From Chloroflexota bacterium (GTDB lineage: Bacteria; Chloroflexota; JAJPGV01): a DNA stretch of 64,000 bases. The position numbers and the translations under genes are program-made. The DNA is taken from NCBI GenBank assembly GCA_021325635.1, contig JAJPGV010000056.1, positions 193,037 through 257,036 of the forward strand, in the 5' to 3' direction. A model generated the notes under the pieces. That model was not told where the DNA came from. It did not search any database and saw only the letters and a list, made by a program, of their open reading frames with translations. Shown here piece by piece: positions 1 to 64,000 of the stretch (the stretch's first letter is position 1; each line of letters opens with the position of its first letter).

Positions 1-5
1 AAACC

Positions 6-1835
6 ATGATCGGTCTTGAAGAGCTGCAAGCGCCAGGGGCGGACGGGTCATCACCGCCGGGGAACGTTGGACGGGTGGATGGTTCCGTCGCCTGCACGAC
101 GAGGCGGTTCCAGGTCGTGCTGGACGAGCATGCCGTCGTGCAGCTTGACGACCTGGTGTCCACCGCGCAGCGTCTTCCGGATGGGCGGACCGTGACCCAC
201 TTCGGCATCGTGGTGGAGGGCAGTGGGGAGATTGAGGGAGCCGAAATGAGCTCCGACACCCACCGCATCGCCGCGGCCAAGACGATGCCGGGCCAGACAT
301 CGCGCACCGTAGACGTACAGGTGCTGCGCACCGTACCGGAGTTGTGGCTGGCGCCGGAGCCCGGAGCGGCCGTGCAGCGCGCTGTTGGCAGCGAGCGCGA
401 ACAGGCCTTGTTCATCGATCAGATGGACCAGCCCATGGCCGTGGGTTTGGACCAAGCGGGTGACCCCGTCTACCTGGACTTCGCCTTTGTCAGCGGGGAA
501 AAGGGCGGCCATCTCTCGATCTCAGGTGTGTCCGGAGTGGCCACGAAGACCAGCTACGCCACGTTCTTCCTCTACCAACTGCTCGAGACCGACGGAGGAC
601 GCCGGTTACTTGGCACGTCGCTGCCGAACACCCGGGCCCTCATCTTTAATACGAAAGGCGAAGACCTCCTCCACCTCGATCAGCCCAACGCGAACTTGGC
701 GCGCCACGAATCCGCGCGCGACGAATGGCGGCGTCTGGGGGTGGACGAGCCCGGCCCGTTTCGGAGTGTGCGGTTCTACGGAGCCCGAGCACCCGGCCGC
801 AACCGGGAGCAGCGTATGACGGACGTCGTCTCGCGCACTGATGTCATCCCGTTCGGTTGGTCGCCATGGGAGTTCATCCGGAACGGCCTGCTCAGGTTCT
901 GCTTCTCGGATGCTGAGGATGCGCGCAACCAGGTGTCGTTCATCGAGCAGCGCGTGCGCATCCAGCTCATGCGCTGGGCCTACCCGCTCTATGGAATGCC
1001 CGGGGGCGTCCTCTTGAAAGCGCCGGACCCTGGCGAGAACGTCAGTTACAACGCCGATCGCCTCCTCGAGGAGCGGCGCGAGCCGCGAGACCTGACCAAT
1101 GGGGGTGACGCCATCCTCGACTTCAGTGACCTGGTGGACTTCCTGACGACGGTCATTGGTCCAGACGCCCCTGAGGATATCGCCAATTCGTGGGCAGCTG
1201 GGGTGACGGCCGGGACGCGGTTCGCGTTCCTGCGACGACTCTACGCGGAAGCGCCGCGCATCGGCCAGCTCATCTCACACGGCGTCGACTCAGTCAAGCT
1301 CGAGACCGCGGTGACCGTCGTCGATTTGCACGCCCTTCATGACGACGCCCAGCGTTTCGTCGTTGGCGCCCTGCTCTCTGAGATCTTTGCTGAAAAGCAG
1401 GGCAGCGGGCGACTGCCGCTGCGCTTCATCATGCTAGACGAACTCAATAAGTACGCGCCGCGCGAAGGGACGAGCCCCATCAAGGACCTCCTGGTGGACA
1501 TCGCTGCCCGCGGACGTAGTCTCGGAGTTATCCTGATCGGCGCCCAGCAATCCGCGCGGGAAGTGGCCCCGGCGATCACGTCCAACGCTGCGATCAAAGT
1601 CGTCGGCCGCCTCGATGCTGGTGAGGCCAGGGAATACGCCTTCTTATCGTCAGAACTACGAGAGCGCGCCAGCCGCTTTCTGCCCGGCACAATGGTGTTG
1701 GACCAACCCATTATCCCGGCACCCATCCCGCTGCGCTTTCCCTTCCCGGGCTACGCCACCTCCGTCACCGAGCGTGGCGGCGTCGTGCAATCGGCGGAGA
1801 AGGAGGCCGAAGCGTTCGACTTCGGAACCGTATGA
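6..1835 (+). CDS. HerA-like DNA translocase ATPase (DUF87 family)
   Basis: Predicted ring ATPase of the HerA/FtsK type, which pumps DNA for end resection or restriction. Residues about 20-75 read as a beta-rich HAS-barrel-like segment. The P-loop near residue 174 is GVSGVATKTSY, so the usual GKT is spaced differently but Lys and Thr remain. A Walker B-like segment IMLDELNKY lies near residue 474, followed by the ARGRSLGVILIGAQQ region usual in HerA. Length (609) suits the family. Its stop overlaps the start of the SbcD-like gene by four bases (ATGA), so the two are translationally coupled, as archaeal HerA often is with Mre11-Rad50; the usual NurA nuclease partner is not seen. Only five bases precede the ATG, so the true start could lie outside the window. 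Family call is firm, exact role inferred. Confidence 0.8.
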   Translation: MIGLEELQAPGADGSSPPGNVGRVDGSVACTTRRFQVVLDEHAVVQLDDLVSTAQRLPDGRTVTHFGIVVEGSGEIEGAEMSSDTHRIAAAKTMPGQTSRTVDVQVLRTVPELWLAPEPGAAVQRAVGSEREQALFIDQMDQPMAVGLDQAGDPVYLDFAFVSGEKGGHLSISGVSGVATKTSYATFFLYQLLETDGGRRLLGTSLPNTRALIFNTKGEDLLHLDQPNANLARHESARDEWRRLGVDEPGPFRSVRFYGARAPGRNREQRMTDVVSRTDVIPFGWSPWEFIRNGLLRFCFSDAEDARNQVSFIEQRVRIQLMRWAYPLYGMPGGVLLKAPDPGENVSYNADRLLEERREPRDLTNGGDAILDFSDLVDFLTTVIGPDAPEDIANSWAAGVTAGTRFAFLRRLYAEAPRIGQLISHGVDSVKLETAVTVVDLHALHDDAQRFVVGALLSEIFAEKQGSGRLPLRFIMLDELNKYAPREGTSPIKDLLVDIAARGRSLGVILIGAQQSAREVAPAITSNAAIKVVGRLDAGEAREYAFLSSELRERASRFLPGTMVLDQPIIPAPIPLRFPFPGYATSVTERGGVVQSAEKEAEAFDFGTV

Positions 1836-3094
1836 GACTGCTGCACACCTCCGACTGGCATCTTGGCCGCCAGACGTACAACATCTCCCGCGCGGCAGAT
1901 CACGACGCGGCCATCGCCGAAATCGTGGATGTAGCCCGCCACTTCAAGCCACACCTGGTGCTGCACACAGGCGACCTGTTCGATGGGCCGCGCCCACCGC
2001 TGGCCGAGATGGAGCGTGCCGTCAGCGCGCTGAAAGAGCTCGCAGCCGTAGCACCGGTGTTGGTCATCGCGGGGAACCACGACGCTCCCGGGCTCTTCCG
2101 GCTCTTTAACCGCATCGGTGGCACAGGGTCGGGGATCCACTTCGCATTTCAGCCACTCCCACCGGGCCAGGGCGGCCTGCTCGAATATCCGGCTGGGGAG
2201 CACGTGATCCGGGTGGCACCGTTCCCCTTCGTGCACGCCACCCGGGCAATCAACTTCTTCGAGCCTCCCAGTGGTTGGAACGCGCAGTACTCAGAGCGCA
2301 TCGCGAAGGTCATGGGCTTTCTGAAGGCCGGGTTGGAAGATGGCTATGACCCCAACAAGCACATCCTGCTCACCGCCTCACACTTGTTTGTTGCCGGCGC
2401 CAAGTTCTCGAAGAGTGAACGCCAGTTAACAGTGACGGAGCAGTACGCGACACGCGTTGAGCACCTTCCCACCGTGTCCTACGCGGCCTTCGGCCATATC
2501 CACCGTCCACAGACGCTGCCCGGCACCCAGCAGCCCGGGGCCTACGCTGGGTCGCCCATTCAACTGGACTATGGCGAAGAAGGCGAGGAGAAGCGTTTGG
2601 TGCTGGTCGAAGCGGATCCAGGGCAACCAGCCTCGATTGTCAGCCAGCCGCTCACGAAGCCGAGGGAACTTCGCAAGTTCATCGGGACCATCGACGACCT
2701 GAAGAAGTGGGCCGGGCGGGGGCCGTCAGGAGCCCTGTGCCACGTGACTGTTAAGACCGAGGAAGAGACGCCGGGCCTCGCCGCCCAGGTTCGGGACATC
2801 CTGAGTGATTCCGTGGTGGTTTGGACGGCCGAAGACTGCCAGAGCCGCCACGTTGAGGCAGCTCACCTGGCCGCGAAAGAGGAAGGAGCTGAACCGACGT
2901 TCAGCGAGCTCTTCCGATCGTTCCTGGGGGGGACGAGGTTGTCCAAGGTGTTATCAGCTGAGGTGGCGGCGCTGTTCGACCAGGTGGATGCCGCGGTCCA
3001 GGAGGACACCGCTCCCACGTTCGAGGCCATCGAGCGACTCCAGGCCGTGTTCAAGACGCATGCCGAATCACCCGTTGCGGAGCGCGTCCAGTGA
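1832..3094 (+). CDS. sbcD: SbcD/Mre11-like metallophosphoesterase nuclease
   Basis: Nuclease subunit of an SbcCD (Mre11-Rad50) complex that opens blocked or hairpin DNA ends and trims them with two metal ions. The calcineurin-type motifs are all present in order: SDWHLGR near residue 7, TGDLFDGPRP near residue 46, AGNHD near residue 73, a lone His in SHLFVAG and the closing GHIH near residue 215. The 420-residue length is normal for SbcD, with a C-terminal capping and Rad50-binding region. It starts at the ATG inside the HerA-like stop and ends with its TGA inside the GTG of the next gene, so the three proteins should be made together. It acts in the cytoplasm on DNA. Symbol given by family; orthology to the housekeeping sbcD is not shown, and the island setting suggests a specialised copy. 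Confidence 0.88.
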   Translation: MRLLHTSDWHLGRQTYNISRAADHDAAIAEIVDVARHFKPHLVLHTGDLFDGPRPPLAEMERAVSALKELAAVAPVLVIAGNHDAPGLFRLFNRIGGTGSGIHFAFQPLPPGQGGLLEYPAGEHVIRVAPFPFVHATRAINFFEPPSGWNAQYSERIAKVMGFLKAGLEDGYDPNKHILLTASHLFVAGAKFSKSERQLTVTEQYATRVEHLPTVSYAAFGHIHRPQTLPGTQQPGAYAGSPIQLDYGEEGEEKRLVLVEADPGQPASIVSQPLTKPRELRKFIGTIDDLKKWAGRGPSGALCHVTVKTEEETPGLAAQVRDILSDSVVVWTAEDCQSRHVEAAHLAAKEEGAEPTFSELFRSFLGGTRLSKVLSAEVAALFDQVDAAVQEDTAPTFEAIERLQAVFKTHAESPVAERVQ

Positions 3095-6087
3095 AGCCGC
3101 GAAAGTTGACCTTGCGGGGATTCCGTAGCTACCGTGACCATGAGCCGATTGAGTTCAAACCCGAGGGCCTGAGCGCCCTGGTAGGCGACACCGGCGCCGG
3201 CAAGTCCTCCATCCTGCAGGGGATGTTCTACGCGCTCTACAACTCCGCTTCGTGGGATGCCCGAAGCGTCCACGAGTTGATCGCGGATTCCGACGAGCGG
3301 CTCTTCGTGTCGCTCGAGTTTGAGGCGAACGGCGATGTCTGGGAAGCTACTCGGTCGACGAACCGCAAGAGCGGTCCGCCCGTGCACGTGTTGAAGTGCT
3401 TGAGTCGGCCTGAGCCGGAAGTCAATGGCGATGACAACGTCACCAGGGCCGTGATCAAGCTTCTCGGAATGGACCGTGAGACGTTCAAGGCGGCGGTGAT
3501 TCTTCCGCAAGACCAATTCCAGCAGTTGCTACATGCCCGTTCGTCCGACCGCACCAAGATGCTCAAAAGCATCTTTCGTTTGGAAGAGCTGGACCGTATG
3601 GGTGAGCTAACGCAGAACGCGCTCGCTGACCTCCAGCAACCGTTGTTGGACGCGAAAACGACGCGCGGTCAACTGCTGCCCGACCCTGCTGCAACCGAGA
3701 AAGCGGCGCTCGGCGTGCGCAGCCAGGCGGCCGACCGCCTGAAAGCGTTGGAAGCTGCGCGGAAGGCCCTGGACGAAGCGGAGAAGCAACTGACAAGCCT
3801 TCAACGATCGAACGATGATGCCCAAGCTGCGCGACAGGCGATCGTCATCGATGCTGCCGCGCTCGCAACGTTGCAGGCCGTGGCGACGGTCGCGTTGGAG
3901 ATTGACCGCGACACCGCGGCCATAGACGCCGAGCGACAAACCGTGGGCGGCCAGCGAGACGAACATCGAGCGTTCCTGGACGCAGAAACAAAGCTTGGCA
4001 TGGGGGCCCAGCAACTGACGGAGCTGAGAACACGAGTGTCAGGACTGCAAGCCACGCTCGCCTCCATTGAAGAAGAGCGGGTGCGCCTGGATGACGAAGC
4101 ACAAACCATCGCGACAGCCGAGAAGGACCTCGCACAGTCGGACAGACGCATTCAACAGCTTCAGGAAAACCGGGCGGCGGCACTGAGCGACCGCGACGAT
4201 GCGCAAGCAGCCTATAACAGCGCCGATGCCGCGCTAAGCGAAGCCCGGCAGCAACTCGGCAAGGTGCGCGAGGCTTCCAAGGCAGTCGCGGCTCGCCAGT
4301 CAACGCTGGACGGGCTTCGTACCGCCCTAGCTCCTCTGACCACGACGCAGTCCGAAGCAATGAAAAAGGAGGAGACGGCTCGCGAGGCGCTCGAGACCGC
4401 CACGCGGTCGCTCGAGGAAGCGCGGTTGGCCGACATGGCCGCCACGCTCGGCGAGCATCTGCACGCCGGCGATTCCTGTCCTGTGTGTGCACGAGAAGTA
4501 CCTTCTGGTTTTCGAGCACCCACATCTCCCAACCTCGAGGGACGCCGCCGTGAGCAGGTTACGGCGAAGGAGGCCCATGACGTTGCCCTACAGACACTAG
4601 AGCTGGCTCGCGACGCGGCTGCGCACGCTGAGCATCGCGTGCAAGCAGCGGAAGGCGAGGTACGGTCCGCGCAAACCGCGCTGGACGAAGCGCTACAAGA
4701 CCTCGTCAAAAAGGTAGGGACGCTGCCCGAGCCGCTGCCCAGCGATGACGAGGGGGTGCTCGGGCGACTCACCACGGAGCTGCAGGCCCGCAAGGACAGG
4801 GTCGCCGTTACCAGCCAAGCGCTCGGCGACTTGGACAGTGAGCTTACCGGATTGATGGGAGCCAGGAAAGCCCTTGCCGAGCCGCTCGATCAGCGTAAAG
4901 AGGCGCATGCGCGGTCACAGCAAAGCCTCGCCAGGCGCACGGATGAGGCTGCCAGTATTGAAGAGGCCGTGCCTGCCGCGTTGCGGGGCGGGGCACAGGT
5001 GCGCGAACGGATACCCGACATCGTGGTTGCCATTAACGAGCGCCTGAATACCCTGGAGGGGCACGCCGGGAAGCTGACGCAGCTTCAAGCGCACCTTGAC
5101 GAACTCAACACACGCGAAACGAGCCTGCGAGCGCGCAAACAACGTGAGGTCGATGAGCCCCACCAGACGGCTGTCGGCAAGGTTGTCTCACTTGCTAGCG
5201 CGGGTGCGCCAGGGGCGCGACTGCTGGCTCGGGCGTCCGGCCCAGCCCGCCCGGAGCCAGTGAGACTCCAATCGGATGTCCTTTGGGCCCAGGAAGTAGT
5301 GTCATGGACGAAAGGCCTCCAGGAGGCGCTCGATGCGTTCCTCGCGGACTGCGAAAGCAACATCCAAAGGGTGGAGCTCGACAAGATCGCGACTCTGACC
5401 AAGGTAGGGGAAGCCGATCGAGAGGCTCTTGCGAAAACCATCGTCGACTGCAAAGTGGATATTTCGAGCGCTGACCGTGACATCGAGCGTGCTCGCGCAG
5501 ATGGCAAGGTCGCGGCCGTACTTGACCCGGTCATCAAAGAAGGCGAGCAGCTCAATCGGGGGCTTGACGAGCTGCGGAAGCAGCTGGCGACGGCTAAATT
5601 TCCCGGCTTCGTAGTCGAACACCGGCAGCGGTCCATGCTGCGGATCGCCTCGCGGCAGCTGGCGGCTATGACCAGCGAGCGCTATGCGTTCTCACAGAAC
5701 TTCGACATCCTCGACCAGCCGACGCAACAAACACGGTCCCCGCAAACCCTGTCCGGCGGCGAGACATTCCTCGCCAGCCTGAGCCTGGCACTGGCGCTGG
5801 TGGAGATGGCGGGCCGGTCGGGCGGCTTAGTGGAGTCACTCTTCCTAGACGAGGGCTTCGCGGCCCTTGATGCCAATGCATTGGATGAGGCCTTGGATGC
5901 ACTGGAAACACACGTGGCCGCCGGCAGAGCAGTGACGATCGTGAGTCACCTGCGCGCGATTGCTGAGCGGGTGCCGGACCTGTTGCTCGTTACCAAGGAC
6001 GCCATGGGTAGCCATGCGCGCTGGGTCAGCGGAGAAGAACGTGAGCGCTTGCTTGAGGCAGAGCTAGAGGCGGGCCTGGTGGCTTGA
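3091..6087 (+). CDS. sbcC: SbcC/Rad50-like SMC-type ATPase
   Basis: Large ATPase subunit of the SbcCD complex. Walker A (GDTGAGKS, residues 32-39) is at the N-terminus. Long Ala/Glu/Arg-rich coiled-coil arms follow, with a zinc hook CPVC near residue 463 almost mid-protein, then the returning coil. The ABC signature LSGGE lies near residue 887 and Walker B LFLDEGFAALD near residue 917. At 998 residues it is full length and shows no missing element. Start is GTG at 3091, overlapping the SbcD stop by four bases. Its own TGA overlaps the TTG start of the next gene the same way. The known role of the family is ATP-driven positioning of the Mre11 nuclease on DNA ends; with HerA next door a resection machine aimed at foreign or broken DNA is likely but inferred. 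Confidence 0.9.
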   Translation: MKPRKLTLRGFRSYRDHEPIEFKPEGLSALVGDTGAGKSSILQGMFYALYNSASWDARSVHELIADSDERLFVSLEFEANGDVWEATRSTNRKSGPPVHVLKCLSRPEPEVNGDDNVTRAVIKLLGMDRETFKAAVILPQDQFQQLLHARSSDRTKMLKSIFRLEELDRMGELTQNALADLQQPLLDAKTTRGQLLPDPAATEKAALGVRSQAADRLKALEAARKALDEAEKQLTSLQRSNDDAQAARQAIVIDAAALATLQAVATVALEIDRDTAAIDAERQTVGGQRDEHRAFLDAETKLGMGAQQLTELRTRVSGLQATLASIEEERVRLDDEAQTIATAEKDLAQSDRRIQQLQENRAAALSDRDDAQAAYNSADAALSEARQQLGKVREASKAVAARQSTLDGLRTALAPLTTTQSEAMKKEETAREALETATRSLEEARLADMAATLGEHLHAGDSCPVCAREVPSGFRAPTSPNLEGRRREQVTAKEAHDVALQTLELARDAAAHAEHRVQAAEGEVRSAQTALDEALQDLVKKVGTLPEPLPSDDEGVLGRLTTELQARKDRVAVTSQALGDLDSELTGLMGARKALAEPLDQRKEAHARSQQSLARRTDEAASIEEAVPAALRGGAQVRERIPDIVVAINERLNTLEGHAGKLTQLQAHLDELNTRETSLRARKQREVDEPHQTAVGKVVSLASAGAPGARLLARASGPARPEPVRLQSDVLWAQEVVSWTKGLQEALDAFLADCESNIQRVELDKIATLTKVGEADREALAKTIVDCKVDISSADRDIERARADGKVAAVLDPVIKEGEQLNRGLDELRKQLATAKFPGFVVEHRQRSMLRIASRQLAAMTSERYAFSQNFDILDQPTQQTRSPQTLSGGETFLASLSLALALVEMAGRSGGLVESLFLDEGFAALDANALDEALDALETHVAAGRAVTIVSHLRAIAERVPDLLLVTKDAMGSHARWVSGEERERLLEAELEAGLVA

Positions 6088-7154
6088 CCGAATCCGAGGA
6101 AGCACCACCACCGGGACGTTTTCTTCTGGAAGTGCTCGACCGAGCGGGAATGACACAGGCGGAGCTGGCGCGCCGGACTGCGCGGCCCGTCAAGACGGTC
6201 AACGAGATCGTTCAGGGAAAGGCGGCTATCACGCCAGAAACTGCGCTGCAGTTCGAGCGTGTACTCAGTGTTCCGGCCTCCGAATGGTTGCAACGAGAAG
6301 CAAATTATCGGGAGGCAAGAGCTCGCGCCGAAGCGCGCGCCCGCCTGGCGCAGCACAAGGATTGGCTCCGCCAGTTTCCCCTTCGTGAACTGGAAAAGCT
6401 TGGGCTGATCGCCCGTGGGCATGACAACGTCGAGACGGTGGAGAGCCTCTTGCAGTTTTTGGGTGTGGCCAGCCCAGAGGTATGGGAAGACCAATGGGCT
6501 CGGCCGCAGGTGTCGTTTCGTAGATCCAAGAGCGCCGAGCTTAAGGCAGCAGCCATATCCAGCTGGCTTCGCATCGGCGAGATGGCGGCGCGTGAGCTGC
6601 ACTGTGAGCCCTTCGACGCGGGGATGTTCCGGGACCAATTGGCCGAGATTCGGCATCTCGTGCGCGAGCCGGTCGAGCGATTTCACCAGCCGCTTGTTGA
6701 TCTCAGCGCCAGTGCAGGCGTCGCCGTCGTTTTCGTGCCTGAGATTGGTGGTATCCAGGTGTTCGGAGCGACCCGCTGGCTCACGCCGGATAAGGCAGTG
6801 ATTCAGCTCAGCGGGCGCTACAAGTCAGATGACCAGTTCTGGTTCACGTTCTTTCATGACGCGGGCCACATCCTCCTACACGGAAAGCGCGCGGCGTTCG
6901 TCGACCTTACAAACGCGGAGGGAGCGGATGACGAAGCTGAAGCGGATGCATTTGCGCGCGATTTCCTCGTTCCCGAAAATGAGCTTCATCGACACATGGG
7001 AGTGGGTATGCCTACGACGTTGGAAATCGTTGATATTGCAGCCGCCATCGGCATCTCGCCGGGCGTTCTCGTCGGGCGGTTGCAGCGAGACGGCCGTCTG
7101 CCATGGAGTCGCATGAACGAGTTAAAACGGCGCATTGAACTGGTGAGGGCGTGA
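6084..7154 (+). CDS. HTH (XRE/HigA-like) plus ImmA/IrrE metallopeptidase-type protein
   Basis: Two-domain protein of 356 residues. Residues about 10-75 form an XRE/HigA-like helix-turn-helix (MTQAELARRT followed by a recognition helix). Residues about 190-320 match the ImmA/IrrE peptidase fold that cleaves phage or stress repressors. The zinc site reads HDAGH at residues 258-262 instead of HExxH, so the catalytic Glu is replaced by Asp; a downstream EAEADAFARDFLVP segment supplies the third ligand region. It starts with TTG at 6084, overlapping the SbcC stop, and is the last gene of the four-gene operon. A regulator or damage/phage sensor of the HerA-SbcDC complex is the likely job, inferred from position. 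It is not a clear HigA antitoxin because no toxin gene adjoins. Confidence 0.78.
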   Translation: MTESEEAPPPGRFLLEVLDRAGMTQAELARRTARPVKTVNEIVQGKAAITPETALQFERVLSVPASEWLQREANYREARARAEARARLAQHKDWLRQFPLRELEKLGLIARGHDNVETVESLLQFLGVASPEVWEDQWARPQVSFRRSKSAELKAAAISSWLRIGEMAARELHCEPFDAGMFRDQLAEIRHLVREPVERFHQPLVDLSASAGVAVVFVPEIGGIQVFGATRWLTPDKAVIQLSGRYKSDDQFWFTFFHDAGHILLHGKRAAFVDLTNAEGADDEAEADAFARDFLVPENELHRHMGVGMPTTLEIVDIAAAIGISPGVLVGRLQRDGRLPWSRMNELKRRIELVRA

Positions 7155-7580
7155 CTCCGTGTTGGCTTCTAAGTAATCGGGCTATGGACGTGTCCCCGAG
7201 GCAGACGCCAAACATGCGACGTGCCGCACTCGAGCGGGAAACGACTTAATGGACGAGCAGACCTGACTCTCGAACGGGCTCGCCTACGCCAGTTGTTCGA
7301 ATTCCTCCAGGCGATTGACCGAGTTTGGAAGCGGTCGTCCGGTGGCTTCGGGAGCCGTGGTCAATGAGGCTGAGCGAAACACCGGATCATCCGAGTATCA
7401 CTGTGGCCGCTCCTGAGGACGAGTTCGGCGGGTGAGACTTCCGACGATCTGACCCACCCCGGCAAATGCAGATAGTTCGCATGCCGAGTGCCCCCATCTA
7501 GGATGTGGTTGCTGTTGTGACCCTTGCTACTGCTGTCGTCACCCATCGGACTTGTCAGCTCCGCGATTTGCACTTCAGAA
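7155..7580. other. intergenic stretch with a possible gene remnant
   Basis: This 426-base gap separates the HerA-SbcDC operon from the convergent AlbA_2 gene. One plus-strand segment, about 7263-7365, reads like coding sequence (an amphipathic run with LERARLRQLFEFLQAIDRVW) but lacks a start and soon stops, so it may be the remains of an N-terminal helical domain. I see no RNA gene, clear terminator or other open frame worth reporting in the rest. Confidence 0.35.
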
Positions 7581-8954
7581 TCAGTCGGTTGGTCGAGGTG
7601 CCGAGCTAAATTCGAGCACGTCGAAAAAGGACTGCATCGGCGTGTCCGGGTCCAGTCGTGGCCGGCCATCCGAATGTGCGGCAATTGGCCAGCGGAAGGT
7701 TTGGCAACACCAATACCCTCCCCAGCTATACATCAGATCAAGGTCGAGATGGTTGTCGGTCGTGAGGCGACGAAAGAACATCGAAGCCCACGTCCAATTG
7801 AGGTGGCCAGCGAGGGCCTTGCGCTCTAGCGAACCGCAAGCAGCCGAGGCCCAATTGTGCCCCTTGGCACGCGGACTGACGAAACGCCAGTAAAGCGTCC
7901 CCGGGTTAGAACCTGTCAATCGGAGGTGGAGATTTTCCACATTGACGGCCTTTGAATCAGCCTCGACCTTCCAGTCAGCCACTCGGAAATAGGGGCCGTC
8001 ATTCAAGAGCTTGTGCGTGAATGGCTCCTCCAGCAATTCTGTCCGAGCAAGGAGGGTTTCCAACTCAGAGGTCTGTAAATGGACAGCTTCAGCGATATCC
8101 AAATCCGCCAGCGCCGCTGGATCGAACCGCCTATCGAGATATGGGCAAGAACGTCGATATAGCTCAACGACCCGACGAGGTGCAAACAGCCGTTCGAGGA
8201 CATCAAGGTTGTCCAACGACCAGCGACAGAGCCGCCCTACATGAGAGCTGTGCTGCGAGCGCCGCGATTGGCTTAATGAGTCGTCTTGCTCCTGATGTGT
8301 ACGTGTGGATTGCAGGTGCCTGAGGTGCTCGCTCGTTTCGATGTTGCTCAGGAGCGCGGCTCCCTCATCAATAGCCCGACGCAACCTGGCCTGGGCGACC
8401 TGCTTCGGAGCCTTGAGTCGCACACTATTTGGCGTGGAGTCCTGCCACGGCGAGGCAGTTGGTTTTGGAAGCGTTCGCCTACGTGCAATCTCGTCTACAT
8501 CCATCGGAACCGTGTGGCCGCCGCTTCTAACGACGACTTCTCCACGGGCAGTGGCGTAAACAACCTCTTCGCCCAGTGCGCGCGCAAGATAAACATGCAA
8601 GAGTTTCCCGCCAATCACGACCTCGTCCCAGCGTCCAATGATCGGAGGCTTTTGCTGCGACAGCATCTGGGTAATTGAGTCAGTTAGGCGGGTTACCTCT
8701 TGTTTGGACAATGGCGTCAGACCGTCCGTAGCGACCTGGCCGCAGACGGTCCCATCGTCCTCCTGGCCGAAGATCAGCGCGACAACATGATCGCTGTTGG
8801 CGTTGAGAAGCCCGACGATGATTCGTGGGATATCTCGAACGGGATACGCTAAGCTGCGCTTCCGCTCAACCCACGAAGCTCGTTCGGACGTGCCGACTAT
8901 GGCGGTGAGAGCCTTCGCTGCGTCATCTAGAGAATGAAAGCGAGCAATGGCCAT
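7581..8954 (-). CDS. AlbA_2 (Schlafen-type) domain protein
   Basis: 457-residue protein whose N-terminal part (about residues 10-150) matches the Schlafen AlbA_2 putative DNA/RNA-binding domain: an ExK-type motif at WVERKRS followed by a glycine-rich core that reads FGQEDDGTVCG. The remaining 300 residues are not recognised; they are Arg-rich around 170-250 and contain no visible P-loop or wHTH. AlbA_2 proteins are common in defence islands, where some act as nucleases or nucleic-acid sensors. The ATG is at 8954. The gene is transcribed alone, convergent with the ImmA operon and divergent from the HEPN/Toprim gene, with about 250 bases between the two divergent starts. Domain call is good; function is unknown. 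Confidence 0.65.
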   Translation of the reverse strand: MAIARFHSLDDAAKALTAIVGTSERASWVERKRSLAYPVRDIPRIIVGLLNANSDHVVALIFGQEDDGTVCGQVATDGLTPLSKQEVTRLTDSITQMLSQQKPPIIGRWDEVVIGGKLLHVYLARALGEEVVYATARGEVVVRSGGHTVPMDVDEIARRRTLPKPTASPWQDSTPNSVRLKAPKQVAQARLRRAIDEGAALLSNIETSEHLRHLQSTRTHQEQDDSLSQSRRSQHSSHVGRLCRWSLDNLDVLERLFAPRRVVELYRRSCPYLDRRFDPAALADLDIAEAVHLQTSELETLLARTELLEEPFTHKLLNDGPYFRVADWKVEADSKAVNVENLHLRLTGSNPGTLYWRFVSPRAKGHNWASAACGSLERKALAGHLNWTWASMFFRRLTTDNHLDLDLMYSWGGYWCCQTFRWPIAAHSDGRPRLDPDTPMQSFFDVLEFSSAPRPTD

Positions 8955-9208
8955 GAGTCAGACGGAGAAATGGGCCTGGACGTCGTCCATGCGGAGTTGC
9001 GCCATTATCGAACCCAACCACAGTTCGGCTGTCTGGCGTTCATCCACGGCCTGGCTCGTTTCGCCGCGCGTCACATTGAAATTCTAGGCAAGTAGGCGTC
9101 GGCTGATATAGCTCCGTGGTCCGACCTTCTTTGGCCAATCGACGTCGCGACCCGGAGTTATCGCCCAGAAAACGAACGGTTTCAAAGCCCGGGTAGCATT
9201 CGTCGATC

Positions 9209-10453
9209 GTGGGTTCTTGGTCTGTCCTCCGCCTCGGGCCGCTGGCTCTTGATTGGGAGAAAGAGAACATCGACCCGAGGCTATGGTCCCTGTTCACCGA
9301 GAACGAGCGCGTCACGACGGACGGCGCCAGTTCATCCGACGATGAGAGCCCGACATTGACCTACCGGCTGAGAGCCGATCAGTTAGTGGACCGGCTGGAA
9401 CTACAAGGTTTCGGCCTCACGGACACAGCCCGCCAGTTCGATGCTCAGCTGGCCCGCCGCCAGTCCAAGCAGGAGCCATCAGACGCCCACCTGCAAGGCG
9501 GATTCACCTTCGACCGGTGGGTCCACGACATAGCCCGCTGCGTCGCCCGTTACCAAAGTGCTGATGACGCCTCCCGATTTGGCGACGGCAGCCATTGGCT
9601 GACGTGGGGCATGACTGAGTTGTCGGCGGCAGGCGAGCTAGTGGGGGAGGTGGCTGGTATTCCCTTTCCGACCCAAATCGATGCGCGTTTCTTCGTGCGG
9701 GCTATGCTCGCTACGCTGCCGACCGATTCGGAGGTCGTGTTCGATTGCAGTCAGCTGATCGGCGTCCATGACCTGCAAGCCAGCGACATTTCAGTCACCA
9801 TGTTCGCCGACGATCCCATCTGGGGGCCCTTCGCAGAGAAGCGGCCGCTCATCCTACTAACCGAAGGGTCCACCGATACCTACATTCTGGAGTCGACAGT
9901 CGCCCTACGGTTCCCGCACCTACGCGAGTACGTTACGTTTCCCGATTTCGAACGCTCGAACGCGGAGGGCGGTGCCGACCGCGTGGTGCAAACCGTGCGC
10001 GCGTTTGCCGCTGCGAAGATTCAAAACCGAACGGTCGCTCTTCTAGACAATGACGCTGCCGCGACCGATGCTCTGCGAGCCCTTAAGCCCTCAGACCTAC
10101 CACCGACAATTCGTGTGGTTCGGCTGCCAGAGCTGTCGTTCGCTCGACGTTATCCTACGCTCGGACCTGACGGCCGTTCCGAGCTTGATGTCAACGGCCG
10201 AGCGGTGAGCCTCGAGTTTTTTGTCGGCCGTGACATCCTTCAAGAGACAAATGGCCATTTGCCGCTCGTGCAGTGGACGGGTTACAAGAATCGCGTCCAG
10301 CTGCACCAGGGTGAGTTACTCCAGAAGAGTGCCATCCAGGAGAGGTATCGGGCGTTCGCTAAACAGGCTACTCACGATCCTGGGCTGGTGGCGGCACACG
10401 ATTGGTCATCGATGGAGGTGCTCTGGCACGCCATAATTCACGCCTTCGATTGA
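9209..10453 (+). CDS. HEPN/Toprim-type protein (OLD-like Toprim domain)
   Basis: 414-residue protein. The first 35 residues (MGSWSVLRLGPLALDW pattern) are typical of proteins annotated as HEPN/Toprim-associated. A Toprim domain follows in the second half: the conserved acid lies in LLTEGSTD (Glu219) and the DxD pair in ALLDNDAAA (Asp280, Asp282), the metal-binding set of OLD nucleases, topoisomerases and primases. A Tyr/Arg-rich tail closes the protein. No ATPase domain is fused, unlike classical OLD. Start is a GTG at 9209. The gene stands alone and converges on the SIR2 gene with a hairpin between them. A nuclease that senses or cleaves nucleic acid in phage defence is plausible; the target is unknown. 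Confidence 0.7.
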   Translation: MGSWSVLRLGPLALDWEKENIDPRLWSLFTENERVTTDGASSSDDESPTLTYRLRADQLVDRLELQGFGLTDTARQFDAQLARRQSKQEPSDAHLQGGFTFDRWVHDIARCVARYQSADDASRFGDGSHWLTWGMTELSAAGELVGEVAGIPFPTQIDARFFVRAMLATLPTDSEVVFDCSQLIGVHDLQASDISVTMFADDPIWGPFAEKRPLILLTEGSTDTYILESTVALRFPHLREYVTFPDFERSNAEGGADRVVQTVRAFAAAKIQNRTVALLDNDAAATDALRALKPSDLPPTIRVVRLPELSFARRYPTLGPDGRSELDVNGRAVSLEFFVGRDILQETNGHLPLVQWTGYKNRVQLHQGELLQKSAIQERYRAFAKQATHDPGLVAAHDWSSMEVLWHAIIHAFD

Positions 10454-10461
10454 AAGCATTA

Positions 10462-10480
10462 TCTGAGCCCGAGGCTCAGA
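10462..10480. terminator. hairpin between convergent genes, likely two-way terminator
   Basis: An 8-base perfect stem (TCTGAGCC with GGCTCAGA) closes on a 3-base loop just after the stop of the plus-strand Toprim gene and before the end of the minus-strand SIR2 gene. No strong U-tract follows on either side, so termination strength is uncertain. Confidence 0.5.
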
Positions 10481-10518
10481 CAATGGTCTCCGCCACGAGC
10501 AATTTTTCGAACGCCGGT

Positions 10519-11721
10519 TCAGGCTACCGCCACCTTAGTTAAAGCTCTGATGTGCCGGCGTGCCTCTGCGTGATCCTTACACCAGATAACCTGAACCCCA
10601 AGCTTCCGCATTGAGAGCTCGATCTCATCTTGAGGCAGGCCTTCTCGCATTGTTCGGAACCAAAAATGGCGCATTGAATCCCACTCCGCCTGAAATGACG
10701 CTGCCGCATAATTCTTCCGGTAGTATTCCCGAAGATATTTCGTGCGGTGTTCTACGCGTTGTTGGTAAGACGAGTGAAGCCAGCGGCGAATGTTCAGGTC
10801 ATCGAGCGATATACCAATGAAAAGCACATTGTGCTGCCGCAAGATCGATTGAGGTGTGTGGTTGACGAAGCTGCCTGGATTGGCAATGGTGTTGTAATAC
10901 TGTGATTCGGTGAATACTACGTCCGGGAGAAGATCGCTCGGGAAATTTTCGCGCCTTAGGAAATTCTCCTTACGAGCATCCAATGTTCCATGCAAGTGAT
11001 AAATCGAGATCTTGTCTGGATGATCACCAATGCTAGCGCGATCTACGGTTGTTAAGATACGAGCCCCATCAGCACGTGCCTGGCAATAAAGTTCCAGCAG
11101 GTTATCGGAGTTGACAGTAATCACGGAATGAATCCGTCTGTTGCGAGCTGATTCTAATGAATGGTCAAAGAGCAAATCACCGACGGTTTTCAGTGTGCGG
11201 TTCCTGGCAAGTGCAGAATGGATGTCGCGCCAGCCACCCCAGCCGACCTGTTCAGCATTTTTCCCAGGGATGCCCATGAGCATCTCTGCCGTGGAAAAGT
11301 TGGCGTAAAGGCATTCGTATATCAGTGTAATTAGCTTCGCAGCACCAACTTTGTGGGCCACGAGGTCGAACTGCGAAATAAGTGTGGGGAAGGCTCGCTC
11401 GACCACCTGGTACGTCAAGGTGCTATTAGTTATCCCACTCCTGCAAAGCACACGCTCAGCTAGATCGTGCCAGTTAGGAATCCCGCTGTCTACGCTAACC
11501 CCCGCCCCCAAGAACAGCACAAGTCCGTCCCTCTCATAATGAGCTGCAAGGCGATCAGTAGGATGCAGAACTTGACCACGATCGTCCACGTAGTTCGACA
11601 CCTTCAGATGACGAAACAGGGTGGGGAAGTCTTCGCGCTCGGAACGCGTCATGCCCTCACGAAGGAAGCGTGAGATTTGGCGCGTCGTTGGAGGCTTACT
11701 CTCCGTCGATACTCTGGCCAT
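10519..11721 (-). CDS. SIR2-domain protein (predicted NADase)
   Basis: 400-residue protein with the SIR2 nucleotide-binding signature GAGVSVDSGIPNW at residues 72-84, the conserved Asn in ITVNSDN (Asn204) and the catalytic His in YHLHG (His242/244). These are the residues that bind and hydrolyse NAD+ in bacterial defence effectors such as ThsA, DSR and SIR2-HerA systems, which deplete NAD+ during infection. About 65 residues precede the SIR2 fold and a helical C-terminal part of about 100 residues follows; neither is recognised as a sensor domain. Base composition is visibly more AT-rich than its neighbours, a sign of separate acquisition. It lies alone, convergent with the Toprim gene, and just downstream of the methyltransferase-nuclease operon. 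An abortive-infection NADase is the best guess. Confidence 0.8.
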   Translation of the reverse strand: MARVSTESKPPTTRQISRFLREGMTRSEREDFPTLFRHLKVSNYVDDRGQVLHPTDRLAAHYERDGLVLFLGAGVSVDSGIPNWHDLAERVLCRSGITNSTLTYQVVERAFPTLISQFDLVAHKVGAAKLITLIYECLYANFSTAEMLMGIPGKNAEQVGWGGWRDIHSALARNRTLKTVGDLLFDHSLESARNRRIHSVITVNSDNLLELYCQARADGARILTTVDRASIGDHPDKISIYHLHGTLDARKENFLRRENFPSDLLPDVVFTESQYYNTIANPGSFVNHTPQSILRQHNVLFIGISLDDLNIRRWLHSSYQQRVEHRTKYLREYYRKNYAAASFQAEWDSMRHFWFRTMREGLPQDEIELSMRKLGVQVIWCKDHAEARRHIRALTKVAVA

Positions 11722-11830
11722 CTTGCGCCTTCCTTTGTAGGTTCAGCGGAGGGGGCACGCGGTGAGCCGCCGCCGCTCGATGTTTCGGCATTGGTCCGTG
11801 GTGAATGAGCCTTCCGCGGCGAGGCCTTCC

Positions 11831-12544
11831 TCAACCACGGAGCCGGCGCCCACCATAAGCACACTCGGGTTGTAGACAGCACCGGTCACAGCTCGGCATT
11901 CGTGGCTTACACACGAGCGCCGAAAAATCCAATACGCTCCAATTCGTGCTGACGGGGTCATTCGCGACGACCTCCCGGGCAAGTGCCTGCAAAACTCCAT
12001 CGTGCCGAAGGTCGGCCCGGTCACCCACGCCAAAGTAGCGGCGCAGCAGCCGAGCCATGTTGACGTCGAGCAGCGGTTCAGGCTGTTGGGTTACATAGAG
12101 CAGGATGGCGCTCGCGACGTATTGACCTACCGCAGGCAGCTGCTCCAGATGGTCGCGGCCTTCACCCAACGCATCATGCTTTGCCGCCAACGCACATGCA
12201 AGTCGGTGTAGAGCGCCGGCTCTTCGCCTCCAAAGACCCAAAGGGCGCAACTGCTCTTGCAACTCAGTCTCGGTTGCGCTTGCTAGCGTTTCCCACGAGG
12301 AATACCTCGCCAGAAACCCAGGGAGAAATTGGGCAACGCGTTCAGCAGGCGTTTGCTGCAGGAGCACTTCCGAGACAACTTGAACAAACGTCGTGGCACC
12401 TGACTCACGCCATGGAAAGGTTCGCGCGTGATCCGCGGCCCAATCCACCAGACGTCGACAGAACGAGTCAACGCGAGCCGGGTCGATCCCGGAGTGCTCG
12501 AGTTGTTTACTAGGTCGATGTTGAGGCGTGGCGCTGATGCTCAA
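11831..12544 (-). CDS. HhH-GPD DNA glycosylase with [4Fe-4S], Mig/TDG-like or MutY-like
   Basis: DNA repair glycosylase of the endonuclease III/MutY superfamily. Seen in order: FPWR, then SEVLLQQT with a possible catalytic Glu, a helix-hairpin-helix LPAVGQYVASA, the essential Asp in LLDVNMARLL, and a C-terminal cluster with C-x6-C-x2-C-x5-C spacing for [4Fe-4S]. The MutY NUDIX-like tail is absent. The short form and the LDFSALVCKPR segment resemble T:G mismatch glycosylases (Mig.Mth type) encoded next to DNA cytosine-5 methyltransferases, which repair deaminated 5-methylcytosine. It is the last gene of the methyltransferase operon, which supports that job. The start is unclear: no ATG fits, TTG at 12544 gives a 35-base overlap with the gene before, and TTG at 12592 or GTG 12589 would give a longer one. 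Confidence 0.72.
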   Translation of the reverse strand: MSISATPQHRPSKQLEHSGIDPARVDSFCRRLVDWAADHARTFPWRESGATTFVQVVSEVLLQQTPAERVAQFLPGFLARYSSWETLASATETELQEQLRPLGLWRRRAGALHRLACALAAKHDALGEGRDHLEQLPAVGQYVASAILLYVTQQPEPLLDVNMARLLRRYFGVGDRADLRHDGVLQALAREVVANDPVSTNWSVLDFSALVCKPRMPSCDRCCLQPECAYGGRRLRG

Positions 12545-15500
12545 GCAAGTAAGATCGCCCTTCCGGCGTGATCTCTCGTCCGCGCGCACCAAGTCGAATA
12601 AAGCCTAAACGAGCCAGGAAGGGCTCCACTTCATCGATGATGCGATCACGATCCACGTTCGCGAGCATGTGGACCAGTGGTTGCTCTCCGACGGGACGGT
12701 TCTCTCGGTGCAACAGGGCTAAGTACTGCAAGTCAAGACGCGTCAAACCCAGGCTATCCACCTCGCGAGCGACGCGCACTTCCTCGAGGTGCTCTTGAAT
12801 GCTTCGGTTTGGCCTCTCGGAAACTGTGACCTCAGTCTCCAACTCCCTGGCCAGCTCCAGCGCGATCCGAGGGACGCGCCGACCAAGCTTTGCAATCTCG
12901 AGGTGAACATCCCGAGGCCACGCGGAGAATTGCAGCCGAACCATCTCCGCCACCTCGCCAATTTCGTACTCGCGAAGTTGGATTTCAGTGCACCGGCTCC
13001 TGAATGCCGCATCGACATCGGAAGCCCGCGTAGTTGCGAAGATGAAGGTTGCCTTGTCAACGTGCGCAACCTGTGAATTCAGCGTAACGGTGCGGTCAGC
13101 TGCCTCTAACATCGTCAGCAGACTTTCTTGAACCGCTTTGGGAACGAGATGAACCTCATCAATGAACACAACGATCGGCGGGTATTCCAACAGGGGGAGC
13201 CCGCTTTGCTGGCCGCTTTGGGTGGGGGTGAGCCGTTGCTGTCCTAATTCGCCGTTGATTAGATCGAACAGGCGCTCGCGGCTTGACAACCCGCGACCAT
13301 CCAGCCGGACAAATGGCAACCGGAGCGCGTGAGCCATTCGTCGGGCAAGTTCCGTCTTCCCCGTACTTGGAGGACCGGTCAGCAGATAGTTCTTTGACAG
13401 GTGGGGAGGGCGCTCGATGAGGGCCCGAAGTAAATCGTTGGTTATGCGCTTTACAGCTGCTTCATTCCCGATAAAGCCTCTAAATGCGTCGCGCACCCGT
13501 TGCCTTATCTCGGCTGGTACCGCTGAGGAACTCTCCTCTCCATTTGCCCCAAGGAGACCGTCATCACCGTTCCCGTCGTCCTCGGTTTCGTCGGACGCGT
13601 TCAAGACCGGGGGTTCGCCCGGTCCGGATGCCGAATCGCAAACCGAACCCTGAGGAAACGCATCAGGTGGTGGTGTCGGTCGAGCTTCTGGAATGGTAGG
13701 TTCCCCCGCGCATTGCGGCAAAGAGAAGTCAAGCAGCCTTACTGAGTCGCTCCCAGTGGGCGACAAAGAGCTATCGTCCATCAACAGAGCGCGCGCATCG
13801 TCACGACTAAGGATGGCCGTGTCGAGCCGGTTGTCGGCATCCATGTCAACTACTTGCGTAGTTGCGGATGCATCGAATACAAGGAGCCGACCGCCAGTAT
13901 TTACCGTGACCAACTGGTCTAAGGATGGTGCCGCGAGGACGTCAGTAAGAACACGCTGGTGCCATGAAGCCCAGGCCTCGGGATCTACGCCATGGATAGC
14001 TGGATCGGCATAGACGCGGAATGCGTGATCCAAGCACTGAGCCAAGAGCGCCTTGGCGCATGTGTTCCACAGCTCATTGTTTGGCGGCTGTGCCCAGAGT
14101 TGCCCAAGGAGACTGCCCAAGTTCGCGGCCTGTCGCAGAGCATTGCCAATCTCTACCGCCGATAGGTTGCTCTCCCGAAACTTGATTTCGACAGGTGTCA
14201 CCTTGATGGCAACTGCAGTGCTTTGAATCGCGATGGAGAAAACCAAGAGATCTGGGCGTTCCTCGGACGTCCCGCTTTCCAGTGACCGTCTGATCTGGAC
14301 GAAAGGATTCCAGTAGGAATCGACTGGTAGCAGCACATGAAGACATGATCCATTCGCGACGGGCAGCCTCTGCGGTCCCCCCTGCGGTCGAAAGGCATCC
14401 TGCAGCAAGCGAACCGCCAGCAACACGCCCAGCTCGCCACGAGCCTGGCCGCCACCTCGGGCCATCCTTTTCAGGACCGGGATGCCACGTTTCGAGATTT
14501 CAACTAGAAGGGACTCAACCGGCGGCGGTTCATCGGCTACAAGCTGGGTCGTGCCCAAGATCGCCGACTTCATGGCAGGCGATGGCTTGGCGACCAGGTA
14601 ATAGCCCGAACGACTCGAGTCGTAGCCTGGAGTGCCTGGCACCTCGTAGTCCCACAAGTAGCTGTCCAAGACTTGGGTCCCACGAATGAAGCAGGCCGGA
14701 TCGACCTGTGTTGAGGTGGCGGCAACAAATAACGAGCGGTCTAGCCGCTGTGCTAGCGCAACCTGGTTGGGTTGAAACTCCAGGTGCGATGTGCCGCCGT
14801 CGCGCATCGAAAGCGCTTCCGCCGCTGTGGTGGCGACCGTGAGATCCCCGACGATTCCATCAAACTGACCAACCGAAAGGCCCACGCGAGCCTCCTTGAG
14901 GACGAGGGCTTGACCGATATCGCGCCGCAGATTGACGCGGAACAGCGATCCAGGAGCTAAAGCCGCGCGACCATCTCCAGCTACACCTCGCGGCTCGAGA
15001 GTCCCAACCTGATCCAACAGCACCAGGTCGACTTGAGTGTCTTGCCCCGCTGGGCCCTTCATAAACCAGCGAACGCGTTCGTCGGTGTCCTCTGAAAGGA
15101 TGGCAAGACTTGCCGGGCTAGGATTCGCCGGTTTGTCGCGCAAATCCAGTACGTCGCAAGCGGCGGGAAGGATACCTACCTGTCGGTCATCGTCCACCGC
15201 AAATGCGGCACGACTCCATTCAATCAAGCCATCTACGCAGCCAGATGACTCCTCGTTACTTCCGACAAGTCCGACTCGAAGCCCTGCCCGCGCCGAAAGA
15301 ATTGCGGCAACCTCATCGAGCGCCCGTCGGGCCTGTACTCTGGAAAACCCACCTGCGATTGCGGCTGGCATAATTCCAAGAAGCGAGAGGGCGCGAAGCA
15401 CGTGTGTGCGTTCAAGGGATGCTCCCAGATAATCGCGATTCCACAGCAATTGCCAATGGACTTCGTTAGTAGCAACGGCGAAGTACGCCCGCCACAGCAG

Positions 15501-17753
15501 AAGTGTTCCGCCCTTGTAGATGGGTAACGCAAACGAGGCCGGGCTCGCCTGCGGATCTAGCAGACCCGCAGCTGGACAGGTCTTGTCGAGCGCAGTTTCC
15601 AGGACCTGCTGCGCGTAGCAATGCCAGGCGAGCCTCAGTGGGTGCATCGGTGACAGCAACAAAGCGACGGGCTCGCTGGTAGGCGTCTCTTCGCCAGCTT
15701 GGACGTTCTGGGTCGGGGCGTGGATGGCTACGCAATCTGTCCACGAAGCAGCCTCTGGAGAAGACGCCAGCCAACTGCGGTACTGCTGCACGTACTCTGC
15801 GATTGCGCTCGCCAGCCCTGGATTCGTCAAAACAGCCTCTGCCAGCGTCCGTCGCGACGCCGATAGCATCTGGCGGATAGTGTCTCGTGCAGCTAAGTAA
15901 GGTGCGGGCGGCTGGATGGTACCGGCCGGCCGAATATCAGTAACTGCAAGGTCGCCGAGCCTGGCGCCTGGCCAAGTCGGCATTTGAACATCGTCGACAG
16001 TACTCGAGAAGCCCGCGACGACGCCCTGCCAACTCGCCTCGTTTTGTATGTAGGCTGTCTCGAGTTGGCGAACCCAGGAGTTGGTCGGCTGGACAAGCGC
16101 AATCCGCGTCCGGCCTTGCTGATGTGCACGCACCAAGGCTTCAAATCGCGAGCTTGCTGCACCTTGGGAGGGCTCTTGGACGAGAATGCGAATCGACCAG
16201 GAGCCAACTTGCAACCCACTGTCGTCTCGGAGCACCACCTGAAGGTCGTCGCCATCCTCCAGCTCTAACGCATATGCGCCAGCGCCAGCTGGATCCGTTC
16301 GGGAGACACCCTGTACTGTGAGACTGATCGTTGTAGCCGTTGACCCGGCGTATACGCGGAGGTCGTATATGCCCGACCTTGGAACACTGATCTCCTGCTC
16401 AAACGGTTGCCCTCGACGTCGCGCAGGTGGAGGATTAGAGACTGCGTCGTTGACGTGGGCATATCCCCGACATCCGAAGCTGTCGAGCGAAATAACGTTG
16501 ACAGTGCTGGGTCGATAGTTAGGGCTTTCCGCGGTGTACGTTAACGGCCGATCATGCTCTGGTGTGTCGTTATCAACTAAGTTGCCTGCAGAGGATCGCG
16601 GGATGTCGGCTATTGGCTGCCCCAGCGCGCGTCGCGTGACTATGAGTTGAGGAGGCACACCACCCATATCGTCTGTAGCTTCCAGCTCTACTGCGTTGGT
16701 TACGACATAGGGCTCATCGGGTTGGCGCTGCCCAGTATTGACTGCGTTCGTGCACGTCAGAGTCAGGCTGCCGACAGGCCCGCTCGCTCCAGTCTCCTCC
16801 AACAACTGCTGTAGCTTTGGCTGCGGAAGCAGGGTCCACCAGGCGGTGTCGGAGACGGGCCGAAAGTACCACAACGGCGCGCGATAGAAGATCGCTCCAG
16901 AGCCTGCTCTTTCGCGAAGGTGACCGAACATCCTGCGAATGGGAGCAGAAAGTGGCACTAGGCTGCTGGATTGACCTTGTTTCCGACTTGATTTAAGCAG
17001 AGTGGCGCCAGTACTTCGAAGCACTCGCTCGGCTTCATCCAGTCCGGACTTCTCGCAGAGCTGAGCAAGTGCGCTCAAAGTAGTGCGACTCAAATTAAGA
17101 GCGTCGGTCGTGAGAGGCTGGCCATCGAGACTTGGCAAACCAAGGGCCAACATCACGGCTTCGGGAGTATCGCACTCGAGAAGCAAGTTAGCGACTTCCC
17201 AGGGAGCGACATCCCGGAGACCTGCATCCAAATTTCGTGTCTGGCGAAAGATGATGCTCAGGCCCTGTCGAATGACGCTCCGCGCGACACTCGTTCTCTG
17301 GGAGATCCTATCCAGGACGAAAGGCCATGGGTCGCTGGCAAAAAACTCGCGTTCGTGCAGCGCGCGGGGATTTCCAAGAGTCTCCGATGCATTTGCGATC
17401 GACTCGTGCCGAGAGTCCATGGCCTCAGGACTCGCCAGGGTCATGCTTGCACTCACGCTGTTGCGTATCGCGACCGCGTAGTCCCAGTTGCAGGGCTGAC
17501 TGAGGATGGTGCTAGCGGCGGTCGTCGACGGTGCACCACCAATCAATAGGACAACAACATTTTGCGCGGCGCCGTCGGTATCGACCGTCCAGTCGTTGCT
17601 GCCGGACTGAGTCAGCAGGGCAAACGTCTCGTCGAGCACGTCACCCGGGGGCCCAGCGAACACGGGTTGAACGCGTCCCGCTGCAGTTCGCGCAAACGCG
17701 GCTCGCATCCACCCTTCGAGGAAATCCTTGATAGTTTCTGCTAGCGCTTGCAT
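12510..17753 (-). CDS. giant effector: DptH-like region, PD-(D/E)XK-like nuclease site and RuvB-like AAA+ motor
   Basis: About 1747 residues. The first 1100 residues are not firmly assignable; they include a beta-sandwich-like stretch near 500-560 and an SPMHPLRLAWH segment near 740, a pattern I associate with DptH-like restriction proteins. Near residue 1168 RPDLLVF and near 1188 PVEIKF supply the Asp and Glu-x-Lys of a PD-(D/E)XK-type nuclease core. A low-complexity linker (about 1370-1420) leads to a C-terminal AAA+ module: Walker A GPPSTGKTE near 1460, Walker B VVFIDEVH near 1531, a sensor/arginine-finger region near 1575-1590, and a RuvB_C-like winged helix at about 1675-1740. The start is the ATG at 17753, one base after the preceding stop (TGAGATG), rather than an earlier ATG that would overlap. 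This is probably the DNA-cleaving motor of the operon; the nuclease call rests on motifs only. Confidence 0.68.
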   Translation of the reverse strand: MQALAETIKDFLEGWMRAAFARTAAGRVQPVFAGPPGDVLDETFALLTQSGSNDWTVDTDGAAQNVVVLLIGGAPSTTAASTILSQPCNWDYAVAIRNSVSASMTLASPEAMDSRHESIANASETLGNPRALHEREFFASDPWPFVLDRISQRTSVARSVIRQGLSIIFRQTRNLDAGLRDVAPWEVANLLLECDTPEAVMLALGLPSLDGQPLTTDALNLSRTTLSALAQLCEKSGLDEAERVLRSTGATLLKSSRKQGQSSSLVPLSAPIRRMFGHLRERAGSGAIFYRAPLWYFRPVSDTAWWTLLPQPKLQQLLEETGASGPVGSLTLTCTNAVNTGQRQPDEPYVVTNAVELEATDDMGGVPPQLIVTRRALGQPIADIPRSSAGNLVDNDTPEHDRPLTYTAESPNYRPSTVNVISLDSFGCRGYAHVNDAVSNPPPARRRGQPFEQEISVPRSGIYDLRVYAGSTATTISLTVQGVSRTDPAGAGAYALELEDGDDLQVVLRDDSGLQVGSWSIRILVQEPSQGAASSRFEALVRAHQQGRTRIALVQPTNSWVRQLETAYIQNEASWQGVVAGFSSTVDDVQMPTWPGARLGDLAVTDIRPAGTIQPPAPYLAARDTIRQMLSASRRTLAEAVLTNPGLASAIAEYVQQYRSWLASSPEAASWTDCVAIHAPTQNVQAGEETPTSEPVALLLSPMHPLRLAWHCYAQQVLETALDKTCPAAGLLDPQASPASFALPIYKGGTLLLWRAYFAVATNEVHWQLLWNRDYLGASLERTHVLRALSLLGIMPAAIAGGFSRVQARRALDEVAAILSARAGLRVGLVGSNEESSGCVDGLIEWSRAAFAVDDDRQVGILPAACDVLDLRDKPANPSPASLAILSEDTDERVRWFMKGPAGQDTQVDLVLLDQVGTLEPRGVAGDGRAALAPGSLFRVNLRRDIGQALVLKEARVGLSVGQFDGIVGDLTVATTAAEALSMRDGGTSHLEFQPNQVALAQRLDRSLFVAATSTQVDPACFIRGTQVLDSYLWDYEVPGTPGYDSSRSGYYLVAKPSPAMKSAILGTTQLVADEPPPVESLLVEISKRGIPVLKRMARGGGQARGELGVLLAVRLLQDAFRPQGGPQRLPVANGSCLHVLLPVDSYWNPFVQIRRSLESGTSEERPDLLVFSIAIQSTAVAIKVTPVEIKFRESNLSAVEIGNALRQAANLGSLLGQLWAQPPNNELWNTCAKALLAQCLDHAFRVYADPAIHGVDPEAWASWHQRVLTDVLAAPSLDQLVTVNTGGRLLVFDASATTQVVDMDADNRLDTAILSRDDARALLMDDSSLSPTGSDSVRLLDFSLPQCAGEPTIPEARPTPPPDAFPQGSVCDSASGPGEPPVLNASDETEDDGNGDDGLLGANGEESSSAVPAEIRQRVRDAFRGFIGNEAAVKRITNDLLRALIERPPHLSKNYLLTGPPSTGKTELARRMAHALRLPFVRLDGRGLSSRERLFDLINGELGQQRLTPTQSGQQSGLPLLEYPPIVVFIDEVHLVPKAVQESLLTMLEAADRTVTLNSQVAHVDKATFIFATTRASDVDAAFRSRCTEIQLREYEIGEVAEMVRLQFSAWPRDVHLEIAKLGRRVPRIALELARELETEVTVSERPNRSIQEHLEEVRVAREVDSLGLTRLDLQYLALLHRENRPVGEQPLVHMLANVDRDRIIDEVEPFLARLGFIRLGARGREITPEGRSYLLEHQRHASTST

Positions 17754-17754
17754 C

Positions 17755-19239
17755 TCAGAACGGATCAACCAGTAAGCGGCCGCCGCCTGCATCTGGGCTG
17801 TCAACAACCAGTCCGAGGCGCTCCAAATCACGGCTAGTTTGGCCTAATTGCAGCTCGCCAGCCGGCGCTCGCAGCCCGTAGTGTGCTAGGTGCAGCTTGA
17901 AATCGTCCAGACTTGCCGGAGCTTCTCCAAGGGCCCGACAGCAAGCGTGCACGAGCATGATCAGCGTCGCAGGTCCAGGTTGAACAATGTGAGTCACGCG
18001 TGACTTCCGATAAACGAGGTAGCCCTGGTCATACGCTTTCTGCTCGTCCTTCTGGGTCTGCATTTGGATTAGCGTGTAGCGGATGAACTCCAAGAGATTC
18101 TTAGCGAATCCTGTCACCTGGGATAGAAGTCGTGGATTGGAATCAGTCAAGGTGTTTGCGGCCAAACGCAGAGACGCATTGGCCCCGACCGACCTTAATG
18201 CTCCCGGTAAGGCGGCGGCGTTGTCCCCGACGTGGCGCACGAACGCAGCTAGCGCGGCAGATGGCGTCTCACCTGCGGATTCACCAATTAGCGTGGGCCA
18301 CCCACATCCTGCCGCATCCAGGGCGTGAAGCAGCAGATTAAGCCCAATTCGCGCCTGCACGTATGACTGAATTCGGTTCTTGATGGCTGCATTCGCGTCT
18401 CTGCCTAGTTCAAGCAATGGGTCGTTTGAGTCATGGCCGGTCCATCCGAGTTGCTCGATGGATTCGGCAGTCGGAACTCGCGCCTCTTCCACGGCATCAA
18501 TGACGAGCTTCCAAATGCAGACGTTTAAGCGGCAGAGCCAAAGCATGTGTGTAGCAAGTCCGAGTCGTAGGAGTGCCTCGAGGAGCACCGTCCACTGGCG
18601 GCGAGTAAGCTCGCTTTTCAAAGAAATCACATACTCGAGGTCTTCGGCGAAACGCTCCGAAGGAACGCGTGGTCCGGCATTCCGAGTCCGCCAGGCCGGA
18701 GCACGGAACGACAAAGAAGCCGAGGCGTCGCGTTTCGGGTCTAACGAGGCAAGTTCCGACTCGATGAACCGTGCCACGAGGTCATCGCCAGTCTCGACGA
18801 GAAGGGCGTCCCGGAGACGGCCCATCAACTCATCGGCGGCGCCCGCGGGTACGCCGGCCGCAATTGTTGTCAAGAGCAGGTTGCTAGGGTCCCAGCGCCC
18901 GCGGAGCCGTCCAAGCACGCATGCGTAACGCGCGATTTCGGGCACCAGCGGCATAAGCTGTGATTGCTTCTGCTCACGGCCGAGTGCGGGGCTCGAAAGA
19001 CCGCCAGGCCCAAGAAGCAAGTCCTCCCAGGGCTGACCTTGGGGGAGATCCTTGGGTAGAGTCTGAATGCGGTCCCGGTCAACCGTCGTCTCGGAAATGC
19101 CCAAGATGAGCTTGCGGTAAGCGGCTCCGATTAAAACTTCGCCGGTGGTCCATTCGGGCGCCACAGGCCACAAAACCGACCCCTCGTAAAACGGGTGGCT
19201 GCCGCCCCCTGGTGCTGCAACAAACTCTTCTAGTGCCAT
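17755..19239 (-). CDS. unrecognised 494-residue protein of the m5C operon (DptG position)
   Basis: No catalytic motif is visible. The protein is Ala/Leu-rich and mostly helical, with conserved-looking aromatic and Arg positions and a C-terminal 90 residues that could form a winged helix (a helical stretch, LHLAHYGLRAP, then LERLGLVVDSP with a beta hairpin to the end). It lies between the ATPase (two bases away) and the giant nuclease/AAA+ gene (one base between its stop and the next ATG), so it should be made in fixed ratio with both. Size and position match DptG in DptFGH-type restriction modules, but I cannot claim sequence homology. A scaffold or DNA-binding subunit is the likely role. The ATG at 19239 has the ATPase stop just upstream. 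Confidence 0.55.
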   Translation of the reverse strand: MALEEFVAAPGGGSHPFYEGSVLWPVAPEWTTGEVLIGAAYRKLILGISETTVDRDRIQTLPKDLPQGQPWEDLLLGPGGLSSPALGREQKQSQLMPLVPEIARYACVLGRLRGRWDPSNLLLTTIAAGVPAGAADELMGRLRDALLVETGDDLVARFIESELASLDPKRDASASLSFRAPAWRTRNAGPRVPSERFAEDLEYVISLKSELTRRQWTVLLEALLRLGLATHMLWLCRLNVCIWKLVIDAVEEARVPTAESIEQLGWTGHDSNDPLLELGRDANAAIKNRIQSYVQARIGLNLLLHALDAAGCGWPTLIGESAGETPSAALAAFVRHVGDNAAALPGALRSVGANASLRLAANTLTDSNPRLLSQVTGFAKNLLEFIRYTLIQMQTQKDEQKAYDQGYLVYRKSRVTHIVQPGPATLIMLVHACCRALGEAPASLDDFKLHLAHYGLRAPAGELQLGQTSRDLERLGLVVDSPDAGGGRLLVDPF

Positions 19240-19241
19240 GG

Positions 19242-21365
19242 TCAGGGGTTCGGCCGGTATCTCGGAGCTTCGCCAGGTCGATTCAATACGACGCGACCCC
19301 GTTTTCCAACTGCAAACGCTGCACTTCCGTTGATGAACAGTTCCTCGTTCCTACACAAGCTACCGGCAAAGCGATGTCTAATGCGGTCGACAGAGGCACG
19401 AACACTCGCAGGCAGGCTGGCCTCTGCACACCCATCGCGCTGAAGACGAAGCGCGTAGTACAAGTCGAATGTAAGCGGGATGGAGTAACCAAACAGGTGG
19501 ATGGCGGGGAGGTCGTGAGCCGGTAGGCCGGCACCACCCCGGGGCGCGGCTGTAATTGGTTCGACTGGCACAGTGGTTCCCTGGAGAGCGACCTGCCACT
19601 CTAGGTCTGAGCGTGGCTGCCCAAAACTCTCTAGCGCGTTGAAGCGGAAGCTGCTACCTCCGAGGAGTCCTCGTAGCGCGTCGCGGAGTTCGTCAAGGAG
19701 ATCCTCGTCCCTGATTGAGCGTTCGTAGTCCACCAGGTAGCGCTCATTAGCGTGCGCCCCGATCGAGACCCCGACGGAGCGCTTTGACAATACGCTTGCC
19801 ACGTTGCGGAGAAAACGAAGGACGGATGACACAAGCGCAGACTCGCGGCTGAGCAAATCCCATTCGTTTTCGGCCTCCTCGACCATCGCGAGGAAAGTAA
19901 GCTCGGCGCGATAACGGGGGACTGACGTTGGCCACCCCGTGTTGCCAAGGGCCACAGACTGGCTGTAGTTATCCTCCAAAATCGACAACGCGTGGCTGGG
20001 CTCGTGTGGCGAAAGCATGGCGGGGTCTAGAGCGGGGCAAAATGCGTCTCTTAAAAGGCCGCGTACGTAGTTTGAGGGCGCTGCCACAGCATGAATTGCC
20101 AAGGCCTCGTCGATCGCTATCGTCTTATCAAACCCGCGTTGGGCAGCAAGCGCTCGGGCCTCATCGGATAACCGCTTGCCAGGAGGTGCGGGAAAGAGTG
20201 CGTTGGTATACAGCCGGGACGCGAGTCGATAACTCGCTACTCCGCGTGTGGAGATTGGGTTGCCCTCATCCCCGCTCAGCTGAGCCTGCTCGTGAACCCA
20301 GTCGCACGGCTCCGTTGCAGCACCAAAATCTGCCCATTCGCCAACAAGCAGCTCAGAAAGGAGCGAGAATCCATCCCGAAAATTCCAACGCCGACCGATG
20401 GCTAGCTCACCGCGGCGGAGCAGCTTTAACAACTCCCGACGAGGCGCCTCCGCGCGTAGGGCGGCCGCGTTCTGTCTGAAGGGACAGACTGCGCCATCGT
20501 CGCAGTCGGCGCATGCGCCGTTGACCTCCCACTTGCCGGCCTCGACTGCCATCACGGTCATCGTTTCAATCGGTGTTGGATCGAGACCACCATCCTCCGG
20601 GCGCAAGAGAAGACTTTGCACGTCAAGGGGCCAGCAGGCCACCACCTCATCCGGCACCCCGGGTACGACTAGCGGCCAACAAGCCGGCCTGTTCTTGGAC
20701 AGGGCGTCATTACCTAGGGCAGTAGCAGTGACGACTGCCCGCAGGACGCGTGACAACTCAGAGTCAATCGATGCTTCCGAAGTGGTCCGGAGGGCACGAG
20801 CGAGCATTCCACGATTGATGCAGCATAGGAATACTGGGATCGGAGGCGGACTCGTCAGCAAGTCGAGCAAATCATCTAGGAAGGACGCGAGCACAGACGC
20901 TGCGTCCTCTTTCGGCTGATCGCTCGAGGACGCGTCCTGGATGACAATTAGGCGACCGATCTTGACCTGGAAGGATTCGGGCAGCTCGACGTTAGCGGCG
21001 TCGATTTCGACCCGCCACGGCACCAGTGGAGCCGGCGCAAATCGTTCTTTGAACGCTGCTGCCAGCGCATCCGCAGCCCCAAGCTCTTGGTCCAAAGTCA
21101 ACAGGAAATCCTGCACGGCTTCCGACTTCCCGTTCCCAGGCCCGCCCACGAGAAAAATCCAACGTGGCGCCGGCTCACCACGCGCTAGTCGGCGCGCCAA
21201 TTCTCGGAGCCGTACCACCAGGTCAGTCTCAAGGACTATTGCCCGTCCCGCTGAGTCGCGCAACGGATTGCCGCCCGCCTCACTAAATGGGACACGGACT
21301 CCGCCCCTCTCGTGTCCATGCCACGTCAGGAGCTCTTTGACCCACGGATTGCGGTTCAGCGGCAC
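19242..21365 (-). CDS. P-loop ATPase with Cys cluster (DptF-like)
   Basis: 707-residue ATPase. Walker A is GGPGNGKS (residues 74-81), Walker B-like LIVIQDAS around 139-146, and a sensor-1 type FLCCINRG with Asn184. A Cys cluster CADCDDGAVCPF (Cys285, Cys288, Cys294) looks like a zinc-binding or structural site placed beyond the ATPase core. The C-terminal 350 residues are helical and unassigned. DptF and related restriction ATPases combine an N-terminal P-loop with such a Cys motif, and this gene sits directly before the DptG-sized gene and the giant nuclease gene, so a DptF-like sensor or motor subunit is the best reading. It begins ten bases after the methyltransferase stop at an ATG and is part of the same transcript. 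ATPase call is firm, the DptF link is moderate. Confidence 0.68.
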   Translation of the reverse strand: MPLNRNPWVKELLTWHGHERGGVRVPFSEAGGNPLRDSAGRAIVLETDLVVRLRELARRLARGEPAPRWIFLVGGPGNGKSEAVQDFLLTLDQELGAADALAAAFKERFAPAPLVPWRVEIDAANVELPESFQVKIGRLIVIQDASSSDQPKEDAASVLASFLDDLLDLLTSPPPIPVFLCCINRGMLARALRTTSEASIDSELSRVLRAVVTATALGNDALSKNRPACWPLVVPGVPDEVVACWPLDVQSLLLRPEDGGLDPTPIETMTVMAVEAGKWEVNGACADCDDGAVCPFRQNAAALRAEAPRRELLKLLRRGELAIGRRWNFRDGFSLLSELLVGEWADFGAATEPCDWVHEQAQLSGDEGNPISTRGVASYRLASRLYTNALFPAPPGKRLSDEARALAAQRGFDKTIAIDEALAIHAVAAPSNYVRGLLRDAFCPALDPAMLSPHEPSHALSILEDNYSQSVALGNTGWPTSVPRYRAELTFLAMVEEAENEWDLLSRESALVSSVLRFLRNVASVLSKRSVGVSIGAHANERYLVDYERSIRDEDLLDELRDALRGLLGGSSFRFNALESFGQPRSDLEWQVALQGTTVPVEPITAAPRGGAGLPAHDLPAIHLFGYSIPLTFDLYYALRLQRDGCAEASLPASVRASVDRIRHRFAGSLCRNEELFINGSAAFAVGKRGRVVLNRPGEAPRYRPNP

Positions 21366-21375
21366 AGCCTTGACC

Positions 21376-22770
21376 TCACGTCCTTGTCGATGGCGATGTC
21401 AGTCCAACAGTGTCAGCCAGTCGGATGAAGGTCGAGCCGAGGGCCTCAGCAAGTAGTGGAGGAACCGCGTTCGCCACTTGCGTGTAACGTGGACACTCAC
21501 GAACCCGCTGGTCAGAACCTGTCGTGTACTTGCCTTCAAACCTGAACCAGTCGGGAAAGGACTGGAGCCGGGCGTACTCACGAACTGTGAGAATCCTGGG
21601 CTCTGAGTAATGCAGGAAATCATCGGGAAGCGTGGTCAGTGTGTGCGCCGGCTTGTCGCCTGCGAGAGGAACGATGCACTGCTTCTTGAGATTGAACCGT
21701 TCTCGGTCGGATGGCGAAAGGAGAACTCCATGCCGACACGTCTCGAGAATTTGTTCGAATCTAGCCCGTACGTGGTCTCGATGATTAGCCAATCGCATGC
21801 TGTTTGGCGCTGAACCATTCATTGATCCGTGAAGCAGACGTTGGAAGTGCGTCTTAGGCGCGCCATATGAGACTTGCTTGAAACCTCGGGAGTCATCGCA
21901 GTCGACCAACTGCTGATCAGTCGATATCAAGTCGGATATCGCATCCTCGACTGTAACCGGCCGGTCCAAGGGGAGCCCTTTCACAGCGAGAAGTCCCCTG
22001 CGCACAGCCATTAGGACTTCAAACGGATCGACCTGGTTGCTCTTCCGCAGTAATCGCTTATTGATGCCGAAGACGATCCAGCGCGGTCGATATTGCGGAA
22101 CACCAAAGTCGGCGGCTTTGACGAGCCCCGGGTAAACGTGATAGCCGGCTCCATTCAGAAGCTTCTTTATGCGATCAGAAAATGGAACAGGCCGCCTGCC
22201 GCTCCTCTTACTACGCGAAGCAGCCTTCTTCCCAAACCCGATCGATATCCCACGGACGTTCTCAAGTAGCAGAAACGCTGGCTCCAGCGCCTTGATGACA
22301 TCCACGTAGAGCTGAAACATCTCGTTCCTGGGATCACCCTTGTCGCGCTTCCCGGCAAAAGAAAATCCTTGGCATGGAGGCCCACCAGCCAAAAGGTCGA
22401 TGGTCCCCCGAAGTCCTTTCAATTGATCCTGATATTTGCTCCCGAAATCAGCAATATCACAAGGCTCCTTTGGGAACCAATCTGGCCACGTGTAAGCTGG
22501 CTGCTCGGCAGAATCGATCAAGTTGGTCTGAAGGGTCTCGAAGGCATAGCGATCGCGTTCTACCGCTAGGACGCCTCTGAGGCCAGCATTCATGAGACCC
22601 AGGGAGAGCCCCCCACAGCCCGCAAAGAGATCTACGAAGCTGGGTTGGTGTCGCCCGGCGCTTTCCGCCGCGGCCGATGCACTGTCGGCTGGTCGCGAGC
22701 TTCCATTTGGCTCAGTACGCGCCACGTCCGAGGGAGACGCGACGAGGACTGCCGAATCCTCGCGGCTCAT
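21376..22770 (-). CDS. DNA (cytosine-5-)-methyltransferase
   Basis: Type II-style m5C methyltransferase, 464 residues, transferring a methyl group from S-adenosylmethionine to C5 of cytosine in a fixed DNA site. All main motifs are present: I (FVDLFAGCGGLSLG, residues 45-58), IV with the nucleophile GGPPCQGFS (Cys133), VI ENVRG (170-174), VIII QYRPR, and IX/X near the end (REYARLQSFPDWF and QVANAVPP). A 40-residue Ser/Ala-rich leader precedes motif I. The target-recognition region between VIII and IX is about 150 residues and its site cannot be read. Its ATG overlaps the stop of the XRE controller by four bases, and the restriction-like genes follow at once, so it most likely protects host DNA from them. 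The gene looks intact. Confidence 0.92.
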   Translation of the reverse strand: MSREDSAVLVASPSDVARTEPNGSSRPADSASAAAESAGRHQPSFVDLFAGCGGLSLGLMNAGLRGVLAVERDRYAFETLQTNLIDSAEQPAYTWPDWFPKEPCDIADFGSKYQDQLKGLRGTIDLLAGGPPCQGFSFAGKRDKGDPRNEMFQLYVDVIKALEPAFLLLENVRGISIGFGKKAASRSKRSGRRPVPFSDRIKKLLNGAGYHVYPGLVKAADFGVPQYRPRWIVFGINKRLLRKSNQVDPFEVLMAVRRGLLAVKGLPLDRPVTVEDAISDLISTDQQLVDCDDSRGFKQVSYGAPKTHFQRLLHGSMNGSAPNSMRLANHRDHVRARFEQILETCRHGVLLSPSDRERFNLKKQCIVPLAGDKPAHTLTTLPDDFLHYSEPRILTVREYARLQSFPDWFRFEGKYTTGSDQRVRECPRYTQVANAVPPLLAEALGSTFIRLADTVGLTSPSTRT

Positions 22771-22970
22771 TGCGCTTGGGGGGTGAGGTGGATCGCTAAC
22801 TCAGCGGGGTCGACCTCCAGTGCTTGCGCCAGTTTTCGGAGAGTGGAAGGGTGCGGCCGGATCTTGCCAAGTTCGGTATTCACGATGGTGGTCTGGGACA
22901 CTCCGGATTTCAGAGCCAGCTCGCGCTGAGACAGCAGCCGCGACTCCCGTAGAGCCCGTAGACCCGCCAC
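22767..22970 (-). CDS. XRE-family controller protein
   Basis: 67-residue protein that is nearly all helix-turn-helix: LLSQRELALKSGVSQTTIV then a recognition helix and a short C-terminal dimer helix. Size and position directly before a DNA methyltransferase gene match the C proteins that time expression of type II restriction systems. The GTG start at 22970 has GGAG seven bases upstream, and its TGA overlaps the methyltransferase ATG (ATGA). Upstream lies a TATAGT-type -10 with two CAGAAC direct repeats next to it, a likely self-binding site. An autoregulator of the whole operon is inferred. Confidence 0.8.
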   Translation of the reverse strand: MAGLRALRESRLLSQRELALKSGVSQTTIVNTELGKIRPHPSTLRKLAQALEVDPAELAIHLTPQAQ

Positions 22971-22995
22971 TATTAACTCCGGCCGACGTTTGTTG

Positions 22996-23026
22996 GACCG
23001 ATACTATAGCAGAACTAAACAGAACC
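22996..23026 (-). promoter_or_regulatory. promoter and direct-repeat operator of the controller-methyltransferase operon
   Basis: On the minus strand a TATAGT -10 hexamer (plus-strand 23003-23008) lies about 30 bases before the controller start. Two copies of GTTCTG (plus-strand CAGAAC at 23010-23015 and 23020-23025), ten bases apart in the same direction, sit just upstream inside the -10/-35 spacer. No good -35 is seen, as expected of a promoter that needs or responds to a bound regulator. Confidence 0.45.
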
Positions 23027-23102
23027 TGTAGCAAGAGCGCACTTTTCGGTTGCATGCGTTGCCATCGGCGTAGAGAAAACGCGGCTAACGAAAAGGGCCG
23101 GA

Positions 23103-24347
23103 TTAAGACAGTCGGTTTGCTACGTCCGTGGCCAACGCCGACATTCGGGCCGCAAGGCTCTCGAGATAGCGGTATCGGTCATTCCCTGCAGAACGGCGAC
23201 TCGCTAGATACAGAAGAGGGTGACCCGGCCAATCCACGAAGGAGCTAGTCCGGTCTACTCGATGAGGGACGAAGCGGTCTGCATCAGACGGTGGTTGGCC
23301 CTGCGGATGTGCCGCTAAAAGGTGTTCCCATTCGGTGTTGCCGAGACTGCGAAGTACATCCACACGTTCAACCAACCCGATTGCAAATACCAGGGCGTCA
23401 GCACTTAGGCGACCTCCCGTGTCCAGTTCACCTTTCACTGCGTGCCCCACGATTTTTGCTGCTGTCAGCCGGCCGGCCACGAGCTCCACTTCAGGCCTTC
23501 CATCCCTCGCCAAAGCTGCAAGCAGCCGCTGTCGATCGTCCTTTGACAAGTCGATTCGCCTGGCCCAAGAGTTCACATCGACGGTGCCATCACAGCTGGG
23601 AGATATCCAGGTAAGTCGCCTTAGCTTCGTGTCGGGCCGTTCGAGACCGTGCACGGCGACTTCTGCGGCCCGTGGCCCGTCGCCAGCCAAGAGCACACAC
23701 TCGTGCTGTTCGACCAGGTCATATGCAATCCACTGGTGGAGCGCGCTTGTTTCATGCCTTCGAACCTCATCCGCCCACGCTACTCGTTCTACCCCGTCGG
23801 AGTCGCATCCCAACTCGTCACCGACATCCGTGGGGAGCCTTGCTTCCAACCAAGGATCGAGACGTGGAGGTTGGCGCCAGTTGCCCTCGGGACACCTCGG
23901 CTGGAACCCAGTCGCCACAATCAACGTCCTGGCCACGATCGATGGACCACCATCGATTGCCAATTCCCAATTGTTGTCCTGATTGAGCCCGACATGCGGC
24001 TTCCCTTCCTGCACCGCGCTGGGCCCCAGGGTGGCACGACACCACAGCAGATAATCGGCAAACTCAGCCCGCGTCAGGTAATGCTCCGCACTAGGGACGC
24101 GATCGAGATATCGAGAGATGCTCAGCTCGGCGCCTTGATCCTGCACCACATCAATCACCTCTGGTGTCCCCATCAACACGGACGCGGCGCCTTTATTCCA
24201 GCCGTATCTCCAGACTCCAGGATGCGGATCAAATCCGATCCATGAAAGTCCTGCACGCTGACAATGGATCGCGGCAGAAATGCCTGTTATTGAAAAGCCT
24301 AGGATCGCGCAATCGAGAGGCGATCCCATTTCACCGTGGGCCTTCAT
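23103..24347 (-). CDS. FAD/NAD(P)-binding oxidoreductase, monooxygenase-like
   Basis: 414-residue flavoprotein-like enzyme. The N-terminal dinucleotide fold begins AILGFSITGISAA (residues 14-26, a variant of GxGxxG), followed by a FDPHPGVWRYGW region like the FAD-binding part of flavin monooxygenases. An ATG-type motif TLIVATGFQP lies near residue 150, and a second Rossmann-like segment, CVLLAGDGPRAAEVA, near 225 would hold NAD(P)H. The third typical motif (ALVFAIGL, near 325) closes the FAD site. Substrate is unknown. It sits upstream of the methyltransferase operon on the same strand (about 130 bases away, with its own unit) and divergent from the Nmad/PUA-like gene across some 50 bases, which hints at shared control. 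The ATG at 24347 follows a purine-rich stretch. Confidence 0.6.
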   Translation of the reverse strand: MKAHGEMGSPLDCAILGFSITGISAAIHCQRAGLSWIGFDPHPGVWRYGWNKGAASVLMGTPEVIDVVQDQGAELSISRYLDRVPSAEHYLTRAEFADYLLWCRATLGPSAVQEGKPHVGLNQDNNWELAIDGGPSIVARTLIVATGFQPRCPEGNWRQPPRLDPWLEARLPTDVGDELGCDSDGVERVAWADEVRRHETSALHQWIAYDLVEQHECVLLAGDGPRAAEVAVHGLERPDTKLRRLTWISPSCDGTVDVNSWARRIDLSKDDRQRLLAALARDGRPEVELVAGRLTAAKIVGHAVKGELDTGGRLSADALVFAIGLVERVDVLRSLGNTEWEHLLAAHPQGQPPSDADRFVPHRVDRTSSFVDWPGHPLLYLASRRSAGNDRYRYLESLAARMSALATDVANRLS

Positions 24348-24395
24348 TCAAGGTGGCGCTCAATGGGGCGCCGCGGGCTGCCTCAAAATTGATGA

Positions 24396-25037
24396 ACGCA
24401 CTACATCGCAACTTACCGGGCCCTCGCCCGGAATTGGCACGGTCGGGCCGCCGTCGCAGCCTACGGCATACCACCATACGTCGACGCATCGTGTCGCCGT
24501 GAGCCCGACCTGCAGTTTTCAATGCCAACCATCTCGGCGTTGTGTCATGGTCGCAACTTCGCCCCGCGACTCCATCCCGGCGACGACGTGATCTATATGA
24601 CAAAGAAGGAAAGGTTTGCCGACCACTCGCAACCTCACCGCCGGCTGGTCGCTGTGTTGAAGGTCTTGCACCGCTTCGAGACCCACCGCCAGGCCGCTAA
24701 CTGGTTCCAAAGTGGTGGCCTGGCGCTGCCCAACAACTGCATGGTTCCCGACAACCCCTGCGTACCGTTGGACCGAACTGACCTGCACGAGCCTTCCTTA
24801 CGTGAGTGGGATATAGGCTACCTTGCTCGTTCTAGGAAGTGCGGGGTATTCCTCGTGTGCGACCCGGTCGCCCTCGATCTCTATACACCACCGATCATCA
24901 CCGATGGCGATCTCGTGCGCGTATTCGGTCGCATCCCAGGCACTCGTAACCCACCATCGATCTCCGAAGCCCAGTTCGATCAGCTAAGTGAGATTCTGCA
25001 CTCACACATAGCGGCTAGCAACCGTTCGGCGAGTTGA
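24396..25037 (+). CDS. PUA/Nmad-like protein, N-terminus disturbed
   Basis: About 213 codons. The pattern is a strand-rich core (FAPRLHPGDDVIYMT, then RRLVAVLKVLHRF, LPNNCMV, GVFLVCDPVAL) of the kind seen in EVE/PUA and nucleotide-modification-associated proteins that read or handle modified bases. The first ATG at 24522 would cut the fold: the same frame is clearly coding upstream from 24396 (GIPPYVDASCRREPD segment). No ATG, GTG or TTG begins that part. An ATG lies at 24392 one base out of frame, so either a one-base insertion follows the start codon or an ACG codon at 24396 is used. Divergent to the flavoprotein gene. Function unknown; link to DNA modification is a hypothesis from fold pattern and the methyltransferase nearby. 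Confidence 0.5.
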   Translation, partial: THYIATYRALARNWHGRAAVAAYGIPPYVDASCRREPDLQFSMPTISALCHGRNFAPRLHPGDDVIYMTKKERFADHSQPHRRLVAVLKVLHRFETHRQAANWFQSGGLALPNNCMVPDNPCVPLDRTDLHEPSLREWDIGYLARSRKCGVFLVCDPVALDLYTPPIITDGDLVRVFGRIPGTRNPPSISEAQFDQLSEILHSHIAASNRSAS

Positions 25038-25351
25038 GGAGGTTGCAGGCCGACATGTCGCTTGCCGTCAGATCTCGAGCACAGGTCTCCGTGGCGCAAG
25101 GAGTGCCGACGTCCACTTGGTTGGACTTGCAGTTGGCAAAGTTGGCCCTCGTGGAACACCGCGCACTCGAGAGTGGCCATCGGTATCGTGTCCAAGCGGT
25201 CGTCGGCAGGCTACAAGAATTGGAGGTATAAAGTAAGCGACCTTGGTCGGTCAGTCCCTCTTGGCGGCACCGACTGCTTGCAAAATTCCAGTCACCCTTA
25301 ATCAGCCGTGCCCTTTGCCGGAGCACCGGCGGCTAGCTTCATAGGTGACTT

Positions 25352-25416
25352 CGGGTGACTTCCCGCCGTTTCCCGGCGCATAGGATCGGACACCCGGTAT
25401 GCAATTAAGTCACCCG
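25352..25416. repeat. inverted repeat, 10-base arms
   Basis: CGGGTGACTT at 25352-25361 pairs perfectly with AAGTCACCCG at 25407-25416. A further GGTGACTT copy lies directly before the left arm (25344-25351) and a partial TCACCCG copy follows the right arm, so the unit is partly doubled on both sides. It could be a recombinase or regulator binding site; nothing nearby identifies which. Confidence 0.5.
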
Positions 25417-25595
25417 TTAATCACCCGAGCTGTCCGCGAAATGCCAAACTCGAAAATCGTCAGATCGGCGATTCTGAGCTCAAAATCGGTCTCAGACGCT
25501 TACTCGGTTTAAGCCATTTTGCAGCAAAAATGGAATTCGAATCCGGTATGCGCTACTAGCGATCCGGTGTCTGTGAGCTCGAGAATCCGCTAGTT

Positions 25596-25643
25596 GGGAC
25601 AAACGTGGCCCGATTTGGACCAACTTTGTCCCATCTTGTCCCA
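25596..25643. repeat. inverted and tandem GGGACAAA / TTTGTCCC repeat
   Basis: GGGACAAA at 25596-25603 pairs with TTTGTCCC at 25625-25632, and TTGTCCCA recurs at 25636-25643. The spacing (21 bases between arms) is long for a terminator. A protein-binding or recombination site is possible. Confidence 0.4.
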
Positions 25644-25962
25644 CATGACCTGTCAAAGTAACGCACCACGATGATCGCACCCCCCGCTCATCCCAGGAAG
25701 CAGAAGGAGAGGGCGGCAGAGGAGGAGCGCGCGAATATGGGCACCGTCGCGCTCCTAATCGGGCCTCGCCGCGCGCCCACCGGCATCACGGAGCAGATCC
25801 CCACGGCATTGTGCGGCTAGGTTACTTGGCCGAGAATATCTTCGCCTGAACGTCTCATCAAGAACAGACATACGGCGCTTCCCATCGTCGGGCCAACAGA
25901 CTAGGGTAGGGCTCTTGGGAATGCGCGTGCGTAGGCACAGCAGTTGGACCGGGGAGGGATCG

Positions 25963-26290
25963 TTGGCGACAGTGTCTTCCGAGGATAAGCCATGTGGCCG
26001 CGTTCTGGTGATGGACGATGACCGAAACAGCCTCGCCCTTTTTCAAGCACTCCTCAGACGTGAAGGGGTATGAGGTCGTCACAGCAGGGAACGGCCCAGA
26101 CGCACTAGGGAAGGTGGCCACCATGGCGCCGGATCTGGAGGCCAATGAGCGCGGAACTTTGGAATCGCTCGGGGTGGTTTCGATACTCAGCAAGGGACCG
26201 GGGGTGGCTGCCAAAACGGCCAAAGCGCTGGAGCAAGCGGCCCGATGCCAGGTTGGGACACAAGCTGAGGAACGGGAAGTAGCTGTCTGA
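25963..26290 (+). pseudogene. frameshifted response-regulator receiver domain
   Basis: From TTG 25963 (GGGGAGGGA just upstream) the frame reads GRVLVMDDDRNSLALFQALL, the first strand and acidic pocket of a REC domain, and stops at a TGA at 26068-26070. Dropping one G from the GGGG run at 26065-26068 restores the expected GYEVVTAGNGPDAL continuation. After MAPDL the phospho-Asp strand is missing and the rest to the stop at 26290 is unlike a REC domain. It resembles the receiver domains of the hybrid kinase downstream and is probably a decayed relative. Confidence 0.65.
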
Positions 26291-26418
26291 GCCAGGTGCC
26301 AGCATGCGTGGTAAGCCAGATTTCCATGTGATGGACATTCCGCTGCCCTATAAAGAGGGGCTAGCACTGACAGAAAAACTATGTGTTACTTGTGACTGCG
26401 GGAACGGTTAGTGGACGC

Positions 26419-27405
26419 ATGACGCGTCGCACTTTCCTTCGCGTAGCGTCTGGCATGGCAACTGGGGCCACGCTTGGAGTGTTGACGGGCTGTAGCGTTC
26501 CGTTCGTGAGTGCACGAGCGACGCATCCTCCACGCTTAGCCTACCTCGCTACCTGGCCGCCTCCGCGTGCTGGTGAGACGAATCCGTTCTTTGACGGCTT
26601 GCGGGATTTGGGCTACACCGATGGCCAGAACGTGACCGTTGCTTCTCGCTACGCCTCCGGCCACCTGGATCAACTCCCTCCCCTGGCTTCGGAGCTCATA
26701 ACCTTCGGGCCCGACATTCTGGTGGCTGATGGAGAGCAAGCTGCCATCGTCGCCAAGGACGCAACAAGCGTTATCCCGACGGTTTTTACCGCGGTCTCGG
26801 ACCCGGTAGCAATTGGCGTGGTGGACAGCCTTTCCCGCCCCGGCGGGAATATCACCGGGTTCTCTGATGATCAGGCCAGGACCGTCGCGAAACATGTTGA
26901 CCTCGCGCTGGAGCTGGTCCCTGGACTGACGAGGCTGGGCGTGATGTGGAGCCCGGACTACACCACCATGCGAGTGAAGCTCCAGGGTATCCAAGCGGCG
27001 GCACATGCGCTAGGCATCGACGTCATGTCGATTCAGGTGAGGCAGCGAGAGGATTTCGATGGTGCGTTTCAGTCCGCGGTAAGCGCCGGCCTGCGGGTTC
27101 TGATCATCACCGGTGCGATCCTGACCAATCAAGCCGGTGCACAGCTCTCTGAGCTCGCACTGAAATATCGATTGCTCACGATTGGCAGCGGCGACTACGC
27201 CATGATTGGCTACGGTCCAAACATCCCCGCCCTGCGACGACAGGCGGCGAGCGCTGTGGTCCGTATTTTCAAAGGGGCCAAGCCGGCCGATCTGGCGGTA
27301 CAGAAGGCCAGTACGTTTGATCTGACCATTAACTTGCGACTGGCAGAAGGGATTGGTATTAGTGTGCCGGCGGCACTCCTGTCGCAGGCGACGACCGTAT
27401 CTTAG
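26419..27405 (+). CDS. ABC transporter substrate-binding lipoprotein (ABC_sub_bind family)
   Basis: Extracellular solute-binding protein of the ABC_sub_bind (PF04392) type. The N-terminus has a twin-Arg start MTRRTFLRVASG and a lipobox LTGC at about residue 25, so it should be exported and lipid-anchored. The mature part has the two-lobe pattern of the family: GLRDLGYTDGQNVTV, PDILVADGEQA, IPTVFTAVSDPVA, then LSRPGGNITGFSD and a second lobe. The start at 26419 is chosen because it gives the Tat/lipoprotein signal; a start at 26383 would add twelve unrelated residues. No permease or ATPase gene adjoins. Twelve bases downstream begins a hybrid sensor kinase, so the protein more likely presents a ligand to the kinase than feeds a transporter. 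The ligand is unknown. Confidence 0.85.
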   Translation: MTRRTFLRVASGMATGATLGVLTGCSVPFVSARATHPPRLAYLATWPPPRAGETNPFFDGLRDLGYTDGQNVTVASRYASGHLDQLPPLASELITFGPDILVADGEQAAIVAKDATSVIPTVFTAVSDPVAIGVVDSLSRPGGNITGFSDDQARTVAKHVDLALELVPGLTRLGVMWSPDYTTMRVKLQGIQAAAHALGIDVMSIQVRQREDFDGAFQSAVSAGLRVLIITGAILTNQAGAQLSELALKYRLLTIGSGDYAMIGYGPNIPALRRQAASAVVRIFKGAKPADLAVQKASTFDLTINLRLAEGIGISVPAALLSQATTVS

Positions 27406-27417
27406 GCGCGACCGCCC

Positions 27418-30114
27418 GTGAAGCCTCGCTCTCGGCGCAGTCTTAGCCGCAAATTCCTCGTCGTGCTGGCCTCGCTGGTGACGGGGGCACTGGTTGTGAG
27501 CGGCCTTGTGCAAATGGTTATCGCATATCACGATAGCCAGGCTAACCTCCTCAGTCTCGAGAGCGAGAAGGCGCACTCCGCGGCGCTACAAACGACACAG
27601 TTTCTAACGGAAGTTCAGACCCAGATGAGCTGGGTGGTCCAGCCCGCTTTCGCGGTTGTGAGTCTGGACCAACTGCGCCAGGCATTCGAACAGCTGTTGC
27701 ATCAGGAGCCCGCGATCACCGAGGTTAGGTACTTGGACTCCGGGGGACACGAGCAGCTGCGCGTTTCCCGTGTGGCGGTCAACCTCGCCGAGAGCGAGGC
27801 CGACTTTTCAACCTCGGCCGCGTTCACCCAGGCCGCCGGCGGCGCAACCTACTTCGGCCCGGTCTACTTCCTCAACGGGTCAGAGCCGTACATGACTATC
27901 TCGATGGGCCAACGCGGCCCAACTGGCGGGGTTATCTCATGCGAGGTGAACCTCAAGTTCGTGTGGGACGTGGTCACCCAAATCAGGTTAGGTGAGGCCG
28001 GCTTCGCCTACGTAGTCGACGCTAATGGCCATCTCATTGCACACCCCGACATCAATCAGGTGCTGCGGCACACCGACCTGTCCGCGCTGTCGCAAGTGAA
28101 GGCGGCCCTCGCCTCGCTACCCGCGGCGAACCCTGGGGGGGCGTCGAATGGTGCTCCCGCACTGACCGGCCAGCAGGTGCTGCTCGCCCGGAATTCAGTG
28201 GGCGATGGAGTCCTGACCGCCTGGGACTACGTCAAGCAATCAGGCTGGACAGTGTTTGTCGAGCAGCCCCAGCGCGAAGCTTTCGCGCCCCTGTACGCAT
28301 CCGTGGAGCGCACGGTGCTGTTGTTGCTGCTGGGCATCGTGGGCGCGGTGGCGGTCAGCTCTGTCCTCATTCGCAGTCTGATGCAGCCCATCCAGGCGCT
28401 CCAGCTTGGAGCGGCGACTATCGGAAGTGGTGATCTGCGCCACCGGATAGACGTTCGGACAGGCGACGAGCTGGAAGAGCTTGCGGAAGCCTTCAACACG
28501 ATGGCTGGCAAACTGCGTGAGTCCTACGCGACGCTCGAACAGAAGGTCGAAGAGCGTACTCGTGAGCTGACGGAAACAAGTCAGCAGCTCGAAGTTGCCA
28601 GCCGACACAAGAGCGAGTTCCTGGCCAACATGAGCCACGAGTTGCGCACACCCCTGAATGCCATTCTGGGCTTTTCCGAACTCCTGATCGATGACACGGA
28701 GGGTGACTACGACCGACAAACACGGACTACGTATCTGACGAGCATCCACGAAAGTGGGCGGCACTTGCTCGCCCTCATTAACGACATCCTCGACCTATCC
28801 AAAGTGGAAGCTGGCCGGATGGAGCTTCATTTCGAGACTGTTCGAATCACCGACCTGGTCGAGCAAGTCCTCAACACGGTCCGGCCCCTGGCGGATCAGA
28901 AAGGCATCGAACTAGGCGCCAACGTGAGCCCCGACGACGAGGTGTTGGCCGATGAGGGCAAACTCAAACAGATCATGTACAACTTGCTCTCCAACGCCAT
29001 CAAATTCACTCCGGATGGCGGCCAGGTTCGAGTAGAAGCTCGTTCCGCACCTGACCATATCCAGCTAGCTGTCATTGACACGGGCGTCGGCATTGCGCTG
29101 GAAGACCAGGAACGCGTTTTTGAGGAGTTTGAACAAATCGACAGTGGCGCCAACCGGCGGCATCAGGGAACAGGACTGGGTCTGGCTCTGACCAGGCGCT
29201 TCGTCAACCTGCATGGGGGTAGGATGTGGCTAGAGAGCGAGCCGGCCAAGGGCAGTCGATTCTATATCTGGTTGCCTCGTGCCGCTATTGAGGCCGCTAC
29301 TGTCGCCGAGCCCGATGGTAATGCCACCACCATCGGTCTCGAACTGAGCCATAGTCCGCTCGTATTGGTGATTGAGGATGACGCTGGCGCGGTCCGGCTC
29401 TTGAGCGAGTATTTGCTCCGCGGGGGTTACCGGGTAGAAGTGGCGAGCAATGGCCCGCAGGCGCTGGAGATGGCTCGCGCCTTGAAGCCAATTGCGATCA
29501 CGCTTGACATCCTAATACCGAAGCTCGACGGCTGGGAGGTCCTGCGCGCCCTGAAGTCCGATGAAAGCACCTGCGATATCCCCGTGCTCATCATCTCCGT
29601 GGTCGATGACTATGCGATGGGCTTTGCGCTCGGCGCAACCGACTACTTTGTGAAGCCTATCGACCGGCAGGCCTTGCTGGATCGCCTGGACCGCTTCACG
29701 TCGACGGCCACTGCCCAGAAGAGTAACGTTCGCATCCTGGCCGTCGACGATGATCCCGACACCCTCGACCTCTTACACGGCATCCTCGCGTCGGCTGGCT
29801 ACACGGTGTTACGAGCGCGTGGTGGCGCGGAAGGTATTCGTCAGGCGCAGGAGGCTCAACCCGACTTGATCATCCTGGATTTGATAATGCCCGACGTCAG
29901 CGGGTTTGATGTGGCGACCGTGCTCCGCGCCAATACGACGACAACCCAGATTCCCATTCTGGTGCTAACGGCTAAAGACCTGACAGCGGAGGATAGGCAA
30001 TCCCTCACCGGCCAGGTCGCGGCCGTGCTCCAGAAAGGCATGCTTTCCCCCGAGGACCTGCTTGGGTGGCTCGATCAGGTAACTCGTAAAGTTTCGGGAG
30101 TGGGTAGGGGCTAG
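27418..30114 (+). CDS. hybrid sensor histidine kinase with two receiver domains
   Basis: 898-residue membrane kinase. A membrane helix at about 10-35, an extracellular Cache-like sensor (about 40-290), a second helix near 300-325 and a HAMP domain (325-380) lead to a coiled coil and HisKA with [10 protein letters not shown] (phospho-His near residue 406). The HATPase domain has the N box ([11 protein letters not shown]), DTGVGIA and GTGLGLAL motifs. Two REC domains follow, with phospho-Asp in ITLDILIP near 697 and IILDLIMP near 820; both keep the conserved Lys/Thr switch area. There is no output domain. Starts with GTG. It is coupled to the substrate-binding lipoprotein, which suggests periplasmic ligand sensing. 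Output partners are not next to it, apart from the broken REC gene upstream. Confidence 0.9.
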
Positions 30115-30321
30115 GCTACTGCTGCGAGTGATGGACAGTCTGGCAATGAAAAGAGGGTGTTCTTGGCAGTCAGGGCATCGCCACGCTCGCAAATGTCTTT
30201 CAGGATGAGCAATTCATGCGACAGGAAATAAGACAGTTGTGCGACTGGCTTAAGTCGTGTGCAGCAGATGCCGGGCACAGGGTTGACGTTAACTCATCAC
30301 GTCAAGTAGGGGGCTGAAGCG

Positions 30322-30609
30322 CTGTTCATCGTACTGCTCACATTTTCCAATAACAGGGGCCAGGCCAGCGACTTTATGGAGAGCCACAATGAATGGATCA
30401 AGCGTGGATTCGACGATGGCGTCTTTCTGATAGTCGGTAGTCTTCAACCGAATTTGGGCGGCGGCATCGTCGCCCATAACATCTCGCTCGAGGATCTTCA
30501 AAGCAGAGTGAAGGACGATCCCTTCGTAGCCAGGGAAATAGTGAGTGCCGAAATTCTTGAGATCTCGCCATCAAGAACAGTCGAACCGCTTGAATTTCTG
30601 CTCGCTTGA
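30322..30609 (+). CDS. YciI-like (YCII-related) small protein, CTG start
   Basis: About 95 residues with a ferredoxin-like YCII fold: FIVLLTF strand, HNEWIKRGFDDGVFLIVGSL with the conserved His and Asp of the family's putative active site, and a C-terminal DPFVAREIVSAEILEISP strand. The family is widespread, with poorly defined catalytic roles. An ATG at 30376 would remove the first strand. The same frame is open back to a stop at 30307, without ATG, GTG or TTG, and CTG at 30322 lies where Met is expected, with AGGGGG (30309-30313 region) eight bases upstream. I therefore choose CTG. Lies alone between the kinase and the Tag gene. Confidence 0.68.
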   Translation: MFIVLLTFSNNRGQASDFMESHNEWIKRGFDDGVFLIVGSLQPNLGGGIVAHNISLEDLQSRVKDDPFVAREIVSAEILEISPSRTVEPLEFLLA

Positions 30610-30645
30610 AATGGCGTTGACCGATTCACGCAAGCTCACCGCGTT

Positions 30646-31269
30646 GTGACCGCAACGATCGTTGGCCCGGATGGCAGGTCACGCTGCGGTTGGTGTGGCG
30701 GCGCCCCGGAGTTTCTCGGCTATCACGACACCGAATGGGGGTTCCCAACGAATGACGATCAGCGCCTGTTCGAGAAATTGAGCCTGGAGGGGTTTCAGTC
30801 CGGACTGAGCTGGCGCACGATTCTGGCCAAGCGGGAGAACTTTCGAGCAGCCTTCCATGGCTTCGACTTCGACAGAATTGCGCGCTTCACTCAGCATGAC
30901 GTCGATCTCCTGCTCTCGGACGAAGGCATCGTTCGCCATCGCGGCAAGATTGAGGCGGTAATCAACAATGCACGACGGGCTCAGGAACTCGTTAAGAGCG
31001 AGGGCTCGTTGGCCGCGTTCGTCTGGCGATACCAACCTCCGGCGGGACAGCTTCCTGAGCCCCAGGCCGCCTCGACTTCGCTCGAATCGATTGCCCTCTC
31101 GAAGGAGCTCAAAAGGTTAGGCTGGAGATTCGTGGGCCCCACCACCGTCTTTGCCTTCATGCAAGCAATGGGACTCATCAACGATCACGTTCGGGGTTGC
31201 GTCATCCGGGCTGAGGTCGAGTGTGCGCGGAGAAATTTCGATCGGCCAGGCGGCTACCGGCGCGGCTGA
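30646..31269 (+). CDS. tag: DNA-3-methyladenine glycosylase I
   Basis: Base-excision repair enzyme that removes 3-methyladenine from alkylated DNA. The 207 residues contain the family hallmarks: CGWCGGAPEFLGYHDTEWG near the N-terminus with the zinc ligands and the conserved Glu-Trp, FEKLSLEGFQSGLSW with the base-binding pocket, then the HhH-like core with VRHRGKIEAVINNA. A His in the C-terminal region (INDH) completes the zinc site. Start is the GTG at 30646 with weak ribosome binding signal; the N-terminal extension before Cys is about ten residues as in relatives. The gene is monocistronic. It looks intact and its function assignment is firm. Confidence 0.92.
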   Translation: MTATIVGPDGRSRCGWCGGAPEFLGYHDTEWGFPTNDDQRLFEKLSLEGFQSGLSWRTILAKRENFRAAFHGFDFDRIARFTQHDVDLLLSDEGIVRHRGKIEAVINNARRAQELVKSEGSLAAFVWRYQPPAGQLPEPQAASTSLESIALSKELKRLGWRFVGPTTVFAFMQAMGLINDHVRGCVIRAEVECARRNFDRPGGYRRG

Positions 31270-31438
31270 CGGCCGCTGGTTGGTTAGGGGCTCGCCTCGC
31301 CGTCGACGGGCCCCCGTCGCGGCTTGGTTAGCGTTACAGGATTCGGCCTCGAAGTTCGTTCGTTCCCAGACCGAGAGAGGCTCACGCCGGCAATGCTCGT
31401 GGGTCAAAACAGCCTTGAGATGATCGGGCAAAGCGAAC

Positions 31439-32248
31439 ATGACGGACAGCACGCACGAGGTTGAGCGCTCACGAGCCGCAATGCCCAGCGACACGAGGGC
31501 CATCCTGGATCGGCGGGACCTGGCCAGCGGCAACCCGTTTCTGGCTCAGCGGCTTCGTCCTGGTATGGCTGTCCTGGATATCGGCTGCGGCACTGGGGCC
31601 ATCACTCGGGGCATTGCCGAGTTGGTGGGGTTCGGTGGTGAGACCATCGGGCTGGACACAAATCAGGAATTCATCCAGCGGGCCCGAGCCAGCGAGAATC
31701 TTCCTGGACTGAGCTTTCTGGTAGGCGATGCGTATGACCTGCCATTCGAGAACCGCTTTGATGTCGTGACCGCTGCGCGAGTGCTGCAGTGGCTCGCCCG
31801 ACCGCTCGACGCCCTCCGATCGATGGTCAAGGCGGTGAAACCGGGCCGCTCGGTGGTTGTTTTGGATTACAACCACAAGCGCATCGCCTGGGATCCAATA
31901 CCGCCGCCGAAAGCGTTGCGCTTCTACGAGGTCTTCCTGGGCTGGAGGGCGGACGCGGGCTTTGACAATGCCATCGCCGACCATCTCGTTGAGCTTTTCG
32001 AAAACGCAGGGCTCGTGGACGTGGATGCCCATCTAGCTGACGAGGTCAGCGCTTCGGGGGATCCTGGGCTGACGTTGTGGGCAAACGTCGCCGCCACGCG
32101 GGGGCATCAACTCGTTGCAGACGGCGTACTCAGCGAGGACGAGCGAGCGGCCGCAGAGGCCGAGCTCAGAGCCTGGGCTGAGGAGAGCGCGAAGCGGCAG
32201 ACGCTTTACCTCGTGAGCTGTTGCGGAAGGCGGCCCGCAAGTGAATGA
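31439..32248 (+). CDS. SAM-dependent class I methyltransferase
   Basis: 269-residue cytosolic methyltransferase. Motif I is VLDIGCGTGAITRG, the acidic motif II IGLDTNQEFI, motif III GDAYDLPFENRFDVV, and motif post-III AVKPGRSVVVLDYNH, all in normal spacing. The core belongs to the Methyltransf_11/25 type and the C-terminal 100 residues form an extra cap. Substrate unknown; similar proteins act on quinones, small metabolites or natural products. The ATG at 31439 stands about 170 bases after tag. Its stop overlaps by eight bases a second, truncated methyltransferase, suggesting that a tandem pair has partly decayed. Confidence 0.82.
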   Translation: MTDSTHEVERSRAAMPSDTRAILDRRDLASGNPFLAQRLRPGMAVLDIGCGTGAITRGIAELVGFGGETIGLDTNQEFIQRARASENLPGLSFLVGDAYDLPFENRFDVVTAARVLQWLARPLDALRSMVKAVKPGRSVVVLDYNHKRIAWDPIPPPKALRFYEVFLGWRADAGFDNAIADHLVELFENAGLVDVDAHLADEVSASGDPGLTLWANVAATRGHQLVADGVLSEDERAAAEAELRAWAEESAKRQTLYLVSCCGRRPASE

Positions 32249-32609
32249 ACCGAGCGAGGCGAACATTCTCCAAGAGCATCTGGATTATTACCGCGCTCGC
32301 GCGGGGGAGTACGATGAATGGTGGTACCGCCAGGGCCGGTACGATCGCGGGCCGGCAGAAATCACACAGTGGTTCAGCCAAGTGGGCGAGGTACGGGCAG
32401 TCGTGCGGTCCGTCCAGCCCGTGGAGAGTATTCTCGAAGTGGCGAGCGGCACCGGGATCTGGACCAAGGAGTTCATTGCACTGGGACAGCGCGTCACGGC
32501 AGTGGACGCATCGCCTGAAGTCCTTGCGATCAACCGCGCTCGGCTGGCCAACACCAAGGTATTCGAAGCTGGTCTTGCGGGCTGGGGAGCGGCCCTCCAT
32601 TTCGGCTAG
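32241..32609 (+). pseudogene. truncated second SAM methyltransferase
   Basis: 122 residues that keep the N-terminus and motif I (ILEVASGTGIWTKEF) and motif II (VTAVDASPEVL) of a class I methyltransferase, then end right after at GWGAALHFG. The catalytic half is missing and the DNA that follows does not continue it in any frame. Starts at the ATG 32241 within the end of the previous gene. Confidence 0.65.
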
Positions 32610-32624
32610 GCTCAAAGGGCTTGA

Positions 32625-32717
32625 ATGAGGATTGAGCTGATCGAACAGATGGAACGCTGGGGACTGGACGACGTCATGGAAGACAAGACATTCGAGCACC
32701 TGGTGCTGGCCGGGTAG
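32625..32717 (+). pseudogene. C-terminal gene fragment, paralogous to 33.6 kb
   Basis: A 30-residue frame (EQMERWGLDDVMEDK core, stop TAG at 32715-32717) matches the tail of the decayed gene near 33640-33705 (EQMNRWG, then ADDVMDGK). It therefore looks like the end of a second copy whose body is lost, not a gene of its own. Confidence 0.45.
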
Positions 32718-32791
32718 CAGGCAAGGCTGTCGCCACGGAGAATCTCAATCGAGCGCTGCACTGGCTGCGCGGCACACCCAACCGAACGTTC

Positions 32792-33178
32792 GTGCTCTAT
32801 CCCCTCGTGGTGCTGCTCGCCCATCGGCGGATCGAGCGGCCAAGGTTCCTGCCCTTGCTGGCCTGGGGCTACCTGCAGTACAAGCTGATCGGCGAACACC
32901 GCCAACGGCAGCGGGCAGGTGGGCGTGGCTTCGACAATCCACCCGACAGGCTCCTCACAGCGGGGCCATACGCCATCAGCCGTAACCCGATGTACCTCGG
33001 ACACCTCATCTTCATGCTGGGTCTGGCCCTGAGTACCGGCTCCAGGCTCGCCTGGACGATTCTGCTGGCCAACCTGCCCTGGTTTCAGAGCCGCGTGCTA
33101 ACTGACGAGCGGCGCTTGCGAGAAAAGTTCGGTGAGGAATACCTGGCTTACTGCCGGCGGGTCCGGCGCTGGCTCTAG
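32792..33178 (+). CDS. isoprenylcysteine carboxyl methyltransferase-like membrane protein
   Basis: Small integral membrane methyltransferase of the ICMT/PEMT type. Seen are hydrophobic helices at about 1-15, 20-35 and 60-95, the cofactor loop GPYAISRNPMYLGHLIF near residue 60 and the C-terminal motif DERRLREKFGEEYLAYCRRVRRW, which form the SAM site. Coding pattern extends upstream of the GTG at 32792, to about 32741 (a NRALHWLRGTP segment), yet no usual start codon is found there. Either a CTG at 32756 is used or the 5' end is damaged, as in the adjoining fragments. The membrane substrate is unknown. Call by motif is good, start uncertain. Confidence 0.7.
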   Translation: MLYPLVVLLAHRRIERPRFLPLLAWGYLQYKLIGEHRQRQRAGGRGFDNPPDRLLTAGPYAISRNPMYLGHLIFMLGLALSTGSRLAWTILLANLPWFQSRVLTDERRLREKFGEEYLAYCRRVRRWL

Positions 33179-33380
33179 CGCTTCCTGTGTGTGGCCGCGC
33201 GCCCGCAGCATGAGGATGACCGCGCCGCGGACGTGGTGGTGGGCTTGCCGTGCTTGCCGACAGGCTCATCTCCCAGGTAGCCGGTGGAGGGGATGGCCTG
33301 TGCCATCCAATATTCCTAGCCGCTCCCTTCGTCCAGGCTCATGGTTGCCCCACTTTCGTATCCCGGCCTATGATGCGCCT

Positions 33381-33739
33381 ATGCCGAACCTGCGCGAGAA
33401 ACCAACGGGCATGCGTCTGGACGATTTGATCGCCTACGGGGCCAACTACTCGGCCTCCAAAGGGCTCGAGGTCGAGGACCTGTGGGACATCATGACGCCA
33501 CCTATGAATATGGCGGGGTGCCCTACCAAGAACGCAGCAGGACCGCGAGGGGGACTTCAACCGCTTCCATGAGCGCGAGCATTTCGTCTACGAGCAGTAT
33601 CCGATGGACAAGTACCTGCGATCATGGAGCAGATGAACCGTTGGGGGCCGACGACGTGATGGACGGAAAGGCCCACGAGCAACTCGTCCCTGGCGCTGGC
33701 TTAGGCGCGCCAATGCCACTACCTCAATACCCAGAGAAG
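33381..33739 (+). pseudogene. decayed gene of unknown family, several frameshifts
   Basis: It opens with ATG 33381 (a MRLDDLIAYGANY segment), changes frame near 33515 (GVPYQERS), again near 33540 (DREGDFNRFHEREHFVYEQ) and again near 33640 (ADDVMDGKAHEQLV). Reading across the shifts gives a continuous protein-like sequence of about 110 residues. I do not know the family. Its tail matches the fragment at 32625-32717, so two copies existed here. Confidence 0.55.
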
Positions 33740-34294
33740 ATGGCTTACCTTGACGAGGTGAAGGTCAAGCTGCGGAGCGCGAGCGATCCGAAGGACCTGC
33801 GAAGCCAGCAGCACCTGGAGATCGAGTACCTGGGCGGCAGCTCCGGTAAAACGAAGATCCGGGACGTCGAGCTCGTCTGCGACGAGCGGCTCGAGAGCAC
33901 CGGCTTTGGTGCCGGTGTGAGCCCGGCGCACACTTTCCTGGCCGGTTTCGGGTTCAGCCACATGACGCAGTGGGGCCGCGCCGCGGTCAAGTGCGATGTC
34001 CCTGTCGAAAGCCTGCGGGAGGAGGTCGACGGCACCTTTGACCGGCGCGGCGAGTACCTCTATGAAGAGGGCTTTGCCCATCCGGGATTCACAGAGATTA
34101 CCTTCACGGTGCACATCGAAAGCCCGGCTTCGCGTGAGCAGGTGCGCGAGTTCATCTCCTGGGCCGATCGCTCGCCGCCGCACGCCACCCTCCGCCGGGC
34201 TGTGCGCCTTGTAGGCATATTCCACCTGAACGGCCAGCATCTGGCGACCGCCATCTACCATCCGGACCACACGGAGTGGCGCGGCTACCCCTGA
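33740..34294 (+). CDS. OsmC-like family protein
   Basis: 184-residue protein with the alpha/beta pattern of OsmC/Ohr-type proteins: an N-terminal beta-sheet (residues 1-45), a central helix around AHTFLAGFGFSHMTQW, a strand-helix ESLREEVDGTFDRRGEYLYEEG and the closing HPGFTEITFTVHIESPASREQVREF. The two Cys of classical peroxide-reducing OsmC are not in the usual positions; one Cys occurs in VKCDVP near 80, so peroxidase activity is doubtful. The ATG at 33740 with AGAGAAG just before is preferred; the frame runs further up but that part belongs to the decayed gene. Its stop is followed within three bases by the SDR start, so they are likely co-expressed. Confidence 0.65.
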   Translation: MAYLDEVKVKLRSASDPKDLRSQQHLEIEYLGGSSGKTKIRDVELVCDERLESTGFGAGVSPAHTFLAGFGFSHMTQWGRAAVKCDVPVESLREEVDGTFDRRGEYLYEEGFAHPGFTEITFTVHIESPASREQVREFISWADRSPPHATLRRAVRLVGIFHLNGQHLATAIYHPDHTEWRGYP

Positions 34295-34296
34295 GC

Positions 34297-35085
34297 GTGG
34301 ACCATTCTCTGGGGGGACGCGTCGCCTTGGTCACCGGGGCGGGCCGCGGCATCGGCCGCGCTCTCGCGGTTGGCCTGGCAGATGCCGGGGCCACCGTGGT
34401 CGGCATCTCACGCACCGAACGGGAGGTGCAAGCCGTGGCCGCGGACATTCGGTCGCGGGGAGGGTCGGCCGAGGGCTGGTTTTGCGACCTGGCCCACGAA
34501 CCCCAGGTGCACGCGCTCGTGGATACCCTTGCAGACCGCTTTGGCAAGCTGGATGTGCTCGTGAACAACGCCGCGCTGCGCATGATCCACATTGGCAATC
34601 CGGCCTCTTATCTGACCACCGTGGAGGAGCTCACCGTCGCGGAGTGGGATCGGATGCTGGCGGTTAACCTACGGGGGCCCTTCCTCACCTGCAAGCTGGC
34701 TTTGCCGCTACTGCGTCAGGCGAGTGGCGCGAGCATCGTCAATATTTCAGCGGGTGGTGGAGCTGAAGGCCAGCCTGGCCGGACGCCGTACTGCGTATCG
34801 AAGTTCGGCTTAGAGGCCCTCACCCAGTGCCTGGCCGCGGAGTGGAAATCTGACGACATCGCCGTCAACAGCCTGGCGCCAGGTGTTTCGGTGTTCACGG
34901 ACGACATCAAGATTGAGCTGCGCCGCCGCAACCCGGAGCTGCGCCACGCCAGGCCGGAGATGATGGTGCAGCCCGCGCTTTTCTTGGCCAGCGCCAGAGC
35001 CGCTGAGTACACGGGCCAGCGTGTGGTCGCCTGGGAATGGCTGCAGGCCCACGGCCTCGGCGGCTGGGAAGTATGGGCGGCCTAG
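34297..35085 (+). CDS. short-chain dehydrogenase/reductase (SDR)
   Basis: Classical SDR of 262 residues. NAD(P) motif TGAGRGIG at residues 14-21, the NNAALRM variant of NNAG near 90, catalytic Ser in IVNISAGG, and YCVSK with the Tyr and Lys of the active site near 165-169. PG motif follows (LAPGVSV). The last 20 residues end EWLQAHGLGGWEVWAA, an unusual aromatic tail. Start: GTG at 34297 three bases after the OsmC-like stop is preferred; GTG at 34276 would overlap. Substrate cannot be read. Confidence 0.82.
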   Translation: MDHSLGGRVALVTGAGRGIGRALAVGLADAGATVVGISRTEREVQAVAADIRSRGGSAEGWFCDLAHEPQVHALVDTLADRFGKLDVLVNNAALRMIHIGNPASYLTTVEELTVAEWDRMLAVNLRGPFLTCKLALPLLRQASGASIVNISAGGGAEGQPGRTPYCVSKFGLEALTQCLAAEWKSDDIAVNSLAPGVSVFTDDIKIELRRRNPELRHARPEMMVQPALFLASARAAEYTGQRVVAWEWLQAHGLGGWEVWAA

Positions 35086-35110
35086 ACCAAAAAATGTTCC
35101 AGGAGCAAGG

Positions 35111-35254
35111 ATGAACGATCCTTCGGCATCAGCCTTTATGGAGCTCGTCAAGCGCGTAGCCCATCGCGGCAGGTACCAGAAAGGACGGGATGTCTCGGAC
35201 GAAGACATTCAGTTCATCCTGATTCGAGCGTGGTCGAAATGGCGGATGGCGTGA
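35111..35254 (+). CDS. small hypothetical protein (47 residues)
   Basis: A short open frame with a good ribosome site (AGGAG, six bases before the ATG at 35111), 25 bases after the SDR stop. The peptide is charged and helical, with a Tyr-Gln-Lys-Gly turn in the middle and a Trp-Ser-Lys-Trp near the end. No family recognised. The ribosome site and the co-direction make it more than a chance frame. Confidence 0.45.
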   Translation: MNDPSASAFMELVKRVAHRGRYQKGRDVSDEDIQFILIRAWSKWRMA

Positions 35255-35285
35255 CGATGTTCCAGGACAACAGCCATGTATTTCC

Positions 35286-35933
35286 CTAGTTCGTGGGAAT
35301 GACGAGGTCGAATTCGCACCTGGGCGGGTGCTTCTGGCAGTGCTCGGTCGTGGCTAGGCCAGTGATTTCGCTCAGCAGCAGCTCAGCGAGCTGGCAGGCC
35401 TGGGGATTGCTCGGCAGAATCGCGGCCAAGGGACAGCTGCAGCCGCTGATGCGGTAGCCATCTTCTGTCGGCGACCACTCTGCCAGGCCGCCGAGCTCAC
35501 CCAGATACTCGGTAGCAGCGGCGACGCGCTCGATCGGGGTGCCGGTCGAGCGGTGCCCCTCCGCCAGGCGCTTGGCCAGCGCGCGCAGCACTGACTCGAG
35601 CTCGTCCGGACCAAGGCGCTCATGCAGCAGACTGAGCAGCTGGCGCAGGAGCTCGGCGTAGGTCTTGGGAAACAGCCCCTCGGCGTCCTCTGTGAGGGCG
35701 TAAGTGGAGGCCGGTTTGCCTATGCCGCCCCGGCGGCGGACCCCTTCTTGCCGCACCAGGCCGTCACGCTCGAGGCTGATCAGGTGCGCGCGGATGGCGT
35801 TATCGGTTAGGCCGAGCGGCTGCGCCAGCTCGTCCACCGTACGCCCTGCCTGCCGCAGGAGGGTTACCAGGCGGCCGCGGGTGCTCTCGAAGAAGCGGCG
35901 GTTGTGGCCCGCAAACGCCATCTCACCAGCCAT
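35286..35933 (-). CDS. SufR-like Fe-S transcriptional regulator
   Basis: 215-residue winged-helix regulator. Residues 15-80 hold the DeoR/ArsR-like HTH (TVDELAQPLGLTDNAIRAHL then a wing with RRRGGIGKPA). The C-terminal half carries Cys165, Cys167, Cys180, Cys199 and Cys206; the Cys167-Cys180 gap of 13 is the same as in SufR, where three Cys hold an Fe-S cluster that controls DNA binding. It is divergent from the small-membrane-protein/cupredoxin operon, across a 70-base AT-rich promoter region, and most likely represses that operon or itself. No suf genes are in the window, so its targets may differ from those of classical SufR. ATG 35933 taken; ATG 35921 is possible. Confidence 0.75.
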   Translation of the reverse strand: MAGEMAFAGHNRRFFESTRGRLVTLLRQAGRTVDELAQPLGLTDNAIRAHLISLERDGLVRQEGVRRRGGIGKPASTYALTEDAEGLFPKTYAELLRQLLSLLHERLGPDELESVLRALAKRLAEGHRSTGTPIERVAAATEYLGELGGLAEWSPTEDGYRISGCSCPLAAILPSNPQACQLAELLLSEITGLATTEHCQKHPPRCEFDLVIPTN

Positions 35934-35976
35934 GGTATCAGCTTAAGCGTATTTCTATATTTAGTCAAATAAGACA

Positions 35977-36004
35977 TTGACAAATAGGAACTACTCCCTA
36001 GAAT
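35977..36004 (+). promoter_or_regulatory. sigma-70 type promoter, probable leaderless start
   Basis: TTGACA (35977-35982), a 16-base spacer and TAGAAT (35999-36004) form a near-consensus promoter. An ATG at 36003 falls inside the -10, so it cannot be translated from this promoter; the ATG at 36012 lies where transcription should begin. The surrounding 60 bases are the most AT-rich of this region and lie between the SufR-like gene and its divergent neighbour. Confidence 0.6.
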
Positions 36005-36011
36005 GACCTTC

Positions 36012-36260
36012 ATGAAGCTCTTGCCCCTTTTCGCGGCGGGACTACTCATACTGGCGCTGGGGGCGGCCGCAGACGTGAGCTACCACGCGCTCGACCAGCC
36101 CACGCCGATGTTCCCCAACGGCCGCCAGACGGCCAGGCATCAAGAGCTCGAGTCCGTCTTCGGTCACGACGGGCAGCGCGCTCATCTCGTGACGCTAACC
36201 GGGATGGTGCTGACCGTCGCGGGGGTTATGCAGCGCGGACTGGTCCGCAGGGAGAGCTGA
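36012..36260 (+). CDS. small membrane protein
   Basis: 82 residues with an N-terminal hydrophobic helix (LLPLFAAGLLILALGAAA, could also be a signal peptide), a hydrophilic middle rich in His and Pro, and a second helix near residues 62-75 (LVTLTGMVLTVAGVM). No family recognised. The ATG at 36012 is chosen because the promoter's -10 covers the earlier in-frame ATG. First gene of a group with another membrane protein and a cupredoxin, all plus strand and divergent from the SufR-like regulator. Confidence 0.6.
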   Translation: MKLLPLFAAGLLILALGAAADVSYHALDQPTPMFPNGRQTARHQELESVFGHDGQRAHLVTLTGMVLTVAGVMQRGLVRRES

Positions 36261-36347
36261 GATGTGGGGGGACAGCCGTGCACCGCCCGCAAGCGGCGTC
36301 CGTCACTGCGTACTCGCTCATCGAAACCACAACTTCGGAGGATTGAC

Positions 36348-36659
36348 ATGCCAATAGGTGGATTCCTGAACCTGCTGCCGCCAGCCTTCTTCCTGCTGGT
36401 ACATCTGGTGGCCTTCCTCATCGGCGCGTTCTTTGCCTACAAGGCTTTCGGCAGCGAAGCCCGAGCGCTCGGGTGGGGCTTCACCCTCTATTGCCTCGCG
36501 GAGATCAGCTACATGACCTATCACCTCGACTGGACAGTGTTCCTGTTCGCCCACACCATCTCTGAGGTGCTGGACCTGGTGGCCTTCATCCTGGTGTTCG
36601 CGGGCGCTGCCCAGCGCGTACTGTCGGTCGGCCGGCGGCCCGCGGTAGGGGTGGCCTAG
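36348..36659 (+). CDS. membrane protein, three predicted helices
   Basis: 103 residues, mostly hydrophobic: helices at about 8-30, 38-55 and 65-90, with a conserved-looking Tyr/His pair in SYMTYHLDW between helices. The ATG at 36348 has GGAGGA seven bases upstream. Family not recognised. It sits between the small membrane protein and the cupredoxin lipoprotein (four-base gap), so a role with copper or electron transfer at the membrane is plausible but unproven. Confidence 0.62.
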   Translation: MPIGGFLNLLPPAFFLLVHLVAFLIGAFFAYKAFGSEARALGWGFTLYCLAEISYMTYHLDWTVFLFAHTISEVLDLVAFILVFAGAAQRVLSVGRRPAVGVA

Positions 36660-36663
36660 CAGC

Positions 36664-37008
36664 ATGACCGTTCCGCGCTTGGTCCTCCCGCTCGCCGGCT
36701 TGCTGCTGCTCAGCGGCTGCGCCGGCGGGAGGACCTCCGCGGCGGCAGGTCCGGCCACGACCACGACCGTGAACTTGCCGCCGAGCTATCGCTTCGATCC
36801 GGAGGCCATCCAAGTGCCGGCCGGAACGACCGTGACCTGGACCAACAACGACAACTTCACGCACTCCGTGCTGATTGTCGGCAGCAACGATGTCCACACC
36901 ATGAAACCCGGCGAGAAGACAACCATCACCTTCAACACGCCCGGACAGTTCGACTATGTCTGCACCTTTCATACCCAGAACATGAAGGGCCGGGTCATCG
37001 TCAATTAG
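36664..37008 (+). CDS. blue-copper (plastocyanin-like) lipoprotein
   Basis: 114 residues. The N-terminus has a lipobox LLSGC with Cys19, so the protein is exported and anchored outside. The mature part is a cupredoxin: YRFDPEAIQVPAGTTVTWTN, then copper ligands His67 (NFTHSV), Cys100 (FDYVC), His103 (TFHT) and Met107, the standard type 1 copper set. It is likely an electron carrier or copper buffer. It follows the membrane protein by four bases and ends the small operon opposite the SufR-like gene. ATG at 36664 without a strong ribosome site, in line with coupling. Confidence 0.85.
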   Translation: MTVPRLVLPLAGLLLLSGCAGGRTSAAAGPATTTTVNLPPSYRFDPEAIQVPAGTTVTWTNNDNFTHSVLIVGSNDVHTMKPGEKTTITFNTPGQFDYVCTFHTQNMKGRVIVN

Positions 37009-37074
37009 GCATCGTGCTAGCTGTGGGTGGCAACGTGGAGATCCGGCGCCGCGCGGCGGGCGGACAATAGTGGC

Positions 37075-38049
37075 ATGCTGCACACGCCTGTCTGCGACCT
37101 ACTAGGTATCCGTCAGCCCATCGTCCTCGGTGGTATGGGCACAGCTACGAACCCAGAGCTCGTCGCCGCGGTGAGCAATGCCGGTGGGCTCGGTATCCTC
37201 AGCGTCAGTAACCAGCCGGCCGATCAGCAGCGCGCCGACGTGGCTCGTATCCGCGAGCTGACCGGCCGGCCATTCGGCTTGAACCACCTGCTGTTCCAGG
37301 CCCACGAGGATCGCCTAGCGGCCACCGTGGAGTGCCGGCCGAACGTGTTCTCGACCGCCTGGCCCTGGCCAGAGCAAGACCTCAAGCTCTACGCCAAGAT
37401 GGCCAGGCAGGCCGGTGCGCTGTTCATGCACATGGTTTCCACAGTCCAGGAAGCCAAACGAGCCGCGGACGCGGGCGCGGACATCATCGTCGCTCAGGGC
37501 ACCGAGGGCGGTGGCCACGTGGGCTGGATGGGCAGCCTGCCGCTGGTGCCCATGGTCGTTGAGGCGGTGCAGCCGATCCCGGTCCTGGCGGCCGGTGGGG
37601 TGGCCAACGGCCAGGGGCTGGCGGCGGCGCTGGCGCTGGGCGCGGACGGCGTGCTGCTGGGCACACGTTTCATGGCCACGCCGGAGGCGCCTATCGCCCA
37701 AGGCTACAAAGAGGCCATCGTGGAGCACGATGGGCACGACACCTTCCTGACCGAGATCCCCGACATCGCACAGGGCCGCGTGTGGCCGGGAGCGATGTCC
37801 CGTGTGGCGCGAAATCGCTTCATCGAGCGCTGGGCGGGCCGTGAATGGGAAGTGCGTCAGCGGCGCGCTGAGATCAGCAAAGCGATGATGCAGGCGCGCG
37901 CTAGCGGGGACAAGGAGGAGAGCAGCCTGTCTATGGGCCAGACCGCCGGGCTTATCAACGACATCGTGCCGGCCGGCCAGCTCGTGGAGCGCATCGCCGC
38001 CGAGGCCGAGGCCATCATCCGCGGGCGGCTGACGAGCGCCCTAAGGTAG
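37075..38049 (+). CDS. nitronate monooxygenase (2-nitropropane dioxygenase-like)
   Basis: FMN-dependent enzyme of the NMO/NPD family that oxidises alkyl nitronates, 324 residues. Motifs seen: PIVLGGMGTATNPELVAAVSNAGGLG at the N-terminus (split here by the fold's first strand), the phosphate-binding GVANGQGLAAALALGADGVLLGT near residue 190, and ADIIVAQGTEGGGHVG near 145, with the His that acts in catalysis in class I enzymes. The ATG at 37075 is preferred over the one at 37027, whose extra residues have no family counterpart. Stands alone after the cupredoxin operon. Confidence 0.87.
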   Translation: MLHTPVCDLLGIRQPIVLGGMGTATNPELVAAVSNAGGLGILSVSNQPADQQRADVARIRELTGRPFGLNHLLFQAHEDRLAATVECRPNVFSTAWPWPEQDLKLYAKMARQAGALFMHMVSTVQEAKRAADAGADIIVAQGTEGGGHVGWMGSLPLVPMVVEAVQPIPVLAAGGVANGQGLAAALALGADGVLLGTRFMATPEAPIAQGYKEAIVEHDGHDTFLTEIPDIAQGRVWPGAMSRVARNRFIERWAGREWEVRQRRAEISKAMMQARASGDKEESSLSMGQTAGLINDIVPAGQLVERIAAEAEAIIRGRLTSALR

Positions 38050-38080
38050 ACGTCGGCCTCGATCACTGAGCCTCAGGCCC

Positions 38081-38330
38081 GTCGGATCGTTCCGCGCGAC
38101 TCACCGCTTTGGGCCCGGCACCAATGTCCTGGAAACGAGCTTCCAAGCCGGCGCAGCTGTTGTCCGAGTGCGGGACGTGGTGCCTGTTTCGGCCGACGCG
38201 GAGAAGGCCCGCCAACTGCTAGCCCAGCATGAGTTGCCGCGCGAGGTTACGGGGCTCGAGGGCTTTTGTGACGTCGAACTTGGTGTATGAGCCTCGTCCG
38301 GTAAGAGACCGAACGCTAAGCGCGACGCTA
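38081..38330 (+). pseudogene. remnant of a GH15 N-terminal domain
   Basis: In one frame this reads GSFRATHRFGPGTNVLE, then VRDVVPVSADAEKARQLL and QHELPREVTGLEG; after a one-base shift near 38280 it goes on with VYEPRP. The same sequence of motifs occurs in the GH15 gene at 49.8-50.1 kb (PGTNVVE, VRDAMPVTSEEAKRRELL, EHELLREIRGEQG, AYEPRP). There is no start and no downstream catalytic part, so it is a fragment of a second GH15 gene. Confidence 0.7.
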
Positions 38331-38396
38331 ACGGACGCCCCTCAGAGCGAGGCGGCCGGCGTCGGCTGCCTCATCTACGACGACTGTCTGTCCACG

Positions 38397-40750
<2,354 letters not shown>

Positions 40751-40758
40751 GATGCGGC

Positions 40759-41154
40759 TTATCCCTGCCAGCTTAGCTGCGTGATCTGGATCAGATTGCC
40801 GCAGGAATCGTTCAGCACGGCCATCGAGCCCCAGGGCGCCGTCGTAGGCGGCGTGGTGAGCTCGCCGCCCCGAGCTGTGATGCGCTCGGCGTCGGCCTGC
40901 ACGTCGTTGGTGTAGAACACCGCCGCCGGCTGGTTCTGCTGGAACATCGCCTGCTGGTAGGTTTTGGCTGCGGGGTTGTCGTTGAGCGCCAGCTGGAGCT
41001 CCGTGCCGTCGGGCTCCTCAGGTGAGGCCACGGTCAGCCAGCGATACGGCCCCTGGCTGAAGTCCGACTTTTTGACGAAGCCCAGGACCTCGGTGTAGAA
41101 ACGCAGGGCCTTGTCCTGGTCGTCCACATAGATGCTGGTGAGTTTGATCTTCAT
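40759..41154 (-). CDS. VOC (glyoxalase/bleomycin-resistance) family protein
   Basis: 131-residue vicinal oxygen chelate protein of two beta-alpha-beta-beta-beta modules: LTSIYVDDQDKALRFYTEVLGF at the N-terminus and AVFYTNDVQADAERI in the second half, ending with GNLIQITQL. Metal ligand positions are poorly kept, as in many lactoylglutathione-lyase-like proteins of unknown substrate. It is the first gene of a minus-strand pair with the UvrA-like gene and divergent from the sigma factor, with about 77 bases between. Confidence 0.82.
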   Translation of the reverse strand: MKIKLTSIYVDDQDKALRFYTEVLGFVKKSDFSQGPYRWLTVASPEEPDGTELQLALNDNPAAKTYQQAMFQQNQPAAVFYTNDVQADAERITARGGELTTPPTTAPWGSMAVLNDSCGNLIQITQLSWQG

Positions 41155-41231
41155 TTGAATCTCCCTTCTGTCACACGAGCGCTGTATCGCCCGTCAACAG
41201 TGTCACGAAACAGAACGGGAGAATGTGACCG

Positions 41232-42098
41232 ATGGATCGATACGGGCTGGCGGAGCAGTTCGAAGCTAGCCGCGCGCACATGACCGCGGTAGCGTATCGC
41301 ATGCTCGGCTCCCAGATGGAGGCCGACGATGCCGTCCAGGAGGCATGGCTGCGGCTGAGCCGGTCCGATGCGGCGGCCATCGACAACCTGAGTGGCTGGC
41401 TGACGACGGTGGTGGCTCGGGTGTGCCTGGACATGCTGCGCTCGCGCGACTCGCGCCAGGAGGCTCCGCTCTCACCGGACCTGGCGTTCCCATCACCGGA
41501 GCCCGATCCGTCGGACCAGGCGCTGATGGCGGAATCCGTTGGGCTGGCGCTGCTGGTCGTGCTGGAGACACTTGCGCCCGCCGAGCGCGTGGCCTTCGTC
41601 CTGCACGACATGTTCGGCGTGCCGTTCGAGGAGATTGCGCCCATCGTCGGGCGCTCACCGGCCGCGGCCCGCCAACTGGCGAGCCGGGCCCGGCGGCGGG
41701 TGCAGGGGGCCTCGTCGCCGTCGCGGCCGGCCGGGGGCGAGGTGGTGCGCGCCTTTTTGGCTGCCGCGCAGGGCGGCGACTTCCAGGCGCTGCTGGCGCT
41801 GCTTGACCCCGAGGTGGTGCTGCGCTCGGACGAAGCCGCGGCAGCCATTGGCGCGCCGGCGCTGCTGGCCGGCCCTCAGGCCGTGGCGGGGCGGTTCTCC
41901 GGCGGCGCTAAGGCTGCGCAGCTGGCGCTCATCAACGGTGCGCTCGGGCTGGTGTGGATGCAGCACCGCCAGCCCAAGGTGGTGTTCTCCTTCACCGTGC
42001 GTGGCGCTTCGGTTGTGGCCATCGATATGATCGCCGATCCCGATCGGCTGGTGGGGATGGCCATCGACGTGGTCCGCTCGGGCGAGCGCCGCCCCTAG
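41232..42098 (+). CDS. ECF RNA polymerase sigma factor, SigJ type
   Basis: 288-residue sigma factor. Region 2 (AYRMLGSQMEADDAVQEAWLRL, residues 15-50) and region 4 (LAPAERVAFVLHDMFGVPFEEIA, about 115-160) bind the -10 and -35 elements. The long C-terminal part (about 175-280) is a SnoaL/NTF2-like domain, the hallmark of the SigJ (ECF41-like) group, where it controls activity without an anti-sigma factor. The DGPK-type signature is not exactly seen. ATG at 41232 with GGGAG in front. It is divergent from the VOC-UvrA-like pair, which may be its target, and its end overlaps the TetR stop by four bases on the other strand. Confidence 0.88.
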   Translation: MDRYGLAEQFEASRAHMTAVAYRMLGSQMEADDAVQEAWLRLSRSDAAAIDNLSGWLTTVVARVCLDMLRSRDSRQEAPLSPDLAFPSPEPDPSDQALMAESVGLALLVVLETLAPAERVAFVLHDMFGVPFEEIAPIVGRSPAAARQLASRARRRVQGASSPSRPAGGEVVRAFLAAAQGGDFQALLALLDPEVVLRSDEAAAAIGAPALLAGPQAVAGRFSGGAKAAQLALINGALGLVWMQHRQPKVVFSFTVRGASVVAIDMIADPDRLVGMAIDVVRSGERRP

Positions 42099-42817
42099 CG
42101 CGGCGGGCTGGCGGACCCAGGGTCGACGCTGTGCCCGTCCTGCAGCTGGTCGAATCGGATTCTTTCCAGACCCTGGAGAATCAGATCGAGGCCGAATTCG
42201 AATTCGTTGGCGTAGTCGTAGCCGGGCTTCATGGCATGTTCGGTGATGAACTCGGCCAGGTGGGGATACTCGCTGGCCGGGAACGCATGAAGCATGCTGC
42301 TGCCTAGGGCGGCCACATTGGACGCTTCGAAGGGCAGCGACTGCTGGTTCAGCGTGAAGCCGTAGATGTAGCTGTCCAGCAGCGAGTAGGCGTGCGCCGC
42401 CAGCGCGACAGATAAGCCCGCTTCGCGCAGGCAGCCGATGACGGCGTCGTGGTGCCGCAGCGTTGCGGGGCCTGGCTTGGTTCGTGACTCCATGAGCCCA
42501 ATTGCCCAGGGGTGGTGCGAGAGCGCCGCCCGCGCTGCCTTCGCGCGCTCGCGCATGGCTGCCTTCCAATCCACGTCGGGAGGCAGCCCAATCTCGTCGA
42601 ACACGAGATCGACCATGCCGTCCAGGAGGCCGTCCTTGTTGGCTACATGGTTGTACAGCGACATCGCCTCCACGCCGAGCTTCTGGCCGAGTTTGCGCAT
42701 GCTGAGCGCCGCGAGGCCCTCGTCGTCGGCCAGCTCGACGGCGCCCAGCAGGATGCGCTCCCTCGTCAAGCGGGTGCGGAGCGCTGGGCTCCGATCGTTC
42801 TGCTGCGCCACTGCCAT
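42095..42817 (-). CDS. TetR/AcrR-family repressor
   Basis: 240-residue repressor. N-terminal HTH at about residues 20-65 (RILLGAVELADDEGLAALSMRKLGQKLGVEAMSLYNHVANK pattern, given in pieces here), with the L-Y-N/H-V-x-N-K ending typical of the TetR class. The C-terminal TetR_C-like ligand domain (about 80-215) is helical. ATG at 42817, AGGTGAGG upstream. The intergenic DNA to the divergent NmrA-like gene has two copies of the palindrome ACTTAC-N3-GTAAGT overlapping a strong promoter, so it should repress that gene and probably itself. The inducing ligand is unknown. Confidence 0.87.
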   Translation of the reverse strand: MAVAQQNDRSPALRTRLTRERILLGAVELADDEGLAALSMRKLGQKLGVEAMSLYNHVANKDGLLDGMVDLVFDEIGLPPDVDWKAAMRERAKAARAALSHHPWAIGLMESRTKPGPATLRHHDAVIGCLREAGLSVALAAHAYSLLDSYIYGFTLNQQSLPFEASNVAALGSSMLHAFPASEYPHLAEFITEHAMKPGYDYANEFEFGLDLILQGLERIRFDQLQDGHSVDPGSASPPR

Positions 42818-42827
42818 GCCTCACCTC

Positions 42828-42874
42828 TTGACAAAACTTACGATGTAAGTATAGACTCTACTTACAGCGTAAGT
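42828..42874 (+). promoter_or_regulatory. promoter with twin TetR operators
   Basis: TTGACA (42828-42833), 16-base spacer and TATAGA (42850-42855) form the plus-strand promoter. Two perfect palindromes ACTTAC-N3-GTAAGT lie at 42836-42850 (between -35 and -10) and 42860-42874 (at the start of the transcript), 24 bases centre to centre. The gap to the divergent TetR gene is short, so one repressor pair can block both directions. Confidence 0.82.
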
Positions 42875-42899
42875 CGAGAGGGCAATGAGGAGAACCAAG

Positions 42900-43608
42900 A
42901 TGAAGGTGTGCGTTGTTGGCGCGTCAGGCAAGCTGGGGCAGTACATGGTGCAGCACGCACTGGACCGAGGCTACGAGGTAAACGCGGTCTGCCGCGATTC
43001 CAGCGTAGGAAAGCTGGCCAAGTTCAAGGACCGCATTGCGATCTTCCCTGGAGCGACGAACGACCGCGAGGTCATCGAGCGGGCGGTAGCGGGTTGCGAC
43101 GGCGTGCTCACCGTGTTGGTTCCCTGGGGATTTCAGCATTACTCGTCGGGGACGGCGCAGGCAGTGCTGGACTGCGCCCGTCCCGGGGCACGCCTGCTGT
43201 TCTCGTGCGGATGGCACATCACCCGAGATGGCCGGGACTCCTACCCGTGGACGTTCAAACTCACGGTGAAAGCTTTCGACGCGATCGGACGGCTGGCCCG
43301 CGTGGGAGAGCTCGACGACCAGGTGGAAGCGTGCCGGCGGATATTCGCCAGCAACACGCGGTGGACTGTGGCGCGTGGCAGCAGGCTCGAGGAGGGCGAG
43401 AGCCAGGGCCTGCCCGTGTGGAGCCGCCACGTGGGCGATCATCCTCGAGAGCAACCTCACCCGCCGTGTGGATTTCGCGCTGTTCATGGTCGAGGCCCTC
43501 GAGAACGACGAGCTGGTCCACGAAGCGCCGGCGATCGTCGGTTGCCGCACGGCCTCGGCCCTGGCCTGCTCCTCGAGCGAAAAGGCGGTCGCACGGGCCG
43601 CGGCGTGA
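42900..43608 (+). pseudogene. NmrA-like NAD(P)-binding protein, frameshifted
   Basis: Starts MKVCVVGASGKLGQYM with the GxxGxxG dinucleotide motif, followed by the pattern of atypical SDR/NmrA proteins (VNAVCRDSS, GATNDREVIERAV). Near 43430 the frame goes out of step: after WSRHVGD the family sequence continues in another frame (ILESNLTRRVDFALFMVEAL) to a stop at 43608, while the first frame runs on without sense to 43682. ATG 42900 is chosen because AGGAG at 42888-42892 precedes it by seven bases and covers the earlier ATG. The only gene behind the TetR-controlled promoter. It may be a natural break or an assembly indel. Confidence 0.7.
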
Positions 43609-43823
43609 GAGCGGGACGCCGCTCTCGATTCGCACCCTCCCGCCGGGTCTGTTTCGAGGCCCAGGCCTCTAGGGCGAGCTAGGCCGGCCAGGCTTCACTC
43701 GGGTAACCCTGACTTATGAGCCGCCCCGGGTGCTCCCCCTGTTGTGTTAGGTCGAGCGGGTCCGGTCATTGGGGGAATACACGTGACCATAAGAGGGCAG
43801 GACGAAATCTGCTGACGCAACGG

Positions 43824-44249
43824 CTACCGGGCTAGTGAAGCCTCGATCGTGATCTCGGGAACGCTCGCCAGCGCTCGGCTCACCGGGCAGCCGGCTTTGG
43901 CCGCCTGGGCTTGCTCGATGAACGCTGCCTCGTCGATGCCCGGCACGTTCCCGACGGTCACCAGCTCGATTTTGGCGATGGTGGGCTTGCCATCGACCGG
44001 CCTCAGCGTGACGTTGGCGGTCGTCCGGATCGATTCCGGCGGGTTGCCCGCCTGGGCCAGCATGTTGGCGAAGGCCATCGAAAAGCACGCGGCGTGAGCC
44101 GCGGCAATCAGCTGCTCGGGATTGGAGCCAGGCCCGTCCTCGAACCGCGACTTGAAGGTATATCCGCCGCTGATGCTGTCCCCTGCAGTAAAGGTCCCCG
44201 TCCCTGAACGGAGATCGCCCTTCCATTCCGCGCTGCCCTTTGCCGGCAT
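43824..44249 (-). CDS. osmC: OsmC-family peroxiredoxin
   Basis: 141-residue hydroperoxide reductase of the OsmC subgroup. The first catalytic Cys sits in AAHAACFSMAF near residue 55 and the second in AKAGCPVSRAL near 121, in the normal spacing; GSNPEQLIAAAHA precedes the first. N-terminus MPAKGSAEWKGDL is typical. The ATG at 44249 is supported by AAAGGAGG eight bases upstream; the frame continues far beyond but not in a protein-like way. It reduces organic peroxides in the cytoplasm, using lipoyl or thiol donors in known members. Monocistronic. Confidence 0.9.
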   Translation of the reverse strand: MPAKGSAEWKGDLRSGTGTFTAGDSISGGYTFKSRFEDGPGSNPEQLIAAAHAACFSMAFANMLAQAGNPPESIRTTANVTLRPVDGKPTIAKIELVTVGNVPGIDEAAFIEQAQAAKAGCPVSRALASVPEITIEASLAR

Positions 44250-44588
44250 CGAATAGTCCTCCTTTGTTGTTCGAGCTGAATAGGTAACCGGTTCAAACCG
44301 TAGCAGGGGCTGGACGGCCTCATGCAGCGTGAAACGGGCGGCGAGCAGCATGCACGGCATGGGCTTTGCTGGTGGTGGGCAGGCCTTGATTGCTATCGGT
44401 TTCGCTGCACGGTGTGCGGGCTGGTCGGGAAGCCGGGGGAGCTCCTGGGCCACGAGGAACCGAGGTACAGGCATGACGTCACCAGCAATTCCGCCGCGCA
44501 GCACCGGCCGGCAGCCGGGCTGGACGAACCCGGCTGCCGGTCGAGGACGCGAGTCCTGCGGCGGCATGTTCACCGCCGCGAGAAGGCC
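44250..44588. other. intergenic stretch between divergent genes
   Basis: About 340 bases between the OsmC and enolase-superfamily genes. Open frames cross it on both strands, including extensions of both neighbours, but they show no conserved motif or codon pattern I trust. The OsmC ribosome site is at its left end; no promoter for the right-hand operon is clear. Confidence 0.45.
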
Positions 44589-45692
44589 ATGAAGCTGGCG
44601 CCCGCGGAGCCAACCATCGAGGAGATCGCGGTTTCGGCGTTCGTCGTGCCTACCGATGGGCCGGAGTCGGACGGGACGTTCGCCTGGGACAGCACCACGC
44701 TGGTGCTCGCGCAGGCCCAGGCTGGGGGGCAGACCGGTCTGGGCTACACCTATGGCGACCGCAGCGTTGCCACCCTCATCCGGCAGCTGCTCAGCAAGAG
44801 CGTGATTGGCTGCGGCGCCATGGATATTGGGGAGGCCTGGCAGCGGATGGTCATGGCCGTCCGCAACGCGGGCCGGCCGGGCGTCGCGTCCATGGCTATT
44901 GCAGCCGTCGACGCTGCTCTATGGGATCTGAAGGCTCGACTGTTGGGCCTGCCGCTGGCCCTGTTGCTGGGCCGCGCTCGAGATCGGGTCGAGATCTATG
45001 GCAGCGGCGGCTTCACGTCCTATTCCAACGAGCGCCTGGCTGATCAGCTCGGCTGCTGGGCGGCAGAGGGCGTGCGGCAGGTGAAGATGAAAGTGGGTCG
45101 GGATCCGAGCAGCGATGTGGAGCGTGTCCGGGTGGCGCGGCAGGCCATCGGTGAGTCGGTTGGACTGTACGTCGACGCCAACGGCGCCTATTCCCGCAAG
45201 CAGGCGCTCGATCTCGCCGAGCGTTTCGCCGAGCTCGGGGTTTCGTGGTTCGAAGAGCCCGTGTCGTCCGACGACCTGGCCGGGTTGCGTCTGATTCGGG
45301 ATCGCTCCCCGGCTGGTATGGACATCGCCGCCGGAGAATATGGGTACGACCTGCCGTATTTCCGTCGAATGCTCGAGGCCGGGGCGGTAGACGTGCTGCA
45401 GGTCGATGCCTCTCGCTGCGCCGGCATCACCGGCTTCCTCAAGGCCGCGGCGCTGTGCGAGGCACATGGCCTGTCGGTCTCAGCCCATACTGCCCCGTCG
45501 CTGCACCTGCACGCTTGCTGCGCAGCCGGCAGCGTCAGGCCGCTGGAGTATTTTCACGACCACGTCCGGGTAGAGCGGCTGCTGTTCGAGGGCGCGGCGC
45601 AGCCGGACGGCGGATTCCTCACCCCTGATCTCAATCGACCAGGGCTGGGGCTGGAGTTGAAGGTCCGGGATGCACAACCTTATGCCGTCTGA
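44589..45692 (+). CDS. enolase-superfamily enzyme, mandelate racemase/sugar-acid dehydratase group
   Basis: 367 residues. N-terminal capping domain (1-110), then the TIM barrel with the catalytic K-x-K in VRQVKMKVG, metal ligands in YVDANGAYS (Asp), WFEEPVSSDD (Glu) and AAGEYGYD (Glu), and the general base pair Asp in VDASRCAG and His in SAHTAPSLH. That set is the mandelate racemase subgroup, whose members abstract a proton next to a carboxylate (racemases, sugar-acid dehydratases). ATG at 44589 with GAGAAGG upstream. It overlaps the FAD/Fe-S dehydrogenase start by 23 bases, which suggests one pathway for hydroxy or sugar acids. Substrate unknown. Confidence 0.87.
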   Translation: MKLAPAEPTIEEIAVSAFVVPTDGPESDGTFAWDSTTLVLAQAQAGGQTGLGYTYGDRSVATLIRQLLSKSVIGCGAMDIGEAWQRMVMAVRNAGRPGVASMAIAAVDAALWDLKARLLGLPLALLLGRARDRVEIYGSGGFTSYSNERLADQLGCWAAEGVRQVKMKVGRDPSSDVERVRVARQAIGESVGLYVDANGAYSRKQALDLAERFAELGVSWFEEPVSSDDLAGLRLIRDRSPAGMDIAAGEYGYDLPYFRRMLEAGAVDVLQVDASRCAGITGFLKAAALCEAHGLSVSAHTAPSLHLHACCAAGSVRPLEYFHDHVRVERLLFEGAAQPDGGFLTPDLNRPGLGLELKVRDAQPYAV

Positions 45693-48639
45693 GCTCGATA
45701 TCCGCGAGCTCGCCGCTGAGCTGCGGCGGCGGATCGACGGAGAGGTGCGGTTCGACGATGGCAGTCGGGCGCTGTATGCCACCGATTCATCCAATTACCG
45801 CCAGGTGCCGCTGGGCGTCGTGGTGCCGCGCACGACGGAAGATGTCGTGAGGACGATCGGGGTTTGTCGTGAGCTTGGGGCGTCCGTCCTGTCACGCGGA
45901 GGAGGAACAGCTCTGGCCGGCCAGAGCTGCAACACGGCGGTGCTGATCGATTGGTCCAAGCACGTCAATCGGGTGATCGAGCTGGACCCGCGTGCTCGCC
46001 GCGCGTGGGTTGAGCCAGGCTGCGTGCTCGACACGCTGAGGGACGCCGCGGAGGAGCACCATCTCACCTTCGGGCCCGACCCCGCTACCCACAACCACTG
46101 CACCTTCGGCGGCATGGTTGGCAATAACTCCTGCGGCGTCCACTCGGTCATGGCCGGCCGGACGGTGGACAACGTCGAGGCCCTCGAGGTCCTGACGCAC
46201 GACGGCGTGCGTCTCACCACCGGTCCTACGACCGACCGAGAGCTGGAGGAGATCGTCGCCGCGGGCGGCAGGCGTGGCGAGGTCTATGCCCGGCTCAGAG
46301 CGCTTCGTGACAGGTACGCTGACCTCATTCGCGCCCGATTCGTCCATATTCCACGGCTGGTGTCCGGCTACGGGCTGGACTGGCTGCTGCCGGAGAAGGG
46401 CTTCAATGTGGCTCGGGCGCTGGTGGGCAGTGAGAGCACCTGCGTAACCGTGTTGAAAGCGCAGCTTCGGCTGGTTCCTTCACCCCGAGCACGGTCCCTG
46501 CTCATCCTGGGCTACCCCGACGTGTACGACGCGGCCGAGCACGTGCCCTTGGTGCTCGAGCACAAGCCGATTGCGCTGGAAGGCGTCGACATAGAGCTCA
46601 CCGAGCTGTCCGTGATGATGGGCCTGCACCCGGGCTCCATCAAGCTGCTGCCGAAGGGCGCCGGGTGGCTGTTCGTGGAGCTCGGCGGCGAGACAAAGGA
46701 AGAGTCGGACGAGCGGGCGCGCGACGTGATGCGGGCACTCGAGAAGGAGCGCAACGCGCCCTCTATGAAGCTGTTCGACGACCGCTGGGAAGAAGAGCAG
46801 ATGTGGAAGGTGCGAGAGTCGGGCCTGGGCGCAACGACCTTCTTGCCGGGGCCACGGCACCGCGTCGCCTGGCCGGGCTGGGAGGATGCGGCCATCCACC
46901 CCGACAACCTGGCGAGCTATCTGCGGGAGTTCCGGAAGCTGCTCGACGCCTACTCCTACCAGGGATCGCTGTACGGCCACTTCGGTGATGGCTGCGTGCA
47001 CACCAGCACCGACTTCGATCTCGAAACGCCCGAAGGGATTCGACAGTTCCGGTCGTTTGTCGAGCAGGCGTCCGACCTGGTGCTGAAGTACGGCGGCTCA
47101 TTCTCGGGCGAGCACGGGGACGGGCAGGCGCGTGGTGAGCTGCTGGTGAAGATGTTCGGGCCGGAGCTCATCACCGCCTTCCGGGAGTTCAAGGCGATCT
47201 GGGATCCCCAGGGGCTGATGAATCCGGGTAAGGTGGTGGACGCCCATCCGCTCGACAGCAACCTTCGCCTGGGCGTGGATTTCAACCCGCGCGACTTCCC
47301 CACGCATTTCAGCTTCATCCCCGACGACAACCTGGCCAGCTTCAGCCGCGCGGCGCTGCGCTGCGTGGGCATCGGACAGTGCCGCAAGACCCGCGGCGGG
47401 ACGATGTGCCCCAGCTACATGGCGACGCGCGAAGAAAAGCACAGTACGCGTGGGCGGGCGCGCATGCTGTTCGAAATGGTGCGGGGCGACGTCATCCGCG
47501 ACGGCTGGCGTTCGAAGGAGGTCTTCGAGGCGCTGGACCTCTGCCTGTCCTGCAAGGGCTGCAAGAGCGAATGCCCGGTGAACGTCGACATGGCCACCTA
47601 CAAGGCTGAATTCCTGTCGCACTATTACGCCGGGCGGGTCCGGCCCCTCCATGCCTACGCATTTGGGCTCATCATGTATTGGTCGCGTCTGGCGGCTATC
47701 TCGCCGAGATTGGCCAACTTCTTCACGCAAACACCACTGCTCGCGGCGGCGGCGAAGGCGGTCATCGGCGTGGCGCCGCGGCGGCGGTTGCCGCCATTCG
47801 CGAATGCCACCTTCCAGGATCGCGTCCGCGGGCGTCCATCCGCTCCGGACCGATCCGCGCCCCAGGTGGTGCTGTGGCCCGATACCTTCAACAACTACTT
47901 CCATCCGGAGACGGGCCTGGCGGCCGTGGAGGTGCTGGAAGCCGCGGGCTTTCGAGTCACGGTGCCCCAAGGCTTCATGTGCTGCGGGCGTCCGCTTTAC
48001 GACTACGGCATGCTCGACCTGGCCAAGCACCGCTTGCGAGCAACGATGAAGCGGCTGCGCCCGTGGATACGAGCCGGCGTGCCCATCGTGGGCCTGGAGC
48101 CGAGCTGTGTAAGCGTGTTCCGGGATGAGCTGCTGAACCTCTTTCCCGAGAACAAGGACGCGAAGCGACTGCAGCAGCAGGTGCTGCTCCTGAGTGAATT
48201 CCTCGAGCGTAAAGCCCCTCACATGACGTGGCCGAAGCTGGCCAGGCAGGCCTTGGTGCACGGGCACTGCCACCAGAAATCAGTCATGTCGATGGCCGAC
48301 GAGCAGCGTCTGCTGGAGAAGCTGGGCATCGAGCTGGAGATGCCGGACTCCGGCTGCTGTGGGATGGCGGGCGCGTTTGGCTTCGAAAGAGGCGCGCATT
48401 ACGACGTCTCCATGGCCTGCGGGGAGCGCCGGCTGCTGCCGGCCGTGCGCAGATCGTCCGACGACACCCTGCTGATTGCCGATGGCTTCAGCTGCCGCGA
48501 GCAGATCGCCCAGGCGACCGGCCGGCGTGCTATGCACCTGGCCGAGGCCCTCGAGCTGGCGTTGCAGCAGGCGGGACCGCTATCAGGGCCGTCAGTGCGA
48601 GAGGACGTGGCAGCGCCGGTTGGCAGGAGCGCGGTATGA
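45670..48639 (+). CDS. fused FAD/Fe-S 2-hydroxyacid dehydrogenase (YdiJ-like, D-2-hydroxyglutarate or D-lactate type)
   Basis: 989-residue membrane-associated oxidoreductase that joins a GlcD-like FAD part and a GlcF-like Fe-S part. FAD_binding_4 with SRGGGTALAGQS near residue 75 and FGGMVGNNSCG near 152; FAD-oxidase C-terminal domain with YGHFGDGCVH near 438 and SGEHGDG near 480, the latter with active-site His. Two [4Fe-4S] motifs follow (CVGIGQCRKTRGGTMC and CLSCKGCKSEC, residues 560-640), then two CCG domains (FMCCGRP; DSGCCGMAGAFG). Size and layout equal E. coli YdiJ. Electrons probably go to the quinone pool. ATG 45670 has AAGG upstream; ATG 45685 is an alternative. Sits in the block with the enolase-type enzyme. 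Confidence 0.88.
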   Translation: MHNLMPSELDIRELAAELRRRIDGEVRFDDGSRALYATDSSNYRQVPLGVVVPRTTEDVVRTIGVCRELGASVLSRGGGTALAGQSCNTAVLIDWSKHVNRVIELDPRARRAWVEPGCVLDTLRDAAEEHHLTFGPDPATHNHCTFGGMVGNNSCGVHSVMAGRTVDNVEALEVLTHDGVRLTTGPTTDRELEEIVAAGGRRGEVYARLRALRDRYADLIRARFVHIPRLVSGYGLDWLLPEKGFNVARALVGSESTCVTVLKAQLRLVPSPRARSLLILGYPDVYDAAEHVPLVLEHKPIALEGVDIELTELSVMMGLHPGSIKLLPKGAGWLFVELGGETKEESDERARDVMRALEKERNAPSMKLFDDRWEEEQMWKVRESGLGATTFLPGPRHRVAWPGWEDAAIHPDNLASYLREFRKLLDAYSYQGSLYGHFGDGCVHTSTDFDLETPEGIRQFRSFVEQASDLVLKYGGSFSGEHGDGQARGELLVKMFGPELITAFREFKAIWDPQGLMNPGKVVDAHPLDSNLRLGVDFNPRDFPTHFSFIPDDNLASFSRAALRCVGIGQCRKTRGGTMCPSYMATREEKHSTRGRARMLFEMVRGDVIRDGWRSKEVFEALDLCLSCKGCKSECPVNVDMATYKAEFLSHYYAGRVRPLHAYAFGLIMYWSRLAAISPRLANFFTQTPLLAAAAKAVIGVAPRRRLPPFANATFQDRVRGRPSAPDRSAPQVVLWPDTFNNYFHPETGLAAVEVLEAAGFRVTVPQGFMCCGRPLYDYGMLDLAKHRLRATMKRLRPWIRAGVPIVGLEPSCVSVFRDELLNLFPENKDAKRLQQQVLLLSEFLERKAPHMTWPKLARQALVHGHCHQKSVMSMADEQRLLEKLGIELEMPDSGCCGMAGAFGFERGAHYDVSMACGERRLLPAVRRSSDDTLLIADGFSCREQIAQATGRRAMHLAEALELALQQAGPLSGPSVREDVAAPVGRSAV

Positions 48640-48693
48640 GGTCCAGGCCCCTGCGGTCTGTCGGGCGAACGATCTGCGCGGAGGTGGCTGCCC

Positions 48694-49695
48694 GTGGCTG
48701 ATTCGCTCGAGAATCGGGTCGTTGTCATCACTGGCGCCAGCAGCGGAATCGGCCGTGCCTGCGCGCGAGCCTTCGGCGCGACCGGCGCCAATGTTGCGCT
48801 GATTGCCCGCAGTCAGCCGGCGCTGGAGGCGGCGGCAGGTGAGATTACCGCCGCGGGTGGCCATGCCCTGAGCTTGCCGCTGGACGTCGCCGATTCCGAC
48901 GCAGTGCAGAAGGGCGCGGCTGCCGTCGAGCAGCAGTGGGGGCACATTGACGTTTGGGTCAACAACGCCATGGTGTCAGTTTTCTCGCCGGCCATGCAGA
49001 TGAACATGCAGGAGTTCCGGCACGTCACTGAAGTCAATTATTTGGGCTGCGTATACGGCACCATGGCTGCCCTCGCAAGCATGGTCCCGCGCGATTCAGG
49101 CGTGGTCGTCCAGGTGTGCTCCGCGCTGGCCTACCGATCGATCCCGCTGCAGAGCGCCTACTGTGCCAGCAAGGCAGCTATGCGAGCGTTCAGTGATTCC
49201 GTCCGAACGGAGCTGCTGCACGACGGCAGCAAGGTTCGTATCTCGACCCTCATCCTGCCGGCGGTCAATACGCCTCAGTTCGACGTAGTTAGGTCTCGGT
49301 TGCCGCGTCATCCCCAGCCGGTGCCGCCCATCTACCAGCCGGAGCTGATAGCCGATGCCGTGCTCTACGCCTGCCGGCACGGCGTGCGTGAAATGGTGAT
49401 AGGCGGCAGCGCCTTGAAGGCCGTCGTCGGTCAGAAGATCGCCCCCGGCCTGCTGGACCGGTACGTGGGTCGGACACTGTATGACGCGCAGCAAACAGAC
49501 CAGCCCATCAATCCCGACCGGCCCGACAACCTGTTTGCGCCGCTGCCGGGCGACCCGGGCGCTCATGGCGACTTCGACAGCAAAGCGCGAAGTCGCAGCC
49601 TGCAGCTGTGGGCGCGTATGCATCCGCGGGTCAGCGCCATCGGGCTGCTGGCAGCCATGGCCCTTGGTCAGCGACTGCTGCGGAAACCGGCTTGA
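48694..49695 (+). CDS. SDR-family oxidoreductase with C-terminal extension
   Basis: 333 residues. Rossmann motif TGASSGIG (13-20), the NNAM variant near 90, catalytic Ser in QVCSALAYRS, Tyr and Lys in YCASK (near 152-156). After the usual 250 residues comes an 80-residue Pro/Asp-rich and helical tail ending in a hydrophobic helix (AIGLLAAMALGQRLL), which could bind the membrane; the same form is found in SDRs annotated as epimerase-like membrane-bound proteins. GTG start at 48694 with GGAGGTGG before it. The stop TGA overlaps the TTG start of the GH15 gene. Confidence 0.84.
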   Translation: MADSLENRVVVITGASSGIGRACARAFGATGANVALIARSQPALEAAAGEITAAGGHALSLPLDVADSDAVQKGAAAVEQQWGHIDVWVNNAMVSVFSPAMQMNMQEFRHVTEVNYLGCVYGTMAALASMVPRDSGVVVQVCSALAYRSIPLQSAYCASKAAMRAFSDSVRTELLHDGSKVRISTLILPAVNTPQFDVVRSRLPRHPQPVPPIYQPELIADAVLYACRHGVREMVIGGSALKAVVGQKIAPGLLDRYVGRTLYDAQQTDQPINPDRPDNLFAPLPGDPGAHGDFDSKARSRSLQLWARMHPRVSAIGLLAAMALGQRLLRKPA

Positions 49696-51522
49696 ACATC
49701 GCCGACTATGCGATCGTGGGGGATGCTCGGACCGCGGCCCTGATCTCTCGCGAAGGCTCGGTCGACTGGTGGTGCCTCCCCCGTCCCGATTCCCCGTCGA
49801 TGTTCGCTCGGCTGCTCGATCCCGACGGCGGCTACCTGTCGGTCCGCCCGCTTGGGCGCTTCAGCGCCTCGCGAAGGTACATCCCGGGCACAAACGTCGT
49901 GGAAGTTCACGACGGCCGATGGGCGATTGAGCGTGCGAGATGCGATGCCGGTGACCTCGGAGGAGGCCAAACGGCGCGAGCTGCTGCCTGAGCACGAGCT
50001 GCTGCGGGAGATCCGCGGGGAGCAAGGGTGCGTTTCGATAGAGGTCGCGTACGAGCCACGACCCGACTACGCTCGGCAAACCGCTCGGCTCATCGACCGT
50101 GGCCGCTTGGGCACGTGGATCGAATCGAATCGGGAGGCGGCCATCCTGTGCAGCGACGTGACGATGGGCGTCAATGCCGCCCGGATGCGAGCAGAAGGGA
50201 CGGCGGAGGTACGAGCCGGGCAGATCCTGCACGTCTCCGTCTCGTACAGCCGCAACGGCCCGGCAGTCGTTCCGCCTCTGGGCCCGATGGCGCGGCGCCG
50301 CATGGATGGCACGGTCGCCTGGTGGCGAGCTTGGTCGCAGCGGTGCAGCTACGCCGGTCCTTATCGCGATGCCGTAATGCGCAGCCTGCTGGTGCTGAAG
50401 CTGCTGAGCTATGCGCCATCCGGGGCATTCATCGCGGCTCCGACCACCTCTCTGCCGGAAGTCACGGGCGGTGTGCGAAATTGGGATTATCGCTACTGCT
50501 GGCTGCGTGACGCTTCGTTCACCATGCGCGCGCTGCTTGGCCTGGGCTATGAGGAGGAAGCCGCCGCCTTCTGCAGCTGGCTGCTCGACACGACGCGGCT
50601 CAGTTGGCCCAAGCTGCGGGTCCTGTACGACGTCTACGGCGGCACCCGCCACCGCCAGCAGCAGCTGAGCCACCTGCGCGGCTTTGCCGGATCACGGCCA
50701 GTTCGCATCGGCAACGACGCGCAGTGTCAGCTGCAGCTCGACGTCTATGGAGAGCTGCTCGATGCGGTGAGCCACTTTCTGCTCGAACGAGGCCACAGCC
50801 TGGATGGGGACACGCGGCGGATGCTGGCTGGTCTCGGCAGAACCGTTTGCGACGACTGGCAGAGCGCTGATGAGGGCATCTGGGAGATGCCGAACGGCCG
50901 CTTCCAGCACACGTACTCGAAGGTCATGTGCTGGGTGGCTTTGGACCGCTTGCTGGAGCTGAATGAAGCCGGCAAGCTGCAGGTGCCGGTGGCCAAGCTG
51001 CAGGCGGCGAGGGACTCCATCAGGTCGTGCGTCGAGGGGCGTGGCTTCAGCTCAGAGCTCGGCAGCTACACCCGCACGTTGGATGGCTCCGATGTCGACG
51101 CCAGCCTCTTGCTGCTGCCGCTGTATGGCTACGTCGAGCCGAAATCACGACGTATGCGCTCGACCGTGGAACAGGTGCTGCGGCGGCTTGGGTGCGGCCC
51201 GTTCGTCCTCCGCTACGAAGCAGGCCTGGATGGTTTGCCCGGCAGCGAAGGGGGGTTCGGCATCGCCAGCTTCTGGGCGGTCCAGGCTTTGGCTCGAGCG
51301 GGCAGGCTGTCGAAGGCCGTCAGCCTGTTCGAACAGCTGCTCGGCTACGCCAACGACGTTGGCCTGTATGCCGAGCAGTTCGATCCTGACAATGGCGAGC
51401 CTCTCGGCAACTATCCGCAGGCATTTACGCACGTTGGTCTCATCAATGCCGCGCTGGTGCTCGAGGAGCTGCAAGCAGGACGGCAGGAAGCCGCACGCGT
51501 CACGTCGGAGGCTCGGACATGA
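49692..51522 (+). pseudogene. glycoside hydrolase family 15 (glucoamylase/trehalase-like), frameshifted near the N-terminus
   Basis: The TTG at 49692 opens IADYAIVGDARTAALISREG and GSVDWWCLPRPDSPSMFARLLD, the N-terminal beta domain of bacterial GH15 enzymes; near 49905 the frame is lost and continues one base over with FTTADGRLSVRDAMPV to the stop at 51522. In the second part the (alpha/alpha)6 barrel shows NWDYRYCWLRDASFTM, EGIWEMPNGRFQHTYSK with the general acid Glu, and a C-terminal FGIASFWAVQAL region with the base Glu replaced or shifted. The whole protein would be about 610 residues, the family norm. It starts inside the SDR stop and overlaps the next ATG (ATGA). It would hydrolyse alpha-glucosides such as trehalose. 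Confidence 0.8.
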
Positions 51523-51998
51523 ATCGTTGGAACAACACCTTCTGGAGCCTGGCAGCGACCACCGTGCTGACCATGCTGATGGCCGGCAGTCAGGGACTGG
51601 GCTTCACCCGCATGAATATCCCTTTCATGCTGGGTACCATGACAACGCCCGATCGCGACCGAGCAAAGGTCGCGGGGTTCGGGCTGCACTTCGTGAACGG
51701 ACTCGGCTTCGCGCTGGTGTACGAGGCCGCCTTCCGCGGCTGGGGCCGCGCTGGCTGGTGGCGTGGCGCGGCTATTGGCCTAGTCCATTCGCTGTTCGTT
51801 CTCGTGGCGGGCATGGCGCTGCTGCCAGAGATCCATCCTCGCATGGCTTCCGAGCAGCACGGTCCAACACCTACCCGGCAGCTCGAGCCGCCTGGCTTCC
51901 TGGCGTTGAACTATGGTCCGCAGACGCCCATCTCCGTAGTGCTGGCGCACCTGGTGTATGGCGCGATGCTGGGCCAGTTCTATCGCCTCGACGGCTGA
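51519..51998 (+). CDS. membrane protein of unknown function
   Basis: 159 residues with four predicted helices (about 8-25, 47-67, 78-100 and 137-152). Short conserved-looking pieces are LHFVNGLGFALVYEA and VLAHLVYGAMLG, which look like a repeated helix motif. A polar loop lies at 105-135. It overlaps the GH15 stop by four bases, thus it is the last gene of that transcript. Similar short proteins occur beside carbohydrate genes in high-GC bacteria, but no function is known to me. Confidence 0.65.
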   Translation: MNRWNNTFWSLAATTVLTMLMAGSQGLGFTRMNIPFMLGTMTTPDRDRAKVAGFGLHFVNGLGFALVYEAAFRGWGRAGWWRGAAIGLVHSLFVLVAGMALLPEIHPRMASEQHGPTPTRQLEPPGFLALNYGPQTPISVVLAHLVYGAMLGQFYRLDG

Positions 51999-52070
51999 CG
52001 CTTCGGCTTGCGCCAAATGCGACAGGGTTAGCGGTCCTGATCTGAAAACGCCGTAAGGACATATTCTCAG

Positions 52071-52087
52071 TTGCGAATTAGTTGCAA
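52071..52087. promoter_or_regulatory. Nur-box-like operator upstream of the nickel/cobalt transporter
   Basis: TTGCGA-ATTAG-TTGCAA, that is TTGCgA-N5-TTGCAA, equals the Nur binding motif known from Streptomyces (tTGCaa-N5-ttGCAA) with one change. It lies 64 bases before the CbiM ATG, in an AT-rich patch. A Fur-family gene sits at the end of the same cluster. Confidence 0.6.
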
Positions 52088-52150
52088 CTAGAATACGATT
52101 GCGGTTGCTGAACGGGCGGATTGCCGCACAGGCCGAGGAGAACAGCCGAT

Positions 52151-53437
52151 ATGCACATTCCGGACGGGTACCTGAGCCCAGTCTTCTCCATTGGTATGGG
52201 CGTGGCCACGGTACCGGCCTGGGCCCGCGCCGTGAGGAAGGTGCGCGAGGTGCTGACCACCAGGACAGTGCCCCTGCTGGCCATATTTGCCGCCTTCAAC
52301 TTCACCATCATGATGTTCAACGTGCCGGTTCCAGGCGGTACGACCGCCCACGGCGTGGGCGGCACGCTGGTGGCCATCGTTCTTGGTCCGTGGGCGGCGG
52401 TTGTCACCGTCAGCACAGCGCTGGTCCTGCAGGCTCTGTTCTTCGGCGACGGCGGGATCCTGGCCATCTTTGCCAACTGCTTCAACATGGGCGTGCTCTT
52501 GCCTTTCACGGGCTACTGGACCTATCGCCTCATCGCCGCCGGGGCGCCGCTGCTGTCGGTTCGTCGGCTGTGGGCCGCGGCCATCGGCTCATATGTGGGT
52601 ATTACGCTGGCCGGCCTGGCCGTTGGCGTCGAGCTTGGGCTGCAGCCGATCCTGTTCAATGACGGTGGGCGGCCGCTCTACAGTCCATATGGTTTAGCCG
52701 CGGCCGTTCCGACGATGCTCCTGGCGCACGCGTTGGGCGCCTCTATCGTCGAGGCAATCATCACCGCCTTGGTGCTGAGCTACATCCGGCAGCACCACCC
52801 CGAATACCTCACTTCCTTGAAGGCGGTCGTTGCCGGAGCCGGCGCGGACATGGGCCCGGCCAGGCAACGGCCGGTGTGGCAGCTGGCCGTCATAGGTCTC
52901 GTGGTAGGGGCGCCGCTGCTACTCGTGGCTGGCTTGGTGACAGGCGGTGGGAACGTCGGCAGCCTGTTCGGAGCCGACTGGTCACAGGTCGATTGGCCGG
53001 GTGTTGGCAGCATGATGCTGGTTACCGCCGGCGTCGGCATCGTGGCTGTGCCGATCGTCAGGTTCCTGCTGCCGGAGCGCTTCAAGAGCGTCGGTACGGC
53101 CTACACCGTGGCCGCCGTCCTGGCTCCACTGGGTCTCATCGCGCCGGGGTTCGCATTCGGCGAAGGCAGCCCCGACGATCTGATGAAGGAGCTCGGCTTC
53201 GTTCCGTCCGGCCTGCAAAGCCTGTCCGGTATATTCAGCGCGCCCCTGTCCGGCTACAATCTGCCGCTGCCCTGGTTCAGCGATGCCAACGCGCCTCTGT
53301 GGCACCAGGGGTTAGGTTACGAGATCGTGGCGGTCATCGGAATCCTGCTGTTGGGCGCCGTCGTGCTGGCTCTTGGCCGGCTGCTTCGAGGCCGGGAGGA
53401 CGCGCCAGGCGGCGTGGTCGGAGGCACCGCGGCATAG
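52151..53437 (+). CDS. cbiM: CbiM/NikM-type substrate-binding component of an ECF nickel/cobalt transporter
   Basis: 428-residue membrane protein that captures Ni2+ or Co2+. It begins MHIPDGYLSP; the free Met1, His2 and His67 (in TTAHGVGG) are the planar metal ligands of NikM/CbiM, and all are present. About ten helices; the C-terminal 110 residues (after PERFKSVGTAY) carry a CbiN/NikN-like extension with two helices, so this is probably an MN fusion. The ATG at 52151 must be the start because the N-terminal amine binds metal; AGGAG precedes it. A Nur-like box upstream suggests nickel control. CbiQ follows with the TAGTG overlap and CbiO after that. Confidence 0.9.
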   Translation: MHIPDGYLSPVFSIGMGVATVPAWARAVRKVREVLTTRTVPLLAIFAAFNFTIMMFNVPVPGGTTAHGVGGTLVAIVLGPWAAVVTVSTALVLQALFFGDGGILAIFANCFNMGVLLPFTGYWTYRLIAAGAPLLSVRRLWAAAIGSYVGITLAGLAVGVELGLQPILFNDGGRPLYSPYGLAAAVPTMLLAHALGASIVEAIITALVLSYIRQHHPEYLTSLKAVVAGAGADMGPARQRPVWQLAVIGLVVGAPLLLVAGLVTGGGNVGSLFGADWSQVDWPGVGSMMLVTAGVGIVAVPIVRFLLPERFKSVGTAYTVAAVLAPLGLIAPGFAFGEGSPDDLMKELGFVPSGLQSLSGIFSAPLSGYNLPLPWFSDANAPLWHQGLGYEIVAVIGILLLGAVVLALGRLLRGREDAPGGVVGGTAA

Positions 53438-54297
53438 TGAGCTGCTCCTGCCATAGCGCGGCGCGCGGACGTGTTGGCTGGCTCGAACGGACGTTGGCTG
53501 GCATCGCCAGCTCAATCGAGCAGGCGGTGTTCACGGAGGAGCACGCGCGCCGGCGTGGGTGGCTGCAGGCCGTCGATCCGCGTATCAAGGTCCTGATGTT
53601 CGCGGCCGTGATCATCGCCGCCAGCGCTTCGAGCTCGTTTGGCGTCCTCGCGGGGCTGTACCTGCTGTTGCTGGCCGCGGCCTGGAAGAGTCAGCTTCCC
53701 TTCGAGCTCTTCGTGCGGCGCACATGGGTGGGGATCCCGTTCTTTGCCGGTATCGTGGTGCTGCCCTCGATCTTCTTCGGCCTGCCGCCTCGGCTGTTCG
53801 ACGTTTCCCTGGGACCGCTCCAGCTCGGGCTGTCGCTGCCCGGGCTGTACGGCGCGACGGTGTTCGTGATGCGGGTCGCGGTCTGCGTCTCGCTGGCGGT
53901 CCTGCTGGTGCTCACCACGCGCTGGTCGGACCTGCTGAAGAGCCTGCGGGCCCTTCGCGCGCCGCAAGTCTTCATCCTCATCCTTTCCATGACCTATCGC
54001 TACGTTTTCCTGTTCCTGCACACCATGAACGGGATGTTCGAGGCCCGCAAGAGCCGGGTCGTCGCCCGCCCCGGCGGGCGCGAGGACCGGCGCTGGATTG
54101 CTCGCTCCATGGGCGCGCTGCTGAATCGCTCGTTCAAAATGAGCGGCGACGTGTACGCTGCCATGCTGGCGCGAGGCTTCACCGGCGAGGTTCGGACGTA
54201 CTCTACCTACCGGCTTGGAATGGCCGACTGGCTGGCTTTGGCCGGCGCTTTCGCCGTGGCCGTCGGCGCTGCCCTGGTGAGCCGGTGGATACGGTAG
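53437..54297 (+). CDS. cbiQ: CbiQ-type ECF transporter transmembrane component
   Basis: 286 residues, T component that couples the ATPase to CbiM. Five to six helices, among them AAVIIAASASSSFGVLAGL, VGIPFFAGIVVLPSIFFG and VFVMRVAVCVSLAVLL. The coupling helices hold the A-R-G type signatures: ARKSRVVAR near 205 and AMLARGFTGE near 250, which bind the ATPase. Starts with GTG at 53437, whose G is the last base of the CbiM stop TAG. The next gene starts 13 bases before its stop. Clear assignment by sequence and order. Confidence 0.88.
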   Translation: MSCSCHSAARGRVGWLERTLAGIASSIEQAVFTEEHARRRGWLQAVDPRIKVLMFAAVIIAASASSSFGVLAGLYLLLLAAAWKSQLPFELFVRRTWVGIPFFAGIVVLPSIFFGLPPRLFDVSLGPLQLGLSLPGLYGATVFVMRVAVCVSLAVLLVLTTRWSDLLKSLRALRAPQVFILILSMTYRYVFLFLHTMNGMFEARKSRVVARPGGREDRRWIARSMGALLNRSFKMSGDVYAAMLARGFTGEVRTYSTYRLGMADWLALAGAFAVAVGAALVSRWIR

Positions 54298-55163
54298 CCC
54301 CGCCGGCCGCTGAGGCCGTCTTCAAGCTGGCCGGCGTCCGCTACGTGTACAACGGCCGCCAAGTCGCTCTGGACGGCATCGACCTGGAGATACGAGCGGG
54401 CGAGCAGGTGGCGCTCCTGGGGGCGAACGGCACCGGCAAGTCCACGCTGCTGAAGATGCTGGACGGCATCATCGGCCCCTCAGAAGGATCGATGCAGGCC
54501 CTCGGCGCCGACGTTAGGCTGGTGACGGCTGGCGACGAGGCTTTCCGGTTCCATCGCGAAGTCGGCCTGGTTTTCCAGGACCCGGACGTCCAGCTGTTCA
54601 GCCCGACAGTGCTGGACGACGTCGCCTTTGGGCCGCTGCAGCTCGGTCTGTCGCCCGAGGAAGTGAAGCGCTGCTGCGACGAAGCGCTGGACCAGATGGG
54701 GATCGCGCACCTGGCCGACCGTGCGCCTTTCGAGCTGTCCGGCGGAGAGAAGAAACGCGTGGCCATCGCCTCGGTGCTGTCGTTGGGGCCGCGGGTCATC
54801 CTGCTCGACGAGCCAACGGCCTCCCTCGACCCACGCACGAAGTGGGTGCTGGTGAACCTCATTCGGATGCTCGGCCAGTCTGGCCGGACGATCGTCACCG
54901 CGACGCATGAGCTCGACATCGTGCCCGTCATTGCCGACCGGGTAGTGGTCATCGGCGAAAACCGGCGAGTCGTTGCCGATGGCCGTCCGAGCGAAGTGCT
55001 GGCCAATCGCGAGCTGCTGATCGAAGCCAACCTGATTCACGAGCATCTCCACCAGCATGGCGGGCTGGCCCACACCCATGAGCACGAGCACGACGGTACG
55101 CACGCGCACGCGCATGCGGCGGCCTCAGGCGAGGTCCGTACGTTCCGCGATCCTGGCCCCTAG
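54285..55163 (+). CDS. cbiO: CbiO-type ATP-binding component, His-rich tail
   Basis: 292-residue ABC ATPase. Walker A GANGTGKST (about 47-55), Q-loop in VFQDPDVQLFS, signature ELSGGEKKR, Walker B VILLDEPTASLD, switch His in TATHELD. ECF transporters of this kind usually use two ATPases or a homodimer; only one gene is here, so a homodimer is likely. The C-terminus is striking: from about residue 255 it is rich in His (LHQHGGLAHTHEHEHDG, then THAHAHA), a metal-binding or buffering tail seen in some nickel/cobalt importers. GTG at 54285 is the start, in the end of cbiQ. Followed by a convergent Fur gene. Confidence 0.9.
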   Translation: MDTVAPPAAEAVFKLAGVRYVYNGRQVALDGIDLEIRAGEQVALLGANGTGKSTLLKMLDGIIGPSEGSMQALGADVRLVTAGDEAFRFHREVGLVFQDPDVQLFSPTVLDDVAFGPLQLGLSPEEVKRCCDEALDQMGIAHLADRAPFELSGGEKKRVAIASVLSLGPRVILLDEPTASLDPRTKWVLVNLIRMLGQSGRTIVTATHELDIVPVIADRVVVIGENRRVVADGRPSEVLANRELLIEANLIHEHLHQHGGLAHTHEHEHDGTHAHAHAAASGEVRTFRDPGP

Positions 55164-55215
55164 CCAGCAGAGAGCTGCGCCAGCCCGCTAGGCCGGCCGG
55201 CTCATACAGGCAACG

Positions 55216-55674
55216 CTACGCGGCTGGCGCTTTGGCCAGGCAGTCGGCACACTGCCCTGAGAACTCCAGCGTGTGGGTGTCGACCTGGAAGTTCAATGCG
55301 TCGGCCAGATCCCGGATCGCTTCTTCGATGCGGGCAGCGTCGACGGGCAGCACTCGTCCGCAGGTTCGGCAGATCAAATGGTGGTGGTGGCCCTCGTCGC
55401 ACACCGTGTAGCCATGACAGCCATCCAGGTGGATGCGGCTCAATATGCCGCGCTTCTCCAGCAGCTCGAGGGTGCGATAGACGGTGGCTCGACCGATGCC
55501 GCCCGGACGCAATTCATCGACGAGGCCTTCGGGGTTAAAGGCGCCTGCCTTTGCCGCGACCGATCGGACGACCGTCTCACGCTGCCCGGTGAGGCGCAGC
55601 CCGTCGTCTCCAAGCCGTCGCAGGATCTCATCCGCGCGAGAGCGATTGGCCGAACGCCGCTGAGCAGTCATCAT
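55216..55674 (-). CDS. Fur-family metal-dependent repressor, probably Nur-like
   Basis: 152 residues from ATG 55674. N-terminal winged helix with RLTGQRETVVRSV, ATVYRTLELLEKRGILSRI; then a His-rich CDEGHHHHLICRTCG (metal and Zn sites) and second Cys pair CADCLAK at the end, the structural zinc site. It is convergent with cbiO. A Nur-type box stands in front of the cbiMQO operon, which suggests nickel-dependent repression of that operon; Fur, Zur or PerR action cannot be ruled out by sequence alone. GTG 55707 would add eleven residues. Confidence 0.84.
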   Translation of the reverse strand: MMTAQRRSANRSRADEILRRLGDDGLRLTGQRETVVRSVAAKAGAFNPEGLVDELRPGGIGRATVYRTLELLEKRGILSRIHLDGCHGYTVCDEGHHHHLICRTCGRVLPVDAARIEEAIRDLADALNFQVDTHTLEFSGQCADCLAKAPAA

Positions 55675-55743
55675 CCGAGAGGATAGCGCCAGCGACCTGA
55701 ATGCCACCGGCGTCCGGCACGGCGCGGCGTTGTGAGCGGTTGC

Positions 55744-56706
55744 TTACGACAGCAGGACGTGGGCAGCCACGAAGGCGCCATAGGCGAGCACCAGAACCAT
55801 GCCCTGCCAGCGGCTCACGCGGCCGCGCCACAAGAATAGGCCTGCCAGCCAGGTGACAGCGACGGAAACCGGCCAATCAAAGGTGCGAACGAGCGGTGGC
55901 ACCTCGACTGGCGTAGCGACGGCGATGACCCCCAGGTTGAAGAGCAGGAAATACAGCAGCGTGCCTACCAAGTTTCCCGCAGCCACTTCGGGCCGGCCTT
56001 CCCTGGCCGGCACCGCCTGCCGAACCACTTCTTCGAGCTCGATGACCGCGGGGCCGATGACCATGCCCATGACGAGCGGCGGAATCGGAAATCCTGCCAC
56101 CAGGGCTTGTGCCCCGGTCGCCAGCAGCTCGCCTCCCAAGGTGATGGCCACGAGCCCGATGATAGTCAAGGCGACCGACCTGGCCTTCGAAGGCCGTTCG
56201 CGCTCGTACTCCTCGAGCGCCTCGGATTCGAAGAAGGTGTGGCCACGGCTCAGCAGCACGAGGCCGGTCATCCCGGCGCCGAAGAGGAGCAGCAGGATAA
56301 CGCCGATGGGTCGCATGAGTGTGGGTCGAAGGAGGCCCACGCCGGCGATGATCGGCGTCGCCACAAAGATGGCGAGGATCGGTTTCGGCAGCTGCACCTT
56401 CAACGGGTACAGCACCGATCCCAGCCCCAGCGCCATGCACACCAGGAAGATTGCCCCGCCGAAGACGGCGCCCAGCGCCAGCTCACCGAAGCCGCTTCCT
56501 CCCGAGGCCAGCCCCACGGCAGTGTTTTCGGCTTCCATGCCGGACAGCATGGTGGTGATGGCGAAGGTGCTGAGCCCAATCATCGATGCCACGCCCACCA
56601 GGCCCTTGAGGAAGGTCTCGGTGGCTACGACGACGAGGACGGCGCCCGCCACGAACATCAGCACGGCTACAACCGGATTCTGGGCGGCTGACTCTAGCGC
56701 TGCCAT
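55744..56706 (-). CDS. Ca2+/cation antiporter (CaCA, Na_Ca_ex family)
   Basis: 320-residue membrane protein with about ten helices. Two inverted alpha-repeat regions of the exchanger family are seen: FAITTMLSGMEAENTAVG with GSGFGELALGAVFGG in the first half, and VMGMVIGPAVIELEEV with AAGNLVGTLLYFLLFN in the second. The acidic residues (Glu in GMEAEN and IELEEV) are the likely ion ligands. A central hydrophilic loop (EALEEYERERPSKAR) links the halves. It exchanges Ca2+ or other cations for Na+ or H+. Thirteen-base overlap with the DUF2127 gene before it. Confidence 0.82.
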   Translation of the reverse strand: MAALESAAQNPVVAVLMFVAGAVLVVVATETFLKGLVGVASMIGLSTFAITTMLSGMEAENTAVGLASGGSGFGELALGAVFGGAIFLVCMALGLGSVLYPLKVQLPKPILAIFVATPIIAGVGLLRPTLMRPIGVILLLLFGAGMTGLVLLSRGHTFFESEALEEYERERPSKARSVALTIIGLVAITLGGELLATGAQALVAGFPIPPLVMGMVIGPAVIELEEVVRQAVPAREGRPEVAAGNLVGTLLYFLLFNLGVIAVATPVEVPPLVRTFDWPVSVAVTWLAGLFLWRGRVSRWQGMVLVLAYGAFVAAHVLLS

Positions 56707-57182
56707 GCGGCGCCCCTGGTGGTTCGCGGCGATCGCCGGCGGCTTGTCAGGTATCCCACGATGAGGACGTTCAGGACAAGGATCCCTGCTTTGAACCCGC
56801 TTGGCTGCCGGATCATTTCGTAGATCTCATAGGGGATGAAGGCAGCGGTCTCTACGAGGATGAAGTACTCTACCCACACCTGCCCGAGCCACAGCCCTGC
56901 AGCCTCTACCACATGGAGGACCAGGTAGGCGGTGGCGATCGCGGCCAGCGTCAGGAGCGCCGTCCGGCTGATCTGGGGAAGCCAGTGGATCAGCAGGTTG
57001 GCAATGACGTCATGCGGGTCCTCGCGCAGCTCTTCGGCGAACAAACCCTGCAGGGGGTGCGTGATGTTCCTGGCGTGGAGGACCAGCAGTGTGACGGCCG
57101 CGACGAGGAAGAAGATGGCACCGATCGACTTCTCTATCGCGAGCAGTGTGATGCCCAGGGATCTGTCCGGCGACGATGCCAC
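56694..57182 (-). CDS. DUF2127 family membrane protein
   Basis: 162 residues with four helices (about 18-37, 68-90, 98-118, 128-148). The N-terminal ITLLAIEKSIGAIFFLVAA and the EDPHDVIANLLIHWLP segment are family markers of DUF2127, a group without known function. It starts at ATG 57182 and ends within the exchanger gene, so both are likely co-transcribed. Confidence 0.78.
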   Translation of the reverse strand: MASSPDRSLGITLLAIEKSIGAIFFLVAAVTLLVLHARNITHPLQGLFAEELREDPHDVIANLLIHWLPQISRTALLTLAAIATAYLVLHVVEAAGLWLGQVWVEYFILVETAAFIPYEIYEMIRQPSGFKAGILVLNVLIVGYLTSRRRSPRTTRGAAWQR

Positions 57183-57246
57183 GAGGCAATCGTTTCACAG
57201 CGCTGCTGTTAGGACGGCTCTCGTCAGCGTTGCCTTCAGCTCGAGG

Positions 57247-57846
57247 TCATTCGTGGAGGGCTTGCCACCCTTCCTTGAGGCCGTAGAAGACGATCACCAG
57301 CCCGGCCAGCGGATCGGCCCACCACAGCCCCAGGGCCGCGTTGAGGACGAGCCCCAGCAGCACTGCGCAGGCGAGGTAGGCATCCACCAGCGTCACGCGG
57401 CCCTCAGCTTTCAGGACGGGGTGATCGAGCGCCGCGCCAGTGCCCATCTTGCCGAATGCCAGCGCCAGCATCACCGCGCAGGTGATGGCGGTCCAAGCCA
57501 TGCCTGCTGGCGACGCGGCCGGCCGTCCCCCCGCTGCCAGGATGAAGGCCGCCTGGGCAGCGACGTAAATCGCGATGGCGATGAAGCCACCGCCGATCAA
57601 GTGCATGGCCGTGCGCTCGCGCGTACCGCCGCTGTTCGTCAGCTGCCAGACCACCACGGTGGAGGCGCCGATCTCGACGAGGGAATCCAACCCAAAGCCG
57701 GCAAGGGCCACCGAGCCCGCTCGAATGGCGGCGATCGCCAGGACGATGACGCCAACCACATTCCAGCCTAGGGTGAGGTACTCCAGGGTAAGCCCGCGCC
57801 TGAGCAATGCCGATCTTTGGGCGCTGTCCAGATGGCTAACCGCCAT
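57247..57846 (-). CDS. cation diffusion facilitator (CDF)-like transporter
   Basis: 199 residues with six predicted helices. The CDF metal site residues appear as ALAGFGLDSLVE in helix 2 (Asp; the usual neighbouring His/Asp is Gly-Leu here) and LKAEGRVTLVDAYLACA in helix 5 (Glu and Asp). It stops right after the membrane part, so the cytoplasmic CDF domain is missing, as in the short cation-transporter group. It probably exports divalent metal using the proton gradient. ATG at 57846; divergent from the DUF2892 gene. Confidence 0.8.
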   Translation of the reverse strand: MAVSHLDSAQRSALLRRGLTLEYLTLGWNVVGVIVLAIAAIRAGSVALAGFGLDSLVEIGASTVVVWQLTNSGGTRERTAMHLIGGGFIAIAIYVAAQAAFILAAGGRPAASPAGMAWTAITCAVMLALAFGKMGTGAALDHPVLKAEGRVTLVDAYLACAVLLGLVLNAALGLWWADPLAGLVIVFYGLKEGWQALHE

Positions 57847-58000
57847 GGCGCGGACCGGTCACGAGAGGCGAGCTTAGCACGAGCATGCTCCACCTTTGCA
57901 CGTCAGACAGAAGGACTGGGCGACCGATTCTATGCCGACCAACCAGCGCCTCCTTTATTGCGAATTCCAAGGTTGTTTAAGCGCCGTTTATCTTCGCGAA

Positions 58001-58017
58001 ACTACATTGTGTGTAGT
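58001..58017. promoter_or_regulatory. palindrome upstream of the DUF2892 gene
   Basis: ACTACA-N5-TGTAGT, a perfect 6-base dyad, 24 bases before the ATG at 58041 and in an AT-rich divergent promoter zone. The TACA/TGTA core is like sites of BlaI/CopY-type repressors, but none is encoded in this window. Confidence 0.4.
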
Positions 58018-58040
58018 AACACGCAGCGAGGAATAGATTC

Positions 58041-58247
58041 ATGGCTTTCATTACTTTCATGAACAAGCCGTTCGGACGGATCGCCCGTATCGCCGCCGGC
58101 GCAGCGCTCATCGTTTGGGGATTTGGCTTCAGCGGGGGAACGGCCGTTGGTGTAATTGTGGGTGTAATTGGCATCGCACCCCTGGCCATGGGCCTGTGGG
58201 GCCGCTGCCTGCCACAGCTCCTCATGCGGGCGAGTGCGGCTCACTAG
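58041..58247 (+). CDS. DUF2892 (YgaP-like) membrane protein
   Basis: 68 residues. FITFMNKPFGRIARIAAGAAL and the two helices after it (IVWGFGFSGGTAVGVIVGVIGIAPL) match DUF2892 proteins, which are often found with rhodanese or sulfur genes; the closing LWGRCLPQLL keeps the family's Cys. ATG at 58041 with GAGGA eight bases upstream. Stands alone behind a palindromic operator-like site. Confidence 0.75.
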   Translation: MAFITFMNKPFGRIARIAAGAALIVWGFGFSGGTAVGVIVGVIGIAPLAMGLWGRCLPQLLMRASAAH

Positions 58248-58381
58248 CAGCTCCAGACGGCATGGTCTCAATCCGGCGCCGGCGCAGCCGCCGCTGGCCT
58301 CCCTGCCCCTACGGCAGGATTGGCACCCTGCGGCATTGACCGGCCGAAGCGTGACCCTCGCGTCTACGCACCAGGCAGCGT

Positions 58382-59011
58382 CTACGCGGCGAGCTGGAAG
58401 GGCGGATAACGATCGGTCGTGAGCAGGAAAGCGTAGGCCGCGACGCGCACGGACCAGCGGTACACACCCACTACGAAATCGAACAGCGAGCGCGGGTAGC
58501 GGCCGGTGAAGAGAATCGCGAACCAGGCGATGACCACGCACACGAAGGCCGCAATACCCAGGAACCACAGCACGATGTAATGCGGAATGGCCAGCAGCCA
58601 CTTGACCAGCGGCAGCCAGCGATTCAGGTCGCGCTGTGCGTCGGGGTAGGGAATCTCCAGGTGGACAGCCTGCTCTTCGTCCGTGGAGGGATACTCGTCG
58701 CGCAGCAGCGCGAGGTAGGCGGATACGCGAAGGCTGAATTTCGTCAGGGCGATGTTCCAATCGAACCACCAGCGCGGGTACTTCTGGCGAAAGACCAGCA
58801 TGAGCATCGTGGCCAGGAAGAGGACTCCCCCCGAACCCACGGCGAAGTTGGCGGAGCTGGCGCGAAGCGTTGGCCCCGTCACCAGCACCAGGATGACGAC
58901 GACGGGGATCGCCGTGAATACCCGGAAGAAGGTGGTCAGGCGGTCCAGGTCTCGATCCGGGTAATCGATCTCGACGTTGGCGGGAAATGCTGCCGGAACG
59001 TTGTCGATCAT
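58382..59011 (-). CDS. DUF4389 domain membrane protein
   Basis: 209 residues, four to five helices, with the repeated DUF4389 pattern: a strand-like [19 protein letters not shown] then helices, and later [29 protein letters not shown], with [26 protein letters not shown]. The family is common in high-GC bacteria with no known function. ATG 59011 starts three bases after the stop of a small membrane protein gene, so the two form an operon. Confidence 0.78.
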
Positions 59012-59014
59012 CGG

Positions 59015-59149
59015 CTAATCCCTCGACGATCCGCGGCCGCGCTGCCATCCGGCGCCGGGCGCGTGCGACAAGAACACCAGCAGCAGAAACACGATGGAGA
59101 GATCCTGGACCCAGTTGGGCCAGCCAAGCCACCACGTGACGATGTCCAT
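59015..59149 (-). CDS. small membrane protein (44 residues)
   Basis: Too short for usual gene finding but convincing: AGGAGG stands six bases before the ATG at 59149, a Trp-rich amphipathic start (DIVTWWLGWPNWVQDL) is followed by one helix SIVFLLLVFLSHA, and the stop is three bases before the DUF4389 gene. Likely a partner subunit of that membrane protein. Family unknown. Confidence 0.55.
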   Translation of the reverse strand: MDIVTWWLGWPNWVQDLSIVFLLLVFLSHAPGAGWQRGRGSSRD

Positions 59150-59355
59150 GACATTCCTCCTGAAATGTGTAGGCCGTTCGTCTTCAGTCTCGCGCGCTTC
59201 GCCAAACGAAGCCATGTACAAGCCGCAAAGGGATGATGAATGCCAGCTTCCGTCCGCCTCATAGTACACCGGCGGACGGCGGTCGGTTGCCGATCGAGAC
59301 TGATACCGTCATGGTCTACTGGAACGACCCCAGCAAAAACAAAGGAGCACGCATC

Positions 59356-59706
59356 GTGGGAGCACCAATCGTTCACTTCGAGATCATGGGCGGCGAAGGC
59401 AGTCAGCTCGAGAAGTTCTATTCCGAGCTGTTGGGCTGGAAGATCGACAGCAACAATCCGATGAACTACGGCGTGGTCGAAACCGGCGGCTCCGGTGGCA
59501 TCAATGGCGGTGTTGGTGCGAACATGGATGGCACAGCCCGCGTCACGGTCTACGCGCAGGTCGACGACCTGCAGGCCACGCTCAACAGAGCCGAGCAGCT
59601 TGGCGGCAAGACAATCCTTGCCCCGACGGAGGTGCCCGGAGGCCCAAAACTGGCGATGTTCGCCGATCCCGCGGGTAACGTGACGGGCTTAGTTACCGGC
59701 ATGTAA
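59356..59706 (+). CDS. VOC family protein (glyoxalase-like)
   Basis: 116-residue single-domain VOC protein: VHFEIMGGEGSQLEKFYSELLGW at the N-terminus, YAQVDDLQATLNRAEQLGG and PKLAMFADPAGNVTGL at the end. It is of the type annotated as glyoxalase/bleomycin-resistance with unknown substrate. The GTG at 59356 is chosen because AAAGGAG stands eight bases ahead; the frame is open further up but without family sequence. A perfect 12-base hairpin follows the stop. Confidence 0.82.
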   Translation: MGAPIVHFEIMGGEGSQLEKFYSELLGWKIDSNNPMNYGVVETGGSGGINGGVGANMDGTARVTVYAQVDDLQATLNRAEQLGGKTILAPTEVPGGPKLAMFADPAGNVTGLVTGM

Positions 59707-59721
59707 CCTCTGCGCGTCTGA

Positions 59722-59753
59722 GGCCCGACGGCCCCTGAACCGGCCGTCGGGCC
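59722..59753 (+). terminator. 12-base-pair hairpin after the VOC gene
   Basis: GGCCCGACGGCC (59722-59733) and GGCCGTCGGGCC (59742-59753) form a perfect stem with an 8-base loop, 16 bases after the VOC stop. There is no clear T-run behind it, as is common in high-GC genomes. Confidence 0.65.
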
Positions 59754-59884
59754 CTGTCCGCTTCGTCGAAGGGCGACTGGGTGTCATGCCCCGGAGCCCG
59801 GAGCAGCCGCGGCGTCCGCAATGCTCGTGGTTCCCTTGCCTCACTGTTACGTCGCGTCCCTCGCTGCGTTGCAGATCTGTAGAC

Positions 59885-61222
59885 ATGGCCGGCAGAGAGA
59901 GGCGAGGGCGCGCGATCGTCGTGGCAGCGCTGGGGGCGCTCTTGACGGGTGCCCTAGTCTGGCCCGCGGCCGCGGCGGCCGACGTGGCGGAGTTGGTGCC
60001 CGATGGCGCCCCCAGCCTGGTAACGGTCGAGCCAGCGCAGGGCGGTGGCTTTCGCTACCTCGTCGACGGTCAGCCCTCGGTATTCATCGGAGTAGGCTAC
60101 AACCCCATCTACCGCTATCTGCCGGATGGCGAGCGCGAATCCAACTATCGGCGTGACTTTGCCATGCTGCGCGATGCGGGAGTTAACATCATCACCGGCT
60201 GGGACGAGGACAAGGGCTACGAGCAGGACGCCTTCGACGAGCTGACCCTCACCGTGGCCGACCAGCACGGCCTGGGCGTGGTGATGCCAATGTACCTGCC
60301 GCCGGAAGGCGACTACGAAAACCCGGCGCTGGTCGATGCCCTGCTGGATTCCGCACGAGAGCGCATCGAGCAATTCAAGGACTTTCACGCTGTGCGCATG
60401 TGGGGCCTGGGCAACGAAGTGCTGTGGGAGATGCCGCCGGAGCAGCACCCGGCCTTCATCCGCGCCTATCTGCAGCTCGCCGACCTGTTTCACGAGCTCG
60501 ATCCCAACCACCCCGTCGTCTATCGCGAGGCGGAAGACCGCTTCGTGCCCGAGATCGTGCAGGCGCTGCGCGACACTGGCGACATGCGGCCCTGGCTGCT
60601 GTACGGCACCAACATCTACAACCACGACGTCCGGCCCATCCTGAGCCATTGGCCCGAATACGGACTCGACCGTCCGCTGATCGTCAGTGAGTTCGGGACG
60701 CAGGGCGACACGCCCGATCAGCGAGCGCAGGGCTACCTGGCGATGTGGCGCTCGATTCGCTGCTATCCCTACGTCCTGGGCGGTGCGCCCTACGCCTGGA
60801 CCACGGCCGGTCCCGAGCCAACCGACAAGATCTGGGGCCTCATGGACGCCCAGAGCCGGCCGGTTGACGGGACCTTTGGCCTGCTGAGCGCAGCCTGGCG
60901 TGCAGATACCGTGGACGGCGCCAGCGGCTGCCAGCCTGCGGCGCAGCCGGAGTTCGTCCCGCCCTCCAGTCCGCTGCCGCAGCCGCGAGCTCCGGCGCCG
61001 CGGCCCACAGTCGGTGTGGCGCTGAGCCTGTCCGTGGGATCAGCTGGCCAGGCCAAACCCAGCGTCGCTACCCTTCCCTCGCCGACGGCAGGTCCTCAGT
61101 CGCAGAAGCCGGCCAGTTCGAGTCCGGCCGCGCACCCTCCCGCTCGCCCTCGACCCTCCCCTGTGGGCACGCCGCCGCCGATCTGCCGCGTCAATCACTC
61201 GCTGCGCGTCTGCCGCCACTGA
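59885..61222 (+). CDS. secreted glycoside hydrolase-like TIM-barrel protein
   Basis: 445 residues from ATG 59885. A signal peptide (AIVVAALGALLTGALVWPAAAAA) points to export. The body resembles the catalytic barrel of GH2/GH5-type enzymes: FIGVGYNPIYRYLP, ITGWDEDKG, then a likely acid/base Glu in MWGLGNEV near 180 and a likely nucleophile Glu in IVSEFGTQG near 265. The last 90 residues are Pro/Ser/Ala-rich and low in complexity, probably a cell-wall linker, ending CRVNHSLRVCRH. The upstream ATG at 59786 gives no better signal. Substrate cannot be stated. Confidence 0.72.
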   Translation: MAGRERRGRAIVVAALGALLTGALVWPAAAAADVAELVPDGAPSLVTVEPAQGGGFRYLVDGQPSVFIGVGYNPIYRYLPDGERESNYRRDFAMLRDAGVNIITGWDEDKGYEQDAFDELTLTVADQHGLGVVMPMYLPPEGDYENPALVDALLDSARERIEQFKDFHAVRMWGLGNEVLWEMPPEQHPAFIRAYLQLADLFHELDPNHPVVYREAEDRFVPEIVQALRDTGDMRPWLLYGTNIYNHDVRPILSHWPEYGLDRPLIVSEFGTQGDTPDQRAQGYLAMWRSIRCYPYVLGGAPYAWTTAGPEPTDKIWGLMDAQSRPVDGTFGLLSAAWRADTVDGASGCQPAAQPEFVPPSSPLPQPRAPAPRPTVGVALSLSVGSAGQAKPSVATLPSPTAGPQSQKPASSSPAAHPPARPRPSPVGTPPPICRVNHSLRVCRH

Positions 61223-61409
61223 GGCGCACCCTCGCAGAACGCCAGGCATCCGACAGCGAATTCGAGGTTTACAGATCGACGATGCCCCAGCCCTTGCGTT
61301 CGGCCGCGTTTAGGGGCACAATGCCTGCTAGTTTCGGACGAACAGTCCGTCGGGATGCCTACCGGAAGGGGTATCACGTATCTCTCGTGCGTGAGGAGTT
61401 GAACCGAAA

Positions 61410-62522
61410 ATGTCGACAGTGATTGATTGCGACTCGCACTTTCTGCCACACGACGCCTTCGACGACGTCGATCCGGCCTTTGCCAGCCGGGCGCCGAGGT
61501 TTGTCTTCGGCAGCGGCGGCAAGGAGATCGTGGTCTACAACGAGCGCACGAGTCAGCTGCCGGCGTACATGGCCAACTACCCAAGCGTGTATCAGTTCGC
61601 TCGCCGCACGGCAGGCGTCTTCGACGCGGACGCGCGGGTTGCCGACCTGGCCAAGATCGGGGTGGACCGCCAGGTGCTGGTGCCCAACAACGGCCCGTTC
61701 GGCTATGACGTTGATCCGCAGTTGGGAGCCAGCGTCTGCCGCTCGTACAACAACGCCGTGGCCAGAGCGATCGAGAAGCACCCCGGCAGGTTCATCGGCC
61801 TGGCGGTGATGCCCATGCAGGACGTCAAGCTGGCGGTGGAGGAGCTGGAGCGGTCGGTCCTGGAGCTGGGGCTGCATGCTCCTCAGATCGGCACCAACGT
61901 CCTCGACCGGAACCTCGACGAGTACGAGCTCTGGCCGTTCTATGAGAAGGTCGAGGCGCTGGGCGTGCCGCTGATCGTCCACTCATCGCACCTGTCCGTG
62001 ACAGGCGGATCGCATCGCTACAAGCGCTATCGCTTCGGCAACGCCCTGCAGTTCCCCGCCGAGGCCTCGCTGGCCATCGGCTCGCTGATCTGCGGCGAGG
62101 TGCTGGAAAACTTCCCGAAGCTGCGGGTCGGATTCCTGGAGGCCGGCGCGGGCTTCCTGCCCTACCTGTTCGATCGCCTGGACGAGGTGGCGGTTGAAGA
62201 GCCGCAGTACACCAAGCTCAAGCTCAAGAAGCTGCCCACGGAATACCTGGACCAGCTGTGGTTCTCGTTCAACATCAAAACCGAGGCGAAGTCGCTGCCC
62301 TTCCTCATCGAGCGCATTGGGGCCTCGCGGCTGATGCTGAGCAGCGATTACCCTCACGCGCTGGCCGGCTCAGGCGCCAACACGGTGGAATTCCTGCGCT
62401 CGCTCGACACGGTCTCGGAGGAAGACAAGGCGCAGATGGCAGGTCTCAATGCCGCGCGGCTGTTCGGGCTGAAAGACGTCGCCGCCAACCAGTCGGATCG
62501 AGCTCTGGCGGCGGCTGTCTAA
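61410..62522 (+). CDS. amidohydrolase (ACMSD-like, Amidohydro_2)
   Basis: 370-residue metal-dependent hydrolase/decarboxylase. VIDCDSHFLPHD at the N-terminus has a D-x-H (the H-x-H of the family partly replaced); metal or catalytic His lies in PLIVHSSHLS near 190, and the active Asp in LMLSSDYPHALAG near 310. FLEAGAGFLPYLFDRLDE is also typical. Relatives include 2-amino-3-carboxymuconate semialdehyde decarboxylase and 2,3-dihydroxybenzoate decarboxylases, so aromatic acid breakdown is likely but not proved. ATG at 61410 with GAGGAG about ten bases before. Convergent with the modA gene. Confidence 0.82.
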   Translation: MSTVIDCDSHFLPHDAFDDVDPAFASRAPRFVFGSGGKEIVVYNERTSQLPAYMANYPSVYQFARRTAGVFDADARVADLAKIGVDRQVLVPNNGPFGYDVDPQLGASVCRSYNNAVARAIEKHPGRFIGLAVMPMQDVKLAVEELERSVLELGLHAPQIGTNVLDRNLDEYELWPFYEKVEALGVPLIVHSSHLSVTGGSHRYKRYRFGNALQFPAEASLAIGSLICGEVLENFPKLRVGFLEAGAGFLPYLFDRLDEVAVEEPQYTKLKLKKLPTEYLDQLWFSFNIKTEAKSLPFLIERIGASRLMLSSDYPHALAGSGANTVEFLRSLDTVSEEDKAQMAGLNAARLFGLKDVAANQSDRALAAAV

Positions 62523-62551
62523 CCCGATTCCCGCCGCCAGGCTGGCGGATA

Positions 62552-63391
62552 TCAGACGGCCGCTAGCAGACCGTTCTGGCGAAGGATCGCCTGCCCGGCA
62601 GGGCTCAAGACGTAGTCGATGAATGCCCTGCCTCCCGTGGGATTGGCCGCTCCCTTGACCGCAGCCATGGGGTAATCGGCCAGGATGTTGAACTGGTCCG
62701 GGATAGTCAGCGTTTTCACGTGATCCTTCACCGCGGGGGCGCTGACGTCAGATACGTACAGGATCCCGGCATCTGCCTCGTTGAGCTGGATTCGGGAGAG
62801 GACAGCCTTCACGTCGGGCTCCTGGGAGACCACGTTGGCCAGCACGCGGCGGTTGAAGTCGGGACCAAACGCACCATCGGAGCTCATCTTCTCCAGGGCT
62901 TGGCGAGCATAGGCGCCGGCGGGCACGGTCTGCTGCTCGAGAACCACCTTGATGCCTGGCTTGCCCAGGTCCTGCAGCTGGGTTACGGCGGCGCTGCCGG
63001 CCGGGACGACAGCAACGAGCTTGTTGTGGGCAAAGATCGTCGGGGCGCCATCAATCGTGCCGTCCTGCTGAGCACCGGTCATGTTGGCGCTGTCGGCAGA
63101 GGCGAACACGTCCGCCTTCGCGCCCTGCGCCATCTGCGTGCGTAGGGTCGGCGTCCCGGCGAAGTTCATCGTGAGCTTGGCGCCGGGATGCGCGGCTTCG
63201 ATCTGGCCCTTCATTTGATTGAAGGCATCGGTCAGCGATGCGGCCGCAAAGACGGTTATTTCTCCCGAGAAAGGATCGGGCTGCGCGGCGGCGGAGCTGA
63301 CCGACGGCCCGGCGCCCCCTCCGCAGGCGGCCAGGAATACCGCGACGACGACAAGCAGGCTGAATAGGCGCAGCAAGGGGCAGCTCCTCAT
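62552..63391 (-). CDS. modA: molybdate ABC transporter substrate-binding lipoprotein ModA
   Basis: 279 residues from ATG 63391. Lipobox FLAAC at residue 23, then a low-complexity linker and the ModA domain: ITVFAAASLTDAFNQM with the oxyanion-binding Ser, LTMNFAGTPTLRTQM with the second, GAKADVFASADSANM, and near the end PTGGRAFIDYVLSPAGQAIL. It binds molybdate or tungstate outside the cell and delivers it to ModB. ATG 63418 would add nine residues before the signal. The ModB gene lies upstream on the same strand, 50 bases away, so the order here is modB-modA, unlike the usual modA-modB-modC. Confidence 0.9.
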   Translation of the reverse strand: MRSCPLLRLFSLLVVVAVFLAACGGGAGPSVSSAAAQPDPFSGEITVFAAASLTDAFNQMKGQIEAAHPGAKLTMNFAGTPTLRTQMAQGAKADVFASADSANMTGAQQDGTIDGAPTIFAHNKLVAVVPAGSAAVTQLQDLGKPGIKVVLEQQTVPAGAYARQALEKMSSDGAFGPDFNRRVLANVVSQEPDVKAVLSRIQLNEADAGILYVSDVSAPAVKDHVKTLTIPDQFNILADYPMAAVKGAANPTGGRAFIDYVLSPAGQAILRQNGLLAAV

Positions 63392-63441
63392 TCCGGATTC
63401 GGCCGTGCGATCCATCATACAAACGACCGGACGCCCCAGGG

Positions 63442-64000
63442 TCACATGACCGTGGTGTTCCGCACGAGGACGAGCGGAATGGCCAGTGCCACCGCGGCGA
63501 TGATCACCAGGACGAGGGACAGCGCGAGGGCCGCGCCAAGGTCCGTCTGCATGGCGCTTTCGATGGCCAGCGACATCGTTTGCGTGCGACCCTCCAGGTT
63601 GCCCGCGAACATCAGCGTGGCGCCAAACTCCGAGAATGCTCGGGCGGCGCACAGCACGCCGCCGGAAACCATGCTGGGCATGGCCAGCGGAAGGGTGACG
63701 TAACGAAACGTCTCCCATGTCCCGGCGCCCGAGATGGCCGCGGCGTCTTCCATGGCGCGTGAAACCGCTTCGAATCCGACTTTTGCCGAGCGCACGAAGA
63801 ACGGCCCGGCCACGAACAGCTCCGCCAGCACGACCGCGCCCGTGGTGAATGGCACCTCGACGCCCAGCGCTCCCAGCTGGTCGCCGAGCAAGCCTCGCCG
63901 GCCAAAAGCCATCAACAGCGCAACGCCGGCGACCAGCGGGGGCAGCACCAGCGGCAGGGTGACCAGCGCATCCACGATCTGCCGGCCGGGAAACCGACGG
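63442..64000 (-). CDS. modB: molybdate ABC transporter permease ModB (5' end outside the window)
   Basis: The visible 186 codons carry several membrane helices (LVTLPLVLPPLVAGVALLMAFG, VVLAELFVAGPFFV and later ones, quoted in part) and the EAA-like loop EDAAAISGAGTWETFRYVTLP that contacts the ATPase. The reading frame stays open to position 64000 with sequence typical of the family (RFPGRQIVD), so the start lies beyond the window. A GTG at 63975 is internal. The stop at 63442 is 50 bases before modA. ModC is not in the window. Confidence 0.87.
   Translation of the reverse strand, partial: RRFPGRQIVDALVTLPLVLPPLVAGVALLMAFGRRGLLGDQLGALGVEVPFTTGAVVLAELFVAGPFFVRSAKVGFEAVSRAMEDAAAISGAGTWETFRYVTLPLAMPSMVSGGVLCAARAFSEFGATLMFAGNLEGRTQTMSLAIESAMQTDLGAALALSLVLVIIAAVALAIPLVLVRNTTVM

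Follow-up and report, generated by a model that had tools for sequence, protein, structure and literature searches.

We identified, in a chromosomal defence island of a Chloroflexota genome, a small protein with a predicted PUA-type fold (P0003) that appears to belong to a so far unnamed bacterial family, recognised by the sequence motif SCRREPD. The gene lies back to back with that of a putative flavoprotein (P0001) beside a C5-cytosine methyltransferase operon, and the original prediction had joined the two into a pair that could further change or read methylated cytosine (m5C). P0001 and P0003 are real divergent genes but do not form a conserved unit. The reading that we somewhat favour is that of two functionally separate genes, in which P0003 and its relatives would be readers of a modified DNA base, accessory to the local restriction or defence system, and P0001 would be an unrelated oxidoreductase. 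The m5C operon and the flavoprotein are better studied separately, and it is the unnamed family of putative readers that merits attention.

The window, which is the whole stretch of 64,000 nucleotides that was analysed, lies within a 4.64-Mb genome of 63 contigs, and the class of the host has no further member among the genomes of the collection. The divergent arrangement proposed for the two genes was confirmed: P0001 is a 414-amino-acid open reading frame on the minus strand (23103..24347), and P0003 is a plus-strand frame of 213 codons and a stop (24396..25037), supported by the open frame, its relatives and its predicted structure. The gap between them, given as 50 bases, is 48 bases (24348..24395) when P0003 is read from 24396; read from the first in-frame ATG (24522), the gap would be 174 bases. 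The operon that adjoins the pair was likewise found where it had been placed, beyond the 3' end of P0001 and on the minus strand from 22970 downwards. It begins with an HTH_3 regulator of 67 amino acids, recognised by profile and sequence (22767..22970), which has a GTG start and overlaps the start of the methyltransferase gene. This gene encodes the C5-cytosine methyltransferase (Dcm, 21376..22770; PF00145, 178 bits) and is followed by genes for a 707-amino-acid ATPase (19242..21365; PF13191 below threshold), a 494-amino-acid protein (17755..19239), a 1773-amino-acid protein with a C-terminal RuvB-like AAA domain (12510..17831; profile match) and, at the end of the operon, an HhH-GPD glycosylase that is MutY/endonuclease III-like by profile (11831-12592).

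Read from ATG 24522, P0003 has 171 amino acids; the frame is open back to 24396, which gives 213 amino acids (coding 24396-25034). A relative in a genome of the same phylum (G220) aligns from codon 24402 and covers residues 3-198 of the 213-amino-acid frame at 51% identity. Residues 1-42 are part of the conserved domain in the family alignment, and they were modelled with block-mean pLDDT values of 95-98. The longer frame is correct because the relative aligns from residue 3 and because residues 1-42 are both conserved and confidently modelled. The part upstream of ATG 24522 includes the first strand and helix of the confident model as well as the SCRREPD motif (residues 32-38, 24489..24509), and ATG 24522 was ruled out as the start by these conserved, well-modelled residues. 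The frame is closed upstream by an in-frame TGA (24393-24395) that is overlapped by an ATG lying one base out of frame (ATGA, 24392..24395), and a sequence scan between this TGA and 24522 detected no in-frame ATG, GTG or TTG. Without such a codon, either the start of P0003 is non-standard or this copy carries a frameshift, real or due to an assembly error, and the gene in the window may be damaged or mis-assembled.

There is an appreciable chance, though one well short of even, that what the window contains is a remnant, decaying or mis-assembled, that has no current function, with the family functional only elsewhere; this would agree with the best explanation as far as the whole family is concerned. 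In addition to the missing start codon ahead of the conserved domain, this is suggested by the departure of P0003 at A9, H51 and C122, positions that are conserved in 28-29 of the 30 aligned members, and by internal stops in two further family members. The 213 stop-free codons from 24396, the high third-position G+C along the entire frame and the near full-length match to the family profile (275 bits) argue against decay. Decay or assembly error would not be confined to P0003, as the members L032 (G403) and L055 (G426) are broken by stops or frame breaks.

An AlphaFold2 model of the 213-amino-acid frame, calculated with the 30-sequence alignment, had a mean pLDDT of 96.3 and a pTM of 0.90. The model has a PUA-type beta barrel, which at fold level would place P0003 in the PUA superfamily and agrees with the modified-base-reader-like fold that had been proposed for it. 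The best 14 PDB matches in Foldseek (E values 0.005-0.09) were led by the ASCH protein ZmASCH and comprised ASCH, EVE (PH1033, MJECL36 and 2eve), the N-terminal domain of archaeal McrB from Staphylothermus, and THYN1. With a structural aligner, Z scores of 9.9 to EVE protein PH1033, 9.4 to the YTH protein Mmi1, 8.8 to ASCH and 8.8 to YTHDC1 were obtained; VcaM4I, an EVE-HNH nuclease, scored 7.0 and THYN1 in complex with 5mC DNA 6.9. The best 50 matches of the aligner (Z 9.9-6.8) were all EVE, YTH, ASCH or, in a few cases, structural-genomics entries assigned to EVE, so that every one is of the PUA superfamily. In profile scans the EVE profile (PF01878) matched one of the 30 aligned members, at E 0.11, and none over the cut-off; the Pfam profiles of YTH and ASCH were each unmatched by the 30 members at E<=1, four families being matched in all, and no Nmad model, which we take to be present in the Pfam copy used, was among the matches. 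An hhalign comparison of the SCRREPD family with 19 EVE proteins gave a probability of 1.1%, although it matched the GDxVxY stretch of one with that of the other, and likewise the strand that follows. Membership of EVE, YTH or ASCH by sequence was rejected, as the profile scans and hhalign stayed below significance, and P0003 appears to be a PUA scaffold that, by sequence, stands outside these three families.

The first relative of P0003 (G220) came from a search of 400 genomes of the same phylum; matches in 42 other genomes of the phylum, over short stretches with E values of 0.002-0.1, were dropped as chance. To collect the family, 84,980 species genomes were scanned with a degenerate DNA pattern that encodes VDxSCRREPD. 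The pattern matched 37 stretches, 35 of which encode relatives of P0003 and two of which are chance matches. The family thus has one locus per genome in 35 genomes besides that of the window, spread over about a dozen phyla, a number that is a floor since one motif had to match exactly. Judged by record titles, the carriers are members of the Bacteroidota, Chloroflexota, Acidobacteriota, Verrucomicrobiota, Planctomycetota, Actinomycetota, Armatimonadota, Ignavibacteriota, Cloacimonadota and Thermodesulfovibrionia, together with the myxobacterium Sorangium, the betaproteobacterium Caenimonas, and Geomonas. Thirteen columns are invariant in the 30 aligned members (D30, S32-D38, P44, C50, H97, N114 and Y142), and the invariance of SCRREPD in all 30 is partly built in, as the search pattern covered this motif. 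The aligned members are 208-274 amino acids long, which is the size of one domain with tails, and have no nuclease or GTPase part.

No Pfam or NCBIfam match in any of the 30 members recurred in a second one; the best single matches were to unrelated families with E values of 0.003 or weaker. Single-protein motif searches with the ATG-started P0003 frame yielded no relatives in viral contigs, genome contigs or plasmids, and only chance matches in phages. The upstream-extended frame had no relatives on plasmids or in viral contigs, and plasmids, phages and viral contigs likewise yielded none in searches with other members and family profiles. Among the entries listed by a literature search on Nmad, MTaX1 and PUA-like proteins, nothing was recognisable as the SCRREPD family. 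As judged from its sequence, it is a so far unnamed bacterial family.

Up to 20 kb was fetched around 31 family loci, and neighbours were counted over 33 loci, which omit L050 (a near-copy of L034) and L063 (short and masked). Clustering of the neighbours gave HsdR-like proteins at seven loci, HsdM-like proteins at six and HsdS-like proteins at four and three (two clusters). Ten neighbours picked by eye were submitted to PADLOC, and nine were typed as components of type I, type III, DISARM or Hma systems: DrmMI of DISARM (L071), HmaB and HmaC (L086), type I methylases (L087, L089 and L090), type I nucleases (L085 and L070) and a type III methylase (L076). The tenth, in L094, had no PADLOC match. 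At E<=1e-10, 260 PADLOC models, many of them redundant, were matched by 125 neighbours from the 33 loci compared with 42 by 122 control proteins (122 of the 124 in the control set); the Pfam scan covered the neighbours only. A tblastn search with 14 queries identified a restriction or methylase gene at 12 of the 33 loci within the stretch examined and at eight within 4 kb. Fifteen of these genomes supplied 32 control stretches, none of which had such a gene (Fisher p 0.003 against the 8/33 within 4 kb), an enrichment that is biased upward because 13 of the 14 queries were drawn from family loci (the other came from the window), so that the comparison favours the SCRREPD family.

At ten of the 12 tblastn-positive loci (10/33) the gene belongs to a type I, type III, DISARM or Hma system, and L065, with an HsdR-like neighbour by clustering, is the eleventh. 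A minority of the SCRREPD loci (11/33) therefore lie near restriction systems, mostly systems with adenine methylases, and the other side of this count is that tblastn gave no restriction or methylase match at 21 of the 33 loci (L065 among these). Same-strand neighbours within 60 nt were present at 21 of 31 loci (L078 and L083 also omitted), and the family gene lies 12 nt before HsdM in L090 and 2 nt after HsdS in L085. Housekeeping genes, for example accA, are among the neighbours of some loci, and AlbA/Schlafen genes adjoin the family gene at L067 and L071. Proteins resembling the uracil-DNA-glycosylase fold by eye were observed next to the family gene in L067 (9020-9679) and L073 (11063-11713).

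On the preferred reading, that of a modified-base reader accessory to restriction, the small protein would hold a modified DNA base in its PUA barrel and would report the bound mark to the adjoining restriction machinery, signalling marked or unmarked DNA. Such a role would serve a need of restriction systems, which must distinguish marked from unmarked DNA. Base binding by the SCRREPD proteins is what we infer from the modelled fold. Wherever there are restriction genes, adenine marks would be the more probable ligand, because the methylases of type I, type III, DISARM class 1 and Hma systems act on adenine (PADLOC designates HmaB a DNA-adenine methylase). In the window, m5C is the only mark with a writer identified nearby, so that P0003 may read m5C here, may read invading DNA or may be inactive. 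Several points count against a reader: the family has no EVE profile link, the loci that were negative by tblastn outnumber the positive ones (21 of 33), some neighbours are housekeeping genes, the comparison with control stretches favours the family, and P0003 has no standard start codon. In addition, PUA domains are known for binding RNA that is unmodified, and ZmASCH has nuclease activity.

We consider it unlikely that the small protein acts on RNA instead, as a binding or cleaving protein of the PUA/ASCH type (for example a toxin or an RNA-processing factor) that accompanies defence genes. The rank of ZmASCH at the top of the Foldseek matches and the other effectors in defence neighbourhoods, namely the AlbA/Schlafen genes mentioned above, are consistent with such a protein, but the EVE and YTH scores in the structural alignment equalled or exceeded those of ASCH, and genes for DNA restriction and methylation are the most recurrent neighbours of the family gene.

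The base-reader interpretation can be compared with known readers, which, to our knowledge, belong to few sequence families when dedicated to marks (EVE, YTH, SRA and McrB-N). P0003 resembles EVE proteins in its predicted PUA-type fold and in being a single domain. Bell et al. (2020; PMC7641849) describe standalone EVE proteins beside type I restriction-modification genes, and EVE with DUF499-type systems. The SCRREPD family is like EVE in being found with type I restriction-modification genes and DUF499-type systems at part of its loci; it differs from EVE in lacking significant sequence or profile similarity and in having the SCRREPD motif as its own. In 20 of the 35 genomes a true EVE protein is present alongside the SCRREPD member. 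The likeness to YTH, an m6A reader, and to ASCH is also one of fold, and it does not extend to the Pfam profiles of these families. Archaeal McrB N-domains and EVE-HNH nucleases of type IV restriction have a sensing domain of the same fold as that predicted for P0003, whereas the aligned SCRREPD members carry no nuclease or GTPase part. If the preferred reading is true, this widespread family would add a new reader of the same predicted fold, without a sequence link to EVE, that lies within or beside adenine-methylating restriction operons at part of its loci. A bolder version, which we put forward as speculation that is probably wrong, makes the family the bacterial equivalent of YTH, a DNA reader working on its own that would recognise N6-methyladenine or another restriction mark. 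Type I, type III, DISARM and Hma systems of a dozen phyla would have recruited it as specificity or self-recognition subunit, as would, exceptionally, the m5C-based system in the window.

P0001 is, on weak similarity, an oxidoreductase of the FAD/NAD(P) type. Its Pfam matches were to PF13434 (Lys/Orn monooxygenase; residues 87-154), at 20.3 bits against a gathering cut-off of 21.3, and to PF07992, at 16.6 bits. BLASTP matches with E values of 4e-7 and 8e-5 were found to two flavoproteins of another genome of the same phylum; these distant relatives are in L064 and L004. A structure prediction with four sequences was poor (pLDDT 36.8). The resemblance to Lys/Orn N-monooxygenase-like flavoproteins thus stays below the Pfam cut-off: the flavin-monooxygenase-like nature ascribed to P0001 is weakly supported, and its designation as a proven monooxygenase was rejected. 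A search of 101 genomes of the same phylum returned P0001 itself and one distant flavoprotein, and a search of 400 returned itself and two distant flavoproteins, with no close relative in the 399 others. Plasmids, phages and viral contigs yielded no relatives. Beyond the phylum, the search for P0001 covered the 35 genomes that carry the SCRREPD family.

In none of these 35 genomes, a set without a known positive genome, did P0001 have a match at E<=1e-3, and G220, in which the P0003 relative is present, had no P0001 flavoprotein in the same-phylum search. Around all 35 family loci, tblastn at E<=1e-3 detected no relatives of P0001, of Dcm or of the 707-, 494- and 1773-amino-acid proteins. In the genomes searched, P0001 thus does not accompany the small protein, and the proposed joint action of the pair found no support. 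A tie of the family to m5C fared no better: a C5-methylase-like gene is near only two of the 33 loci, L068 and L074, where it lies 5-6 kb off, with integrase-like genes adjoining the family gene, and where it is so diverged as to be below the reach of tblastn at E<=1e-3 and surfaced only by clustering. L068 (14457-16512) and L074 (13687-15634) are integrase-bearing elements of Bacteroidia that contain the family gene and the highly diverged C5-methylase-like gene, the latter preceded by another protein common to both.

The m5C operon itself (Dcm and the 707-, 494- and 1773-amino-acid proteins) is conserved on four plasmids, of Sinorhizobium, Rhizobium, Shinella and Pseudoalteromonas, and the 22 kb examined at each operon (about 10 kb around it) contained neither P0001 nor a SCRREPD member in any of the four. 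Independence of the two genes from each other and from methyltransferases, which had been named as the outcome that would refute the pair, is thus largely what was observed. No flavin enzyme that oxidises m5C in DNA came up among the entries listed by a literature search. That P0001 oxidises the m5C made by Dcm and that the small protein then reads the product or puts it in place, as a two-gene modification add-on, is in view of these results highly improbable, even though the pair adjoins the C5-methyltransferase operon, the predicted PUA fold of P0003 is related to that of 5mC readers such as THYN1 and archaeal McrB, and the codon-position composition of P0001 resembles that of the m5C operon genes.

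Compared with the window, the plasmid copies of Dcm are 48-50% identical and those of the 707-, 494- and 1773-amino-acid proteins 27-31%; all four copies keep the 494-amino-acid protein, and in the Pseudoalteromonas copy Dcm is placed after the other three. The trio has the look of a module for restriction or defence. Its 707-amino-acid ATPase had a weak match to SspF (E 0.0024) and the sizes of the three proteins recall DndF, DndG and DndH, but no profile confirms the identity of the trio. In two of the three annotated plasmid copies the operon is followed by vsr, and the window has the HhH-GPD glycosylase in its place; the two are unrelated enzymes that probably do the same job, the repair of deaminated m5C. 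Elsewhere in the window, further defence-type genes mark a defence island: a plus-strand row of HerA-like, Mre11/SbcD-like and Rad50/SbcC-like genes with an HTH regulator was recognised by eye at 6-7154, and genes for Schlafen AlbA_2, HEPN/Toprim and SIR2 proteins were observed at 7581-11721.
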